Below are positions 1 to 48,841 of a stretch of 48,841 nt of DNA, one piece after another. The position numbers and the translations under genes were made by a program. Position 1 is the first letter of the stretch, and each line of letters starts with the position of its first letter. The notes under the pieces were generated by a model. The model was not told the DNA's origin, did no database searches, and was given only the letters and a program-made list of their open reading frames with translations. The stretch is from Candidatus Zixiibacteriota bacterium (lineage in GTDB: Bacteria; Zixibacteria; MSB-5A5; UBA10806): contig CP070742.1 of NCBI GenBank assembly GCA_020348065.1, forward strand, positions 1,005,509 to 1,054,349. Reading direction: 5' to 3'.

Positions 1-332
1 TTAACGGAAGCGGCGACTACAACGGTTTGGATATCACCTACGGCGTTGCCTACTTCAAGGGCGGCAACGAGCCCCTGTGTCCGTTAGGATCCTGTCCTAT
101 TCCTCCTTGCGACGCGTTTTTCTATTGCGGTGATGTCAACGGAAGCTGCAACTACAATGGTCTGGATATTACTTATGGAGTCGCTTACTTCAAAGGCGGT
201 CCGGAACCGATACCGTGCGAGGACTGCCCGCCGAATACGGTAACAGGCATTAGTAATCAGGAATTTGAGTCTGTCATATCCAGAGATACGGAAACCGGGT
301 TAGATAAGCAGGAGGAAATAATTAATAGATAA
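1..332 (+). CDS. C-terminal part of a secreted dockerin-repeat protein (5' truncated)
   Basis: The gene enters from the left edge, with its frame open from base 3. Two dockerin-like repeats are visible. The first begins NGSGDYNGLDITYG at the edge, and the second reads GDVNGSCNYNGLDITYG near bases 132-200. Each repeat ends in a YFKGG motif, and a Cys-Pro linker (CPLGSCPIPPC) separates them. The Asp/Asn-rich loop resembles the calcium-binding loop of type I dockerins, so a role in calcium-dependent folding or attachment is plausible but inferred. The pair closely matches the C-terminus of the protein at 13639-15024, with the same linker spacing, so the two are paralogues. After the second repeat this copy carries a tail of about 40 hydrophilic residues with no membrane anchor. 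The catalytic or binding part lies outside the window. Confidence 0.8.
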   Translation, partial: NGSGDYNGLDITYGVAYFKGGNEPLCPLGSCPIPPCDAFFYCGDVNGSCNYNGLDITYGVAYFKGGPEPIPCEDCPPNTVTGISNQEFESVISRDTETGLDKQEEIINR

Positions 333-358
333 CTCTGATTTTACAGGATGACGCTTAT

Positions 359-396
359 AAATCGGGCTTTCGTCGAGAGAGCCCGATTTTATTTTT
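359..396 (+). terminator. Rho-independent terminator
   Basis: A perfect 10-bp stem (AAATCGGGCT at 359-368 and AGCCCGATTT at 380-389) encloses an 11-nt loop and is followed by TATTTTT. It lies 26 bases past the stop of the partial dockerin-repeat gene and is well placed to end that transcript. Confidence 0.85.
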
Positions 397-729
397 GGAT
401 TTGGCCGCCAGAATATATCTTAATATCGATACTTGTTTTAAAATCAGGAGCATTAAAAAAAATTCCTTATAGGAATATCAGATGGAATTTTCGATGTCTT
501 ACATGTTATCGAGGGAAAATCGCGGCAGCGCAAAGGGGACCGGAATCCCGTTCTGTTGCGCGGTTTAATTCCGATCGTCATCCGATCTGCCAATATTCGG
601 CCCTGTTTCAGTGATAATGCAAGGCGGCGGAGCGCTGTTTAACTGCTCTTGCTCAATTATAATTTGATTTTCCCGAATCCTTCGTGTAATTTATATGGAT
701 ATGTGGATTAACCGATGAGGTGATTTATC
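397..729. other. Gene-free leader upstream of the Ser/Thr kinase
   Basis: No convincing coding sequence is present. A TATAAT hexamer at 658-663 could be a -10 element for the kinase gene, but no good -35 lies at the right distance. A ribosome-binding site (GATGAGGTGA) is centred near 718, just ahead of the ATG at 730. Confidence 0.4.
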
Positions 730-3333
730 ATGCCCGCCGCTGAGAGCGAAAGCGAATTTACAAAAGATGCGCTGATATCCAATTATAAAATAATAGAAAA
801 ATTGGGGTCGGGCGGCACGGGGGATGTTTATCTCGCATATGATACTAAACTGGAGCGAAGAGTCGTTCTAAAATTCCTACCACGGGTAGCGGAATCGGTC
901 CATGGGAATCGCGGGCAGTTGCTGGACGAGGCCAGGGCGGCATCAAGAATTAAACATCCCAATATCGTATCGATATACGCGTTTGAGGAGCATGAAGGGC
1001 GCGACTTTATCATAATGGAGTATATCGAGGGAAAGTCGTTAAAAGAGTTGGCGTCAGGAGGAGATTTATCGCTCGATAAGATGGCGTCTATTATCCTGCA
1101 GGTCGCCGAAGGATTAAGGGCCGCGCATGAAGCCGGAATTGTTCATGGCGATATAAAATCCGAAAATATCATTGTCGATAAAGGCGGGCCGGCAAAGATA
1201 ACCGATTTCGGCCTGGCGAAGTTCAGGAAAGGTCAGGATCGGGAAGCGTTGGAATCGACTTCGGGCACCATTCCTTATATGTCCCCGGAACAGACTCAGG
1301 GCGATAAGATCGATCATAGAAGCGATATTTTTTCTCTGGGCGTGGTAGCCCACGAGTTGATCTCGGGACGGCTGCCCTTTAAAGGGGAATTTGAAGCTGC
1401 GATAATATATTCCATCGTAAACGATACCCCCGAACCTCTTAAAAATTACAGGAATGATATACCGGATGTTTTACAGGAAATCGTATCGAGGATGCTGGCG
1501 AAAAATCCTGACGGTAGATATCAGAACGCTTCTGAACTAATTAGCGATTTAAAGCAGCTTCAAAAAAGTGATTATTTAAATGAAGCGGGAAAGGCTGATA
1601 AGGTTTCCCGCAGAAAGGTAACGATTATTACGGTCGTCTGTATTCTGGCGGCAGCGGCGTTAGTATGGATTTTTAATTTTATTCCGGAGAAAAAGATTTA
1701 TTCCGGATTCAGGAGCAAGACTATCGCGGTTTTGCCGTTCGATAACCTGGGCAATGAGGAGGACCAGTTTTTCAGCGATGGTATAACGGATGCGATAATA
1801 ACCAACCTGGCGAAGATTAAAGGCCTGAATGTCATTTCAAGGACCAGTTCAATTCAATATAAAGACAGATCAAAGTCATTGCCCGAAATAGGCGCGGATC
1901 TGGGGGCGGATTACGTACTTGAAGGGGTATCGTTCTGGGATACTTCCGGCGATACGGATAGAGTCAGAATCAGTTCACAGCTTATAAAAGCCCGCGATGA
2001 CATTAATATATGGGCGAAAGACTATAATCGAACCGCGGAGAACATTATCCTTTTGCAATCCGAAATAGCCCGGGATGTGGCATTCCAGGTGGACAGCACC
2101 ATCCAGGGACTGGACCGCCTTAACCTTGACGCCGGCATGTCGTCCAGCCTCGAGGCTTATTACAGTTATTTGCGCGGTAAAGATTATTTCAACAGAAGCT
2201 GGGATGAAAACGACGTTAAAACGGCGATAGATTTTTACCGGGATGCCGTAACAAAAGACCCGGAATATGCGGTGGCTTATTCGGCCCTCTCCATAGGCCA
2301 TTCGACGATGTACAGGGAGTTTTATGATAGGACCGATGGACGCCTGAAAATGGCCCGCGAAGCGGCGGCGAGGTCGCTCGAACTCATTTCCGGATTGCCC
2401 GAAGGTCATTATGCTATGGGAATGTATTATTACAGCACGATGATTTACGATTCCGCAATGATTGAATTTAATATTGTCAGACAAAGCCAACCGGGCAACA
2501 GCGACGTTTACACGGCCGTCGCCGGGGTGCAAAGGCGTCTGGGCGATTTCGATAATTCCGTTAATAATTATCTGAAAGCCTTTGAACTGGATCCCCTTTC
2601 TTATCTGAAAGCGTTTGATATCGGGCTGACATATGGCCTTTCGAGGAAATTCGGCGAAGCTGTCGTGTATTTAAATCACGCCAGCTCTCTGGCGCCGGAC
2701 TGGCCCCTTCCTTATATATATAAAGCCTGGCTGGTTATTTTCGAGGAAGGCAATAAGCAAAAGGCCTCAGAGATAATTGAGAGCGCGAAAGACAGGTCGG
2801 ACCTGGAACGTTCCGAATACCAGGAGTATTACTGGTGGCTATCGAGGATTATAGACGATGATTTCCGGACCACTCTTGATCGCATAAGGCTGGAATCCGA
2901 TACGACCTCCTATTATACATATAAGGCCCAGGCATACAGATTAATGGGAGATGACATCGTTCAAATGGCGTATAGCGATTCGGCCAGGATAGTCCTGGAA
3001 CAAAAGCTGAGGGCCCGCCCCGAGGAAGCCAGGTTTCACAGCCAACTGGGATTGGCTTATGCCAGCCTGGGCAGGAAAGACAAAGCCGTGAAAGAGGGGA
3101 TTGCCGGAGTAAGCCTGGCTCCCATTTCGAAGGAAGCGTTCTACGCTCAATTCCTGGTTACCAACCTTGCGGAGATCTATGTCATTATAGGGGATTATGA
3201 TTCCGCCGTAGAGCAATTGAAGGCTTTGCTTTCCATGCCCGGATTCGCTTCCATACCCTATTTAAAGCTTGATCCGATATGGAAACCGCTATATGACCAC
3301 CCCGGATTCCAGGAATTAATAGGAAAACAATAA
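730..3333 (+). CDS. Membrane Ser/Thr protein kinase with TolB-like and TPR regions
   Basis: Residues 19-275 form a Hanks-type kinase domain. The glycine loop is GSGGTGDVY (26-34), the ATP lysine is K48 (VVLK), the catalytic loop is HGDIKSEN (139-146), the metal site is DFG (159-161), and the activation segment ends SGTIPYMSPEQ. The usual HRD arginine is Gly140, as in some bacterial kinases that need little activation-loop control. A single membrane helix spans about 298-317. It is followed at about 330-400 by a TolB/FlgO-like domain (KTIAVLPFDNLG, later LGADYVLEG) and then several TPR-like helical repeats to the C-terminus. The kinase is therefore cytoplasmic and the repeats extracytoplasmic. 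It probably phosphorylates cytoplasmic partners in response to envelope protein interactions; no substrate is evident. It converges on the sigma-54 activator gene, ending 9 bases away. Confidence 0.9.
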   Translation: MPAAESESEFTKDALISNYKIIEKLGSGGTGDVYLAYDTKLERRVVLKFLPRVAESVHGNRGQLLDEARAASRIKHPNIVSIYAFEEHEGRDFIIMEYIEGKSLKELASGGDLSLDKMASIILQVAEGLRAAHEAGIVHGDIKSENIIVDKGGPAKITDFGLAKFRKGQDREALESTSGTIPYMSPEQTQGDKIDHRSDIFSLGVVAHELISGRLPFKGEFEAAIIYSIVNDTPEPLKNYRNDIPDVLQEIVSRMLAKNPDGRYQNASELISDLKQLQKSDYLNEAGKADKVSRRKVTIITVVCILAAAALVWIFNFIPEKKIYSGFRSKTIAVLPFDNLGNEEDQFFSDGITDAIITNLAKIKGLNVISRTSSIQYKDRSKSLPEIGADLGADYVLEGVSFWDTSGDTDRVRISSQLIKARDDINIWAKDYNRTAENIILLQSEIARDVAFQVDSTIQGLDRLNLDAGMSSSLEAYYSYLRGKDYFNRSWDENDVKTAIDFYRDAVTKDPEYAVAYSALSIGHSTMYREFYDRTDGRLKMAREAAARSLELISGLPEGHYAMGMYYYSTMIYDSAMIEFNIVRQSQPGNSDVYTAVAGVQRRLGDFDNSVNNYLKAFELDPLSYLKAFDIGLTYGLSRKFGEAVVYLNHASSLAPDWPLPYIYKAWLVIFEEGNKQKASEIIESAKDRSDLERSEYQEYYWWLSRIIDDDFRTTLDRIRLESDTTSYYTYKAQAYRLMGDDIVQMAYSDSARIVLEQKLRARPEEARFHSQLGLAYASLGRKDKAVKEGIAGVSLAPISKEAFYAQFLVTNLAEIYVIIGDYDSAVEQLKALLSMPGFASIPYLKLDPIWKPLYDHPGFQELIGKQ

Positions 3334-3342
3334 AATCTGTAT

Positions 3343-4914
3343 TTAATCTTCCGGTTTTTTTATTCCGTATCGCGCCATCTTGTCTTTGAGGCCTTTACGG
3401 GTAAGACCCAATTGCAGCGATGTTTGAAGGATATTCCAGTCGTTCTCAATCAGGCTGGATGATATAACCTCTTTCTCAATTCTTTCCACTGTATCGCGGA
3501 GTTCACCTTTGCGTTTTAAGATTTGTCCACCAGCCAGACCGGACGATACTATTTCCGACGATAGATGAGACACATCAATAGTATTGTCGGGAGAGCATAT
3601 AACCGCCGCCCGTTCGAGTTCATTCTCAAGCTGTCTTATATTTCCGGGCCAGGAATAATTCAAAAGAGCATCCATAGCTTCATTGGAGAGGGCGAGAGCC
3701 TCGTTTCCGGTCTGTATCCTCTGCTTTTTGATGAAGTGATTTGCCAGAAGAGGGATATCATCCCGTCTTTCCCGAAGCGGCGGCAATTCAATCGTAAAGG
3801 TGCTGAGCCGATAGAAGAGATCCTCCCTGAAATCGCCTTTTTCTATCTCGTTTTTGAGGTTTTTATTGGTCGCGGATAATACTCTCACGTTCACAAACTC
3901 GGTTTTAGACGATCCAATCGGCCTGATTTCACCATTCTGTATGACGCGCAGTATAGCCGCTTGCGTGGAAAGTGACGCATCCCCGATCTCATCCAGAAAA
4001 ATGGTTCCTCCGTCCGCTTCTTTAAAAAGCCCGATTTTATCCTTTACGGCTCCCGTAAATGATCCCCTGGTATGTCCGAAAAGCTCCGATTCCAGTAGCT
4101 GTTCGGTTTTGACTCCGCAGTTTTTGATGACAAACGGTTTTTCTTTTCTGTTGCTGTTGTAGTGAATGGCTCTGGCGATCAGTTCCTTTCCGGTGCCGGT
4201 TTCACCGGTGATCAAAACCGGGGAATCATTTTCGCAAAACCTGGAAACCAGTCCCAGGATTTTTCTCATTTTGGTCGATTTGCCGATGATGTTCTCAAAT
4301 CCGTAGGTGGTCTTCAGTTCGTCCTGAAGCCGGATATTTTCATCCTTCAATTTCCTTCGTGAAATCTCAAGGAGCTCGTTTTTCCGGGCCAGCTCATCAA
4401 GGAGAAGAGCGTTGCTTAAAATCTGAGCCGATTGCGACGCCAGTATCCCGGCCAGACGGGTATGATCATCGGTGAAATGTTTTTTTTGCTCGTTTCTAAC
4501 CAGCGTTGTTATGCCTATTATATCCCTGCGGGACATCATGGGAAAACAGAGTATCGATTTATACTGGCCACCTTCAGAAGTTAAGGTCCCGAACCGTTCG
4601 TCGTCATCAAGATCATCAATTTTTAGGGCGGTTTTGTTTCTCAACACCCAGCCGGATATCAGGCTGTTCAATTTATAAGGAAGTCCGGAATCCGATTTAC
4701 GCACCACGGTCCGGAGATTGTCGATTTCGGCAGGTGATACCAGGTTTATCACCCCCTGGTCGGCATCGGTAACCCGAATGAGCTCGGAAATAATGGTATC
4801 CATAATATGGTTTGTCTCTCTGATTTGAGATATGCTGCTTAAAAGATTATTGATAATCCTGAGCTCGCTAAGGGCTCTATTTAGCCGTTCGCTGTCGGGG
4901 CCGTTCTCGGGCAT
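3343..4914 (-). CDS. GAF-domain sigma-54-dependent transcriptional activator
   Basis: This is an enhancer-binding protein of 523 residues. A GAF-type sensory domain occupies about 20-165 (SGWVLRNKTALKIDD). A coiled linker follows, then an AAA+ domain with Walker A GETGTGKE (237-244), the sigma-54 contact loop GSFTGA (a Ser variant of GAFTGA), Walker B GGTIFLDEIGD, and an arginine finger region LPPLRERRDD. The C-terminus carries a Fis-type helix-turn-helix (LQLGLTRKGLKDKMARYGI). There is no receiver domain, so control is probably by a small ligand or redox signal at the GAF domain. The start is supported by GGAGAACCG directly upstream and a promoter at 4936-4963. Target promoters cannot be named from sequence. 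Confidence 0.93.
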   Translation of the reverse strand: MPENGPDSERLNRALSELRIINNLLSSISQIRETNHIMDTIISELIRVTDADQGVINLVSPAEIDNLRTVVRKSDSGLPYKLNSLISGWVLRNKTALKIDDLDDDERFGTLTSEGGQYKSILCFPMMSRRDIIGITTLVRNEQKKHFTDDHTRLAGILASQSAQILSNALLLDELARKNELLEISRRKLKDENIRLQDELKTTYGFENIIGKSTKMRKILGLVSRFCENDSPVLITGETGTGKELIARAIHYNSNRKEKPFVIKNCGVKTEQLLESELFGHTRGSFTGAVKDKIGLFKEADGGTIFLDEIGDASLSTQAAILRVIQNGEIRPIGSSKTEFVNVRVLSATNKNLKNEIEKGDFREDLFYRLSTFTIELPPLRERRDDIPLLANHFIKKQRIQTGNEALALSNEAMDALLNYSWPGNIRQLENELERAAVICSPDNTIDVSHLSSEIVSSGLAGGQILKRKGELRDTVERIEKEVISSSLIENDWNILQTSLQLGLTRKGLKDKMARYGIKKPED

Positions 4915-4935
4915 CGGTTCTCCGCTTATGTCCCA

Positions 4936-4963
4936 AATATATCAGAATAGAAGGGATAGTCAA
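4936..4963 (-). promoter_or_regulatory. Sigma-70-type promoter for the GAF/sigma-54 activator
   Basis: Read on the minus strand, TTGACT (-35, 4963-4958) and TATATT (-10, 4941-4936) are separated by 16 bases. Each matches consensus at five of six positions. Transcription would start near 4929, about 15 bases before the ATG at 4914. Confidence 0.5.
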
Positions 4964-5230
4964 TTATAAAGATGGTTAATTGCTATCCATTAAAGGAAAT
5001 TGTCGTAATCGGTTGATGAGCAACAACGAAATTTATTATACCGTAAAGCACGATTTCACAGTCTTTAACGCTGGTTAAGGGCTACCATAAAATCCGGATT
5101 GACCGCCATCCTCGATCGCGCCTTAATCTATTATATGGCAATACGTTATAATAATGGTCGGGGGGTTAATTCCAAGCGGCATCGGCGTTGCTTTTTGGGG
5201 AATCAAATGAAATAAGGTGGAAGAGGAGAG
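4964..5230. other. Non-coding stretch upstream of the interrupted small ORF
   Basis: No coding sequence is recognisable. A TATAAT at 5147-5152 with a weak TTAATC 18 bases upstream (5123-5128) could drive the small interrupted gene at 5231. A purine-rich ribosome-binding site (GGTGGAAGAGGAGAG) directly precedes its ATG. Confidence 0.3.
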
Positions 5231-5440
5231 ATGAAAACATCCAAAGTAACGTTAACCGTAGTCATGGCAATTACGGTCCTGCTGATGAGAATGATAGGTC
5301 AGGCTTAAACAAACAGTCTTGAATCTTCAGACTATAAGCCAAAATCGGCTGAAAAAGCGATTCAATATTTGGCGATGGGCATGCTGATTCCTATCGCCGC
5401 AGGAATAGCCTGGTGGAAAATCGATGGTGGGCGAATATGA
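5231..5440 (+). pseudogene. Small exported membrane protein with an in-frame TAA
   Basis: A strong ribosome-binding site (AAGAGGAGAG) is followed by ATG and 25 codons that read like a signal peptide (MKTSKVTLTVVMAITVLLM, ending GQA). A TAA stop lies at 5306-5308. The same frame then stays open for another 43 codons and encodes a charged stretch (SDYKPKSAEKAIQYLAMG) and a second hydrophobic helix (MLIPIAAGIAWW) before TGA at 5438-5440. The position of the stop right after a typical signal-peptide end, and the sensible protein on both sides, suggest a 69-residue gene broken by one substitution. A sequencing error or stop-codon readthrough is also possible. I do not recognise the family. Confidence 0.5.
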
Positions 5441-5455
5441 AATGGCCTGCCAGAA

Positions 5456-6352
5456 TTAAGAGGAAAGCGATTTACGAATTAAGTTATGGGACGAATCGAT
5501 TTTGCGAATCTCGGCCGTCGCAAAGTAATAACTGTCTTCGATTTTATCGGTTCCGCTGTAGATCCGATTAGCTTCACGCATGCTGGTGATATTTATGCTG
5601 TTATAACCTAATCCCGTAAGTATATCGGTCATCTTTTTCGGCTGGCAGCCGAATGTCAGGGGCTCCTTTATATCGGCGCAGAGTTTAATAAGCATCCTGT
5701 TGCCCTTGTAATCGGTTTCATCGTTAATCAGCTCGGTCGGTACGAAATCGAAAACGATCCGGCTGTCAGGGCAGATGTCCGCGATTCTACCGAGTGTCTT
5801 TTCGAGTATATCCTGGTTTAAAAAGAGGGTGACGCCCTCCCAGATAAATAATGTTTTTCTATGTCGCTGAAATCCCGCGGCAAGCAGTTTTTGACTGATC
5901 GAGTCACAGGAAAAATCGATGGAAACATAAGTAACATTCGCGGGGAGGCTTCCCAGCAATTTCAACGTCATCGATTTCTTGATTACCTGGGTGGAAAGAA
6001 GGTCAAGTTCGTAGATCCTAGTGCTGCGAAATTCCGGCAGACGCAAGAAGCGGCTGTCATATCCCGCACCCAGAAGGACTACCTGTTCGAATCCGTCATC
6101 CAGACTATGGCGGGCGTAATCATCGATGAACCTGGCCCGCAGTACGATGGCCTTGCGAATGGAGGGATTTATGGCCTGCATCAAGCCGACGATTTTCATT
6201 CCCTCCTTACCGGCGTAGTATCCTCCCAGAGGATCGGAGATAACCTGTTTGTCGGGAGGCAGGTAACTTTCAAAAGCCTTGGCTCCCGCGGACCAGCGCG
6301 CGAATAAAAATCCGCACGATTTTTCGATAGTTCTGTCATAAACAGCCCTCAT
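5456..6352 (-). CDS. Class I SAM methyltransferase, leucine carboxyl methyltransferase-like family
   Basis: The protein of 298 residues has the S-adenosylmethionine-binding motif VVLLGAGYDSRFLRL near residue 95, preceded by a typical AIVLRARFIDD segment, with acidic motif II residues in YELDL and a LFIWEGVTLFL segment. These mark the LCM/TIGR00027-type O-methyltransferase family, whose bacterial members mostly have unknown small-molecule or lipid-related substrates. It is the last gene of the lipid operon, 17 bases after the phosphatidylcholine synthase gene, and has a clean AGGAGG site before its ATG. Its place suggests a lipid or head-group precursor as substrate. It does not look like PmtA-type phosphatidylethanolamine N-methyltransferases. 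Substrate assignment is open. Confidence 0.8.
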   Translation of the reverse strand: MRAVYDRTIEKSCGFLFARWSAGAKAFESYLPPDKQVISDPLGGYYAGKEGMKIVGLMQAINPSIRKAIVLRARFIDDYARHSLDDGFEQVVLLGAGYDSRFLRLPEFRSTRIYELDLLSTQVIKKSMTLKLLGSLPANVTYVSIDFSCDSISQKLLAAGFQRHRKTLFIWEGVTLFLNQDILEKTLGRIADICPDSRIVFDFVPTELINDETDYKGNRMLIKLCADIKEPLTFGCQPKKMTDILTGLGYNSINITSMREANRIYSGTDKIEDSYYFATAEIRKIDSSHNLIRKSLSS

Positions 6353-6369
6353 TTTAATCCTCCTTAAGT

Positions 6370-7083
6370 CTAATATTTTCTATCAAAAACCGGTTTTATT
6401 AATCCGACACCCAGGAGAATCGGATATATGAAAAGTTGAACGCAGATCTGGATCAGCATCAGCCAGTATATAAAAGATGGGGCTTCCTTTAAAAGAATAA
6501 AAACCGGCATGAAAAACAAGGCGGTTAAGTAATTTGTAATACTCTTGTATCCCGGTTTCCAGTGAGTGGTAACAAGACTGGTAATGGGGTACTTAACGGG
6601 GGACAGGCACAATCCTGCCAGAATGAGCGCGTAAACGGTGGGATAAATCCGCGGCAAATCCAGGAAGTAAAATAAAAACACCGAAAAGAAGATTGGCGGC
6701 GCGCCGGACGAGCAACCTTTTTTTAGAAAATCCTCTTTTCGGGAATATTTCCACGACGCTGTAACGGTGGCGGCGACAACGATAATACTCCCGAATCCAT
6801 CGAGAAAGAGACCTGTGCGCCAGAAAAGCATCATCGGCACGAAGGTGAGGCCGACGAGATCCGTGATGGTATCGAGTGTCTCGCCGGAAATTCCGGGCAG
6901 TCTATTCTTAACCTGCAATTTGCGAGCCATAGTGCCATCGAGCCTGTCCACAAGAAGAACAAGTAGAGAATAACGCGCAGCGGCCTGATACCGGCCGTCA
7001 AGAATTGCCATCAACGCCAGCGCCGCGAATGCCAGTCCCGCCAGTGTCAGGATATGCGGCGAGTAATACAGATATCTTTTCAT
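6370..7083 (-). CDS. pcs: Phosphatidylcholine synthase (CDP-diacylglycerol:choline phosphatidyltransferase)
   Basis: This integral membrane protein of 237 residues carries a CDP-alcohol phosphotransferase motif. The order is DG-x2-AR-x12-G-x3-D-x3-D (DGTMAR ... GETLDTITD). The 12-residue spacing, rather than the usual 8, is the variant known for bacterial Pcs, and the following FVPMMLFWRTGLF also resembles Pcs. The enzyme joins choline directly to CDP-diacylglycerol to give phosphatidylcholine and CMP in the inner membrane. About seven hydrophobic segments are visible. The start is fixed by AAAGGAG 6 bases upstream. It follows cdsA by 12 bases, so the enzyme that makes its lipid substrate is encoded alongside. 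Choline would have to come from outside, since no choline synthesis genes are in view. A different CDP-alcohol transferase is the main alternative. Confidence 0.75.
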   Translation of the reverse strand: MKRYLYYSPHILTLAGLAFAALALMAILDGRYQAAARYSLLVLLVDRLDGTMARKLQVKNRLPGISGETLDTITDLVGLTFVPMMLFWRTGLFLDGFGSIIVVAATVTASWKYSRKEDFLKKGCSSGAPPIFFSVFLFYFLDLPRIYPTVYALILAGLCLSPVKYPITSLVTTHWKPGYKSITNYLTALFFMPVFILLKEAPSFIYWLMLIQICVQLFIYPILLGVGLIKPVFDRKY

Positions 7084-7095
7084 TGGAAACTCCTT

Positions 7096-7836
7096 TCACC
7101 TGATAATTAGAAACCACGCCCAGTAGCTGACCGGGGCGGCGGCGATTAAACTGTCAAAGCGATCAAGAATTCCACCGTGACCGGGGAGAATTCCGGAGAA
7201 ATCCTTGATTCCTATTTTTCGTTTTATGAAAGAAAATATTAAGTCGCCGGCTATGGCGGATATCGCTATGACCAAACCCAGCATCAAAATTCTGAATATC
7301 GTAATATCCGGCAATAAGAACTTCAGAAGACATGATATTATCAATGCGCTAACAACGCCCCCGATTAGACCTTCGATAGTTTTAGCGGGGCTCAGACGGG
7401 GGCACAGTTTGCGTTTTCCAAGAAGACGGCCGAATAGTTGCGAATAGCTGTCGGTTACGGATATCAAAAGCACGATAAATGCGTACCGGGCGTACCAATC
7501 ATAATAATTTTCAAGCAACAGATGTCCGAGGGCCAGTATCAGTAACAGGAAAAACATATTTGAGATAATAACGGAGTTCGATTTAAGTAATCTCAGATTG
7601 ACATATAACTCGATGGAGCCCCCTATGGCTATAACTACCAGCACAGAAGCGATCAACCAGCGTCCATAAAAACCGATTAACAGCAAGCCGGTGATGATGG
7701 CCAGGTATACGCCGAATTTCAGCCAGTCCCGCTTTATTTGTGATCCTGTTAGTTTTTTAAACAGATGCGTGAGGACCATGATAAACGCGCCGATCAGAAA
7801 CAGTAAACCGGTTATTATTGTTAATTTGAGTATCAT
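7096..7836 (-). CDS. cdsA: Phosphatidate cytidylyltransferase
   Basis: The enzyme converts phosphatidic acid and CTP to CDP-diacylglycerol, the activated lipid for phospholipid head-group transfer. The C-terminal CDP-diacylglycerol synthase signature is complete: SFIKRKIGIKDFSGILPG followed by HGGILDRFDS, containing the catalytic Lys/Asp and His-Gly-Gly...Asp-Arg-Asp residues. At 246 residues with about eight hydrophobic helices it is near the usual length. The gene abuts the diacylglycerol kinase-like gene with no spacer and precedes pcs, so it probably supplies CDP-diacylglycerol to Pcs. Whether it is the only CdsA of the cell cannot be told from this window. Confidence 0.92.
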   Translation of the reverse strand: MILKLTIITGLLFLIGAFIMVLTHLFKKLTGSQIKRDWLKFGVYLAIITGLLLIGFYGRWLIASVLVVIAIGGSIELYVNLRLLKSNSVIISNMFFLLLILALGHLLLENYYDWYARYAFIVLLISVTDSYSQLFGRLLGKRKLCPRLSPAKTIEGLIGGVVSALIISCLLKFLLPDITIFRILMLGLVIAISAIAGDLIFSFIKRKIGIKDFSGILPGHGGILDRFDSLIAAAPVSYWAWFLIIR

Positions 7837-8760
7837 TCAAATCCTCGCTTTCTGAGGAGGAACTATCAGTTTTAAAGCCTTCGGCGCTAATTTTATATTG
7901 AATTCCGTATTTTGATGGAACACCTCGCCATCACCGAAAAATGATATCGGCTTCTCGGATTTAATCGTAATATTGTCCGCCTTTATGGTCGTAACAGATG
8001 GAAGAAATATATGCGTACCTTTCAGTATTCTCGCAAGCAGATGTAGAATTTTCAGGCGGCTGAGGCAATTATTTATGAGACATATATCGAAAACGCCGTC
8101 GTCATTTGCGGCTCCGGGCGACATTTTAATATTCTTTCCCAGAAATGGCTGATTAGCCACCATTATCGAAAGAGGATTTACCACAAGGGAGCAATTGCCA
8201 TAACGGATATTCAGGGAATTATTGTGTCTGGCCCTGACGAATAAAGCCGTAATTACTGCGAAAATATAAAGCTTGCTGCCCAGAATTTTGCATAAAGCCC
8301 TGGTGAAGCCACCGTGACGCCTGATTGCGTTGGCGATATCGGCGACATCACAGGGGAGTCCCACGCCGCCGGCGGTGGCATAGTATCTGCCATTAACCGA
8401 GATCAGATCTATCTCCCTGATGTTTCTGCTCAAAATAATTTCGGAGGCTTTGTTTATTTCGGATGGTAAATTATAAAGGGTGGCCAGGTCATTGGCAGTA
8501 CCCGACGGAATGATACCGAGAATGATATCTTTACCCGCGATAACATTGATTATCTCGTTTATCGTGCCGTCACCGCCTACGGCGATAATCATATCGGCTT
8601 TTTGCTTAACGGCTTTTCTGGCGATCCCGGCCGCATGCCCCGGATATAAAGTTCTGTGGATTCCAGGCCGGACACCTGATAGAGCGGACTTTAAAGCGCT
8701 TTCGAGATTCTTCGTCTTGCCGCCTCCAGATTTTGGATTAATGATTACTATCGATTTCAT
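7837..8760 (-). CDS. Diacylglycerol/lipid kinase, DAGK catalytic domain (YegS/DgkB type)
   Basis: The protein of 307 residues has the NAD/DAG-kinase fold with the nucleotide loop VGGDGTINEIINV near residues 61-73 and the second conserved site GIIPSGTANDLA near 83-94. The N-terminal IINPKSGGG is the family start. The C-terminal half is beta-rich and contains FFGDGE, a conserved motif of lipid kinases. It would phosphorylate diacylglycerol or a related lipid with ATP, giving phosphatidic acid. Its position immediately before cdsA suggests it feeds that enzyme. Close relatives phosphorylate phosphatidylglycerol or sphingoid bases, so the exact lipid is inferred. The ribosome-binding site (AAGGA) lies about 13 bases before the ATG. 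Confidence 0.88.
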   Translation of the reverse strand: MKSIVIINPKSGGGKTKNLESALKSALSGVRPGIHRTLYPGHAAGIARKAVKQKADMIIAVGGDGTINEIINVIAGKDIILGIIPSGTANDLATLYNLPSEINKASEIILSRNIREIDLISVNGRYYATAGGVGLPCDVADIANAIRRHGGFTRALCKILGSKLYIFAVITALFVRARHNNSLNIRYGNCSLVVNPLSIMVANQPFLGKNIKMSPGAANDDGVFDICLINNCLSRLKILHLLARILKGTHIFLPSVTTIKADNITIKSEKPISFFGDGEVFHQNTEFNIKLAPKALKLIVPPQKARI

Positions 8761-8795
8761 GCTTTTTTACGATCCTTCCTGTTGGCGTTCGCCGT

Positions 8796-9941
8796 CTATC
8801 CCGTGGCGTTGCCGAGCCGTTTTCCCCATTTTGTCCGAACACAGTATTCCAGCAAACTCCGGTAATACTGGCTGAAGGGCGGTACGGCGATATTGGTGCC
8901 TTCAAGGGCTTCCAGAGTGTTGCGGTTATCGAATATTCTTCCGATTGACATATATGGTTCATATTCGGCAAACGCCTGGAGAATTCTCTTTGTGGAATTG
9001 CCCAGAAACTGCCGGACCAATCTGAAAAGCGCCGGAGGTATGAATCTTATTTTGCGGATTTTTTTATGATGATGCTTATTATTAATATAATCCAAAGACA
9101 GCCTTACGATTTCGCCTGTAGTGGTATGGGTTTTCTTGCCGGCGGTAAGATGATAGATTTTTCCATCGCTCGTATCTTTTTTCAAGGCTATATGGCATAT
9201 AGCGTCGCAGACGAAATCGACCGGTACGACATCCAGAGCGGTTTTACGTGAACCGGGCAGTATTCTGACAAATCCCCGGCATATGAACTTCAAAGGCGAA
9301 TATATAACATTAAACGCCGACGTTATGCCGGTAGTCGAATCGCCGACAATTATGCTGGGACGGAATATCGTAATCGGCAGCATTGTTTTCCAATGCTGCA
9401 AGAGCTTCTCGGTTTCGAACTTTGACCGCTCGTAAGCGTTGGCAAATTTCCGGGGGTAATCCAGTTCGTTTTCAAATATCAATCCCTTGCGGTTGCCGGA
9501 GATGTAAGCGGTACCAACGTAGGCGAATCTTTTGAGGTTGCCGTTTATCCTGGCGCAATCTGCAAATTTAATAACGTTCCGGGTGCCGCCCAGATTTACA
9601 CATCGGGCTTCCTCTAACGTTTGCTGGAAATTAACGTTGGCGGCGGCATGAATAATATGCGTTACTTCGCGGGCAAGCTTATTATAGATCGGTTCCAGGA
9701 TTCCCAAATTTTTCAAGGTTATATCGCCGCGGATCGGCGTTATCCTGTCTGCTGTTTCCTCCATGTCGGTATCGGTACGAAGACTTTCAATAAGCTCTTC
9801 AAACCTCCGTTTCACGTCATGATCCGTTTTGCCGCGTATCAGCAGAACAAGCTTGATGTTCGGATCGAGCCTTAATATTCTGGGTATAAGATTCCGCCCG
9901 ACAAATCCGGTGGCTCCTGTCAGAAATACTGTATCGCTCAT
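8796..9941 (-). CDS. NAD(P)-dependent short-chain reductase, thioester-reductase/male-sterility type
   Basis: I take the start at the ATG at 9941 (MSDTVFLTGATGFVG), because AAAGGAGAAAACG lies directly upstream; an upstream in-frame ATG at 9983 lacks such a site. The N-terminus has the Rossmann motif GATGFVG. An extended-SDR active site follows: a Thr/Ser in FAYVGTAY, then Tyr and Lys in AYERSKFETEK. The long substrate-binding C-terminal region (FNVIYSPLKFICRG, later VPVDFVCDAI) resembles the NAD_binding_4 family of fatty acyl-CoA and carrier-protein thioester reductases. It is the first gene of the lipid operon. A role in reducing an acyl chain or modifying a lipid precursor is likely, but the substrate is unknown. 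Confidence 0.85.
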   Translation of the reverse strand: MSDTVFLTGATGFVGRNLIPRILRLDPNIKLVLLIRGKTDHDVKRRFEELIESLRTDTDMEETADRITPIRGDITLKNLGILEPIYNKLAREVTHIIHAAANVNFQQTLEEARCVNLGGTRNVIKFADCARINGNLKRFAYVGTAYISGNRKGLIFENELDYPRKFANAYERSKFETEKLLQHWKTMLPITIFRPSIIVGDSTTGITSAFNVIYSPLKFICRGFVRILPGSRKTALDVVPVDFVCDAICHIALKKDTSDGKIYHLTAGKKTHTTTGEIVRLSLDYINNKHHHKKIRKIRFIPPALFRLVRQFLGNSTKRILQAFAEYEPYMSIGRIFDNRNTLEALEGTNIAVPPFSQYYRSLLEYCVRTKWGKRLGNATG

Positions 9942-10449
9942 CGTTTTCTCCTTTGATTCCATTGCTATCTGAATTAAGGGCAAGAGATATGCCGGATTCC
10001 GGAAAACCGAATTATTTTGTTAACGTATTGGTATATAATAGGTTATATTGCAGAAAAGAACGCCCCCTCATGCCATTAATGGATAATAGCTATCCACTTA
10101 TTTCTTCAATAAGGTAAGCAATCTTAGGTATATCCATGTAACCGTTTGAAAATTAATAAGTTGAACTGATATTTCTAAGGTGGTTAATCGGAAACCACCT
10201 GCTACATCTTTAAGATCGCAAATATATTATTCTATAGAACTTGGCAGCGATGTCGATGGCGAGGATGGTTGTCATTATAAAACAACATTATTCGGTTATA
10301 CGCCCCGCGGTTTTTTTCGCCGCTACATTTTATCGTGTACTGATTTTGCAACTTTTCTTGTCCCATGTCGGTATTCTCTATTAGTTGTCGGGTTGAGAAG
10401 CGATTTTTGATTTTATAAAGGCAACCTTTTTCTTACGGGAGATTTGGCT
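9942..10449. other. Divergent intergenic region between lipid operon and TonB-dependent receptor
   Basis: No supported gene lies here. An inverted repeat TGGATA-ATAGC-TATCCA at 10080-10096 sits about 140 bases upstream of the lipid operon start and could be an operator. A fair promoter for the receptor gene lies at 10393-10419. I found no good promoter for the lipid operon on the minus strand. Confidence 0.4.
10393..10419 (+). promoter_or_regulatory. Possible promoter for the TonB-dependent receptor gene
   Basis: TTGAGA (10393-10398) and TATAAA (10414-10419) each match consensus at five of six positions, but the 15-base spacer is short. The receptor ATG at 10450 is about 25 bases from the expected start of transcription. 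Confidence 0.3.
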
Positions 10450-12882
10450 ATGATCGGGCACTTATCAAAATTAACAACGGCTTCATCGTCCAGACGGCAA
10501 TGGTATCAGTTCAAGCTTATTATTGTTTCTCTATTAATAATAATTCTCCGGGCAACTGTCTGGAGCGATCCCGGATCCGGCAGGATATCCGGGGTGATTT
10601 ATGACGCGGATAGCCGGGAGCCGATACCCGGCGTTACTGTGATTATGCTGAACGGTTTCGCGGGGACATCATCAGGCCCGGACGGTCGATTTACCCTGAA
10701 GAACCTCTCTTATGGAACTTATTCCCTTCAGGTCAGCAGCATCGGTTATGAGACCTTGAGACTGGACAGCGTAATTGTGGCGGGAAATCCGTCTAAGGAA
10801 CTCTCTATAAATTTGACGCCCAAGGCGGTTCAGTTGAAATCGGTAACCGTAACACCGGGCCGCTTCAGCATAATGGGAGAGGAGGCGGTCGCCAAACAGA
10901 CGTTGACACAGCGGCAGATCCGCACCATGCCGCAGCTGGCCGACGATTTCTTCCGGGCGGTTTCCCGCCTGCCGGGAACGTCCAGCAACGATTTTTCCAC
11001 CAGGTTTACAGTTCGCGGAGGGGAATATGAAGAAGTGCTGGTGATGCTGGACGGTCTTCAGATTTACGAGCCGTTTCATCTCAAGGATATAGACGGCGGG
11101 GCCATAAGCGTAATAGACGTGGCCGCGGTGGAAAGCATAGACTTGATGACGGGAGGTTTCCCGGCGCGGTACGGCGACAAGATGTCGGGCGCCTTTGAAA
11201 TCAAATCCCGCCAGGTGCCCCCGAATCAGAACCGCTTTTCGGCCGGGATAAGCCTGATCAACACTCATGCCTTCGCCGAGGGCAAATTCGATAATAACCG
11301 GGGATCCTGGCTGTTTTCCGCCCGCAGGGGATATATCGATTACGTACTGAAACTCGCCGGCGCGGACGATAATATTAAGCCGACATATTACGATTTATTT
11401 GGAAAGGTTCAATATCAGCTCAGCAAGAGACATTCCTTATCGGCCGATATCCTGCACGCCCATGACAACATGAAGGTTATCGGGGAAGAAAATGATACCG
11501 GAGATACGCTTATTACGGAATACGGTAACTCCTATGCCTGGATGACATTATGGTCGGAATTCCATCCCCGGCTGTTCGCTCAGACGGTGGCTTCGGTTGG
11601 AAAAGTAGATCACAACAGATACGGTCGTGATGTAGGCGTTTTTGGCGAATTTTTGACCGATGCCATGGCCAGCGACGAAGAGGATTTTCAATTCGCGGGC
11701 CTCAAAACCGATTGGGAGTACGAGCACTCCGATCTTCTGGTTTTGAAGTTTGGCTCCGAGATCCAGAGTAGGAAGGCGACCTACGATTATATAAATCGCG
11801 ACTACAATTACGACTATATCAGTACTCCCGACAGTTCATATATTGAATTTACCGGAATCGATTCTATCTTTATACCGATGGAGAAATCCGGCGTCCGTTT
11901 CGGCAGCTATCTGGCCGGCCGTTTCCGAGTTGCCGATCCACTGGTAGCGGAGATTGGTTTACGATACGACCGTACCTCCTATTCGGGGGATGACGATTTT
12001 TCCCCGCGGCTCAACCTGGCATACAATATTGCCGAAAGAACCGCCTTCTGCGCCGGATGGGGTTATTACTACCAGTCCGAGGGGGTCCATGAAATTATGG
12101 TTGGCGACGGAGAAGACGATTTCTACCCATCGCAACGAGCGGAGTTGTTGGTGGCGGGAATCGAACACGAATTCGACAGCGGTATCCGTTTGCGGGCCGA
12201 GACATATAACAAGCTATACACTAATTTAAGGCCGGCCTACCGAAATTCATTTGATGATATTGAAGCTTTTCCCGAAATGGAAAGCGATCGGACCGTGATT
12301 TTCCGCAAGAACGGCAGTTCCCGGGGAATCGAATTTTATTTGAAAAAAGATACCGGGGGCAAATTTTCCTGGTGGTCGAGTTACGCTTATTCCAAATCGG
12401 AAGAGGATGTTGATCATATCTACTTCCCGACGGAGGATGTCTCGGCTTATTACGACGTCACGATACCCACTCCCCAGGACCAACGTCATACTTTTTATCT
12501 CGACGTGCATTATCGCCCTACCGCCAGGTGGCAGTTGAGTACCGCATTCCAGTATCATTCGGGATGGCCGTATACCAATTTATTTCTGGCCTCCCAGAGT
12601 ACTCCGGAGGGGACGGTTTACTGGGTTCAGGCGGACGAACAATGGGGGGCTCGCTTCAAACCGTATCACCGGCTGGATTTGAGAATCAACCGTTATTTCC
12701 CTTTGAAGAAAGGGCGAATTACCGCTTTTATCGAAATACTGAATGTTTATAATCAAAAGAATGTCAGGAAATACAATTATTACCTGCGTCGGATCGGCGA
12801 TCGTATTAATTTCAGCAAGGAGCCGGATTATTGGTTCGGCTGGATGCCGTCGTTCGGTATTTCTTATGACATAAATTTTTAG
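10450..12882 (+). CDS. TonB-dependent outer-membrane receptor with N-terminal carboxypeptidase-regulatory-like domain
   Basis: I take the ATG at 10450 (GGGAG lies 8 bases before it) rather than a TTG six bases upstream. A hydrophobic export signal (FKLIIVSLLIIILRATVWS) is followed by a carboxypeptidase-regulatory-like beta-sandwich (RISGVIYDADSREPIPGVTV to IGYETLRLDSV). The plug domain comes next (RFTVRGGEYEEVLVMLDGLQ, later FPARYGDKMSG), then a large beta-barrel of alternating aromatic strands ending in the outer-membrane signature with terminal Phe (ISYDINF). The architecture is common in Bacteroidota and related FCB phyla, where it imports oligomers, siderophores or cobalamin using TonB energy. 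There is no SusD partner beside it, so the ligand is unknown. It appears to be a single-gene unit; its end overlaps the open frame of a minus-strand remnant. Confidence 0.92.
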   Translation: MIGHLSKLTTASSSRRQWYQFKLIIVSLLIIILRATVWSDPGSGRISGVIYDADSREPIPGVTVIMLNGFAGTSSGPDGRFTLKNLSYGTYSLQVSSIGYETLRLDSVIVAGNPSKELSINLTPKAVQLKSVTVTPGRFSIMGEEAVAKQTLTQRQIRTMPQLADDFFRAVSRLPGTSSNDFSTRFTVRGGEYEEVLVMLDGLQIYEPFHLKDIDGGAISVIDVAAVESIDLMTGGFPARYGDKMSGAFEIKSRQVPPNQNRFSAGISLINTHAFAEGKFDNNRGSWLFSARRGYIDYVLKLAGADDNIKPTYYDLFGKVQYQLSKRHSLSADILHAHDNMKVIGEENDTGDTLITEYGNSYAWMTLWSEFHPRLFAQTVASVGKVDHNRYGRDVGVFGEFLTDAMASDEEDFQFAGLKTDWEYEHSDLLVLKFGSEIQSRKATYDYINRDYNYDYISTPDSSYIEFTGIDSIFIPMEKSGVRFGSYLAGRFRVADPLVAEIGLRYDRTSYSGDDDFSPRLNLAYNIAERTAFCAGWGYYYQSEGVHEIMVGDGEDDFYPSQRAELLVAGIEHEFDSGIRLRAETYNKLYTNLRPAYRNSFDDIEAFPEMESDRTVIFRKNGSSRGIEFYLKKDTGGKFSWWSSYAYSKSEEDVDHIYFPTEDVSAYYDVTIPTPQDQRHTFYLDVHYRPTARWQLSTAFQYHSGWPYTNLFLASQSTPEGTVYWVQADEQWGARFKPYHRLDLRINRYFPLKKGRITAFIEILNVYNQKNVRKYNYYLRRIGDRINFSKEPDYWFGWMPSFGISYDINF

Positions 12883-13204
12883 TTTTGTCTTGTATCGAGA
12901 AAAGCCAGGCCAAAAACCGCTTGATTTTTTCCGCGGCGTTAGTCGCCCCGTCGACAGGGATGGGGTCGCATCTTATCTTCTTACCGATATTGGCAGCTAT
13001 ACGCCCGGCAAGGGATTCAGGTGTTGTGGCTCTGAATGACATTTTCAAGCCCGCTTTGTGCCTGGCCAGTCGTCCCGCTACATGAAACTGCTGTTCGAAA
13101 TGTCGCTCCAGGAGGAAATACAGAAACGGCCTTCTCAACGCCGTCAATTCCAGGATCAATGTACCACTCGCCTGCACAATGGGTGGAGCACAGACCGGTA
13201 TCAT
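12812..13204 (-). pseudogene. Remnant of a MurG/LpxB-like family glycosyltransferase (C-terminal piece)
   Basis: On the minus strand, a piece covering about 12920-13168 reads LELTALRRPFLYFLLERHF, then EQQFHVAGRLARHKAGLKMS and PIPVDGATNAAEKI. This resembles the C-terminal donor-binding end of GT28-type UDP-N-acetylglucosamine transferases (typical form: ELTALRRPFLYFPL..HFEQQ). No N-terminal domain exists upstream, where the strand is occupied by unrelated sequence. The open frame also runs on into the end of the TonB-dependent receptor gene. It is therefore a gene fragment, not a working enzyme. The sequence is well preserved, which suggests recent loss. Confidence 0.6.
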
Positions 13205-13261
13205 TCACAATCCCGGGAGTTTTTCAAGGCTGGCAAAGGTTCAACAGGCTGGAATAGAGGT

Positions 13262-13429
13262 GAAAGCAACCTGAAGAAAATCATCGAATATGCGGAAAGA
13301 GACATAATAAGGCGGGCTCCGGCTAAAGACAGGGGCAACATTTCGATAGCTTCGGAGGAGTTGGAACTTAAGCCCAAAGGTTTGACTAATAAAATTGATC
13401 GTTGTAGCACAGAAATCGATTTTGAATAG
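13262..13429 (+). pseudogene. Remnant of a sigma-54 activator C-terminus (Fis-type helix-turn-helix)
   Basis: The frame reads LKKIIEYAERDIIRRAPAKD, then RGNISIASEELELKPKGLTN and KIDRC before a stop at 13427-13429. This is the typical end of a sigma-54 activator: an amphipathic helix followed by a Fis-like HTH (consensus xxGNxxxAAxxLGIxRxTLxxKIxxY). Cys replaces the usual Tyr near the end. Nothing upstream in this frame encodes the AAA+ domain; that stretch is antisense to the glycosyltransferase remnant. It is similar to, but not identical with, the end of the protein at 3343-4914. Confidence 0.55.
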
Positions 13430-13466
13430 GATTGTTTCAGGAAGAAAGACTATCCAATGATAATAG

Positions 13467-13496
13467 TTGACAGGATTGTATACTTTTTTTTAATTT
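13467..13496 (+). promoter_or_regulatory. Possible promoter for the dockerin-repeat protein gene
   Basis: A perfect -35 hexamer TTGACA lies at 13467-13472. The best -10 at the right distance is TAATTT (13491-13496, 18-base spacer), which is weak. The gene starts at 13639 behind an AAGGAG site, so the leader would be about 135 bases. Confidence 0.25.
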
Positions 13497-13638
13497 ACAT
13501 ACTGTGCGTAAGTCCCGTAAGCCGACTTGATGTCTCAAAAGCGGGCGTGGATATCTTCGCTCCTCGGAGCTTTGAATATATCTGTTGGGCAGCCGGGCGA
13601 TGGGCTTTAAAAAATGGACACTCAGATAAGGAGAAAAA

Positions 13639-15024
13639 ATGAAAAGGTCGATCTTATTTTTCATCTGTTCGGTTATCGTCGTTTTTGTTCTGACAACGGC
13701 TGCCGAAACATATGCTGACGTAGACGATTTGCTAAGGCAATATGAGACCGGCGATAAGGACTTCGAGAAATTCGAAATAGGCGATTTGACAGTATACTGG
13801 CATCAAAGGACCATAGACGGGGCTATAGTGGAAAAGGACCAGATCGTTTATCAATTTGACGGCGATTCCAAACAACTTCTTGATAAAAAAATGCATTGGC
13901 GGGAGGATCTTCCGCAAGATATTACAGTTAATATAGATGCAGAGGAGGCAGAATCTAAAATTGAGGGAGAACCGATCAGCTCTACGTTGTATATTATTTC
14001 CCCCGAATCCGACGTTTATAAAGTCGATCCGATACCGGATAATCCCTGCTGGATAGTGAGGATTTTAAGAGACGATGAAATGCGAATTGTTATTGTCGAT
14101 GCTGTAACGGGCGATTCGCTGGGCTACGGCGTTCCGCCCCCATATGAGTCGTTTTCTTTAACCGGTCCGTGGTATCCTGATCCCTGCAGTGGAGGGTGGC
14201 TCGACTGGTATGAAAGCGCCGAATACTGGTTCAATTTGATGGGCTATAGTTGCGAGGCGATCTTACGGCCTGAAAAGGGGATTATTCAAGGTCATGTTCA
14301 AAGCACTTCAACAGGTATGTTTTACGAACTGGCCCACGGCGGAAGCAACGTTTTCGTCAGCGGCTGTATTGATGGAACAAATTACGAACTTACGAGGGCA
14401 TCTGATATTGAATCGTGGATTGCGTATTACCCCGAAATGCGTTTTGCCTTTATGGGCAGCTGCCTGGGAATGTGTGAAACGGGCGATAATACGTTTTCGT
14501 ACGAGTTCCGAAAGGGCAGTATGACCAATACCGTCACAGTAGGTTATTGCGAAATGGCCGAAGATTATTGTGCTCTCTGCTGGGATTATTCCATCGATTG
14601 GCAGGACTCATTATTCAGCTATATGTATCTGGGGTGGACGGTGAAAGACGCGTTTGATCAGGCCCAGGCTGATTATCCCGCCTGTGCCGGATCGAGCAAC
14701 TGCATGAGGTTTGTCGGAGACGAAAATTTCAGCGGCCCCTATTACCGGTCGTCCGATTTTTGCCACTACGTGGCGGGCGATGTCAACGGCAGCGATAGCT
14801 ATAACGGTCTCGACATCACATATGGCGTCGCATACTTAAAGGGTGGCTCCGAGCCCATGTGTCCCTTCGGTTCCTGCCCTTTTCCATCCTGCAACGATTT
14901 TTTTTACTGTGGCGATGTTAACGGCAACTGTTCATATAACGGCCTCGATATTACTTACGGTGTCAACTATCTTAAAGGCGGCGATTCTCCGATACCCTGC
15001 CCGGCATGCCCGCCAATAAATTAA
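13639..15024 (+). CDS. Secreted protein with possible caspase-like fold and two dockerin-like repeats
   Basis: A clear signal peptide (SILFFICSVIVVFVLTTAAE) follows the start; AAGGAGAAAAA precedes the ATG. The region to about residue 170 has the character of an exported prodomain. A central domain carries FYELAHGGSNVF with His233 and FMGSCLGMCE with Cys275. A His-Gly followed about 40 residues later by a Cys after a hydrophobic strand matches the catalytic pair of clan CD cysteine peptidases (gingipain/C25, CHAT, metacaspase). This assignment is inference. Two dockerin-like repeats begin at Gly380 (GDVNGSDSYNGLDITYG) and Gly425, with a Cys-Pro linker between them. The pair matches the protein truncated at the left edge of the window. 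The gene appears to stand alone and may have lost a membrane sorting signal that now lies out of frame just downstream. Confidence 0.75.
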   Translation: MKRSILFFICSVIVVFVLTTAAETYADVDDLLRQYETGDKDFEKFEIGDLTVYWHQRTIDGAIVEKDQIVYQFDGDSKQLLDKKMHWREDLPQDITVNIDAEEAESKIEGEPISSTLYIISPESDVYKVDPIPDNPCWIVRILRDDEMRIVIVDAVTGDSLGYGVPPPYESFSLTGPWYPDPCSGGWLDWYESAEYWFNLMGYSCEAILRPEKGIIQGHVQSTSTGMFYELAHGGSNVFVSGCIDGTNYELTRASDIESWIAYYPEMRFAFMGSCLGMCETGDNTFSYEFRKGSMTNTVTVGYCEMAEDYCALCWDYSIDWQDSLFSYMYLGWTVKDAFDQAQADYPACAGSSNCMRFVGDENFSGPYYRSSDFCHYVAGDVNGSDSYNGLDITYGVAYLKGGSEPMCPFGSCPFPSCNDFFYCGDVNGNCSYNGLDITYGVNYLKGGDSPIPCPACPPIN

Positions 15025-15140
15025 AACCGATCCCCACCCGCTCCGAATGGAGCATGCTGATTATGGGATTGCTGCTATTGGCCGCGGGCGCAGTTGCTGT
15101 GATCAGGCGTAGAGGCTCGGTATTGCACGGAAATTCCTGA
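15006..15140 (+). pseudogene. Out-of-frame IPTL-CTERM-like sorting signal
   Basis: In the -1 frame relative to the dockerin-repeat gene, and overlapping its last 19 bases, 44 codons encode the sequence PIPTRSEWSMLIMGLLLLAA followed by GAVAVIRRR. This fits the IPTL-CTERM class of C-terminal sorting signals: an IPT[LR]-SEW motif, one membrane helix and an Arg-rich end. Such signals occur only at the ends of exported proteins, never alone. A one-base deletion between the second repeat and this segment, or a -1 ribosomal frameshift, would explain it. A separate 44-residue gene is unlikely, as no ribosome-binding site precedes the ATG at 15006. Confidence 0.6.
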
Positions 15141-15737
15141 CAGCTAAAATTAATCAATCGCCAATTTTCGGTTTAAATGGAAACACATTAAGAACTTTTT
15201 GAAAAAGCCCTACTTGAAAGTCGGAGCTGCTAATCTATTCGTCGAATTATTATCTCCGTAATAGGCGGGACCTTCCAGTCCCGGAATTTGATATTTAATT
15301 TTCCGGTAATGAGCTTATATGGCTTTTTATACACTCCCATAATCTCTCTATATCAGCGATTTGAAAAGACCCGGATCCGATCCATCGGTCGGGCGGCGTT
15401 TTCTTTAGAATTGCGGTTGTGTTTATCAACGGTGAAACAATTTCATGCCGGGACAGGAGTTAATAATGACGGAATTTGAAGGAATAAGACTTTGTGGGTG
15501 TCCATTGCAGCCATAATCCTGATAGCGTTACCAGGAAATAAACCTCGGTCTGAATGCCGAAAGCCATTTTATTTTTTTATCATATTTAACCCACTGCCGA
15601 TAATTCCTGCCTTTACAGATCTTTCGGGAATGGAATAATTGATCTGGGTACTTTGATTCCGTAATATTTAAGCTATTTTTTGGCAATTAGTTATCTTTAT
15701 ACGGCAGGGGGTTTTGGGAGATTTGAGGAGAAATTTC
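15141..15737. other. Gene-free region with a small hairpin
   Basis: No supported gene is present. A perfect 6-bp hairpin (CGGGAC at 15266-15271, GTCCCG at 15278-15283) is followed by AT-rich sequence without a clean T-run, so it is at best a weak terminator. A short self-complementary CTTTTTGAAAAAG lies near 15194-15206. The rest is featureless to my reading. Confidence 0.35.
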
Positions 15738-15765
15738 TTGACCGCGGTCTTTGATTTAATATAAT
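15738..15765 (+). promoter_or_regulatory. Near-consensus sigma-70-type promoter of the redox-signalling operon
   Basis: TTGACC (-35, 15738-15743) and TATAAT (-10, 15760-15765) are separated by 16 bases; eleven of twelve positions match consensus. Transcription would begin near 15772, about 47 bases before the TTG start of the HTH regulator gene. Confidence 0.7.
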
Positions 15766-15781
15766 TACCGATAGAATCGAT

Positions 15782-15815
15782 AAAATGCATAAAATGCAGA
15801 AAAGAAAGAAATGCA
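15782..15815 (+). repeat. Three direct AAATGCA repeats in the operon leader
   Basis: AAAATGCA occurs at 15782-15789 and 15791-15798 (9-base period), and AAATGCA again at 15809-15815. They lie between the expected transcription start and the HTH gene. Proteins with MerR/BldC-like DNA-binding domains can bind direct repeats, so this could be an autoregulatory site; that is inference. Confidence 0.4.
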
Positions 15816-15818
15816 AAC

Positions 15819-16598
15819 TTGAATCAAGGAATCCAAAGGAAAGAATTCGTTTCGACCGGAAAAGCGGCGGAATTGTGTTCGGTAACTCCGGATACGGTGT
15901 TGAAATGGATAAAATCCGGTAAATTAGCGGCCAATAGGACGCCGGGGGGGCATTATAGAATTCACAGGGAAACCCTGCTGGAGATAATTGAATCAGGCAG
16001 CCTGCATGCTCATATCGATACGATTAAACAGCCTTTTCAATTTTGCTGGGAATATTATGAAAGGAACGGCGGATATGAGTATGAATGCCATGAATGCATT
16101 GTCTACCGTTCGAGGGCGTTGCGTTGCTATGAGATGATCCAGCTTCCGTCCGAGTCGGGGCATGCCAAACTCCATTGCCATGGAGCATGTTATGATTGCG
16201 AATATTACAGGGTCGTCAAGGGTCAGCAATTGAACGTTCTTCTTATCGCAGGACAGGAGGATCTGAAAAAGGAGATTGAATCTAATGCCAGTAAGGCCGA
16301 CTATAATCTTCAAATTGCGGAGAGCGAATATCGCTGTTCAATGATAGTTGAGAATTTCCGGCCCGACTATGTTATTATCGACTGTTCCATCGGCAAGAAA
16401 GAATGCGGTAACTTCACCAGACATCTCTACGAAGATCCCCGCCTGCCCTATGTAAAGATTATCCTGGTCGGCGATTCCCATGATATCCCTTCCGAGTGCA
16501 ACGGTTTGATATTCGCCGTTATGAAAGAGCCGTTTACATTATTCAAGTTAGAAAACCTTATCGGATTGGCAAAATTGGGAAAAATGGCGGAGGCTTGA
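15819..16598 (+). CDS. Cys-rich HTH regulator with receiver-like C-terminus
   Basis: Residues 9-60 form an excisionase/BldC-like winged helix-turn-helix (TGKAAELCSVTPDTVLKWIK, then GGHYRIHRETL). The next segment has seven cysteines at about 76, 90, 93, 103, 120, 124 and 127 (CHECIVYRSRALRC, HCHGACYDCEYY), a pattern suited to Zn or Fe-S binding. The C-terminal 120 residues resemble a degenerate receiver domain (DYVIIDCS in place of a clear phospho-acceptor site). It is probably a redox- or metal-responsive transcription factor for its own operon, which carries iron-sulfur enzymes. The start is a TTG at 15819: no ATG or GTG is in frame between the upstream stop at 15762-15764 and the HTH. It is the first gene of the operon. 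Confidence 0.8.
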   Translation: MNQGIQRKEFVSTGKAAELCSVTPDTVLKWIKSGKLAANRTPGGHYRIHRETLLEIIESGSLHAHIDTIKQPFQFCWEYYERNGGYEYECHECIVYRSRALRCYEMIQLPSESGHAKLHCHGACYDCEYYRVVKGQQLNVLLIAGQEDLKKEIESNASKADYNLQIAESEYRCSMIVENFRPDYVIIDCSIGKKECGNFTRHLYEDPRLPYVKIILVGDSHDIPSECNGLIFAVMKEPFTLFKLENLIGLAKLGKMAEA

Positions 16599-16636
16599 GA
16601 TAAATGAGTTTTGTTACCATGGCGAATTGGCCGGAT

Positions 16637-16664
16637 TTGAAAAGTGATATGATTCATTTAATAT
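16637..16664 (+). promoter_or_regulatory. Possible internal promoter with dyad before the macro-domain gene
   Basis: TTGAAA (16637-16642) and TAATAT (16659-16664) are separated by 16 bases. A TGATAT...ATATCA inverted repeat overlaps the spacer and -10. The site could allow expression of the macro-domain gene and those downstream independently of the first gene. Confidence 0.3.
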
Positions 16665-16744
16665 CATTTTTGGGGTCTTACGAAATACGGGCTATTTCTT
16701 CGGGTAAAAGGACGAAAATAAAATACAAAGTAGGAGACTGAAAC

Positions 16745-17275
16745 ATGGCGGATGAAATACGGATTGGGCAAAGGGCAATTCGTCTCAAAAACAGCGATAT
16801 AACCGATATGGAGGTTGAGTGTTTTGTTTATTATGCCAGATCGGATTTGAAACTGGGCGCGGGTTACGGCGGCGCGATTGCCGTACGGGGGGGACCGCAG
16901 ATCCAGAAAACGCTCGATGAAATGGCTCCTATTGGTCCATGTGAAGCTGTTATAACCGACGCCGGGGAATTGAAAGCGAAATATATAATTCATGCCAACG
17001 GCCCGAAGTTTCAGGAAGAAGATGCTGAAAGCAAACTGAAAACCACCATATTAAATGCTTTAAGGCTGGCCGATGATAAGGGAATAAGACAGCTCGCGCT
17101 GCCAACGATGGGAACGGGGTTTTACGGCATACCGCTCGATAGAAGCGCGGATGTTTCTCTTAATACCGTAAAAAACTATCTTCAGAATGACACCGGTATA
17201 GAGGAAATTATTTTTTGTGCTATTGATAGTCGTGAATACCTGCCATTTAGAACGCAACTTGATAAAATGGCTTGA
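16745..17275 (+). CDS. Macro-domain protein with altered active-site motif
   Basis: The protein of 176 residues is essentially one macro domain. The N-terminal strand is IRLKNSDIT, the ligand loop is KLGAGYGGAIAVRGGPQIQ, and the second conserved loop is LALPTMGTGFYGIPLD. Macro domains bind ADP-ribose and related nucleotides, and some remove ADP-ribose from proteins. The usual NAAN motif ahead of the first loop, which supplies a key Asn in many hydrolases, is replaced by YYAR. This copy may therefore bind rather than hydrolyse its ligand. It sits between a Cys-rich regulator and a membrane iron-sulfur complex, so sensing of NAD-derived metabolites is an attractive but unproven role. The ATG follows AGGAGACTGAAAC. 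Confidence 0.85.
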   Translation: MADEIRIGQRAIRLKNSDITDMEVECFVYYARSDLKLGAGYGGAIAVRGGPQIQKTLDEMAPIGPCEAVITDAGELKAKYIIHANGPKFQEEDAESKLKTTILNALRLADDKGIRQLALPTMGTGFYGIPLDRSADVSLNTVKNYLQNDTGIEEIIFCAIDSREYLPFRTQLDKMA

Positions 17276-17291
17276 GGGGAGGAGGAATCGT

Positions 17292-17963
17292 ATGGATTTT
17301 CAACATTTCGCGGAACATCGTCTTCAGGAAATCGCCCTGCTCATTATGGCCATTGTATACATTTTACGTTTAAGATGGCTTCTTAAATTTAAGGCGGGAA
17401 AAGAGCGTCAACCCAAGACCGGTTTGCCGGGAACCACCATGAAAAAAGGGATATTGTACTCCTGGGCGAATATTTTCATGCCCTGGGCGATGGAAAGTAC
17501 CAGGGCCAGGTTTTTCATTTATCTCCAATTTGCCTTTTTCCATGTGGGAGTAACCCTGGCGATATTATTATCGTTTTTAATTCCTTATGCACCAGGGCTT
17601 CTGGAGATTTCCGTATTGGTTATCGCGTTTCAAATATTTATCGGTCTGGCATGCGTTATCGGTATACTCAGGATATTGCGTCGGATTAGCAATAAATATA
17701 TGAGGGCAATCAGCACTCCCGATGATTATTTCTCTTTGATTTTATTGACTGTATGGTTTTTCTTTGCCACGTTGTCGGTACCGAATAATGGCGGTACCAT
17801 CCAGCTTATATATTTTCTTCTTACGGCGTTTTTCCTGATTTACGTGCCGTTTAGCAAAATATCGCATTACCTGTATTATCCGTTTACCAGGTATTACTTC
17901 GGAAAAACCATGGGATATCGCGGAACCTATCCGCTGAAACACATTACCCCGCCTCAATCATGA
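17292..17963 (+). CDS. Five-helix membrane subunit of a redox complex (NarI/DsrM/TmcC-like)
   Basis: I take the ATG at 17292 because GGGGAGGA lies just upstream; the frame also opens earlier inside the macro gene. The 223-residue protein has five hydrophobic helices, beginning EIALLIMAIVYILRL and ending FFLIYVPFSKISHYLYY, with histidines near helix edges (FAFFHVG, ISHYL) that could ligate haem b. This is the layout of the quinone-facing cytochrome subunits of NarI, DsrM and TmcC type. Its stop overlaps the ATG of the HdrD-like gene (ATGA at 17960-17963), and paired subunits of this kind are usually encoded that way. It would anchor the cytoplasmic iron-sulfur protein to the membrane and pass electrons to or from the quinone pool. 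Haem binding is inferred. Confidence 0.75.
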   Translation: MDFQHFAEHRLQEIALLIMAIVYILRLRWLLKFKAGKERQPKTGLPGTTMKKGILYSWANIFMPWAMESTRARFFIYLQFAFFHVGVTLAILLSFLIPYAPGLLEISVLVIAFQIFIGLACVIGILRILRRISNKYMRAISTPDDYFSLILLTVWFFFATLSVPNNGGTIQLIYFLLTAFFLIYVPFSKISHYLYYPFTRYYFGKTMGYRGTYPLKHITPPQS

Positions 17964-19744
17964 TTTACCCGGGACTTCAGGACAGGATGGTGAAAAATAT
18001 GGCTAAAAATAATGAAAGATCACATAAGGCACAGGTGGTGCTGGAACGTTTTGAGAAGAAATTAAACAGGCAGATTGTTGGATCGCTTGTGGCCTGCGTT
18101 CATTGCGGCAACTGCACCGATTGCTGTCACTACGTTCTGGCCAATCCCGGTGACACGACTTTCGCGCCCGCTTATAAGGCCGACCAGATTCGCAAGATAT
18201 TTAAAAGGCATTTCGACTGGACCGGCCGCGTTTTGCCGTGGTGGGTCAAGGCCAAATCGGTTTACACCGATGAGGATCTTGAAAATCTCAAAGATATAGT
18301 TTTCGGGAAATGCACCAACTGCAGGCGGTGTTCCATTAACTGCCCCATGGGCGTCGATTACGCCACATTTAACAGGATGGCGAGGGGGCTTCTGGTATCG
18401 GTGGGAATTATGCCCGAGGGCGTTGCCGTGGTAAGTAAGGACCAGTGGGAAATCGGCAACCAGATGGGCGTTCTCAAAGAGGATTACATCGAAACGCTCG
18501 AATGGCTCTCTGAAGAACTTGAAATGGAGATGAACGATCCCGAGGCGGTAATACCTATTGATAAAGAGGATGTAGATATTGTTTACACGATTAATCCGCG
18601 TGAGATAAAATACGATCCTCGCACTATTTCCGACGCGGCCAGGATATTTTACCAGGCGCGGGAAAGCTGGACAATGCCCAGCGACGGCTGGGATATGACC
18701 AATTTCGGTCTATTTTCCGGCGATGATGATCTTGGTGGGGCAGTGGCCGGACGGGTTTATGAAGCCACCAGGAAGCTTAGAGGAAAAAAGTTGGTAATGT
18801 CGGAATGTGGTCATGGATATAGATCCACCAGATGCGAAGGCCCGAACTGGGCAAAAGACGACATCGATTTCGAAATGGAGAGTTCTGTCATCACCATGCT
18901 TGATTACGTAAAAAGCGGCCGAATTAAAATCGATAAAAGCAAAAACGATTCTTCGTATACATTCCACGATTCCTGTAACAACGCGCGCAGCTGCGGTCTT
19001 TTCGATGAACCTCGGGAACTGCTTCAGCTGGCAGTTGATGATTTCAGGGAGATGTATCCCAATCGGGCCGAAAATTATTGCTGCACCGGCGGCGGCGGGG
19101 CCATGTCGATGTCGGAATATTCGGCAAGGAGGCTTAAATCAGCGAAAGTGAAAGCGGACCAGCTTAAGGCCACGGGTGCAAAGTACGTCGTAACCTCCTG
19201 TCATAACTGCGTCGACGGCCTCACTGATGTGATAAAACATTATAAGCTCGATATGCAGGTTACCCAGCTGGTTAACCTTGTGGCCAACGCGCTGGTGGAG
19301 GAAAGAAGGGGCATTCCGGTACCGGAGATACCCGTAGAGGTGAAGCCTGCTGTTTCCCTTAGCGGCAAAAAGATTCTTGTTACCGACGATGAGCCCGACT
19401 TCCTTACATTCCTGACTGCCGTTCTGGAAGATAATGGAGCGTCGGTGCTGACTGCGTCCAATGGTGATGAAGCTATAAGGCTGGCGCTGGCGGAAAAACC
19501 GGATTTGATTACGCTGGATCTATCCATGCCCGGCAAATCCGGTATTGAGACTTTTGAGATTTTACGGAAAGACGATGATACTACGTCGATTCCCGTATGT
19601 ATAATTACCGGCAAGCCCGAGATGAGAAGATTAATATACGAGCGCGCCGTAATCCCGCCAGAGGGTTATGTGGATAAGCCGGTGGACGAGGAAGGGATTC
19701 TGGTTAACGTGAGGAAGACCCTCGAGTTGGTGCATAAAAAATGA
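17960..19744 (+). CDS. HdrD/TmcB-like iron-sulfur protein fused to a response-regulator receiver domain
   Basis: The protein has 594 residues; starts at 17960 (overlapping the upstream stop) or 17999 are both possible. A ferredoxin-like module carries CVHCGNCTDCC (Cys46, 49, 52, 55, 56) and a second motif CTNCRRCSINCP near 116-127. A CCG-type domain follows, with FHDSCNNARSCG, YCCTGGGGAMSMSE and TSCHNCVDGL, as in HdrD, DsrK and TmcB, where it holds the catalytic non-cubane cluster. From about residue 470 to the end is a complete receiver domain: acidic pair Asp476/477, phospho-acceptor Asp520 (LDLSMPG) and Lys in YVDKPVD. The enzyme part would exchange electrons with a thiol/disulfide or carrier in the cytoplasm. 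The receiver implies control by the histidine kinase encoded next. The fusion is uncommon to my knowledge. Confidence 0.85.
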   Translation: MIYPGLQDRMVKNMAKNNERSHKAQVVLERFEKKLNRQIVGSLVACVHCGNCTDCCHYVLANPGDTTFAPAYKADQIRKIFKRHFDWTGRVLPWWVKAKSVYTDEDLENLKDIVFGKCTNCRRCSINCPMGVDYATFNRMARGLLVSVGIMPEGVAVVSKDQWEIGNQMGVLKEDYIETLEWLSEELEMEMNDPEAVIPIDKEDVDIVYTINPREIKYDPRTISDAARIFYQARESWTMPSDGWDMTNFGLFSGDDDLGGAVAGRVYEATRKLRGKKLVMSECGHGYRSTRCEGPNWAKDDIDFEMESSVITMLDYVKSGRIKIDKSKNDSSYTFHDSCNNARSCGLFDEPRELLQLAVDDFREMYPNRAENYCCTGGGGAMSMSEYSARRLKSAKVKADQLKATGAKYVVTSCHNCVDGLTDVIKHYKLDMQVTQLVNLVANALVEERRGIPVPEIPVEVKPAVSLSGKKILVTDDEPDFLTFLTAVLEDNGASVLTASNGDEAIRLALAEKPDLITLDLSMPGKSGIETFEILRKDDDTTSIPVCIITGKPEMRRLIYERAVIPPEGYVDKPVDEEGILVNVRKTLELVHKK

Positions 19745-19772
19745 AAAATCGGTCACTTTTTAAGGCAAAATA

Positions 19773-21239
19773 ATGGAGAATCTACGCCGCCGCTATTCCG
19801 ACAAGATTCTTGACGCTATTCCCGGTTATGTCTCCGTTCAGGATCGTGAGTTCCGACTGACCGCCGCAAATGACGCATTCCGTAAGGATTTCGGGGATAT
19901 CGAGGGAAGGTATTGTTACCAGGTTTACAAGCAGAGGCCGGAAAAATGCGAAAACTGCCCTGTGGAAAGGACCTTTCGTGACGGACAAAAACACCAAGGC
20001 GAGGAAATTGTCCGGACAAATGACGGCAGGGAAGTGCATGTGCTTGTTTATACTACTCCCATAAGGAACGAATCAGGGGAGGTCACGGATGTTATCGAGA
20101 TGTCTACCGATGTAACCGAATTGAAAAACCTTCATAATCAGCTTACAGAAAGCCGTCGGCGCTACAGGCAACTTTTCGAGGAGGTTCCCTGCTTTATTTC
20201 TATACAGGATCGTGACTTGAGGATTGTAGAGGCCAACAGGCTCCACAGGGAGGCGTTCGGAACATCGTACGGCAGCAAATGCTACGAGGTTTATAAACAC
20301 CGTACGGAAGAATGCTATCCGTGTCTTGTGAAAAAAACGTTTGATGATGGAGAGACGCATATTCACGAAGAGGTCGTTACCTCCAAAGCCGGGCAGAAAA
20401 TAAACGTCCTGGTGTCTACAATGCCGATAAAAAATCAAAACGGCGAGATCGAAAGCGTTATCGAAATGAGCATGGATATTACCCAGATAAGACAGTTGCA
20501 GTCGAAACTGGAGTCGATAGGTCTTCTCATCGGCTCGATTTCTCATGGATTGAAGGGATTATTAAGCAGCCTTGACGGTGGGTTTTATCTTGTCAACACC
20601 GGGCTTGAGAAAAATAACGAGGAACGTGTAAAGAAAGGGTGGGAGATAGCCCAGCGAAACGTTGAGCGAATCAGGAGTATGGTGCTCGACATACTTTATT
20701 ACGCCAAAGACAGAGAACCTGCCCGGGAACCGATCTCGGTTTCTGATTTGACTAAAGAGATTTATGGAATAATGACTCCGAAAGCGGAAAAGCTGAATAT
20801 TAAGCTGGAACTCATAAACTATGAAGAGGATGAAATCCTGGAAGCCGATCATAAGGCCATACGATCCATGTTTGTGAATCTTGTCGAAAACTCGCTGGAT
20901 GCTTGTCGGGTTGACGACAAAAAAGACGAGCATAAGGTCGTCATTTCCGCCAGGAATCACCCTGATCTTTTGGAATTTGAAATCGCCGATAACGGTATCG
21001 GAATGGATCAGGAAACGCGCGAGAAAGCGTTCAGTTTATTTTTCTCCTCCAAAGGCACGGAGGGCACCGGGTTGGGTCTTTTTATCGCCAATAAAATCGC
21101 CCAGGAGCATGGCGGGAGCATCGTGGTTGAATCTGAAGAGAACAAGGGAACTCGCTTTCATGTAAAATTGCCGAAAAAACGACTTGAAAAAGATCGAAAA
21201 GAGTTTGATACTGAAGTGGAAGAGGAGGAAAAGGAATAA
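19773..21239 (+). CDS. Soluble histidine kinase with two Cys-motif PAS domains
   Basis: The protein of 488 residues has no membrane helix. Two PAS domains lie at about 10-120 and 128-240. Each contains the same Cys pattern, C-x10-C-x2-C (Cys48/59/62 in the first; CYEVYKHRTEECYPC in the second), which could bind a metal cluster or act as a thiol switch. The phospho-acceptor is His258 in SISHGLKGLL, followed by a HATPase domain with N-box VENSLDACR, G1 DNGIGM and G2 GTGLGLFIANK. It is encoded between two receiver-bearing proteins whose receivers resemble each other, so it probably phosphorylates both. The signal is likely cytoplasmic redox state, given the Cys motifs and neighbours; this is inference. 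Its stop overlaps the ATG of the next gene. Confidence 0.9.
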   Translation: MENLRRRYSDKILDAIPGYVSVQDREFRLTAANDAFRKDFGDIEGRYCYQVYKQRPEKCENCPVERTFRDGQKHQGEEIVRTNDGREVHVLVYTTPIRNESGEVTDVIEMSTDVTELKNLHNQLTESRRRYRQLFEEVPCFISIQDRDLRIVEANRLHREAFGTSYGSKCYEVYKHRTEECYPCLVKKTFDDGETHIHEEVVTSKAGQKINVLVSTMPIKNQNGEIESVIEMSMDITQIRQLQSKLESIGLLIGSISHGLKGLLSSLDGGFYLVNTGLEKNNEERVKKGWEIAQRNVERIRSMVLDILYYAKDREPAREPISVSDLTKEIYGIMTPKAEKLNIKLELINYEEDEILEADHKAIRSMFVNLVENSLDACRVDDKKDEHKVVISARNHPDLLEFEIADNGIGMDQETREKAFSLFFSSKGTEGTGLGLFIANKIAQEHGGSIVVESEENKGTRFHVKLPKKRLEKDRKEFDTEVEEEEKE

Positions 21240-21619
21240 TGGGCGATAGTAAGAAGATACTTGTGGTTGACGATGAGCCTGATATGGTGACCTGGCTGAT
21301 GACTATTTTTGAGGATAACGGCTATGATACCATTTCCGCCGAAAACGGTATTGAGGCATTCGATAAAGCGAAATCAGAACAACCCGATCTGATAACTCTG
21401 GACATTTCGATGGACCAGGAGTCGGGTTTAAAAGCGTTGAGGAATCTTCAGGAATCAGAAGAAACCTCAAATATACCGATAATAATCGTTACCGGGGTCT
21501 CGGTTGATTTAAAGCGGTTCATTGAGCGCAATAAAAAACTCAAATTCCCGGAAGCGTTCCTGGAAAAGCCGATAGATAAAGACGAATTGCTGGATACGGT
21601 AGCGAAGCTTATCGATTGA
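21239..21619 (+). CDS. Single-domain response regulator (receiver only)
   Basis: The 126-residue protein is one CheY-like receiver domain with acidic pair Asp11/Asp12, phospho-acceptor Asp55 (LITLDISM), a conserved Thr in IVTG and Lys in LEKPID. No output domain follows. Its sequence closely parallels the receiver fused to the HdrD-like protein (shared PDLITLD, NGY/NGA and KP[IV]D segments), which suggests duplication of one domain. It may act as a phosphate sink or diffusible copy of the fused receiver. The ATG overlaps the kinase stop, so the two are translationally coupled. Confidence 0.92.
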   Translation: MGDSKKILVVDDEPDMVTWLMTIFEDNGYDTISAENGIEAFDKAKSEQPDLITLDISMDQESGLKALRNLQESEETSNIPIIIVTGVSVDLKRFIERNKKLKFPEAFLEKPIDKDELLDTVAKLID

Positions 21620-22069
21620 CGGTAAGTGAATATATTTTCCCGGCGTTATGATTTGAAAAGTTTTTTGGTCATTTCGCTGCAGTTCTTTAACTTATTGAAT
21701 ATTTAATCCGGGTACGGGATATCCGATAAAACAATATGGCATAACAAGAGTTATAGTTATTCGTATTCGGACCTCCTTCGTTATCAGTTGGTCTTTTCCG
21801 TTTCCGCAGGCCGGAACCTCGCGGGAATAGCATCGACCTGATTTCAATACTTTCTTTGTCGGAATCGTTTTAAGACAGGTCCGGCATTTATCAGAGCGGT
21901 TATCAGCAAATAATAACTCCCGGTTTCGCTCGCATACTTATACCCGATACAACATATCCACATGGTTTATGAACCGATGCGGTATGGTACAACTAAGACG
22001 TCGCGATAAAGGCATCAAATATTTGTCTTATGGCGTCTCGATTTTTTAGAGGTATTTAATAAGAATAGG
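21620..22069. other. Convergent gene-free region
   Basis: It separates the end of the redox-signalling operon (plus strand) from the end of the TauE/SafE gene (minus strand). I see no gene, RNA fold or clear terminator; it is AT-rich with no repeat I can support. Confidence 0.35.
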
Positions 22070-23149
22070 CTAAGCGCCGATGCTACGCAAGACTTCTTGA
22101 ACCTTGCGCCTTTTAGAATAAGCCCTGAATACAGAGTAAAGTATAACTATAACCCCCGATATCCCGCTGGCAAAAAGAATGGCTTTGCTAATAGTGTTTA
22201 GCGCGATGTCGGTATTACCGGTCATATCGATAAAACCAAGCTGGTTCAAATAAACGGGAATATTAACGCCTCTGCTTATTACGCACAGCAATATTATTAT
22301 ACCGGTAACAAGCCTGATTATCCTCTCTTTGACCACTTTGGTTCCATAAGCGCCTATATATATCCCTGTCAATGAACCGCAATAGAGAAGAAACACCAGC
22401 CGGATATCCACGAATCCTCCCCAAGCGTAGTTAATGGCTCCCCAGGCCCCCATGAACATTGCCAGATAAAGCTCCGTTCCTGCGGCCACGGCTGTAGGTA
22501 TGCCGAATATATAGATCATGGCCGGTACGCCGATGAATCCCCCCACCCCTATTGTACCGGCTAAATAACCGGTAAACAAACCGACGACGGCAATAATCCA
22601 GAACGAGAGTTTTACGTCCGCGGTTTTGAATAAAATCATAGGCGGGATCTTTATTCTGGAAAAAAATTCGGCAAGTTTCGTCGACGGCCCCTCTCCCTTT
22701 TCCCTAGTTCTTATAGCATCTCCCAGGATTGATATAGAGACTATCGAAAGCACGAAGACGAAAATAGCGCTGATATAGAGGTCACCGGCGGCGCTACCGG
22801 ACTCCGCGCCATGGCCGTCACCTTTCATGTGAAAAAGAGTTGCATTAAGCCAGACCGCCACGCGGATACCAATAAGGGCGGTGATCAGCATGAAAAGCCC
22901 CAGTTTTTTATCGACATGTCCCAGTTCTCCATGCCTCCTCGATCCCATTAACGCTTTACCGAATTTATGGGTTATGTTTGAGCCGACGGCTATGACTCCC
23001 GGCACTCCCAGGTTCATCATCCCCGGGGTCATGAAGAATGCTCCGCCGCTTCCGATGAAGCCGCTCAATACGCCGCCGATAAATCCCAGTAGAACCACCT
23101 GTATGGCTTCGTTAAAACCGAGAACTAAGAAATTTTCCAAGCCGGGCAT
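22070..23149 (-). CDS. TauE/SafE-family anion permease
   Basis: The protein of 359 residues has about eight membrane helices arranged as two related halves. The first opens with LLGFIGGVLSGFIGSGGAFF and the second with GYLAGTIGVGGFIGVPAMIY; these glycine-rich repeats define the TauE/SafE family, whose members export sulfite, sulfoacetate or other organic anions. A longer loop of about 60 residues joins the halves (EKGEGPSTKLAEFFSRIKIP). It is translated from a strong GGAGGTAATCT site, 14 bases after the kinase-like/BON gene, so the two form an operon. The substrate is unknown, but a sulfur oxyanion is plausible beside so many redox genes. Confidence 0.9.
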   Translation of the reverse strand: MPGLENFLVLGFNEAIQVVLLGFIGGVLSGFIGSGGAFFMTPGMMNLGVPGVIAVGSNITHKFGKALMGSRRHGELGHVDKKLGLFMLITALIGIRVAVWLNATLFHMKGDGHGAESGSAAGDLYISAIFVFVLSIVSISILGDAIRTREKGEGPSTKLAEFFSRIKIPPMILFKTADVKLSFWIIAVVGLFTGYLAGTIGVGGFIGVPAMIYIFGIPTAVAAGTELYLAMFMGAWGAINYAWGGFVDIRLVFLLYCGSLTGIYIGAYGTKVVKERIIRLVTGIIILLCVISRGVNIPVYLNQLGFIDMTGNTDIALNTISKAILFASGISGVIVILYSVFRAYSKRRKVQEVLRSIGA

Positions 23150-23163
23150 AGATTACCTCCGGA

Positions 23164-24684
23164 TTAATCAAGTCTGAATAATCTCAAAATTTGCCTCATG
23201 GAGGAGCCGTAATTATACGCGAAAAGCGGGGTTATTATCAGCACAAATAGTACCGCCAATATTCGCAAGTGGTGAAACTTTTCTCCCGAAAGGAAAATCA
23301 AAATCTCTCGCTGGTAGGTGAAAACGGCCAGGAAGAAAGCCAGGGCGAGGGCGAATGTTATTAACAATTTAAAAACCTGTTTATAACCGAACTTAAATTG
23401 CTCTTCCAGCTCGGAAGTCTCCACGATTGGAATATTCAAGTTATCGCTGAGAAGGTTTTTCATTTCGGCCTTCAACCTGGTTTTGGTGGCCGTTCCTTTG
23501 TTCGTATAAATATCACCGATTACTACCATACTGTAGTTGGTCCTCCTCTGAAGAGTGGAGAGAAGATTTTCGGCGTCACCGTAAAAATTCGAACTGCCCC
23601 CCGAGCATCCCCGCTTTCTAAGCTCATCAAGGCATTTTGACAGCTCTTCATCAATCTTCACATCGGCCGCGGTGTCATCCTCGATTCCGCCGTTTTCTTC
23701 TCCTGACGTTACGATCTCATGTTGAGCGCGCCGATAATCTCCCGGAGAAGAATCTTCAGGTGCCGATGGTGCCGCACTCGACGTCATACTCATGAGTTCC
23801 ACCGCAGCGTCCCACTTTTTTGCAACCTTGATTACACTATTCAGAATCTCCAAACCGGGAGAAAACTTATCCTGTATGAAAAGGACGTTACTCTGCGCAA
23901 TCGTGGTGTGGATTTCTTTTACGCCGCTTACTTTCGATAACACTTCCTTAACGTATGGGGCGACCTCCGCCTGCTGGGGGAGATAGGTAACCTGAACGAC
24001 GCCGTTATTGGCAGTTACTTTAACGTCGGCAAAACTGGTTCTGGGGTCAGTGAGTAATGCGAAATGGGTTTTGCCGCTGAGATAAAGGTTGTTGATGGCT
24101 TTTACGGATGCGGGGGAGAGTTTGAAATCCGGAAGTTCGGCCATGGCGCATAAAGCAGTGGCGGCGTTTTCTGTTCCGGTTTGGTCGAGATTTATGACAA
24201 GGTCATAGTTAAATGGATCGTACCAGTCGATGCCATATAGAAACTTTACCCATTTATCGCGGTCAGCGTCGACATCTCTTATGTATTCCTTTGCTTTCTC
24301 CCGATTGAGGTTTAAACGCTGTATGACAGAATTAATGCGGAATTCAGAATCAGCCAGGACCCTGATTCGGAGGATATTGGGAATTCCGGGCAATAGCATG
24401 TGGCCGGTATGGCCTAAATAAACTATATCTCCCTCCAGGATTTTTTCGCATAGAATCATTGTTATGCAGGCCAGATACTGGTCACGTTCGCGTCCCAATC
24501 GTCTGTATACGCGGGGAGGTTTGACCATCGACGTTTGCAGCTTGCCCACGGGGACACCCAATTTAATCGCCTGTTCTGAGAGGTCTTCACGGCTCATGTA
24601 TTGATAACCGAGTTTCTTGGCCAGATGGCTGGCCAGTTCCTGGCCGCCCGTGAAAGTTCCCCTGGATATCGTGATTACCGACAT
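23164..24684 (-). CDS. Cytidylate kinase-like protein with BON domain and C-terminal membrane helices
   Basis: The 506-residue protein joins several parts. Residues 1-190 resemble the cytidylate kinase-like family (ITISRGTFTGGQELASHLAK, later GHTGHMLLPG). Residues about 215-270 look like a BON domain (VKVTANNGVVQVTYLP, VSGVKEIHTTI). A low-complexity linker (SSAAPSAPEDSSPGD) follows, then a segment with YSMVVIGDI that recalls a universal-stress fold. Two membrane helices lie near the end (LLITFALALAFFLAVFTY, LRILAVLFVLIITPLFAY). The P-loop-like segment lacks a fully standard Walker A, so catalytic activity is uncertain. It precedes and is co-transcribed with the TauE/SafE permease, suggesting a regulatory or sensory role in transport. 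The promoter lies in the dyad at 24753-24794. Confidence 0.75.
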   Translation of the reverse strand: MSVITISRGTFTGGQELASHLAKKLGYQYMSREDLSEQAIKLGVPVGKLQTSMVKPPRVYRRLGRERDQYLACITMILCEKILEGDIVYLGHTGHMLLPGIPNILRIRVLADSEFRINSVIQRLNLNREKAKEYIRDVDADRDKWVKFLYGIDWYDPFNYDLVINLDQTGTENAATALCAMAELPDFKLSPASVKAINNLYLSGKTHFALLTDPRTSFADVKVTANNGVVQVTYLPQQAEVAPYVKEVLSKVSGVKEIHTTIAQSNVLFIQDKFSPGLEILNSVIKVAKKWDAAVELMSMTSSAAPSAPEDSSPGDYRRAQHEIVTSGEENGGIEDDTAADVKIDEELSKCLDELRKRGCSGGSSNFYGDAENLLSTLQRRTNYSMVVIGDIYTNKGTATKTRLKAEMKNLLSDNLNIPIVETSELEEQFKFGYKQVFKLLITFALALAFFLAVFTYQREILIFLSGEKFHHLRILAVLFVLIITPLFAYNYGSSMRQILRLFRLD

Positions 24685-24752
24685 AACCGGTTTCCCGTTA
24701 GATAATTTTCTGCCTTAAAAACTCAATTAATCTTAATTGCCCCAGCAAAATG

Positions 24753-24794
24753 CTTGCAACTCCGAATATATATTATTTATAATAGAGTTGCAAG
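24753..24794. promoter_or_regulatory. Perfect dyad carrying two overlapping, opposed promoters
   Basis: CTTGCAACTC (24753-24762) and GAGTTGCAAG (24785-24794) form a perfect 10-bp inverted repeat around a 22-base AT-rich spacer. On the plus strand TTGCAA (24754-24759) is 18 bases from TATAAT (24778-24783). On the minus strand TTGCAA (24793-24788) is 17 bases from TATATT (24770-24765). Each arm thus serves as a -35 for one direction. The genes served would be the response regulator (24968, plus) and the kinase-like/BON gene (24684, minus). Confidence 0.55.
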
Positions 24795-24967
24795 GAAATA
24801 TCGCGTAAGATTTAGCGGCTTACGCTCCCGGGAAGCCCGTGTAGAAGATTTCCAAGATGGTGGGGACGCATGATTTCGCCTTATATGACCGAATTCCCGG
24901 CGCACGGACGCCGCCGTCAATGTGAATATGAAAAATAACTTAAAGAGCTTCACCCAAGGAGAAAAAT

Positions 24968-25354
24968 TTGCCTGAAAAATTGAAAGTAATGGTTATAGAT
25001 GATGAGCCGATAGTGGGAAAACGGCTGAAACCGGCCCTGGAAAAATCGGGATATGAGGTTGAGGTTTATGAAACGGGCGCTGGCGCCTTGAAACGCATCG
25101 AGGAGAAAGACTTCGATATAGTGGTAACCGACGTAAGGATGGACGAAATAGACGGTATGGATATTTTGGCCAGGGTAACGGCAAAGGCTCCCCGCACAAA
25201 AGTGATCATAATTACCGGCTATGCGACAATCGAACTGGCCCGGGAAGCGTTGGTGAAGGGCGCCTTCGACTTTATTGCAAAGCCCTTTAAACCAGATGAC
25301 CTCAGAGAGATTATACAAAAAGCCGCTTTTGCCTTGAAAGAGGAACAGGAGTGA
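24968..25354 (+). CDS. Single-domain response regulator (receiver only)
   Basis: The 128-residue protein is a receiver domain with acidic pair Asp11/Asp12, phospho-acceptor Asp55 (VVTDVRM), Thr in IIITGY and Lys in IAKPFK. It has no output domain. The start is TTG, chosen because AAGGAG lies 6 bases upstream and the protein then begins directly with the receiver. The gene for a membrane histidine kinase follows 45 bases later, so the two are probably partners. The C-terminal half is echoed in the remnant at 30929-31249. Confidence 0.9.
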   Translation: MPEKLKVMVIDDEPIVGKRLKPALEKSGYEVEVYETGAGALKRIEEKDFDIVVTDVRMDEIDGMDILARVTAKAPRTKVIIITGYATIELAREALVKGAFDFIAKPFKPDDLREIIQKAAFALKEEQE

Positions 25355-25399
25355 TATAAATAGATCATAGGGTCCTATATAGGGAATATTTACCGGATT

Positions 25400-26908
25400 A
25401 TGGAAATCGATAAGAAGAATTATACAGCTGAAGACATAGAGTCCAGGGCAAGAAGGGCTTTGATAGAACGGCCAAGTTTCAGTATCAGATCGCGTCTGCT
25501 TTTAGGCTTTTTGCTATTATTTGTTCTCAGCGCCGGCGCCGAGATCACATCCATAATAACATTGGGCAAACTCCAGAACAAAACGCAGTTTCTGGGAGTG
25601 GCTGATAAATACACCAACGAAATTCAACAGGCCCGGAGGTTTGAGAAGAATTTCTTTTTATACAGCACGGACCTTCAGTTTGTTTTTGACCATGTAACTA
25701 CCGCGGAAAGCCTTATGACATCTTCGGAAGGAGAGCTGAAGGCCGTACTGGGCGAGGATAATCTCCAGACATTAAAACTCCATCTGGAGAAGTATATAGA
25801 GCTGCTGCATGATTTGCGTGCGGTTGACGCGGCCGAAATAAGCTCGCCGCAAAATCAGATGATTGAAAATGAGCTGCGTCGCCACGGATCCGAGATGATA
25901 TCATTTGCCCTGGAGCTTTCGGAGAAAGAGCTCAAAACCGTAAAGTCCATGTTCAAATGGGTCAAGATCATACCCCTGCTTTTCTTATTGGTCCTGCTTA
26001 TATTGGCCATTTACATGGCCAATTTCCTTAATCGGCAAATAAACCGTCCCCTGAGCAGACTCATGAAATTGACCCGGCGGATATCCGTGGGAGACCTGAC
26101 ACCCATTATGCCGGCGCGCAAATATCGCGACGAATTTACTAACATGAACCTGGCGCTGAACCATATGATGTATGAACTGAATCGGCGCCAGGAGCAAATG
26201 ATCGAATCTCATAAACTCCGGGCCATCGGTACTCTCACGGCCGGGATAGCCCATGAGCTGAACAATCCTCTTAATAATATCACTCTTACCGCCTTCATGC
26301 TTGAGGAAGATTACGATAATCTCAGTGACAAAGAAAGATTGGAAATGGTACGAGATCTCATAAAGGAAGCCGACAGGTCAAAAAATATCGTTAGAAACCT
26401 GCTGGATTTCGCCCGCGAAAGCGAGATAGATACCGAACACCTCAATATAGAGGAATTAGTTTCCGAAACGATCAAACTTGCGCAAAACAGGATAAGGCTA
26501 AAAGGAGTAAAGGTAGACGCAGCTTTTCCCGATAATATGCCTTTGATACATGGCGACCGGCAGCAGCTCGTCCAGGTGTTTTTAAATCTCATTTTGAATG
26601 CAGTCGACGCCATGAGCAAGGGCGGTTTGTTAAAAATATCGTCTCCTCACTCGGATCTTCCCGATTTTATAACCGTCAAGTTTGAGGATAATGGCTGCGG
26701 TATTCCTCATCATATGCTTTCGTCGATATTCGATCCGTTTTTTACAACCAAATCCACAGGACACGGTACGGGGCTTGGCCTATCGGTGACTCAGGGAATT
26801 ATAGAAAAACACGGTGGGGATATAAATGTTGAAAGCGAGGTTGGCGTAGGAACGACTTTCTCTGTGAGCTTTCCCGTAGCGAAGATCCCCGCGTCATTGG
26901 AAAAATAA
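25400..26908 (+). CDS. Membrane histidine kinase with HAMP domain
   Basis: The 502-residue kinase has a first membrane helix (RLLLGFLLLFVLSAGAEI), an extracytoplasmic helical region at about 60-190, and a second helix (IIPLLFLLVLLILAIYMANF). A HAMP linker (NRPLSRLMKLTRRISVGDL) follows. The HisKA domain has His285 in GIAHELNNPLNN, and the HATPase domain has N-box LNLILNAVDAM, G1 DNGCGIP and GTGLGLSV. The all-helical sensor resembles four-helix-bundle ligand domains. The partner is probably the receiver protein encoded just upstream. A fragment of the same kinase type (IERPSFSIRSR...GFLL segment) recurs in the remnant at 30929-31249. The signal is unknown; envelope or TauE/SafE substrate status is a reasonable guess. 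Confidence 0.92.
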   Translation: MEIDKKNYTAEDIESRARRALIERPSFSIRSRLLLGFLLLFVLSAGAEITSIITLGKLQNKTQFLGVADKYTNEIQQARRFEKNFFLYSTDLQFVFDHVTTAESLMTSSEGELKAVLGEDNLQTLKLHLEKYIELLHDLRAVDAAEISSPQNQMIENELRRHGSEMISFALELSEKELKTVKSMFKWVKIIPLLFLLVLLILAIYMANFLNRQINRPLSRLMKLTRRISVGDLTPIMPARKYRDEFTNMNLALNHMMYELNRRQEQMIESHKLRAIGTLTAGIAHELNNPLNNITLTAFMLEEDYDNLSDKERLEMVRDLIKEADRSKNIVRNLLDFARESEIDTEHLNIEELVSETIKLAQNRIRLKGVKVDAAFPDNMPLIHGDRQQLVQVFLNLILNAVDAMSKGGLLKISSPHSDLPDFITVKFEDNGCGIPHHMLSSIFDPFFTTKSTGHGTGLGLSVTQGIIEKHGGDINVESEVGVGTTFSVSFPVAKIPASLEK

Positions 26909-26979
26909 AATAGGCGTATAATATGCGCTTTAGTCCTGGCTCAAACTTTTTATATAATTCACCTGTTCGGGCCGTGAGC

Positions 26980-29511
26980 TTAGTGGAACGGCTTGTAATC
27001 ACCATTTAAAAAATGTTCTATGTAGTCGTTAACCCTCTGGATGTTATCGGTAAGCATATCGAGCTGCCTGGCGCAGCCCATTAGCTTTCCCAGAATTTCA
27101 AGTTTTTCCTCGCAGGCTTCCTTTCCGTATCCTTTATACCAGGCGGTAACCAGATCTTCTCTCTGATCGACCGAAAAACCGATAAAGCGCAAGACGCCGG
27201 TCAGAAATCTTGCCCTCAAATCTCTGCGCGACCGGCCGGCGCCGCCTCCCCTGAATCTGAATGTTATATAATTATTATGGGTTCTGTCGCAAACCAAGGC
27301 ATCAATCATCGTATAATGATACGCCAGCCTGGCGTTGAAATTCAGGTATTCGGGCCCCACTATTATATAATTGCGGTCACCCATTCGGCGAACGGCGTCT
27401 ATATTCTCGCTCATGGATGTCATGACCACCGCGGCCATTCCCGAGAGGCTGACAGCCGAGCGGCCCGCCCATCTGATATCAGGGTGGGAGATTCCGCTCC
27501 ACAAAGCCCGGAAAGGTTGCGATAGTATGCCCCCCGGCGGGACTTTTTTATGGCGGCTGAATTCCTTATCTATAGTATCACCGATGTCGAGAACGGTTAG
27601 AAAAAGAGGTATGTTAGAATCGAGAAGTTTGAAGCTTTCTTTTAAATTCTTGACCTGTTCGTCGCCGAGATCGAAGAGGGAGGTTACGGCCTTTTGATGG
27701 ACATATCGAATAATATCGTGTATGGATTTGCAGCCGGAGGGAGTGAAATTTGAGGCTGCCGGGTCTGTCAGATTTAATTGAAACAGGAGATCTCGTAAGA
27801 CATCCGGTTTTTTCTGCTTTGGTGAATATCTTTGGGTTTCCAGCACTGGAAGATCGGGCCAGGGTAGCCCTGCATATACTTTTCTTCTGGCGGAATCCAG
27901 GCCTATTTCATTTACGTTCTTTAGCTTTTCAACGGCATTATCGAGGTTGAAAAGCGAGGGTAATCCATACTCCCTGGCTACGTTTGCGGCATGACCAGTC
28001 GGATGCCCCTTTTCCGTAATGAGACCCGAAATCCGGGGAAAAACGGACGTGATCTCCGGTTCCGCGTACCTGGACAAAAGGATAGCCCCTTTCTCAATCT
28101 CATCGAGCTTATTTGTCGATTCTAAATACTGCAGGTTTCCCTGAGCCCGGCCCGGAAATATAGTGGCGCCTCCCCTGGCCAATACCCTGGATTTCACCTG
28201 TTCCTCTGATTCCAATCGGGGTATATCGCCAACCCGTATCGGCCGAGATTGTATAATCCAGCACTTCCCTTTTTTATCTATAACCCACTCGATGTCCTGC
28301 GGCAAGCCGAAATGATCTTCAATCGTCAGAGCGATTCGCGCCAATTCTACTGCCTTTTCCTTGGAGATGGATAACCGATTCTTAACCTGCGGCGAGACAG
28401 CCTTTTTTTCGAGACCCTCGTCCCCCGAAGCTACAATTATCGATTCTTTGATACCGCAGATTTGTTTTGTCAGGTTGAGCGTATGGCGGTCAATGAACAG
28501 AGTATCGGATTCAGCTTTTCCTGCCACAAGATCGACCGCCAAGCCCTTTACCGACGAAATGATTATGTTGTCATCGTCGGGAGCGGCGGGATTTCTGGTG
28601 AGTATCACGCCCGATGATTCGGCATCGATCATGGGGATGAACAGGACAGCCATCGGGCTCTCGGCGTCCTTAACATCATTCGACAACCTGTAAAGAACCG
28701 CGTTTGTATTGAATCTGCTGACAACGACATTCAAATAGGCGTGAGTCAACTTATTCATCGGGACATTGAGAAAGCTATCGAACTGCCCGGCGAAGGAAAA
28801 CAAACCATCTTCCCCCACGGCGCTGGAGCGAACAGCCCAGGTATATTCGGTGCCGGTGCAGATGGATTGGGCATACTTTTCTATCGTCTCGGTAACAGGC
28901 TCGGGTATAATGCCGTTTTTGACGAATCGTTTTATCTGAGCGCAGATGAATTCGGCTCCTTTCAAGTCATCCAGGTCTATTTTGGAGTAAAGAGCCCTTA
29001 TCTGGCCGGTGAGATTATTTTCGTTTAATAACATCTGATAAGCCGTGGTTGTCAGCACGAAACCGCGAGGGATGTTTTCGGGCAAGATTTTTCTTAGTTC
29101 CCCGAGATGCCCGGCTTTTCCCCCCGTATCGTTGAGCTGGCTTCTATCGACAGTCTCCAGAGGTATCAAAATCGAAGGCGTTTTCTCCACCTTAACTTTC
29201 CATAAGGCTTCCTGGACTTTACCCGCGATCTGCCTATAAACCCTGTGAAGCCTGAAGGGGGCATCGTCGGCAATATTGTTGAGGATTCCAATCATGATCA
29301 GGGTGCCGTCGAGTAGATCGGATATTTGATGATGGGTGAAAACATTTCTGGGAATTCTGTCACCCACATGTGATTGAATATCCGATAAGGTCTCCAGCAG
29401 CTCGCTGTTTTGACGTAGAAGATTTCGGAGGTTTTCGTATTTCCAGCGGAATAATCTTCGCAATTCCAGCTTTCGCGCCTTTTTTTTCTTCTTACTAAAA
29501 TCAAAAATCAT
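26980..29511 (-). CDS. PEP-synthase-like protein (PPDK N-terminal and PEP-utilising mobile domains)
   Basis: The 843-residue protein starts with a helical region of about 110 residues. An ATP-grasp-like PEP/pyruvate-binding domain follows (LNDTGGKAGHLGELRKI, SSAVGEDGLFSFAGQFDSFL, SGVILTRNPA, WVIDKKGKCWIIQSRP). The phosphohistidine swivel domain has GHPTGHAANVARE with the catalytic-type His. A helical C-terminal domain of about 250 residues replaces the TIM-barrel domain of true PEP synthase and PPDK. It probably phosphorylates something other than pyruvate, or regulates metabolism; the acceptor is unknown. A good promoter (29552-29580) precedes it, so it can be expressed apart from the upstream gene. 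It ends facing the histidine kinase gene. Confidence 0.85.
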   Translation of the reverse strand: MIFDFSKKKKKARKLELRRLFRWKYENLRNLLRQNSELLETLSDIQSHVGDRIPRNVFTHHQISDLLDGTLIMIGILNNIADDAPFRLHRVYRQIAGKVQEALWKVKVEKTPSILIPLETVDRSQLNDTGGKAGHLGELRKILPENIPRGFVLTTTAYQMLLNENNLTGQIRALYSKIDLDDLKGAEFICAQIKRFVKNGIIPEPVTETIEKYAQSICTGTEYTWAVRSSAVGEDGLFSFAGQFDSFLNVPMNKLTHAYLNVVVSRFNTNAVLYRLSNDVKDAESPMAVLFIPMIDAESSGVILTRNPAAPDDDNIIISSVKGLAVDLVAGKAESDTLFIDRHTLNLTKQICGIKESIIVASGDEGLEKKAVSPQVKNRLSISKEKAVELARIALTIEDHFGLPQDIEWVIDKKGKCWIIQSRPIRVGDIPRLESEEQVKSRVLARGGATIFPGRAQGNLQYLESTNKLDEIEKGAILLSRYAEPEITSVFPRISGLITEKGHPTGHAANVAREYGLPSLFNLDNAVEKLKNVNEIGLDSARRKVYAGLPWPDLPVLETQRYSPKQKKPDVLRDLLFQLNLTDPAASNFTPSGCKSIHDIIRYVHQKAVTSLFDLGDEQVKNLKESFKLLDSNIPLFLTVLDIGDTIDKEFSRHKKVPPGGILSQPFRALWSGISHPDIRWAGRSAVSLSGMAAVVMTSMSENIDAVRRMGDRNYIIVGPEYLNFNARLAYHYTMIDALVCDRTHNNYITFRFRGGGAGRSRRDLRARFLTGVLRFIGFSVDQREDLVTAWYKGYGKEACEEKLEILGKLMGCARQLDMLTDNIQRVNDYIEHFLNGDYKPFH

Positions 29512-29551
29512 GCGAACCTGTCGACAATTTTCACAATTCTATTTTTCCTGT

Positions 29552-29580
29552 GTTATAATTGTTTTATAAAATCCTGTCTA
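29552..29580 (-). promoter_or_regulatory. Promoter of the PEP-synthase-like gene
   Basis: On the minus strand TAGACA (29580-29575) and TATAAC (29557-29552) are 17 bases apart; each differs from consensus at one position. The ATG at 29511 lies about 35 bases past the expected start of transcription. Confidence 0.5.
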
Positions 29581-29676
29581 ATTTTTTCCATTTTGGTCCA
29601 AACATGTCTTACGGCATCAAACGTGATTCACTTATTACGATTAAACGTTTCATCAGACACCTATGCAAGCGCATAA

Positions 29677-30852
29677 TCAGACTACGTTTTCCAAAAACAG
29701 CTCAATATTCTGCTGGACGGTCTCGTCGTCCAAAGGGGGGATTTTGGTCGATGACGCGAATGTCAGGAGTTTCCCCAGCATATTCAGATGATTTTCCATG
29801 TCGTTACGAGTTATATTTTTGATGGATGCGGTCGTGAAACCGTAACCGCTAAAGGAACGAAAATCGAGCCAGTCGAGCAGCTTTTTAATGAGCTGATGCG
29901 GTGATAATTGCGGGTTATGCGGCGCAGTCGACGCGATTAACAGGTTTATATAGTTGCCCCCTACAGCATCACAGATATTCGCGGTGATAATATTTCTGAA
30001 GCGATCGGAGGTATCGTATAGTAACAGGGTCTCATTGGAATAGAACATCATCCCCTGAATATCGCTATCTCCGTGCGATTGTTCCAAAAGGGGTGTATAA
30101 AATTCGGAATTCAAAATTTCATATATTCCCTCGCGAAGTTTAAGGGCGCCTGGATTTGAGTATAGATTATCCGCAGGCTTTCTGGCCGTGAGTTCTGTTT
30201 CAAGGAAAGGCATTTGGTCCTGCTGCAGATAACTAAGCGGTATCTCTATTATCGGGACTTTCCGCGCAGACAATTCTCTGCCCGATGTTTTGATTGATCG
30301 ATGACAACTTTCCAGGATATCGAATATACAGTTATAACAATAATTTAAAAGATCGTGTGCTGTCGAGACATCTTCCAGCTTCATGAATGATGAAGCATCG
30401 GCGGGAATGCTTACTTTTGTAGAGAACTTTATAATCTCACCCAGCAGAATCGAGAGAGCGTCTCTTTTTTCTATCGAGTCACCTCGCGTATTCAGGGCGG
30501 CTTCCTTATAATCGCTGCCATCAAAGCATTTGTTTAATTGGCTTTTAAGGCAATCGAGTTTATAGAACAGGTCGATATCGCGCCCTCCAGTCAGGGCATT
30601 CAGATAGAAAAGAACCATGTCGAGCGTTTCAATGATATCTATAATGGTTTCGGCTATAAACATTCTTCCGTAGATATAATCGCCTTCGTATTTTCCCCTC
30701 AGATCGCGAAATATCTGTTCGAGTTTGAAACCGCATGCGATAACCTTGTGAAGATTCAGCATAAAAAGCCTGTAATATGATATATCTTTCAGGGGTTCAC
30801 GATTGCCGTCATTCGCCGATTTCTTTTTTAATTTCAAACGCAAATTCTCCAT
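29677..30852 (-). CDS. Unrecognised helical protein beside the PEP-synthase-like gene
   Basis: The 391-residue protein has no signal peptide or membrane helix and I recognise no domain. It is rich in predicted helix, has a basic N-terminus (LRLKLKKKS) and several aromatic-rich stretches (YYRLFMLNLHKV, MFYSNETLLLYD). Its length and codon use match its neighbours, so it is a real gene. It lies upstream of the PEP-synthase-like gene on the same strand, 165 bases away. That protein also has helical regions of unknown role at both ends, so physical partnership is possible. A TATAAT on the minus strand (30884-30879) may be its -10 element. Confidence 0.75.
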   Translation of the reverse strand: MENLRLKLKKKSANDGNREPLKDISYYRLFMLNLHKVIACGFKLEQIFRDLRGKYEGDYIYGRMFIAETIIDIIETLDMVLFYLNALTGGRDIDLFYKLDCLKSQLNKCFDGSDYKEAALNTRGDSIEKRDALSILLGEIIKFSTKVSIPADASSFMKLEDVSTAHDLLNYCYNCIFDILESCHRSIKTSGRELSARKVPIIEIPLSYLQQDQMPFLETELTARKPADNLYSNPGALKLREGIYEILNSEFYTPLLEQSHGDSDIQGMMFYSNETLLLYDTSDRFRNIITANICDAVGGNYINLLIASTAPHNPQLSPHQLIKKLLDWLDFRSFSGYGFTTASIKNITRNDMENHLNMLGKLLTFASSTKIPPLDDETVQQNIELFLENVV

Positions 30853-30928
30853 CCGTTTAGCGCAAGTCTTAAATAATAATTATACATGATATTCCGATAT
30901 TTGCCGTCATCGTATAATGGCCGAATTT

Positions 30929-31249
30929 TCATGATTTCCTTTTCGCCTTACGCGCCGCCCTTTTTATCGGTTTGTGAATATCAGCCATCCTGAAAGGTTT
31001 ACCAATAAAATCATAAACTCCGCTCAATTCGTCCTCACGGCAGGATTCGAATGATCCGTATCCGGTTATGATTATCACCTGCGAACTATATGGATCTTCC
31101 TTCACGACATTCAAAACGAAGGTTAACAGGAATCCTATGGCGTTCCTGGTTCTGATACTGAATTTCGGCCGTTGTATCAGATTTTTATGGATAGAGACAA
31201 TCTGTCTATTTTCGAAATTCATAATCTCAAGACCGCCGGAACCAAACAT
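30929..31249 (-). pseudogene. Scrambled remnant of a response regulator/histidine kinase pair
   Basis: The 106-codon frame joins two pieces. The first (LIQRPKFSIRTRNAIGFLLT) matches the start of the kinase at 25400-26908 (LIERPSFSIRSR...GFLLLFVL): about 16 of 23 residues are identical across the longer stretch. The second (VIIITGYGSFESCRE, then YDFIGKPFRMADI) matches the last half of the receiver protein at 24968-25354 (VIIITGYATIELARE, FDFIAKPFKPDDL). In the intact pair the regulator precedes the kinase; here the order is reversed and both are truncated. It has neither a phospho-acceptor Asp nor a kinase core, so it is not functional in that role. Confidence 0.65.
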
Positions 31250-31698
31250 GATTTCAACGTCTCAAAACGCCGACTTTTATATAGCCGATAGACACAATAA
31301 TTAGCGCGGTCAATTATACCAGCCATTAAATCCGAGTTCATCTTATCCATATTCAGAACCATTTTCCAGTCGGCGCCGGCAACAAAATAAGCGGCATGTA
31401 ATTGAAATTTTCGGCGGCGAGCCTGTTATTGCGCTCCCTGTTAAAACCGAAGCTATGTGCTTCCGGCGTATGTCGTAAGCCGCGATCGCCCCCGAAATTA
31501 AAGCATAGCTGAAATTATCATAATCCATGTGGTATGTCAAGCTGTATTGAGGAAAGATCCAGGCGGTAAAAGTCAAAATGTGAAAAAAATATTGATCTTT
31601 TTATTAATTCGCCCGTAATATAGTAAAATCGAAGCCGTGGATTTTTGTCGGCGGATTATTCGGCGAGGCGATTCTAATTCTGTGCCGGGGTCCGGTAA
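31250..31698. other. Gene-free region upstream of the envelope transport operon
   Basis: No supported gene. A possible promoter lies at 31592-31621, and nothing else stands out. Short open frames on both strands resemble no family I know. Confidence 0.35.
31592..31621 (+). promoter_or_regulatory. Possible promoter of the envelope transport operon
   Basis: TTGATC (31592-31597) and TAATAT (31616-31621) are 18 bases apart, each matching four of six consensus positions. The first gene starts about 70-100 bases downstream. Confidence 0.3.
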
Positions 31699-32499
31699 AT
31701 GTCTGAAAAAGATAGGAGAATAACGACAGTCGTGAAAAATCTGAAATCTATTCTAATCGTTTTGCCGGTGATTGCGGGAATATCGCTCGCTTCAACCGAT
31801 CTCTCAAAATATCAAAATCATGATATTGATGAAGTCGTTAAAGAGATTGACGAGCTATACAGAAGCGAATCGAGTTATTCGGAACTGGAGATGGAAATAG
31901 TCACTCCTCACTGGCAACGAACTCTGGGTATGAAAGTCTGGACGGAGGGGATGGACAGAACCTTCATTCGTATAACGTCTCCGCCGAAGGAAGATGGTAT
32001 GGGGACTCTCCGTATTGAAAACGAGATGTGGAACTATCTCCCGAAAACCAATAAGGTAATAAAGATTCCGCCGTCGATGATGATGAGCTCCTGGATGGGC
32101 TCCGACTTTACGAATGACGACCTGGTAAAAGAATTCTCGATGACCGAAGATTACAGCTATGAGTTCGTTTCCCCGGAAAACGTTGAAGAAGATTATCTGT
32201 ATATCAGATTCATTCCCAGGGAGGGCAAGCCGATTGTCTGGGGAAAAATTGTTATTGCAGTAAGAGCGGAAGACTATTTGCCGGTATGGCAGAAATATTA
32301 CGATGAGAAAGACAATCTCATGCGGGTGATGGACTTCAAAGACATTAAAATTTTTGGTGATCGTAAGATTCCCTCGGTGATGGAAATGCTTCCGCAGGAC
32401 GAAGAAGGCAACAAGACCATAATCAGATATATGAAAGCGGAATTTAATAAAAAAATAAGCGCCGATGTATTCGGCTTGAGAAATCTTCGATCACCCTGA
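31699..32499 (+). CDS. LolA-like outer-membrane lipoprotein-sorting protein
   Basis: The 266-residue protein has a signal peptide (NLKSILIVLPVIAGISLAS). The mature part is a LolA/LolB-like beta fold with the typical WTEGMDRTFIRITSPPKEDG, MWNYLPKTNKVIKIPPSMMM and SWMGSDFTNDDLVKE segments. A GTG at 31732, behind an AGGAGA site, would give a tighter signal peptide than the ATG used here. The family handles lipoproteins or lipids in the periplasm, often with a Lol/MacB-type ABC transporter. The next three genes are exactly such a transporter, followed by an outer-membrane barrel, so this is probably the periplasmic carrier of an inner-to-outer-membrane route. Confidence 0.88.
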   Translation: MSEKDRRITTVVKNLKSILIVLPVIAGISLASTDLSKYQNHDIDEVVKEIDELYRSESSYSELEMEIVTPHWQRTLGMKVWTEGMDRTFIRITSPPKEDGMGTLRIENEMWNYLPKTNKVIKIPPSMMMSSWMGSDFTNDDLVKEFSMTEDYSYEFVSPENVEEDYLYIRFIPREGKPIVWGKIVIAVRAEDYLPVWQKYYDEKDNLMRVMDFKDIKIFGDRKIPSVMEMLPQDEEGNKTIIRYMKAEFNKKISADVFGLRNLRSP

Positions 32500-32513
32500 A
32501 ACAATTTTGTCTT

Positions 32514-33731
32514 ATGGTTATACTGAAAATCGCCTTTCGCAATATATTCCGCCAGAAAAGAAGAACTCTGCTCACCGCGTTAACGATGTTCGGGGGATTC
32601 ACCCTGGCGGCTATTTCCATCGGTTGGTCTGAGGGCACCTATTCGTATACTATCGATATGTTTACCAGGAACCAGATGGGGCATATCCAGATTCACGGAA
32701 AAGGGTATCTCGATAAACCCACATTATACAATACTATCTACAATTACAGGCAGATAGGAGAAAATATATCCCATCTCGAGAATCTGGAGGCCTGGTGTCC
32801 CCGACTGTATTCTTCAGGATTGGCGTCGGTGAGCGAAAAATCCGCCGGCGTTAGAATTATAGGAATAGATCCCGTACTGGAGAACAGCGCGACCAGATTT
32901 GAAAAAAAGATTATCGAAGGAAAGACCTTTTCTAACAAAACATCCCACGAAGTGATTCTGGGATCGGGTTTGATGGAAATATTGGAAGCCGGGATCGGGG
33001 ATTCGGTGGTGGTAGTGTCTCAGGCGGCGGACGGTTCAATCGCCAATGACATTTACGAAATCACAGGCATTGTCGAAAGCGGCGACGATTTTAGCGACAG
33101 GTCGTCATTTTATCTTCATATTGCAAACGCTCAAGAATTGTTTGTGCTGGATCAGCGGGTTCACGAGATAGCGATTATAGCGGAAGAATTGAGGGATGTG
33201 GAAGGTCTGGTCCGGAGTATAAGGAGTGAAATCGGCAGTCCCGATGTTTCGATACAGCCCTGGAAGGAATTTGCCAAGCAGTTTTACGTCGCCATGCAGG
33301 CGGATAAACAGGGTGGCTGGATAATGATATTCATAATAATACTGATCGTGGCGGTCGGAGTCTTGAACACCGTATTGATGACCGTTCTGGAGAGGATCAG
33401 GGAATACGGGGTATTGAGGGCCCTGGGGACCAGGCCCGCGCAGATTTTCAGAATGATATTAATAGAAACCAATTTTATTGCCGCCGGCAGCATATTGGTG
33501 GGGCTTATCGCCAGCACAATTATAAATTACCTGCTCTCGATAAACGGCATCTCAATTGGGGAATCTATTACCTATGGGGGCGTGCAGTTTACAAAGATGT
33601 ATTCGGAAGTGAATGCAATGAGTCTTTATGTGCCGGCCATAACCGTCGTAATTACAACCTCTCTGGTGTCGATTTTTCCGGCAATTAAAGCGGCGCGAAC
33701 TTCACCATCGAAGGCCATGCGTATCCATTAA
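32514..33731 (+). CDS. ABC transporter permease, FtsX/LolE type (first of two)
   Basis: The 405-residue protein has the FtsX-family layout: an N-terminal helix after RNIFRQKRRTLLTALTM, a periplasmic domain of about 220 residues (MacB-like core), and three C-terminal helices (MIFIIILIVAVGVLNTVL, then AAGSILVGLIASTII, then VPAITVVITTSLVSIFPA). ARTSPSKAMR near the end is the typical coupling region. It would form a heterodimer with the next protein and transfer a lipid or lipoprotein out of the inner membrane without a classical channel. It starts 14 bases after the LolA-like gene. Confidence 0.9.
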   Translation: MVILKIAFRNIFRQKRRTLLTALTMFGGFTLAAISIGWSEGTYSYTIDMFTRNQMGHIQIHGKGYLDKPTLYNTIYNYRQIGENISHLENLEAWCPRLYSSGLASVSEKSAGVRIIGIDPVLENSATRFEKKIIEGKTFSNKTSHEVILGSGLMEILEAGIGDSVVVVSQAADGSIANDIYEITGIVESGDDFSDRSSFYLHIANAQELFVLDQRVHEIAIIAEELRDVEGLVRSIRSEIGSPDVSIQPWKEFAKQFYVAMQADKQGGWIMIFIIILIVAVGVLNTVLMTVLERIREYGVLRALGTRPAQIFRMILIETNFIAAGSILVGLIASTIINYLLSINGISIGESITYGGVQFTKMYSEVNAMSLYVPAITVVITTSLVSIFPAIKAARTSPSKAMRIH

Positions 33732-33742
33732 GAGGTTAGATT

Positions 33743-34972
33743 ATGTATATATTTTTAAAACTGGCATGGAGAAACATATTTCGCAACAAAAGGCGCACTA
33801 TAATAGCCGGCACCGCCATAGGAATCGGATTGGCGTCTCTTATTTTTTCCGACGCCTTGATGATAGGTATGGAAGAGAATATAATAGAATCCGCGACCTC
33901 GACATTTCTCGGAGAGGGTCAAATTCACCGCAAAGGTTTCCGTCAAACATATGAGGTCGAAAAAACAATTAACAACCTTGATGATATAATAATCGATTTA
34001 GGCGGTGAAGAGATTATGGCAGATTTTTCTTTGCGCACGCTTTCGCCCGCCATGATATCCTCTCCCGCCAATGTCAGTTCGGTCGAATTTGTGGGGATAG
34101 AACCTTCGCGGGAGAAAAATCTTTCAAAAATAGACGAGGCCATAACAGAGGGTTCGTATTTTTCGGGTGACGGCGAGCGGGATATTGTAATAGGTCGCAA
34201 GCTGGCCGAGATTCTGGAGGTTGAAATCGGCGATAGAATTGTGGTGACAGTCTCCCAGGCTGAAACCGGGGATCTGTCCCAGGAGATGTTTCGTGTATCG
34301 GGGATATATTTCTTCAATTCCCGCGAGATGGACCGTGGAATGGCTTTTGCGAGGTTGAATAAAACGCAGCAGATGCTCGGGATAGAGGGCGGGATTCATG
34401 AGATAGCCTTGAGGTTCACCGATATCTCCATGAGCAGAAATAAATTGTTGCCCTTCTGGGACAGGTATTCCAAAAATGGGAACGAAGCCGTAGGCTGGAA
34501 CGTGATCCTGCCCCAGATGGAAAGCGTCTTCGCCCTTTCGCGGTTCAGCGTTTACATTATGGGTTTGATACTGTTCGGGATTGTGGCGCTGGTTATAATC
34601 AATACTCTTTTCATGTCGCTTAAAGAAAGGATGTTTGAGTTCGGAGTGCTCCGGGCGGTGGGAACCCGCCCATTCGGCATGGCCAAACTCATTGTATTCG
34701 AAGCCGGCGCGCTCGCCGTAATAAGCATCGTCCTGGGCATTATCCTGGGACTGGCGGTCACGTATATCTTCACCCTGACGGGAATCGATTACAGGGGCAT
34801 CGAGTATCTGGGGGTGACGTTTCAGGATCTGCTGTACCCCGAAATGAGGATAAGCCAGTTTTTCATTTATCCCATATCCCTGTTTTTCCTGACCTGTCTT
34901 GTGGGTGTTTATCCCGCCTTGATTGCCGCCAGGATGTCGCCGGTCAAGGCCATGCGTCAGGGTTTACTATGA
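33743..34972 (+). CDS. ABC transporter permease, FtsX/LolC type (second of two)
   Basis: The 409-residue protein is related to the one upstream: WRNIFRNKRRTIIAGTAIG at the first helix, a periplasmic domain to about residue 265, then helices at YIMGLILFGIVALVIINTLF, ISIVLGIILGLAVTYIF and ISLFFLTCLVGVYPA, and the end motif ARMSPVKAMRQG. The paired, divergent permeases suggest a heterodimeric LolCE-like or MacB-like exporter. Starting 11 bases after the first permease gene, it is followed 15 bases later by the ATPase gene. Confidence 0.9.
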   Translation: MYIFLKLAWRNIFRNKRRTIIAGTAIGIGLASLIFSDALMIGMEENIIESATSTFLGEGQIHRKGFRQTYEVEKTINNLDDIIIDLGGEEIMADFSLRTLSPAMISSPANVSSVEFVGIEPSREKNLSKIDEAITEGSYFSGDGERDIVIGRKLAEILEVEIGDRIVVTVSQAETGDLSQEMFRVSGIYFFNSREMDRGMAFARLNKTQQMLGIEGGIHEIALRFTDISMSRNKLLPFWDRYSKNGNEAVGWNVILPQMESVFALSRFSVYIMGLILFGIVALVIINTLFMSLKERMFEFGVLRAVGTRPFGMAKLIVFEAGALAVISIVLGIILGLAVTYIFTLTGIDYRGIEYLGVTFQDLLYPEMRISQFFIYPISLFFLTCLVGVYPALIAARMSPVKAMRQGLL

Positions 34973-34987
34973 ACATAAGGAGCCGGA

Positions 34988-35689
34988 ATGATCGATAAGT
35001 CATATGATATAATAAAGGCCGAAGCACTGGAAAAAACATACGAGGATAACGGCGTTCCGGTCAAGGCGTTGAGGGGCGTTGACCTGGAGATCAAGAAAGG
35101 AGAATTCCTATCCATAGTCGGGCCGTCAGGTTCGGGGAAGACCACCCTTCTGAATATCATCTCCGGCCTCGATGATCCCAGCAAAGGCGAGGTTTACCTT
35201 AATAATAAATTAATTTCGAGTATGAGCGGCAGAGAACTCTCCGACTTCAGGCGCGATAACATCGGGTTTATTTTCCAATCGCATAACCTCATACCGGTTC
35301 TCAGCGTTGAGGAGAATATAGAATATATTATGCTGCTTCAAAGAGTGCCCAAGGAGGAACGTCATAAAAGGGTCGAGAATATATTAAGAGATGTCGGCCT
35401 CGAGGGTTTTGCCGATCGTTTTCCGACCCAGCTGTCGGGCGGACAACAGCAGCGGGTCGCCATCGCCAGGGCCATGGTCTCCCGGCCGGCGTTGATACTG
35501 GCCGACGAGCCTACAGCCAGCCTGGATTCAAAAACCGGATCGGAGCTTTTGGATATCATGCGGTCGCTTAACGAAAAACGAGATATGACCTTCATCTTTT
35601 CCACGCATGATAAGCTGGTCATGGATAAAGCCAGGAGGTTGATTGTCTTAAAAGACGGCCAAATCGAAAGCGACGAGGTGAAGAAATAA
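34988..35689 (+). CDS. ABC transporter ATP-binding protein, LolD/MacB type
   Basis: The 233-residue ATPase has Walker A GPSGSGKTTLL (45-55), Q-loop FIFQSHNLIPVLS, signature LSGGQQQRVAIARAM, Walker B LILADEPTASLD and the switch His in FSTHDKL. The sequence and length fit the MacB/LolD/FtsE subfamily that powers FtsX-type permeases. It energises the two permeases encoded just upstream and begins 15 bases after the second, behind AAGGAGCCGGA. Confidence 0.95.
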   Translation: MIDKSYDIIKAEALEKTYEDNGVPVKALRGVDLEIKKGEFLSIVGPSGSGKTTLLNIISGLDDPSKGEVYLNNKLISSMSGRELSDFRRDNIGFIFQSHNLIPVLSVEENIEYIMLLQRVPKEERHKRVENILRDVGLEGFADRFPTQLSGGQQQRVAIARAMVSRPALILADEPTASLDSKTGSELLDIMRSLNEKRDMTFIFSTHDKLVMDKARRLIVLKDGQIESDEVKK

Positions 35690-35692
35690 AGC

Positions 35693-36961
35693 GTGAAAAT
35701 AATATATAAATCAATTATTCTTGCCGCGCTTTTATCAATATCATTCGTTAAAGGAGGGGCGTCGGATTTTATATCCATCGACGGTTATTATAAGAACTTT
35801 TTTGTAGTATACCATCAACCGGAATATGGGATTGCAGGTATCTCAATCGACAATCCCGAAAAAGGCGCTGTCAATAACCGGATTCGTCTGGATTTTTCCC
35901 GCGAAATAACCTCCTGGTTGAATATCAAAGCCGCCTATAGCCCGGCGCTCAGAATACAGGATAATTCGCTGTTTTATTCTGACCCTTTGCTGGCGGAAAT
36001 AAACAGCTTGAGCTATAGAGCCGTGGATTTCGATTCCCGGTTATATCCATGTGAGGATGACACGGTGGCCAGTTTCGCCGTTTTTCATAATCTTGATAGA
36101 TTCTACTGCGGTATAAAGGCTTCCGATTTTGACCTCTATATCGGCCGTCAGGCGATTGCCTGGGGAAGCGCCCGCGTTATAAATCCTACGGATGTTCTGG
36201 TTCCCTATAGATTCGAGGAGCTCGATACCGAAGAACGAATTGGCGTCGATGCCGTGCGAATTCGCATACCTCTCGGAATGCTGAGCGAATTCGATGCCGG
36301 AGCCGTATTGGGTGAGGATTTTGAGTTCGATTCGAGCGCCGCGTTCTCGAGAGTCAAATTCTATGCAATGAAAGCGGATATTTCAGCTGTTTTGATCGGT
36401 TTCAGGGATAATATTCTCGCCGGATTTGACCTGGCGACATCGTGGAAAGGCGCCGGCCTCTGGCTGGAATCCGCGTATGTTTGGGCCGATGCTCTGGAGG
36501 AGGGATCAAATGAGAATGAAGATAATAATTATATGAGGACTTCTCTCGGATGCGATTACAGTTTTGGAGACAGGACCTACGGCTTTATCGAATATTCCTA
36601 TAACCAGGCCGGGACCGTTAATTCGGATGATTATATGAATCTGCTAACGGAAACCGCCTATACCGAGGGCTCCGTTTATCTTCTCGGCGAGCACTATTTG
36701 ATTCCGGGGTTATCGTATCAGATAACTCCCCTGATGATCTATAATGGGCAGTTATTGGCTAATCTGAATGATCCTTCCGCCTATTTTTATTCGATGGTGG
36801 AGTATAATTTCGCCGATAATATCTATCTTTCCGCCGGGGCTTTCGTCGGTATCGGAGAGAAACCCGAACTGATTACGCAGCCGGTTATCTCCGCAAGACT
36901 GAACTCCGAATTCGGAACATATCCCGATATCTATTTTACGTCCTTCAATATTTATTTTTAA
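35693..36961 (+). CDS. Outer-membrane beta-barrel protein of the transport operon
   Basis: The 422-residue protein starts with GTG, 3 bases after the ATPase stop; GAGGTGAAGAAA serves as the ribosome-binding site. A signal peptide (IIYKSIILAALLSISFVKGG) is followed by alternating aromatic strands such as YIGRQAIAWGSARVINPTDV, the pattern of an outer-membrane barrel, and the C-terminus ends in Phe (TSFNIYF). I do not recognise a precise family; the GRQ.IAWG...NPTDVL segment recalls DUF1302-like porins. In this operon it could be the outer-membrane acceptor or channel for cargo moved by the LolA-like protein and ABC transporter. Confidence 0.82.
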   Translation: MKIIYKSIILAALLSISFVKGGASDFISIDGYYKNFFVVYHQPEYGIAGISIDNPEKGAVNNRIRLDFSREITSWLNIKAAYSPALRIQDNSLFYSDPLLAEINSLSYRAVDFDSRLYPCEDDTVASFAVFHNLDRFYCGIKASDFDLYIGRQAIAWGSARVINPTDVLVPYRFEELDTEERIGVDAVRIRIPLGMLSEFDAGAVLGEDFEFDSSAAFSRVKFYAMKADISAVLIGFRDNILAGFDLATSWKGAGLWLESAYVWADALEEGSNENEDNNYMRTSLGCDYSFGDRTYGFIEYSYNQAGTVNSDDYMNLLTETAYTEGSVYLLGEHYLIPGLSYQITPLMIYNGQLLANLNDPSAYFYSMVEYNFADNIYLSAGAFVGIGEKPELITQPVISARLNSEFGTYPDIYFTSFNIYF

Positions 36962-36966
36962 CCACC

Positions 36967-36992
36967 CGGCTTTCGCCGTAACCTCTTTTTTT
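36967..36992 (+). terminator. Weak terminator-like hairpin
   Basis: CGGC-TTTC-GCCG (36967-36978) is followed 5 bases later by TCTTTTTTT. The stem has only four pairs and is set back from the T-run, so efficiency would be low. It lies just after the outer-membrane barrel gene. Confidence 0.3.
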
Positions 36993-37093
36993 ATAAATAT
37001 TCAATATATAAGAGATCGAATAATCCATTGTAATAAATAATCAGATTGTATGCAATAGTAAGAAACGCGGAATTAAATCCGATTTGAAACCTG

Positions 37094-37134
37094 AAACCGG
37101 AGTTTTTGATTCCGGATAGCTTAATCTCCGGTTT
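37094..37134. repeat. Nine-bp inverted repeat, unknown function
   Basis: AAACCGGAG (37094-37102) and CTCCGGTTT (37126-37134) are perfect complements across a 23-base loop that itself contains TCCGGA. It lies between convergent genes; no T-run follows on either side. It may be an RNA structure or protein site. Confidence 0.35.
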
Positions 37135-37224
37135 ACCGGTTGGAGTTATGTCGGTGATGTTTGTTTCTAAAATCGTTCACAAGGCTTAATCCGGTTTGGA
37201 TTCAAATATTTCAGAAAACAAAAC

Positions 37225-38214
37225 TCAATTATCATTTTTGAGCTTACGCCATAACGTGGTCTGGCTGATACCCAGTATTTTGGCCGCTTTCGGGCGATTA
37301 CCCCCGGTGGATTGAAGCACTTCCCGGATATATTCCATTTCCATTTCTGCCAGAGGACGTAGACTTTTCACGGACGTCCGGCGAGATTTCTTTCCGCCGA
37401 TGACTATCTGCGGCGGAATATGTTTTAGCTTCACTCTGCCATCCCCGCTAATAATGGCGGCATGCTCGATGGCGTTTTGCAGCTCCCGAACGTTGCCGGG
37501 CCAGTCATACTTCTGGAATCTATTCAAACATTCCTCGTCAAGACACAAATCCGGCAAGCGAAGTTGTTTGGCGAGACGTTCCACGAAATGGTCGGCAAGC
37601 AACAGGATATCTTCGGGGCGTTCCCTGAGCGGCGGAACCCTTATTTCAACGACCCGCAGGCGATATAACAAATCCTCCCGGAATTTGCCTTCATCAACCG
37701 CCTGATCCAGGTCGCGGTTGGTCGCGGAGATGGTTCGGATGTCGACTTTGCGCGGGATATTTTCCCCGATACGCAAAATCTCGCGTTCCTGCAAAACACG
37801 AAGTAGTTTAATCTGAATGACCTTGGAAATATCGCCGATCTCATCCAGAAAGACAGTTCCGCGCGCGCCCTGTTCGAATAAGCCTACTCTATCCTGGATT
37901 GCGCCGGTAAAAGATCCGGCTTTATGACCGAACAATTCGCTCTCGAGTAGCGTTTCCGGCAATGCCCCGCAACTTATGGTAAGCATCGATTTATCGGATC
38001 TGGGAGAAAGCCAATGAATATAGCGGGCAATAATCTCTTTACCTACCCCGGTTTCGCCGCTCAATAGAACGGATGAATTGAACATGGCCACCTGTGATGC
38101 CATATGAAGAACGTTACGATATGACTCACTGCGGAATGCGGCTATATATGGGGGCAGTCCATGCTTACTCGACTGTTGATCCGGACCCGTTTGCTCTGCT
38201 TTTCTGTTTGCCAT
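37225..38214 (-). CDS. Sigma-54-dependent activator lacking a sensory domain
   Basis: The 329-residue protein is almost only an AAA+ core and DNA-binding domain. Walker A is GETGVGKE (53-60), the sigma-54 loop is GSFTGA, Walker B is GTVFLDEIGD, the arginine-finger region is PPLRERPEDI, and the C-terminal Fis-type HTH is NRPKAAKILGISQTTLWRKL. With no receiver or GAF domain it must be controlled by a partner or by its amount. It diverges from a kinase operon that has an excellent -24/-12 promoter, so it is the obvious activator of that operon. The receiver-only proteins encoded there could act on it. A promoter with a perfect -35 lies at 38250-38279. Confidence 0.93.
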   Translation of the reverse strand: MANRKAEQTGPDQQSSKHGLPPYIAAFRSESYRNVLHMASQVAMFNSSVLLSGETGVGKEIIARYIHWLSPRSDKSMLTISCGALPETLLESELFGHKAGSFTGAIQDRVGLFEQGARGTVFLDEIGDISKVIQIKLLRVLQEREILRIGENIPRKVDIRTISATNRDLDQAVDEGKFREDLLYRLRVVEIRVPPLRERPEDILLLADHFVERLAKQLRLPDLCLDEECLNRFQKYDWPGNVRELQNAIEHAAIISGDGRVKLKHIPPQIVIGGKKSRRTSVKSLRPLAEMEMEYIREVLQSTGGNRPKAAKILGISQTTLWRKLKNDN

Positions 38215-38249
38215 TATTAAGATCCCTTTTCAATTTGAAAATCCTATAT

Positions 38250-38279
38250 TTCATAATAAAATACATATCCGTTTGTCAA
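38250..38279 (-). promoter_or_regulatory. Promoter of the sigma-54 activator gene
   Basis: On the minus strand a perfect TTGACA (38279-38274) is followed by TATTAT (38258-38253, 15-base spacer) or TATGAA (38255-38250, 18-base spacer). The ATG is at 38214. Confidence 0.45.
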
Positions 38280-38336
38280 TGATTATCTATTATTGTAATT
38301 GTTTATTTAGCAATAAATTATAATAATTAATAAAAT

Positions 38337-38352
38337 TGGCCTGGGTATTGCT
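38337..38352 (+). promoter_or_regulatory. Sigma-54 (-24/-12) promoter of the histidine kinase operon
   Basis: TGGCCTGGGTATTGCT matches the consensus TGGCAYR-N4-TTGCW closely. The invariant GG (38338-38339) and GC (38350-38351) are exactly 10 bases apart. Transcription would begin near 38363, about 50 bases before the ATG at 38415. A TTATTG-N15-CAATAA dyad at 38290-38316 lies upstream and is a possible activator site. Confidence 0.75.
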
Positions 38353-38414
38353 TACCGTTAATTTAAATTGAAATATGAAAGAAAGTGAAAAATTGAACTT
38401 ACAGATAAGATAAA

Positions 38415-40097
38415 ATGGCCAATCCGACTTTCGACAGGATAAAAAGAATAGGGAAACCGTTGCGATGGCGTATCCTGGCAGTTCTTCTTTTCGCGTCTTT
38501 GCTTCCGCTGGCCCTGGCAGGATTCGGATCCTGGATTGTCTTTGGAAAACTCCTGGAGCAAAAATCGCTTAGCCAAATGAGCACACTGGTTGAAAGCCAT
38601 GCCGAAGCGATTGAAACTCATCTATCCGAGCAGTTGCGTCTGCTCAGGTTTATGGCCGAATCCCATTCTTTTGAAGATCTCCGCCGCGAGGAACATCTTA
38701 AAAAGCTGTTTTACGATTTGAACCGGTCGACTATGGGAGGATTTGTCGATCTCGGGGTAATCGACCTTGAGGGAAAACATCTGGCCTATGTCGGTCCATA
38801 TGATTTGCAGGATCGCAATTATCGTGACGCCGATTGGTTTAAAGAGGTCAATATCAAGGGCGAGTATATAAGCGATATATTTCTTGGATACCGTCAGGTT
38901 CCGCATTGCATTATAGCTGTCAGGACTACTCAGGGTAGCCGCTCCTGGATTTTGCGTGCTACTATAAACAGCGTCCAGTTCGACGCCCTGGTGAAAACCG
39001 GTACGCTCGGAGAAGGCAGTAATGCCTATATTGTCAATCGTGAAGGTCTTTACCAGACTACTCCTCGCCTCGGCAATCTCCTGGATAAATCGCCCGATTC
39101 CGTTATAGCTTTTCATACGGGATTACGCGAACGTCGCGTAAATTTCAATGGTAAAGCCAGGCTGCAGGTAACCACCTGGATTAACGATAACAGATGGATG
39201 CTTATAGTTGAGCGCGACCTCTCGGCAATCCAGGCGCCCGTTAATCAGGCTATCGCAAAGGGTGCGTATTTCGTGCTGCTGGCCGCTGTTTTTATGGTAT
39301 TCATAACGTTTTTCGCCACCCGGCATCTTACAAAACAGATTGAAAAGGCGACTGCCGAGCGGGAGGAGTTATCCCGGGCATTCGTTCGTTCGGCAAAGTT
39401 GGCATCCATAGGCGAATTGACAACGGGCCTGGCGCATGAGATCAATAATCCCCTGGCCGTAATCAGCGCCGAGCAGACCAACATATCCGACCTTACGCAG
39501 GAACCGGATCTGAATCCGGAAAAAATAAAGCAGATTGTGAACTCGGTAAAACGATGCCAGGCTCAGGTTAAAAGATGTGCGGGAATTACGCAGAAATTGT
39601 TGCAATTCGGTCGAAGTCAGGAATCGAAACTGGAGCCGACCGATATCGCCCCGCGTTTGACGGAGATAATTAATCTCATGCATCGTCACGCCAAGGTGCG
39701 AAACATCGATATCCATTCCACGGTCCAGGAAAATCTTCCGAAGGTTTTATTGGATCCGGTGGAATTGGAGCAAGTATTGGTAAACCTCATTAATAATTCT
39801 ATCGACGCCATGGCTGAAGGTGGGGAGATATTAATGAAATCTTATCGGGAGCGAGATACTGTCCTTATCGATATTATCGACAACGGACATGGTATTCCGG
39901 CCGATGTGCTCGACCGGATCTTTGAGCCCTTTTTCACGACCAAGCCGGTCGGGAAAGGAACCGGGCTGGGGCTGTCGGTCTGCTATGGTATGGTGCATTC
40001 CTGGGGGGGAACTATCGAGGCCAGGAGCACGGCAGGGAAAGGCACCACCATGCGCATAACGATACCGATCCGATCGGAGAATAAACAGGCGCGTTGA
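38415..40097 (+). CDS. Membrane histidine kinase with Cache-type extracellular sensor
   Basis: The 560-residue kinase has a first helix (LAVLLFASLLPLALAGFGSW), an extracytoplasmic region at about 45-275 with Cache-like features (GGFVDLGVIDLEGKHLAYVG, then WILRATINSVQFDALV and GSNAYIVNREGLYQTTPR), and a second helix (AYFVLLAAVFMVFITFFA). The HisKA domain has His341 in GLAHEINNPLAV, and the HATPase domain has LVNLINNSIDAM, DNGHGIP and GTGLGLSV. Cache sensors usually bind small extracellular ligands such as organic acids. The gene heads an operon that includes an anion transporter of the SLC13 type, so a transported carboxylate or sulfate is a plausible ligand. Its promoter is sigma-54 dependent. 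Confidence 0.93.
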   Translation: MANPTFDRIKRIGKPLRWRILAVLLFASLLPLALAGFGSWIVFGKLLEQKSLSQMSTLVESHAEAIETHLSEQLRLLRFMAESHSFEDLRREEHLKKLFYDLNRSTMGGFVDLGVIDLEGKHLAYVGPYDLQDRNYRDADWFKEVNIKGEYISDIFLGYRQVPHCIIAVRTTQGSRSWILRATINSVQFDALVKTGTLGEGSNAYIVNREGLYQTTPRLGNLLDKSPDSVIAFHTGLRERRVNFNGKARLQVTTWINDNRWMLIVERDLSAIQAPVNQAIAKGAYFVLLAAVFMVFITFFATRHLTKQIEKATAEREELSRAFVRSAKLASIGELTTGLAHEINNPLAVISAEQTNISDLTQEPDLNPEKIKQIVNSVKRCQAQVKRCAGITQKLLQFGRSQESKLEPTDIAPRLTEIINLMHRHAKVRNIDIHSTVQENLPKVLLDPVELEQVLVNLINNSIDAMAEGGEILMKSYRERDTVLIDIIDNGHGIPADVLDRIFEPFFTTKPVGKGTGLGLSVCYGMVHSWGGTIEARSTAGKGTTMRITIPIRSENKQAR

Positions 40098-40112
40098 TAA
40101 CGAGGTGCATTA

Positions 40113-40964
40113 ATGGAAACCAAAAAATGCCGGTTGCTGATCGTGGATGATGAGGAAGAGTTTCTGATTTCTTCCAGCCAGGCTTTAAGCAGGCGAGGAT
40201 TTATTGTCGATGCGGCTCTCAACGGTGTAACGGCGCTGGACAAAGTCGAGGAGGGCGAATACGACGCTGTTGTTCTTGATGTCAAAATGCCCGATATAGA
40301 CGGCATCGAGGTTTTTCATCAGATCCAAAAAATACGTCCAGATCTGCCGGTAATTTTATTGACCGGGCACTCATCGGTAGGCGACGCTTTTCAGACATCC
40401 AAAGAAGGGATTGCGGATTATCTTTCAAAACCGATTGAAATGGATGAGCTGGCCAATAAGATAAACCGCGCTATTTCCTCGGCGGAGAAGCGAGAAACAT
40501 CGGATGACAACGATCTCCAATTCATCGGCAAAGAGGAACCGATCCGGGTTATGATAGTGGATGATGAAATCGAGTTTCTGGATTCTATGAAACCGATTTT
40601 TCAGCGCAGGAAATTTATAGTGACAACAGCCATCGATGGAAAAGAAGCCCTGAAACTGTTACGCGGGGGATTGGTGGACGTAGTTGTGCTCGATGTCAGG
40701 ATGCCGGGAATGGACGGGTTGGAAGTTTTAAGGTGTATAAGGAAGGAATTTCCAAGCGTAGATGTTATCCTTTTAAGCGGTCATCCTTCCATAGAGGCCG
40801 CTATCGAAGGCGTTCGGCTGGGGGCCAGCGAGTATCTGAAAAAACCTCCCGATATTGATGAGCTGGTCGAGACTATCAGAAAACTCTATCTCAATCAAAA
40901 GCGCGCATATATCCAGCAGCAACAAAGGTTAATCGACGAAATCCGAAAGAGGTATCCGGAGTAA
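40113..40964 (+). CDS. Tandem double-receiver response regulator
   Basis: The 283-residue protein has two complete receiver domains. The first carries Asp12/Asp13 and phospho-acceptor Asp56 (VVLDVKMPD) and ends near 125. The second starts near 146 with VMIVDDE and has Asp194 (VVLDVRMPG). Both keep the Lys of the KP motif. No DNA-binding or enzymatic output follows. Two receivers in one chain allow phosphate relay, signal integration or protein-protein control. It starts 15 bases after the kinase gene, so it is the likely direct partner. One candidate target is the domain-poor sigma-54 activator encoded divergently. Confidence 0.9.
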   Translation: METKKCRLLIVDDEEEFLISSSQALSRRGFIVDAALNGVTALDKVEEGEYDAVVLDVKMPDIDGIEVFHQIQKIRPDLPVILLTGHSSVGDAFQTSKEGIADYLSKPIEMDELANKINRAISSAEKRETSDDNDLQFIGKEEPIRVMIVDDEIEFLDSMKPIFQRRKFIVTTAIDGKEALKLLRGGLVDVVVLDVRMPGMDGLEVLRCIRKEFPSVDVILLSGHPSIEAAIEGVRLGASEYLKKPPDIDELVETIRKLYLNQKRAYIQQQQRLIDEIRKRYPE

Positions 40965-41038
40965 TCCGGCGGGTGTGCAATGCGTAACGATATTTCCCAA
41001 ACGCCTTTAAATCCGCGTTCGGAAATGGAGCAATAAAC

Positions 41039-42886
41039 ATGCAGGATGCGGTAAAAACCAGGGCTTCCGCCTATGACCGCTATATCGATTACAAGCGATT
41101 TTCCATAGCCGTCGCCTTATTTGTATTCATTCTGATTCTTCCGATACCTGGCAGCATGCGGGATGTTGCGGTCGAATATACGATGGGGAAAAGCTATGTC
41201 CAGGATTTCTTCGCCGATAGGCTTTTCGGCAAACCCAACCATGAAATCGAGCAATGGCAGCGTTTAACCGTGGAAGTATTAGATGAATGCATGAAACAGG
41301 GCGTATCACGCAAGACGACTGTGCTGAAACGCAGCATAAAAGATCTGCAGAAAATGGGGATTCGAGGCGAGGAGCAGCATTTTACAAAATACCGAGTATT
41401 CATGGAAGGGGCCGACGAAACGACTATTAACAATCTACTCGTAAGTGGCCGGGATCTTCGATTTAATAAACTTGGCTATAACGATCTGACGCCGGAGCAA
41501 CAGAAGAAGGTCGATCGCGCGTCCAGGAATATTCTGGTTTGCATAGCCATGGTCGCCTTTGTGGTTGTCTGTTTTATGACGGAGGCTATTCCCCTGCCCG
41601 GAGTCGCCTTCTGTATCGGCCTGATTCTGGTTTTCTCGGGAATTGTCCCCAGGTCGGAAATCGCTCAGCTGTTCTGGTCCGATGCCTGCTGGTTTATTAT
41701 GGGCAGTCTGATGTTCGCCGCGGCTTTTGTGAAGACCGGGGTGGACAAACGCCTCTGTTTGACCATATTCCGATATCTCGCCAAACCCAATGTTAAATGG
41801 GTAACGGCTATTATGATCCTGGTAATATCTCCGGCGGCGTCATTTATCTCCGATCATGCCCTGGCCGCCATCTTTCTTCCCATCGGAATAATACTTTATG
41901 CCAACAGCCTTTCGAAAGCGGTTCCGGAAGACTCAGAGCTGGCCAAACTGTTGATGATAACAATCGCCATGGCATGTAACATCGGCGGCTTTGGATCACC
42001 GTCAGGAGGTGCTCGCAATGTTATTATTATGACCTACCTGGAGGATATGTTCGGCATTTCTATAGGATACGGCCAATGGATAATTTACGGTATGCCGTTT
42101 GTGCTGATTATGATGCCCATTCTATGGTTTACCCTTAATCGCGTCTTCAAACCTAAAATCCGGGATCTCGGCCCCGCCCTGGCGACTCTGCGGCAGGATA
42201 TTGACCGCATGGGAGGCTGGAATAAAAAGCAGATATTAGCGCTGGTTATATTTCTAATTATGTTTCTGGGATGGGTGACTGAAAGTTCGTTGATTGTTAA
42301 ATTGACCGGAATCCGTTTGGGGATTGGCGTTATCGCAATCGCGGGAGCCGTAGCGTATCTACTCACCGGCATCGTCAACTGGCGCGATTACCAGGAAAAG
42401 GTCGATTGGGGCGTGGTGTGGCTTTATGCGGGCGCCATTGTTTTCGGAAGACTGCTTGATCAGACGGGCGCCGCCTACTGGATGGCGCGGTCGATTGTTG
42501 ATGGATTGGCGACCATAGGATTAAACTCCGGAACCGTTCTCGTAGGCGCCGGGAGCCTGGTTACTGTTTTTATGACAAATCTTATGGCGGACGGTCCCGC
42601 GGCCGCCGCTGTCGGTCCCATAACTTTGAATATGGCCTCGGTCTCCAATCCGGGTACGGTACTGGTGCCATTCATGGGATTGGCCACCGCCTGCGCCTCC
42701 TCGATGGCTTACCTTTTGATAATAGGCACTCCCCCGAACGCGATTATCTATTCCAGCGGATATGTTACCGCCAGGGATTTTTTACGGGCGGGCGCCATAT
42801 GTGTTGTTATCTCTTTTGCGGTTTTAATTCTCTTAAGCGTTTTTTATTGGACTCTGATCGGATTCGGCGGTTTGTCGGCTCTATGA
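41039..42886 (+). CDS. SLC13/DASS-family anion transporter with an extended N-terminal loop
   Basis: The 615-residue protein has about a dozen membrane helices. After the first helix (FSIAVALFVFILILPIPG) comes a hydrophilic insert of about 130 residues not typical of the family. The remaining helices match SLC13/DASS permeases: TEAIPLPGVAFCIGLILV, then SFISDHALAAIFLPIG and a second related segment, MTNLMADGPAAAAVGPITL. The family signature SN[TA] in these two re-entrant loops is altered (SDHA, ADGPA), so ion coupling or substrate may differ from citrate/succinate/sulfate carriers. It is encoded between two receiver-bearing proteins and behind a Cache kinase, so transport and sensing are probably linked. 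Confidence 0.88.
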   Translation: MQDAVKTRASAYDRYIDYKRFSIAVALFVFILILPIPGSMRDVAVEYTMGKSYVQDFFADRLFGKPNHEIEQWQRLTVEVLDECMKQGVSRKTTVLKRSIKDLQKMGIRGEEQHFTKYRVFMEGADETTINNLLVSGRDLRFNKLGYNDLTPEQQKKVDRASRNILVCIAMVAFVVVCFMTEAIPLPGVAFCIGLILVFSGIVPRSEIAQLFWSDACWFIMGSLMFAAAFVKTGVDKRLCLTIFRYLAKPNVKWVTAIMILVISPAASFISDHALAAIFLPIGIILYANSLSKAVPEDSELAKLLMITIAMACNIGGFGSPSGGARNVIIMTYLEDMFGISIGYGQWIIYGMPFVLIMMPILWFTLNRVFKPKIRDLGPALATLRQDIDRMGGWNKKQILALVIFLIMFLGWVTESSLIVKLTGIRLGIGVIAIAGAVAYLLTGIVNWRDYQEKVDWGVVWLYAGAIVFGRLLDQTGAAYWMARSIVDGLATIGLNSGTVLVGAGSLVTVFMTNLMADGPAAAAVGPITLNMASVSNPGTVLVPFMGLATACASSMAYLLIIGTPPNAIIYSSGYVTARDFLRAGAICVVISFAVLILLSVFYWTLIGFGGLSAL

Positions 42887-42912
42887 GGCGTTTTTGGCAA
42901 GGGATTTTTAAT

Positions 42913-43794
42913 ATGAAAAATAACGATAAAAAAATAAAATTGCTTCTGGTGGACGATGAGGCCGATTTCCGAGAGGCTACATCCCGGGGATTATCCAGGC
43001 GCGGTTTTGATGTGATCGAGGCTGCGAGCGGCGAGGAATCACTGGAAATTATACGTAAAACAGTCCCGGAAATTGTCCTGCTGGATCAAAAGATGCCGGG
43101 GCTGAGCGGCATTGAAACTCTACAAAGAATCCGTGAAACGAATCCATCTTTGCCGGTGATTATACTTACCGGTCATGGGGATTACCAGACAGCGCTGGCG
43201 GGAATCAAATTCGATATTATCGACTTCATGCAAAAGCCGGTTGATATAGATCAGCTTGCCGACCATATCAGATATCTTATGCAAAAAGGAGCCGACAGGC
43301 CATTAAAAGAACCGACTATCGCCGAACTGATGGCCCCGCCGTCGCTATATCCGAAAGTTTATATGGACGATCCGCTGACAGCGGCGCTTAAGGCTATTTA
43401 CGATGCGTATACCAGGCCGGTCGATGAATATAATAAATACGGCCAGGTCCGTACCGCGCTGGTTTATGACCGCGACGAAAAATTCGTAGGGATGGTTCGC
43501 TTCTCGGATATCCTCAAATTGATCATACCGCCGTTTTTGAGCGATTCGCCTTATTCATCCTATTTTACCGGCATGTTTCTGGCGCAGGTTAAAGTTTTCG
43601 GCAAACAGAATATCAGCAGTCTTGTCAAGACACAGGTTTTCGTGGACGTGAACGCACCTATCATGGAAGCCATACATCTCCTTGTCGAACACAAATTAAT
43701 AAATATACCGGTGTTGAAAGACGGGGAGCTGGTCGGGATACTCAGAGGGCGTGATATAATCGTCGAAACGGCCAGGCTGGCAGGGGCTCTATGA
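42913..43794 (+). CDS. Receiver domain fused to paired CBS domains
   Basis: I take the ATG at 42913 (AAGGGA lies 8 bases upstream); an ATG at 42883 overlapping the transporter stop is possible but lacks a site. Residues 1-120 are a receiver with Asp14/Asp15 and phospho-acceptor Asp58 (VLLDQKMPG) and the Lys of MQKPVD. Residues about 138-290 hold two CBS motifs: IAELMAPPSLYPKVYMDD to KFVGMVRFSDIL, and VFVDVNAPIMEAIHLLVE to LVGILRGRDII. CBS pairs bind adenine nucleotides and often gate transporters or enzymes. A phosphorylation- and energy-dependent control of the adjacent SLC13 transporter is an attractive inference. The receiver resembles that at 40113 (shared SRRGF segment). Confidence 0.88.
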   Translation: MKNNDKKIKLLLVDDEADFREATSRGLSRRGFDVIEAASGEESLEIIRKTVPEIVLLDQKMPGLSGIETLQRIRETNPSLPVIILTGHGDYQTALAGIKFDIIDFMQKPVDIDQLADHIRYLMQKGADRPLKEPTIAELMAPPSLYPKVYMDDPLTAALKAIYDAYTRPVDEYNKYGQVRTALVYDRDEKFVGMVRFSDILKLIIPPFLSDSPYSSYFTGMFLAQVKVFGKQNISSLVKTQVFVDVNAPIMEAIHLLVEHKLINIPVLKDGELVGILRGRDIIVETARLAGAL

Positions 43795-44202
43795 TTATCG
43801 AATCTCTGAAATACAATCCAGCGCTTATGGTAAGATTAATTCATGACGGCAGCCTGTTTTATTTTCTCTATATCGTGAAAAAATTCACACCTGTCAAAAA
43901 ACCCCTCCGCCCGAAAATCAGATTTTATACAACATATGATACAAGCTGTTACACGCGCAAAATGGGGCGGGCCGTACGTCGCGTACACATAATGCCCTGG
44001 GCAACGCCCATTAGAAGAATTGGGAAAACGCGGAAAGGATATCTATGCCCTGACAATTACGCTTCATATAAAGAAAGCGGTTATGGGTATGGTGTATGGT
44101 TTTTGCTGCTCAATAATATAACAAATTCTTTTCATTTCGATTTAAAAACATCCATAAATAACGAAAACTCGAAAGCATTTTCGCTTTTAATAAAAAGGAG
44201 GA
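43795..44202. other. Gene-free region before the hdr/mvh operon
   Basis: An open frame crosses this region but its composition (many Tyr, Arg, Asn and no domain) argues against coding. A strong AAGGAGG ribosome-binding site near 44195-44201 introduces hdrC. I found no convincing promoter, although the gap suggests the operon has its own. Confidence 0.35.
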
Positions 44203-44838
44203 ATGATGGAGGAATGGCGTGGATGGCGAAAGATCAGTTATGAATCGGAACTGGACCATCTTTTCGTCAATGAAATAGCCTCGATCCCCGGTGGTGATAA
44301 ACTGTTTGCGTGTATCCAGTGCGGGACCTGCAGTGGAATGTGTCCCCTTACACCCTACATGGATTATACTCCCAGGCAGATAATCGCGATGATCCGGGCC
44401 GGTCTGAGGTGGGAGGTGCTGAGTTGCTACACCACCTGGCTGTGCGCGTCCTGTTATTCGTGTACGGTAGAATGTCCGAAGGAGATAAAGCTGACGGATA
44501 TAATGTATGCGGTGAAACGTATGGCTATCAAACAGGGGGTTTATCCCAAAAAATTCCCTATTCCCATACTGGCCAACGAATTTTTCAAATCGGTTGAAGA
44601 CTCCGGCCGGAGCAGTGAGGGGCGCCTGATCCTGAAGTTGTTTTTAAAGACCAATCCGCTGAAACTGCTATGGCAAACGGGCCTGGGATTACGGCTTTTC
44701 CTTAAGGGGAGATTCAGCCTTAAAAAAGAGGCCATTCATAGGAAAAATGAACTCAAATGCATGATCAAGGCATTAGAAACCGAACACATGGTCAAGAGCC
44801 GCGAGGAATTGGGTTTGGTCAAGGAGACGTCGATATGA
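44203..44838 (+). CDS. hdrC: Heterodisulfide reductase subunit C-like iron-sulfur protein
   Basis: The 211-residue protein has two [4Fe-4S] motifs of HdrC type: Cys37/40/43/47 (CIQCGTCSGMCP) and Cys81/84/87/91 (CASCYSCTVECP). HdrC carries electrons between HdrA and the catalytic HdrB. The tail after residue 130 is basic and helical. The ATG at 44203 or 44206 follows AGGAGG closely; the second gives better spacing. The stop overlaps the start of hdrB. In non-methanogens the HdrABC complex reduces or oxidises an unidentified disulfide or couples ferredoxin to other carriers. Confidence 0.92.
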   Translation: MMEEWRGWRKISYESELDHLFVNEIASIPGGDKLFACIQCGTCSGMCPLTPYMDYTPRQIIAMIRAGLRWEVLSCYTTWLCASCYSCTVECPKEIKLTDIMYAVKRMAIKQGVYPKKFPIPILANEFFKSVEDSGRSSEGRLILKLFLKTNPLKLLWQTGLGLRLFLKGRFSLKKEAIHRKNELKCMIKALETEHMVKSREELGLVKETSI

Positions 44839-45743
44839 ATTATTTGTATTATCCCGGATGTTCTTTAAAGGGTACCGGAAAGGCATACGAGGAGTCATTG
44901 CTGGCAGTATTCGATACCATAAACGTTTTTTTGGAGGAACTGGAGGATTGGAACTGTTGCGGCGCCACGGCCTACATGTCTATAAGCGAACTCAAAGCCT
45001 TCGCCCTGTCCGCGCGGAATTTTGCGCTTGCGGAAAGACAAAACAGAAATAACAGGACGGCCCAGCTTCTGGTACCTTGCGCGGCATGCTACCTGGGATT
45101 AAATAAAGCTCAACGGTATCTGAATGAATATCCGGAGTTGTTATCCATCGTAAAAGAAGCCCTGGACGAAGCCGATTTAATTTTATCCGGCCCCATCAGT
45201 ATCAGGCATCCGCTCGACGTGATTTACAACGATATAGGCTTAAAGACAATCAAAAATAACGTTGTTCGTCCCCTCGAGGGATTGAAAGTCGCATGTTACT
45301 ATGGCTGTCAGATAGTCCGTCCCTATGCCGATTTCGATGATCAGTTTAAACCGTATACCATGGACAGAATTATTCAGGCGCTGGGAGCGGAGGCGATCGA
45401 TTGGCCTTTGAAAACGCGGTGTTGTGGGGGCTCATTAACGGGCACCATAAAAGACGTCGGCCTCAGGTTGAGCTATATCCTGATCAACGAAGCAAAGAGG
45501 CGGGGCTGCGATATGATCGCCACCGCCTGCCCCCTATGCCAGTTCAATCTGGAATGTTACCAGAGGGAGATGAGAAAACAATACGGCCAAAAGCTGGACA
45601 TTCCGATCGTGTATTTTACACAGATAATGGGGATGGCGCTGGGAATAAACCCGCGTAAACTCGGCTTGCATAGACTGTTCATATCCCCGTCGAATGCCTT
45701 TGAAAAGAAAGCAACAGTTGGAGGCGCTCATGTCCATAGTTGA
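44835..45743 (+). CDS. hdrB: Heterodisulfide reductase subunit B-like protein
   Basis: I take the ATG at 44835, which overlaps the hdrC stop (ATGA-type) behind AAGGAGACG. The 302-residue protein has two CCG domains: CSLKGT (Cys9) with NCCGATAYMS (Cys41/42) and VPCAACY in the first, and CYYGCQIVRP with TRCCGGSLTG and TACPLCQFNL in the second. In methanogen HdrB these cysteines hold two non-cubane [4Fe-4S] clusters that cleave the CoM-S-S-CoB disulfide. A bacterium lacks those coenzymes, so the physiological disulfide is unknown. All motif cysteines are present, so the protein should be active. Confidence 0.92.
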   Translation: MNYLYYPGCSLKGTGKAYEESLLAVFDTINVFLEELEDWNCCGATAYMSISELKAFALSARNFALAERQNRNNRTAQLLVPCAACYLGLNKAQRYLNEYPELLSIVKEALDEADLILSGPISIRHPLDVIYNDIGLKTIKNNVVRPLEGLKVACYYGCQIVRPYADFDDQFKPYTMDRIIQALGAEAIDWPLKTRCCGGSLTGTIKDVGLRLSYILINEAKRRGCDMIATACPLCQFNLECYQREMRKQYGQKLDIPIVYFTQIMGMALGINPRKLGLHRLFISPSNAFEKKATVGGAHVHS

Positions 45744-47733
45744 AAACAGTAATAATCAAACGCCGAAAATCGGGGTTTACATATGCCATTGCGGAATTAA
45801 CATTGCCGGTAAAGTGGATGTGGCAAAAGCCGTTGAATTCGCCCGCGGTTTACCGCATGTAGCGATTTCCAGAGAATATAAATTCATGTGCTCCGATCCC
45901 GGGCAGGAGATAATACAGAAGGATATCGCCGACGGCCTTGTAAACCGCGTTGTCGTGGCCTCGTGTTCTCCCCTAATGCATGAAGCGACCTTCCGCAGGG
46001 CCGTTCTGGCGGCGGGCGAAAATCCTTTTATGTTCCAGATGGCAAACGTGCGAGAGCATGTCAGCTGGGTGACCAAGGACAACGAAGCGGCCACGGAAAA
46101 AACGATGGCGCTGATTGCAGCGGCGGTTGAAAGGGTCGCTCTGCACAAGTCGCTGGAGCGTCAACGTGTAAAGGTTAATCCCGACGCGTTAATCGTGGGC
46201 GGAGGAATCGCCGGCATTCACGCGGCGTTGACCATGGCGGACGCCGGGAAAAAGGTATACCTCGTTGAAAGAGAGCCGACCATAGGCGGTTACATGGCCA
46301 AGTTCGATAAGACTTTCCCCACTCTGGACTGTTCCGCCTGTATCCTGACTCCCAAGATGTCCGCCGTTCGCGCCCATCCGAATATCACGCTTCTGACCTA
46401 TAGCGAGGTTGTCGACGTTCAGGGTTTTGTCGGAAACTTCAAAATCAAGGTGAAGCGAAAACCCCGATATATCAGGGAAGATCTCTGCGTCGGATGCCTG
46501 GAGTGCATCGAAGCCTGCGTTTACAAAACCGCTCGAGTGGATGACGAGTTCAACGAGGGATTGAATAAGCGCAAGCCGATATACATTCCCTTTCCGCAGG
46601 CCACGCCTCTGGTGGCGGTCATAGACGATAAGTCGTGTGTGGAATTCAAAACCCATAAATGCAAAAAGACCTGCGTAACCTCGTGCGAACGCGACGCCAT
46701 CGATTTTAATCAGACGGACGAGATAATCGAGCTGGAAGTCGGTGCTATGATTCTTGCCACGGGATTTAAAGTTTTCGATGCCGGTAAGATCAAAAGATAC
46801 GGATATGGCAGGTATCCCAATATTTACAGCAGTATCGAAATCGAGCGGATGGTTAACGCCGCCGGCCCTACCGGAGGCGAGGTCTTTTTGAAAAACGGTG
46901 AAAAGCCGAAAGCGGTGGGAATCGTGCATTGTGTCGGGAGTCGAGACAACGCCACCAATAAATACTGCTCGCGGGTTTGCTGTATGTATTCCCTGAAACT
47001 CGCTCACCTGGTAAAAGAGAGAACCGGAGCCGACATCTTTAACTTTTACATAGACATGCGTACTCCCGGAAAAGGCTACGAGGAATTTTATGAACGTCTG
47101 CTTCAGGAAAACGTCCATTTTATTCGGGGACGGGTCGCGGAAATAAGCGATTGGGCTATGGAGCCGGAGGAAGAAAACAAGCTTATAATCCGGGTCGAAG
47201 ATACGTTGATAGGTACGGTGAGAAGAATCCCGGTCGATATGGTGGTTTTGTCGGTGGGCCTTGAACCTCAGCCCGATCACGATGAGGTTCGCCGTCTTTT
47301 CAACATAAGCTGCAGTCACGAAGGCTGGTTTTTGGAGCGTCACCCAAAACTGGCGCCGGTGTCGACTTTCACCGATGGTGTATTTCTCGCGGGCGCCTGC
47401 CAGGGTCCCAAGGATATTCCCGACAGCGTTGCCCAGGCCGGGGCGGCGGCGGCCGAAGCAATGGCTTTGATCGACAGAGGCTACATAGAACTCGAGCCCA
47501 ATACGGCCTTTGTTAATGAAGAGATATGCTCCGGATGCAGAACTTGCGTTGCCATGTGCACATTCAGCGCCATTGGCATTAAGGCGGAAGAGAACGTGGC
47601 CGAGGTCAACGGGGCTCTCTGCAAGGGATGCGGAACCTGCGTTGCCGCCTGCCCCTCCGGGGCCATGCAGCAGAATCTCTTCACCGACGAGCAAATATTC
47701 AACGAAATAAAGGGAGTAATGAGTTATGTCTAA
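45730..47733 (+). CDS. hdrA: Heterodisulfide reductase subunit A, FAD/iron-sulfur electron-bifurcating subunit
   Basis: I take the ATG at 45730 (GGAGG 5 bases upstream), giving 667 residues. An N-terminal domain has YICHCGINIAGKVD. A Rossmann FAD domain follows near 155 (ALIVGGGIAG, then REPTIGGYMAKFDKTFP and LDCSACILTPKM). A ferredoxin-like insert carries CVGCLECIEACVYKTAR and further cysteines (CKKTCVTSC). Two C-terminal [4Fe-4S] motifs complete it (CSGCRTCVAMC, CKGCGTCVAAC). In the Hdr-Mvh complex, HdrA's FAD splits electron pairs between ferredoxin and HdrB. The gene overlaps hdrB by 14 bases and mvhD by 8, so the proteins are made in coupled fashion. Confidence 0.93.
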   Translation: MSIVENSNNQTPKIGVYICHCGINIAGKVDVAKAVEFARGLPHVAISREYKFMCSDPGQEIIQKDIADGLVNRVVVASCSPLMHEATFRRAVLAAGENPFMFQMANVREHVSWVTKDNEAATEKTMALIAAAVERVALHKSLERQRVKVNPDALIVGGGIAGIHAALTMADAGKKVYLVEREPTIGGYMAKFDKTFPTLDCSACILTPKMSAVRAHPNITLLTYSEVVDVQGFVGNFKIKVKRKPRYIREDLCVGCLECIEACVYKTARVDDEFNEGLNKRKPIYIPFPQATPLVAVIDDKSCVEFKTHKCKKTCVTSCERDAIDFNQTDEIIELEVGAMILATGFKVFDAGKIKRYGYGRYPNIYSSIEIERMVNAAGPTGGEVFLKNGEKPKAVGIVHCVGSRDNATNKYCSRVCCMYSLKLAHLVKERTGADIFNFYIDMRTPGKGYEEFYERLLQENVHFIRGRVAEISDWAMEPEEENKLIIRVEDTLIGTVRRIPVDMVVLSVGLEPQPDHDEVRRLFNISCSHEGWFLERHPKLAPVSTFTDGVFLAGACQGPKDIPDSVAQAGAAAAEAMALIDRGYIELEPNTAFVNEEICSGCRTCVAMCTFSAIGIKAEENVAEVNGALCKGCGTCVAACPSGAMQQNLFTDEQIFNEIKGVMSYV

Positions 47734-48235
47734 TATCAATAAATCATCAAAAACTTTCAATCCGAGAATAGTCGCCTTTTTCTGCAACTGGTGTACCTAT
47801 ACGGCCGCGGATCTGGCCGGAACCGCCCGGATGACCTATGCTCCCAATGTCAGGGTCGTGCGAATCATGTGTTCGGGACGGCTCGATCCTCAATTCATAT
47901 TGAAGGCGTTAAGGGATGGAGCGGACGGCGTCTTAATCGGCGGATGCCATCCCGGAGATTGCCATTACCAGGAGGGAAACTACAAAGCATTGCGGCGATT
48001 TAACCTTCTAAAAAGATTGCTCAAATCGATCGGAATCGAAGAAGAGAGAGTTCGCATGGAATGGATCGCGGCCTCCGAGGGCGATAAGGTTCAAAAAGTG
48101 ATAAACGAAATGACGGAAACGGTCCGGCGCCTCGGGCCGCTGAATCTCGAGATACCAGCTGTGCCCTTGAAGGGACCGGTGATAACGGAACATTATCCGG
48201 AGACCGCTGTTTCTCAGGGGGCGAGTAATGAATAA
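47726..48235 (+). CDS. mvhD: MvhD-type hydrogenase delta subunit linking hydrogenase to HdrA
   Basis: The 169-residue protein has the MvhD pattern: FFCNWCTYTAADLAG near the start, then RIMCSGRLDP and GGCHPGDCHY, giving five cysteines for a [2Fe-2S]-type cluster. It bridges the [NiFe]-hydrogenase and HdrA in the Mvh-Hdr complex, passing electrons to the bifurcating FAD. It overlaps hdrA by 8 bases and the next gene by 8. Its presence next to hdrA and a hydrogenase small subunit supports hydrogen as donor or product rather than formate. Confidence 0.93.
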   Translation: MSNINKSSKTFNPRIVAFFCNWCTYTAADLAGTARMTYAPNVRVVRIMCSGRLDPQFILKALRDGADGVLIGGCHPGDCHYQEGNYKALRRFNLLKRLLKSIGIEEERVRMEWIAASEGDKVQKVINEMTETVRRLGPLNLEIPAVPLKGPVITEHYPETAVSQGASNE

Positions 48236-48841
48236 GCCGAAAATCGCATTCTACTGGTGCGCTTCCTGCGGGGGATGCGAGGAGGCGGTGGTTGATTTAA
48301 ACGAGGATATTCTCGACGTCGTGGCGGCTTTCGATATCGTGTTCTGGCCGGTCGCCCTCGATTTCAAACGCGATGATATAGAGGCCATGCCGGACAAGAG
48401 CATAGCCGTCAGTTTTATCAACGGTGCGGTCCGCAATTCCGAACAGTTTGAAATGGTTGAATTGTTGCGTTCAAAATCTCAAACGGTGATCGCGTTTGGA
48501 AGCTGTGCTCATTTGGGCGGCATACCTGGCCTCGCGAACGTATCCAACCGCGAGGAGATTCTCGAGGAGGTTTATTCGAAATCTCCCGCCGTAATAAATG
48601 AAAATGGAACCGCGCCTCGCGAGGAGATTGAGGTGCCGGAGGGAAAACTGGAATTGCCGTTTCTCTGGAATACGGTGAAAACCCTGGATCAGGCCATAGA
48701 TGTCGATTACTACCTCCCGGGATGTCCTCCCCCTGTCGATATAATTAAAAACGCGGTCAGCGCCATCATGAAAGGCGAGCTCCCTCCTAAAGGGACGGTT
48801 CTCGCCCCGGATATAGCTCTGTGCGAGGACTGTCCGAGAAA
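48228..48841 (+). CDS. mvhG: [NiFe]-hydrogenase small subunit, MvhG type (3' truncated by window edge)
   Basis: The frame is open to the last base; 204 codons are visible. The N-terminal CASCGGCEE holds the first two ligands of the proximal [4Fe-4S] cluster. AFGSCAHLGGIPGLAN and LPGCPPPVD supply the other two, and CEDCP begins further cluster motifs. This pattern fits the small subunit of group 3c, methyl-viologen/F420-nonreducing hydrogenases. It hands electrons from the NiFe large subunit (not in the window, probably downstream) to MvhD. It overlaps mvhD by 8 bases. Confidence 0.9.
   Translation, partial: MNKPKIAFYWCASCGGCEEAVVDLNEDILDVVAAFDIVFWPVALDFKRDDIEAMPDKSIAVSFINGAVRNSEQFEMVELLRSKSQTVIAFGSCAHLGGIPGLANVSNREEILEEVYSKSPAVINENGTAPREEIEVPEGKLELPFLWNTVKTLDQAIDVDYYLPGCPPPVDIIKNAVSAIMKGELPPKGTVLAPDIALCEDCPR

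Follow-up and report, generated by a model that had tools for sequence, protein, structure and literature searches.

In the genome of a Candidatus Zixiibacteriota bacterium, one gene joins an iron-sulfur subunit of the HmcF/TmcB/DsrK kind to a complete receiver domain of the two-component type. The fusion is the centre of a conserved operon, and it tracks dissimilatory sulfite reductase, a link which an earlier note made from the sequence alone had missed. In our judgement the chances are about even that the operon encodes a membrane oxidoreductase with two subunits, used by bacteria that respire sulfur compounds, and that the receiver of its catalytic subunit controls that subunit in cis. The window, i.e. 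the whole stretch of DNA analysed, comprises 48,841 nucleotides (contig CP070742.1), and the open reading frames and coordinates of the earlier note hold on re-check. The features are:

15819..16598, forward strand: MerR/excisionase-type regulator, accessory (Pfam HTH_17, 4.9e-11)
16745..17275, forward strand: macro-domain protein (Pfam Macro, 5.4e-25; alignment to 2dx6)
17292..17963, forward strand: cytochrome b membrane subunit of the NarI/TmcC/HmcE type (NCBIfam, occurrence across loci, structure model)
17960..19744, forward strand: fusion protein of 594 aa (Pfam, NCBIfam, alignments, structure model)
19355..19744, forward strand: fused receiver domain (Pfam Response_reg, 7.5e-19; active-site residues)
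19773..21239, forward strand: soluble sensor histidine kinase with two PAS domains and HATPase_c (Pfam, occurrence across loci)
21239..21619, forward strand: stand-alone DVU0259/DivK-like receiver with a complete active site (Pfam, NCBIfam, occurrence across loci)

In the fusion protein Fer4_8, CCG and Response_reg each score above the Pfam gathering score. The HmcF/TmcB/DsrK-like CCG part occupies residues ~20-447 and is followed by a linker predicted to be disordered (451-463) and the receiver (466-590; 472-582 by the limits of Pfam Response_reg). Two [4Fe-4S] cysteine sets (C46, C49, C52, C56 and C118, C121, C124, C128) and one CX34CCX38CXXC set (C339, C374, C375, C414, C417) are conserved, as in CCG/HdrD-type subunits. 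The receiver had been called complete from Asp476/477 and Asp520; its active site also includes T550 and K573, and these residues, with T or S at 550, are found in 78-79 of 79 aligned copies, the gaps being confined to single rows. The stretch GKPExRxLIYxRxVxPPEGYxDKP, spanning beta5-alpha5, is likewise conserved across phyla.

It was found that orthologues in the host's class are 73-93% identical over the full length, with the frame open in 14 class genomes, so the fear that close relatives might lack the fusion was not borne out. The fusion is carried, at 64-93% identity, by 80 named loci whose record titles place them in more than a dozen phyla, and it is therefore not an artefact; relatives with the same fusion rule out an assembly or frameshift error. 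In one relative (L130) the receiver lacks its beta1-alpha1 stretch, and this is the one locus that breaks the invariance of the phospho-acceptor residues, which might suggest that the domain is a decayed passenger or that the fusion arose locally as an artefact. However, with the frame open across the class and the active site kept in the 79 alignable copies, we regard artefact or decay as having practically no likelihood.

When the gene neighbourhood was tabulated, as had been proposed, a core operon of five genes emerged in the order macro, cytochrome b, fusion, kinase and stand-alone receiver. The macro-domain gene lies upstream of the fusion in 77/77 testable loci, the NarI-like cytochrome b gene is present in 79/79, the soluble double-PAS kinase in 74/76 and the stand-alone receiver in 60/70. 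The macro gene, which the earlier note had grouped with a Cys-rich regulator, thus belongs to the unit, and the MerR-type regulator, upstream in 17/69 testable loci, falls outside the core. This regulator consists of an HTH_17/MerR domain, a Cys-rich stretch and a degenerate receiver-like C-terminus, and C76, C90, C93, C103, C120, C124 and C127 are conserved among its relatives. Rrf2- or sigma54-type regulators stand upstream in some other loci, and across the loci examined there is no DNA-binding output common to all. Open reading frames with at least three CXXCH motifs occur in 12/80 loci. A kinase-enzyme fusion was sought in loci with a long open reading frame or lacking the kinase gene, and L124 and L125 proved to be ordinary fusions; long open reading frames are present in L075 and L132.

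The membrane subunit was correctly described as NarI/TmcC-like. Its nearest named families are TmcC (1e-10) and HmcE (2.7e-10), both below cut-off, two histidines (H84 and H192) are invariant, and the predicted structure resembles NarI. Its start is most likely the ATG at 17292 and not the GTG at 17217, which lies inside the macro gene. In the macro protein YYAR (FYAR in most relatives) replaces the usual NAAN motif, and GAGYG stands in place of the GGGVD-type motif; it does not qualify as a MacroD-type ADP-ribose hydrolase.

The operon kinase, with its two Cys-motif PAS domains, and the second, related receiver agree with the first description. The PAS domains and HATPase_c (2.5e-24) exceed the Pfam cut-offs and Pfam HisKA has no match in this protein; a phospho-acceptor histidine (H258 in SISHGLKG), kept in 95% or more of 69 sequences, together with HATPase_c identifies a sensor histidine kinase. 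Each PAS domain carries a conserved cysteine triad (C48/C59/C62 and C170/C181/C184). The free receiver matches DVU0259 (NF045717) better than any other family, though at 107.3 bits, and 82.1 bits for the fused receiver, neither reaches the cut-off of 160 bits. The tree sets the fused receivers, as a single clade (99/98), apart from the free ones (95/89). When both receivers of a genome are compared, identity is 56% in the kinase-docking helix alpha1 versus 37% elsewhere.

In relatives from another phylum the gene order is retained but the receiver has a gene of its own (cytb-HdrD-receiver-kinase-receiver), and a close sister group (enzyme 64% identical) has only separate receiver and kinase genes; because of this the fusion is not indispensable. 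Kinase and response-regulator genes beside Tmc complexes are arranged much like these split relatives (PMC5109826), so that both bear out the remark in the earlier note on kinase genes near Tmc-type complexes. By Rosetta-stone reasoning the split relatives would support a receiver acting on the enzyme. It could also be that the fused receiver is a mere phosphate sink, or a docking tag by which the kinase reaches the membrane complex, with electron flow unaffected by phosphorylation. One kinase for two receivers, the kinase-facing helix alpha1 as the most similar part of both, and a sister group lacking the fusion would all suit such a role, but the fused receivers form a conserved clade of their own and keep the beta5-alpha5 stretch across phyla, and we consider it unlikely.

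In the structure model of the fusion (pTM 0.69) the linker falls under pLDDT 50 and is predicted to be disordered, and because of this no fixed interface between receiver and enzyme is seen in the model. A flexibly tethered receiver would also be compatible with a reversed flow of information, in which the cytochrome b/HdrD-like pair would sense the quinone or thiol pool, and the attached receiver would report to the kinase as a feedback regulator or phosphate acceptor, with gene expression as the output via the free receiver or another regulator. The second complete receiver in the operon and the transcription regulators often encoded upstream fit this reading, as does a receiver which binds an iron-sulfur cluster and exerts feedback on its own kinase, described in the available part of PMC7078487. 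The subunit, however, retains every cluster-binding cysteine of its working relatives, and the loci share no DNA-binding output; such reverse flow appears rather doubtful.

Comparison with known complexes places the enzyme near HmcF, TmcB and DsrK but below the cut-off of each. Of the NCBIfam models, HmcF fits the enzyme part best, at 316.8 bits for a cut-off of 750 (NF045711); the fusion scores 295.7 bits for TmcB (NF045724, 735 bits) and 242.8 bits for DsrK (NF045796, 400 bits), and the cytochrome b 41.5 bits for TmcC (NF045723, 240 bits). Membership of TmcB, HmcF or DsrK was therefore rejected by the curated cut-offs; of the earlier label HdrD/TmcB-like, the relatedness of a CCG subunit to HmcF/TmcB/DsrK survives and membership of TmcB or its kin does not. 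The Tmc complex (TmcABCD, Desulfovibrio/Desulfobacterales) likewise has TmcB-like catalytic and TmcC-like membrane subunits with a kinase and DVU0259-type receivers alongside. Its neighbours include response regulators, a universal stress protein and kinases (PMC5109826). In the present operon, unlike Tmc, the receiver is fused to the catalytic subunit, a macro gene takes the place of the universal stress protein gene, TmcD is absent, and there is no gene for a TmcA multihaem cytochrome between the macro gene and the final receiver in the window. A Tmc operon devoid of TmcA is described for Seep-SRB1a/g, with no fusion reported in the available part of that source (PMC10553843). The Hmc complex differs in having HmcA-D genes. 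DsrMK of DsrMKJOP also pairs a cytochrome b with an HdrD-like CCG subunit, with a menaquinone side and a DsrC side proposed, but the host has a separate, true DsrMK elsewhere in its genome, whose DsrK scores 731.4 bits. By fold, EtfD (9ojn; ETF:menaquinone oxidoreductase) fits the enzyme best (E 8.5e-14) and the membrane subunit weakly, and it was also the sole match when the PDB was searched with the sequence of the enzyme part; EtfD, however, is one chain with no receiver.

DsrA scores above its curated cut-off in 46/51 fusion genomes. Within the class it was found in 28/34 genomes with the fusion versus 19/98 without it (Fisher p = 8e-11); 19 class genomes are thus DsrA-positive and fusion-free, and in 6 fusion genomes of the class DsrA was not detected. 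Genes of dsr or sat lie near the fusion in 17/80 loci. Strict co-transfer of fusion and dsrA was rejected, as the distance correlation allowing for ribosomal protein L2 distances is weak (0.23; 63/3000 permutations as high). The host genome has dsrAB, dsrN, dsrC with both C-terminal cysteines, dsrM, dsrK, dsrO, dsrP, aprA and sat, and by these genes encodes a sulfate-reduction pathway; the DsrD profile had no match in it, and the control likewise matched nowhere.

Most likely the complex is a menaquinone-DsrC(thiol) oxidoreductase, of a kind with Tmc and DsrMK, which phosphorylation of the fused receiver would gate. The NarI-like cytochrome b would exchange electrons with the menaquinone pool, and in the catalytic subunit they would run through two [4Fe-4S] clusters and the CCG-type cluster, in one direction or the other, between the cytochrome b and a thiol/disulfide partner in the cytoplasm, for which DsrC trisulfide is the likeliest candidate. 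The kinase may use its cysteine triads to sense the redox or sulfur state of the cytoplasm and phosphorylate both receivers, whereupon the tethered receiver would change how accessible or how active the catalytic subunit is, and the free one could serve as a phosphate sink or an additional output. The macro protein may bring in an ADP-ribose-type ligand or act as a structural partner. For control in cis we counted the conserved fusion, the operon, the cysteines and active sites, the clades, split relatives, alpha1, dsr and the folds; against it, the disordered linker, the fusion-free sister group, imperfect dsr overlap and the weak distance correlation. A wider proposal, that turnover of a respiratory enzyme is gated directly, without transcription, with a nucleotide-derived signal entering through the macro protein as well, and that such post-translational control of sulfite/sulfate respiration is common to many phyla, is put forward only tentatively.

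No description of an HdrD/TmcB-like-receiver fusion was found in the literature searched, nor any paper linking dissimilatory sulfite reductase with a macro domain, and the main texts of two recent surveys of dsr genomes do not mention response regulators; the module thus appears undescribed, as had been supposed. The control of electron flow into DsrC and sulfite reduction in sulfate reducers is hardly known, and the two-component genes beside Tmc complexes have, to our knowledge, no assigned target. The fusion, found in many phyla, points to the catalytic subunit itself as a candidate. It offers a testable case of respiration controlled through phosphorylation instead of gene expression, and in uncultured sulfur-respiring bacteria it can mark a complex that has been overlooked. 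With a built-in receiver, a kinase of its own and conservation across phyla, a direct phosphorylation switch is possible, and bacteria that respire sulfur compounds may thus turn a respiratory enzyme on or off directly.

The redox genes lie in an operon of a genome that is a single contig of 3.74 Mb. Its genes are as follows:

16745..17275, macro protein, first gene
17292..17963, cytochrome b, second gene
17960..19744, fusion of a CCG iron-sulfur enzyme part, a linker and a receiver, third gene
19773..21239, kinase, fourth gene
21239..21619, free receiver, last gene

The cytochrome b gene shares 4 bases with the fusion gene, and the kinase gene 1 base with the receiver gene, so that translational coupling is suggested within each pair. 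The enzyme part matches the curated families HmcF (2e-94), TmcB (5e-88) and DsrK (6e-72), every score being under the curated cut-off. Both receivers have DVU0259_DivK as top receiver family, again under the cut-off. At 13639-15024 the window encodes a secreted-looking protein with two terminal dockerin-like GDVNG...NGLDITYGV repeats. A further case of an Hdr complex adjoining receivers is seen at 38415-48235, where HdrC-, HdrB-, HdrA2- and MvhD/FlpD-like genes occur with a kinase, a tandem-receiver protein, a DASS-type anion symporter, a receiver-CBS protein and a small protein.

The joining of an HdrD-like enzyme to a receiver, claimed in the earlier note, is real and present in relatives. 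The complete fusion was found in 14 genomes of the class; these copies are 73-93% identical, vary in the linker and all keep the phospho-sites. The top named relative, a Candidatus Zixiibacteriota MAG, is 93% identical across the fusion. Scanning a single genome for each species with two short patterns, both from the enzyme part only, gave 161 confirmed relatives. Every one of the best 80 extends into the receiver, which is no rate of fusion because this selection favours full-length copies. By record title they belong to Zixiibacteriota, Calditrichota, Acidobacteriota, Gemmatimonadota, Planctomycetota, Bacteroidota/Ignavibacteria, Elusimicrobiota, Poribacteria, Myxococcota, Riflebacteria, LCP-89, Electryoneota, Abyssobacteria and Thermodesulfobacteriota, though almost all records are MAGs and individual labels may be wrong. 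Mean pairwise identity is higher for the fusion (73%, 44 genomes) than for DsrA (68%, same 44) or ribosomal protein L2 (63%, 39 genomes).

The operon as a whole is the conserved unit. When the neighbourhood was tabulated over loci whose contig leaves room, the NarI-like cytochrome b gene was present in 79/79, the kinase in 74/76 and the free receiver in 60/70. The macro protein of the proposed module also held (77/77); the MerR-type Cys-rich regulator did not, being found in only 17/69. By eye, its upstream place is taken in several relative loci, L103 among them, by what resembles either a sigma54 activator (phosphatase-like N-terminus, PAS domain) or an Rrf2-type regulator. Among 79 aligned fused receivers D520 is invariant, position 550 is always T or S, and D476, D477 and K573 occur in 78, the remaining row having a gap; the L130 copy is without the beta1-alpha1 stretch. 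Across 69 aligned kinases, conservation of H258 and of the six PAS cysteines is 95% or higher.

In the receiver tree 29 of 30 sampled fused receivers form one clade (99/98) and most of the free receivers from these operons another (95/89), while receivers of split operons fall outside both; the tree has few columns, and the exceptions L137 (fused) and L122 (free) are long branches. The split order (cytochrome b, enzyme, separate receiver, kinase, second receiver) occurs in L181, L182 and L185, from the phylum of L084 (titled Syntrophaceae), and without the second receiver in L183; the separate receiver is 42-50% identical to the fused one. A closer group, L175-L180, has a 64% identical enzyme and no fused receiver; where read, its loci carry HEAT-repeat protein, receiver and kinase genes and a weak universal-stress match slightly under the Pfam cut-off. 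No macro gene turned up in these loci. Since L175-L180 nest inside the fused group of the enzyme tree, owing to one divergent fusion (L184) with a position outside, either the receiver would have been lost in L175-L180 or the fusion would have arisen twice. Kinase genes near Tmc-type complexes, mentioned in the earlier note for sulfate reducers, are indeed on record: kinase, response-regulator and universal-stress genes adjoin the Tmc/Hmc genes of Desulfococcus multivorans, an arrangement said to resemble that of Desulfovibrio vulgaris (PMC5109826). In this light the fusion is the tight version of a neighbourhood already known. Adjoining the L184 operon, at 2467-7135, is a further enzyme, DsrK-like, accompanied by a membrane-protein gene of its own, a separate receiver and a membrane kinase with a Cys-rich insert; the enzyme-receiver-kinase pairing seems to be a broader pattern.

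The genome also encodes Sat, AprA, DsrAB, DsrN, DsrC, DsrM, DsrK, DsrO and DsrP, with DsrB called as a second match beside DsrA and DsrN from its assignment to the CobB family. The place of qmoAB, upstream of dsrA, would be occupied by HdrA-like genes. Both redox cysteines are present at the DsrC C-terminus, ...CKVAGLAKPTGCV. A 561-aa NAD(P)-binding GltD-like protein lies between dsrN and dsrC, where DsrL is expected (own-genome locus L138, 11867-13552). Apart from the dsr cluster the genome encodes one more DsrK-like protein, which scores 337 of 400 bits (L139, 9309-11841); its 309-aa neighbour had no family match at the threshold used.

Neighbour clustering around fusion loci brought up DsrA, DsrC, DsrM, DsrN, DsrO, DsrP and Sat, recognised by eye; the dsr neighbours were then confirmed, as they resemble the named dsr genes in this genome. 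A dsr or sat gene lies in the examined stretch of 17 of the best 80 loci, and DsrA is above the curated cut-off in 46/51 fusion genomes. Within the class, DsrA is present in 28/34 genomes with the fusion versus 19/98 without it (Fisher 8e-11, which ignores shared ancestry; counted by hand from two tables, fragments included). The distances of the fusion correlate more strongly with ribosomal protein L2 (partial r 0.40) than with DsrA (0.23), and shared descent may account for part of the co-occurrence. Class genomes that lack DsrA can have a receiver-less enzyme of ~41% identity. The 19 genomes with DsrA and no fusion (e.g. G005, G045, G137) have receiver-less HmcF/TmcB-like proteins, ~32-36% identical where measured.

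For the modelled membrane subunit a resemblance to NarI was obtained with E about 0.005 and a TM-score near 0.5; its two invariant histidines would be enough for one bis-His haem b. The enzyme part resembles in fold EtfD, a menaquinone-linked CCG protein. From homology with DsrK and TmcB, whose complexes are predicted to reduce DsrC (PMC10553843), the pair would exchange electrons with menaquinone on one side and, on the other, with a cytoplasmic thiol/disulfide partner, for which DsrC is the best candidate. The macro protein is without the usual NAAN and GGGVD-type motifs, so a binding role is likelier than a MacroD-like hydrolase. The two receivers are most similar in helix alpha1, which faces the kinase (56% versus 37% elsewhere, 58 genomes), as expected if a single kinase serves both. 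In the fusion model the linker is disordered, the receiver has a local pLDDT of about 95, and no confident receiver docking was obtained (pTM 0.69), which would fit a mobile regulatory domain and a docking tag equally. Gating of electron flow by phosphorylation, as the fusion had been taken to imply, is plausible. The fusion complex is a real, widely conserved variant of the Tmc/Hmc/DsrMK kind, apparently undescribed as far as the open-access literature goes.
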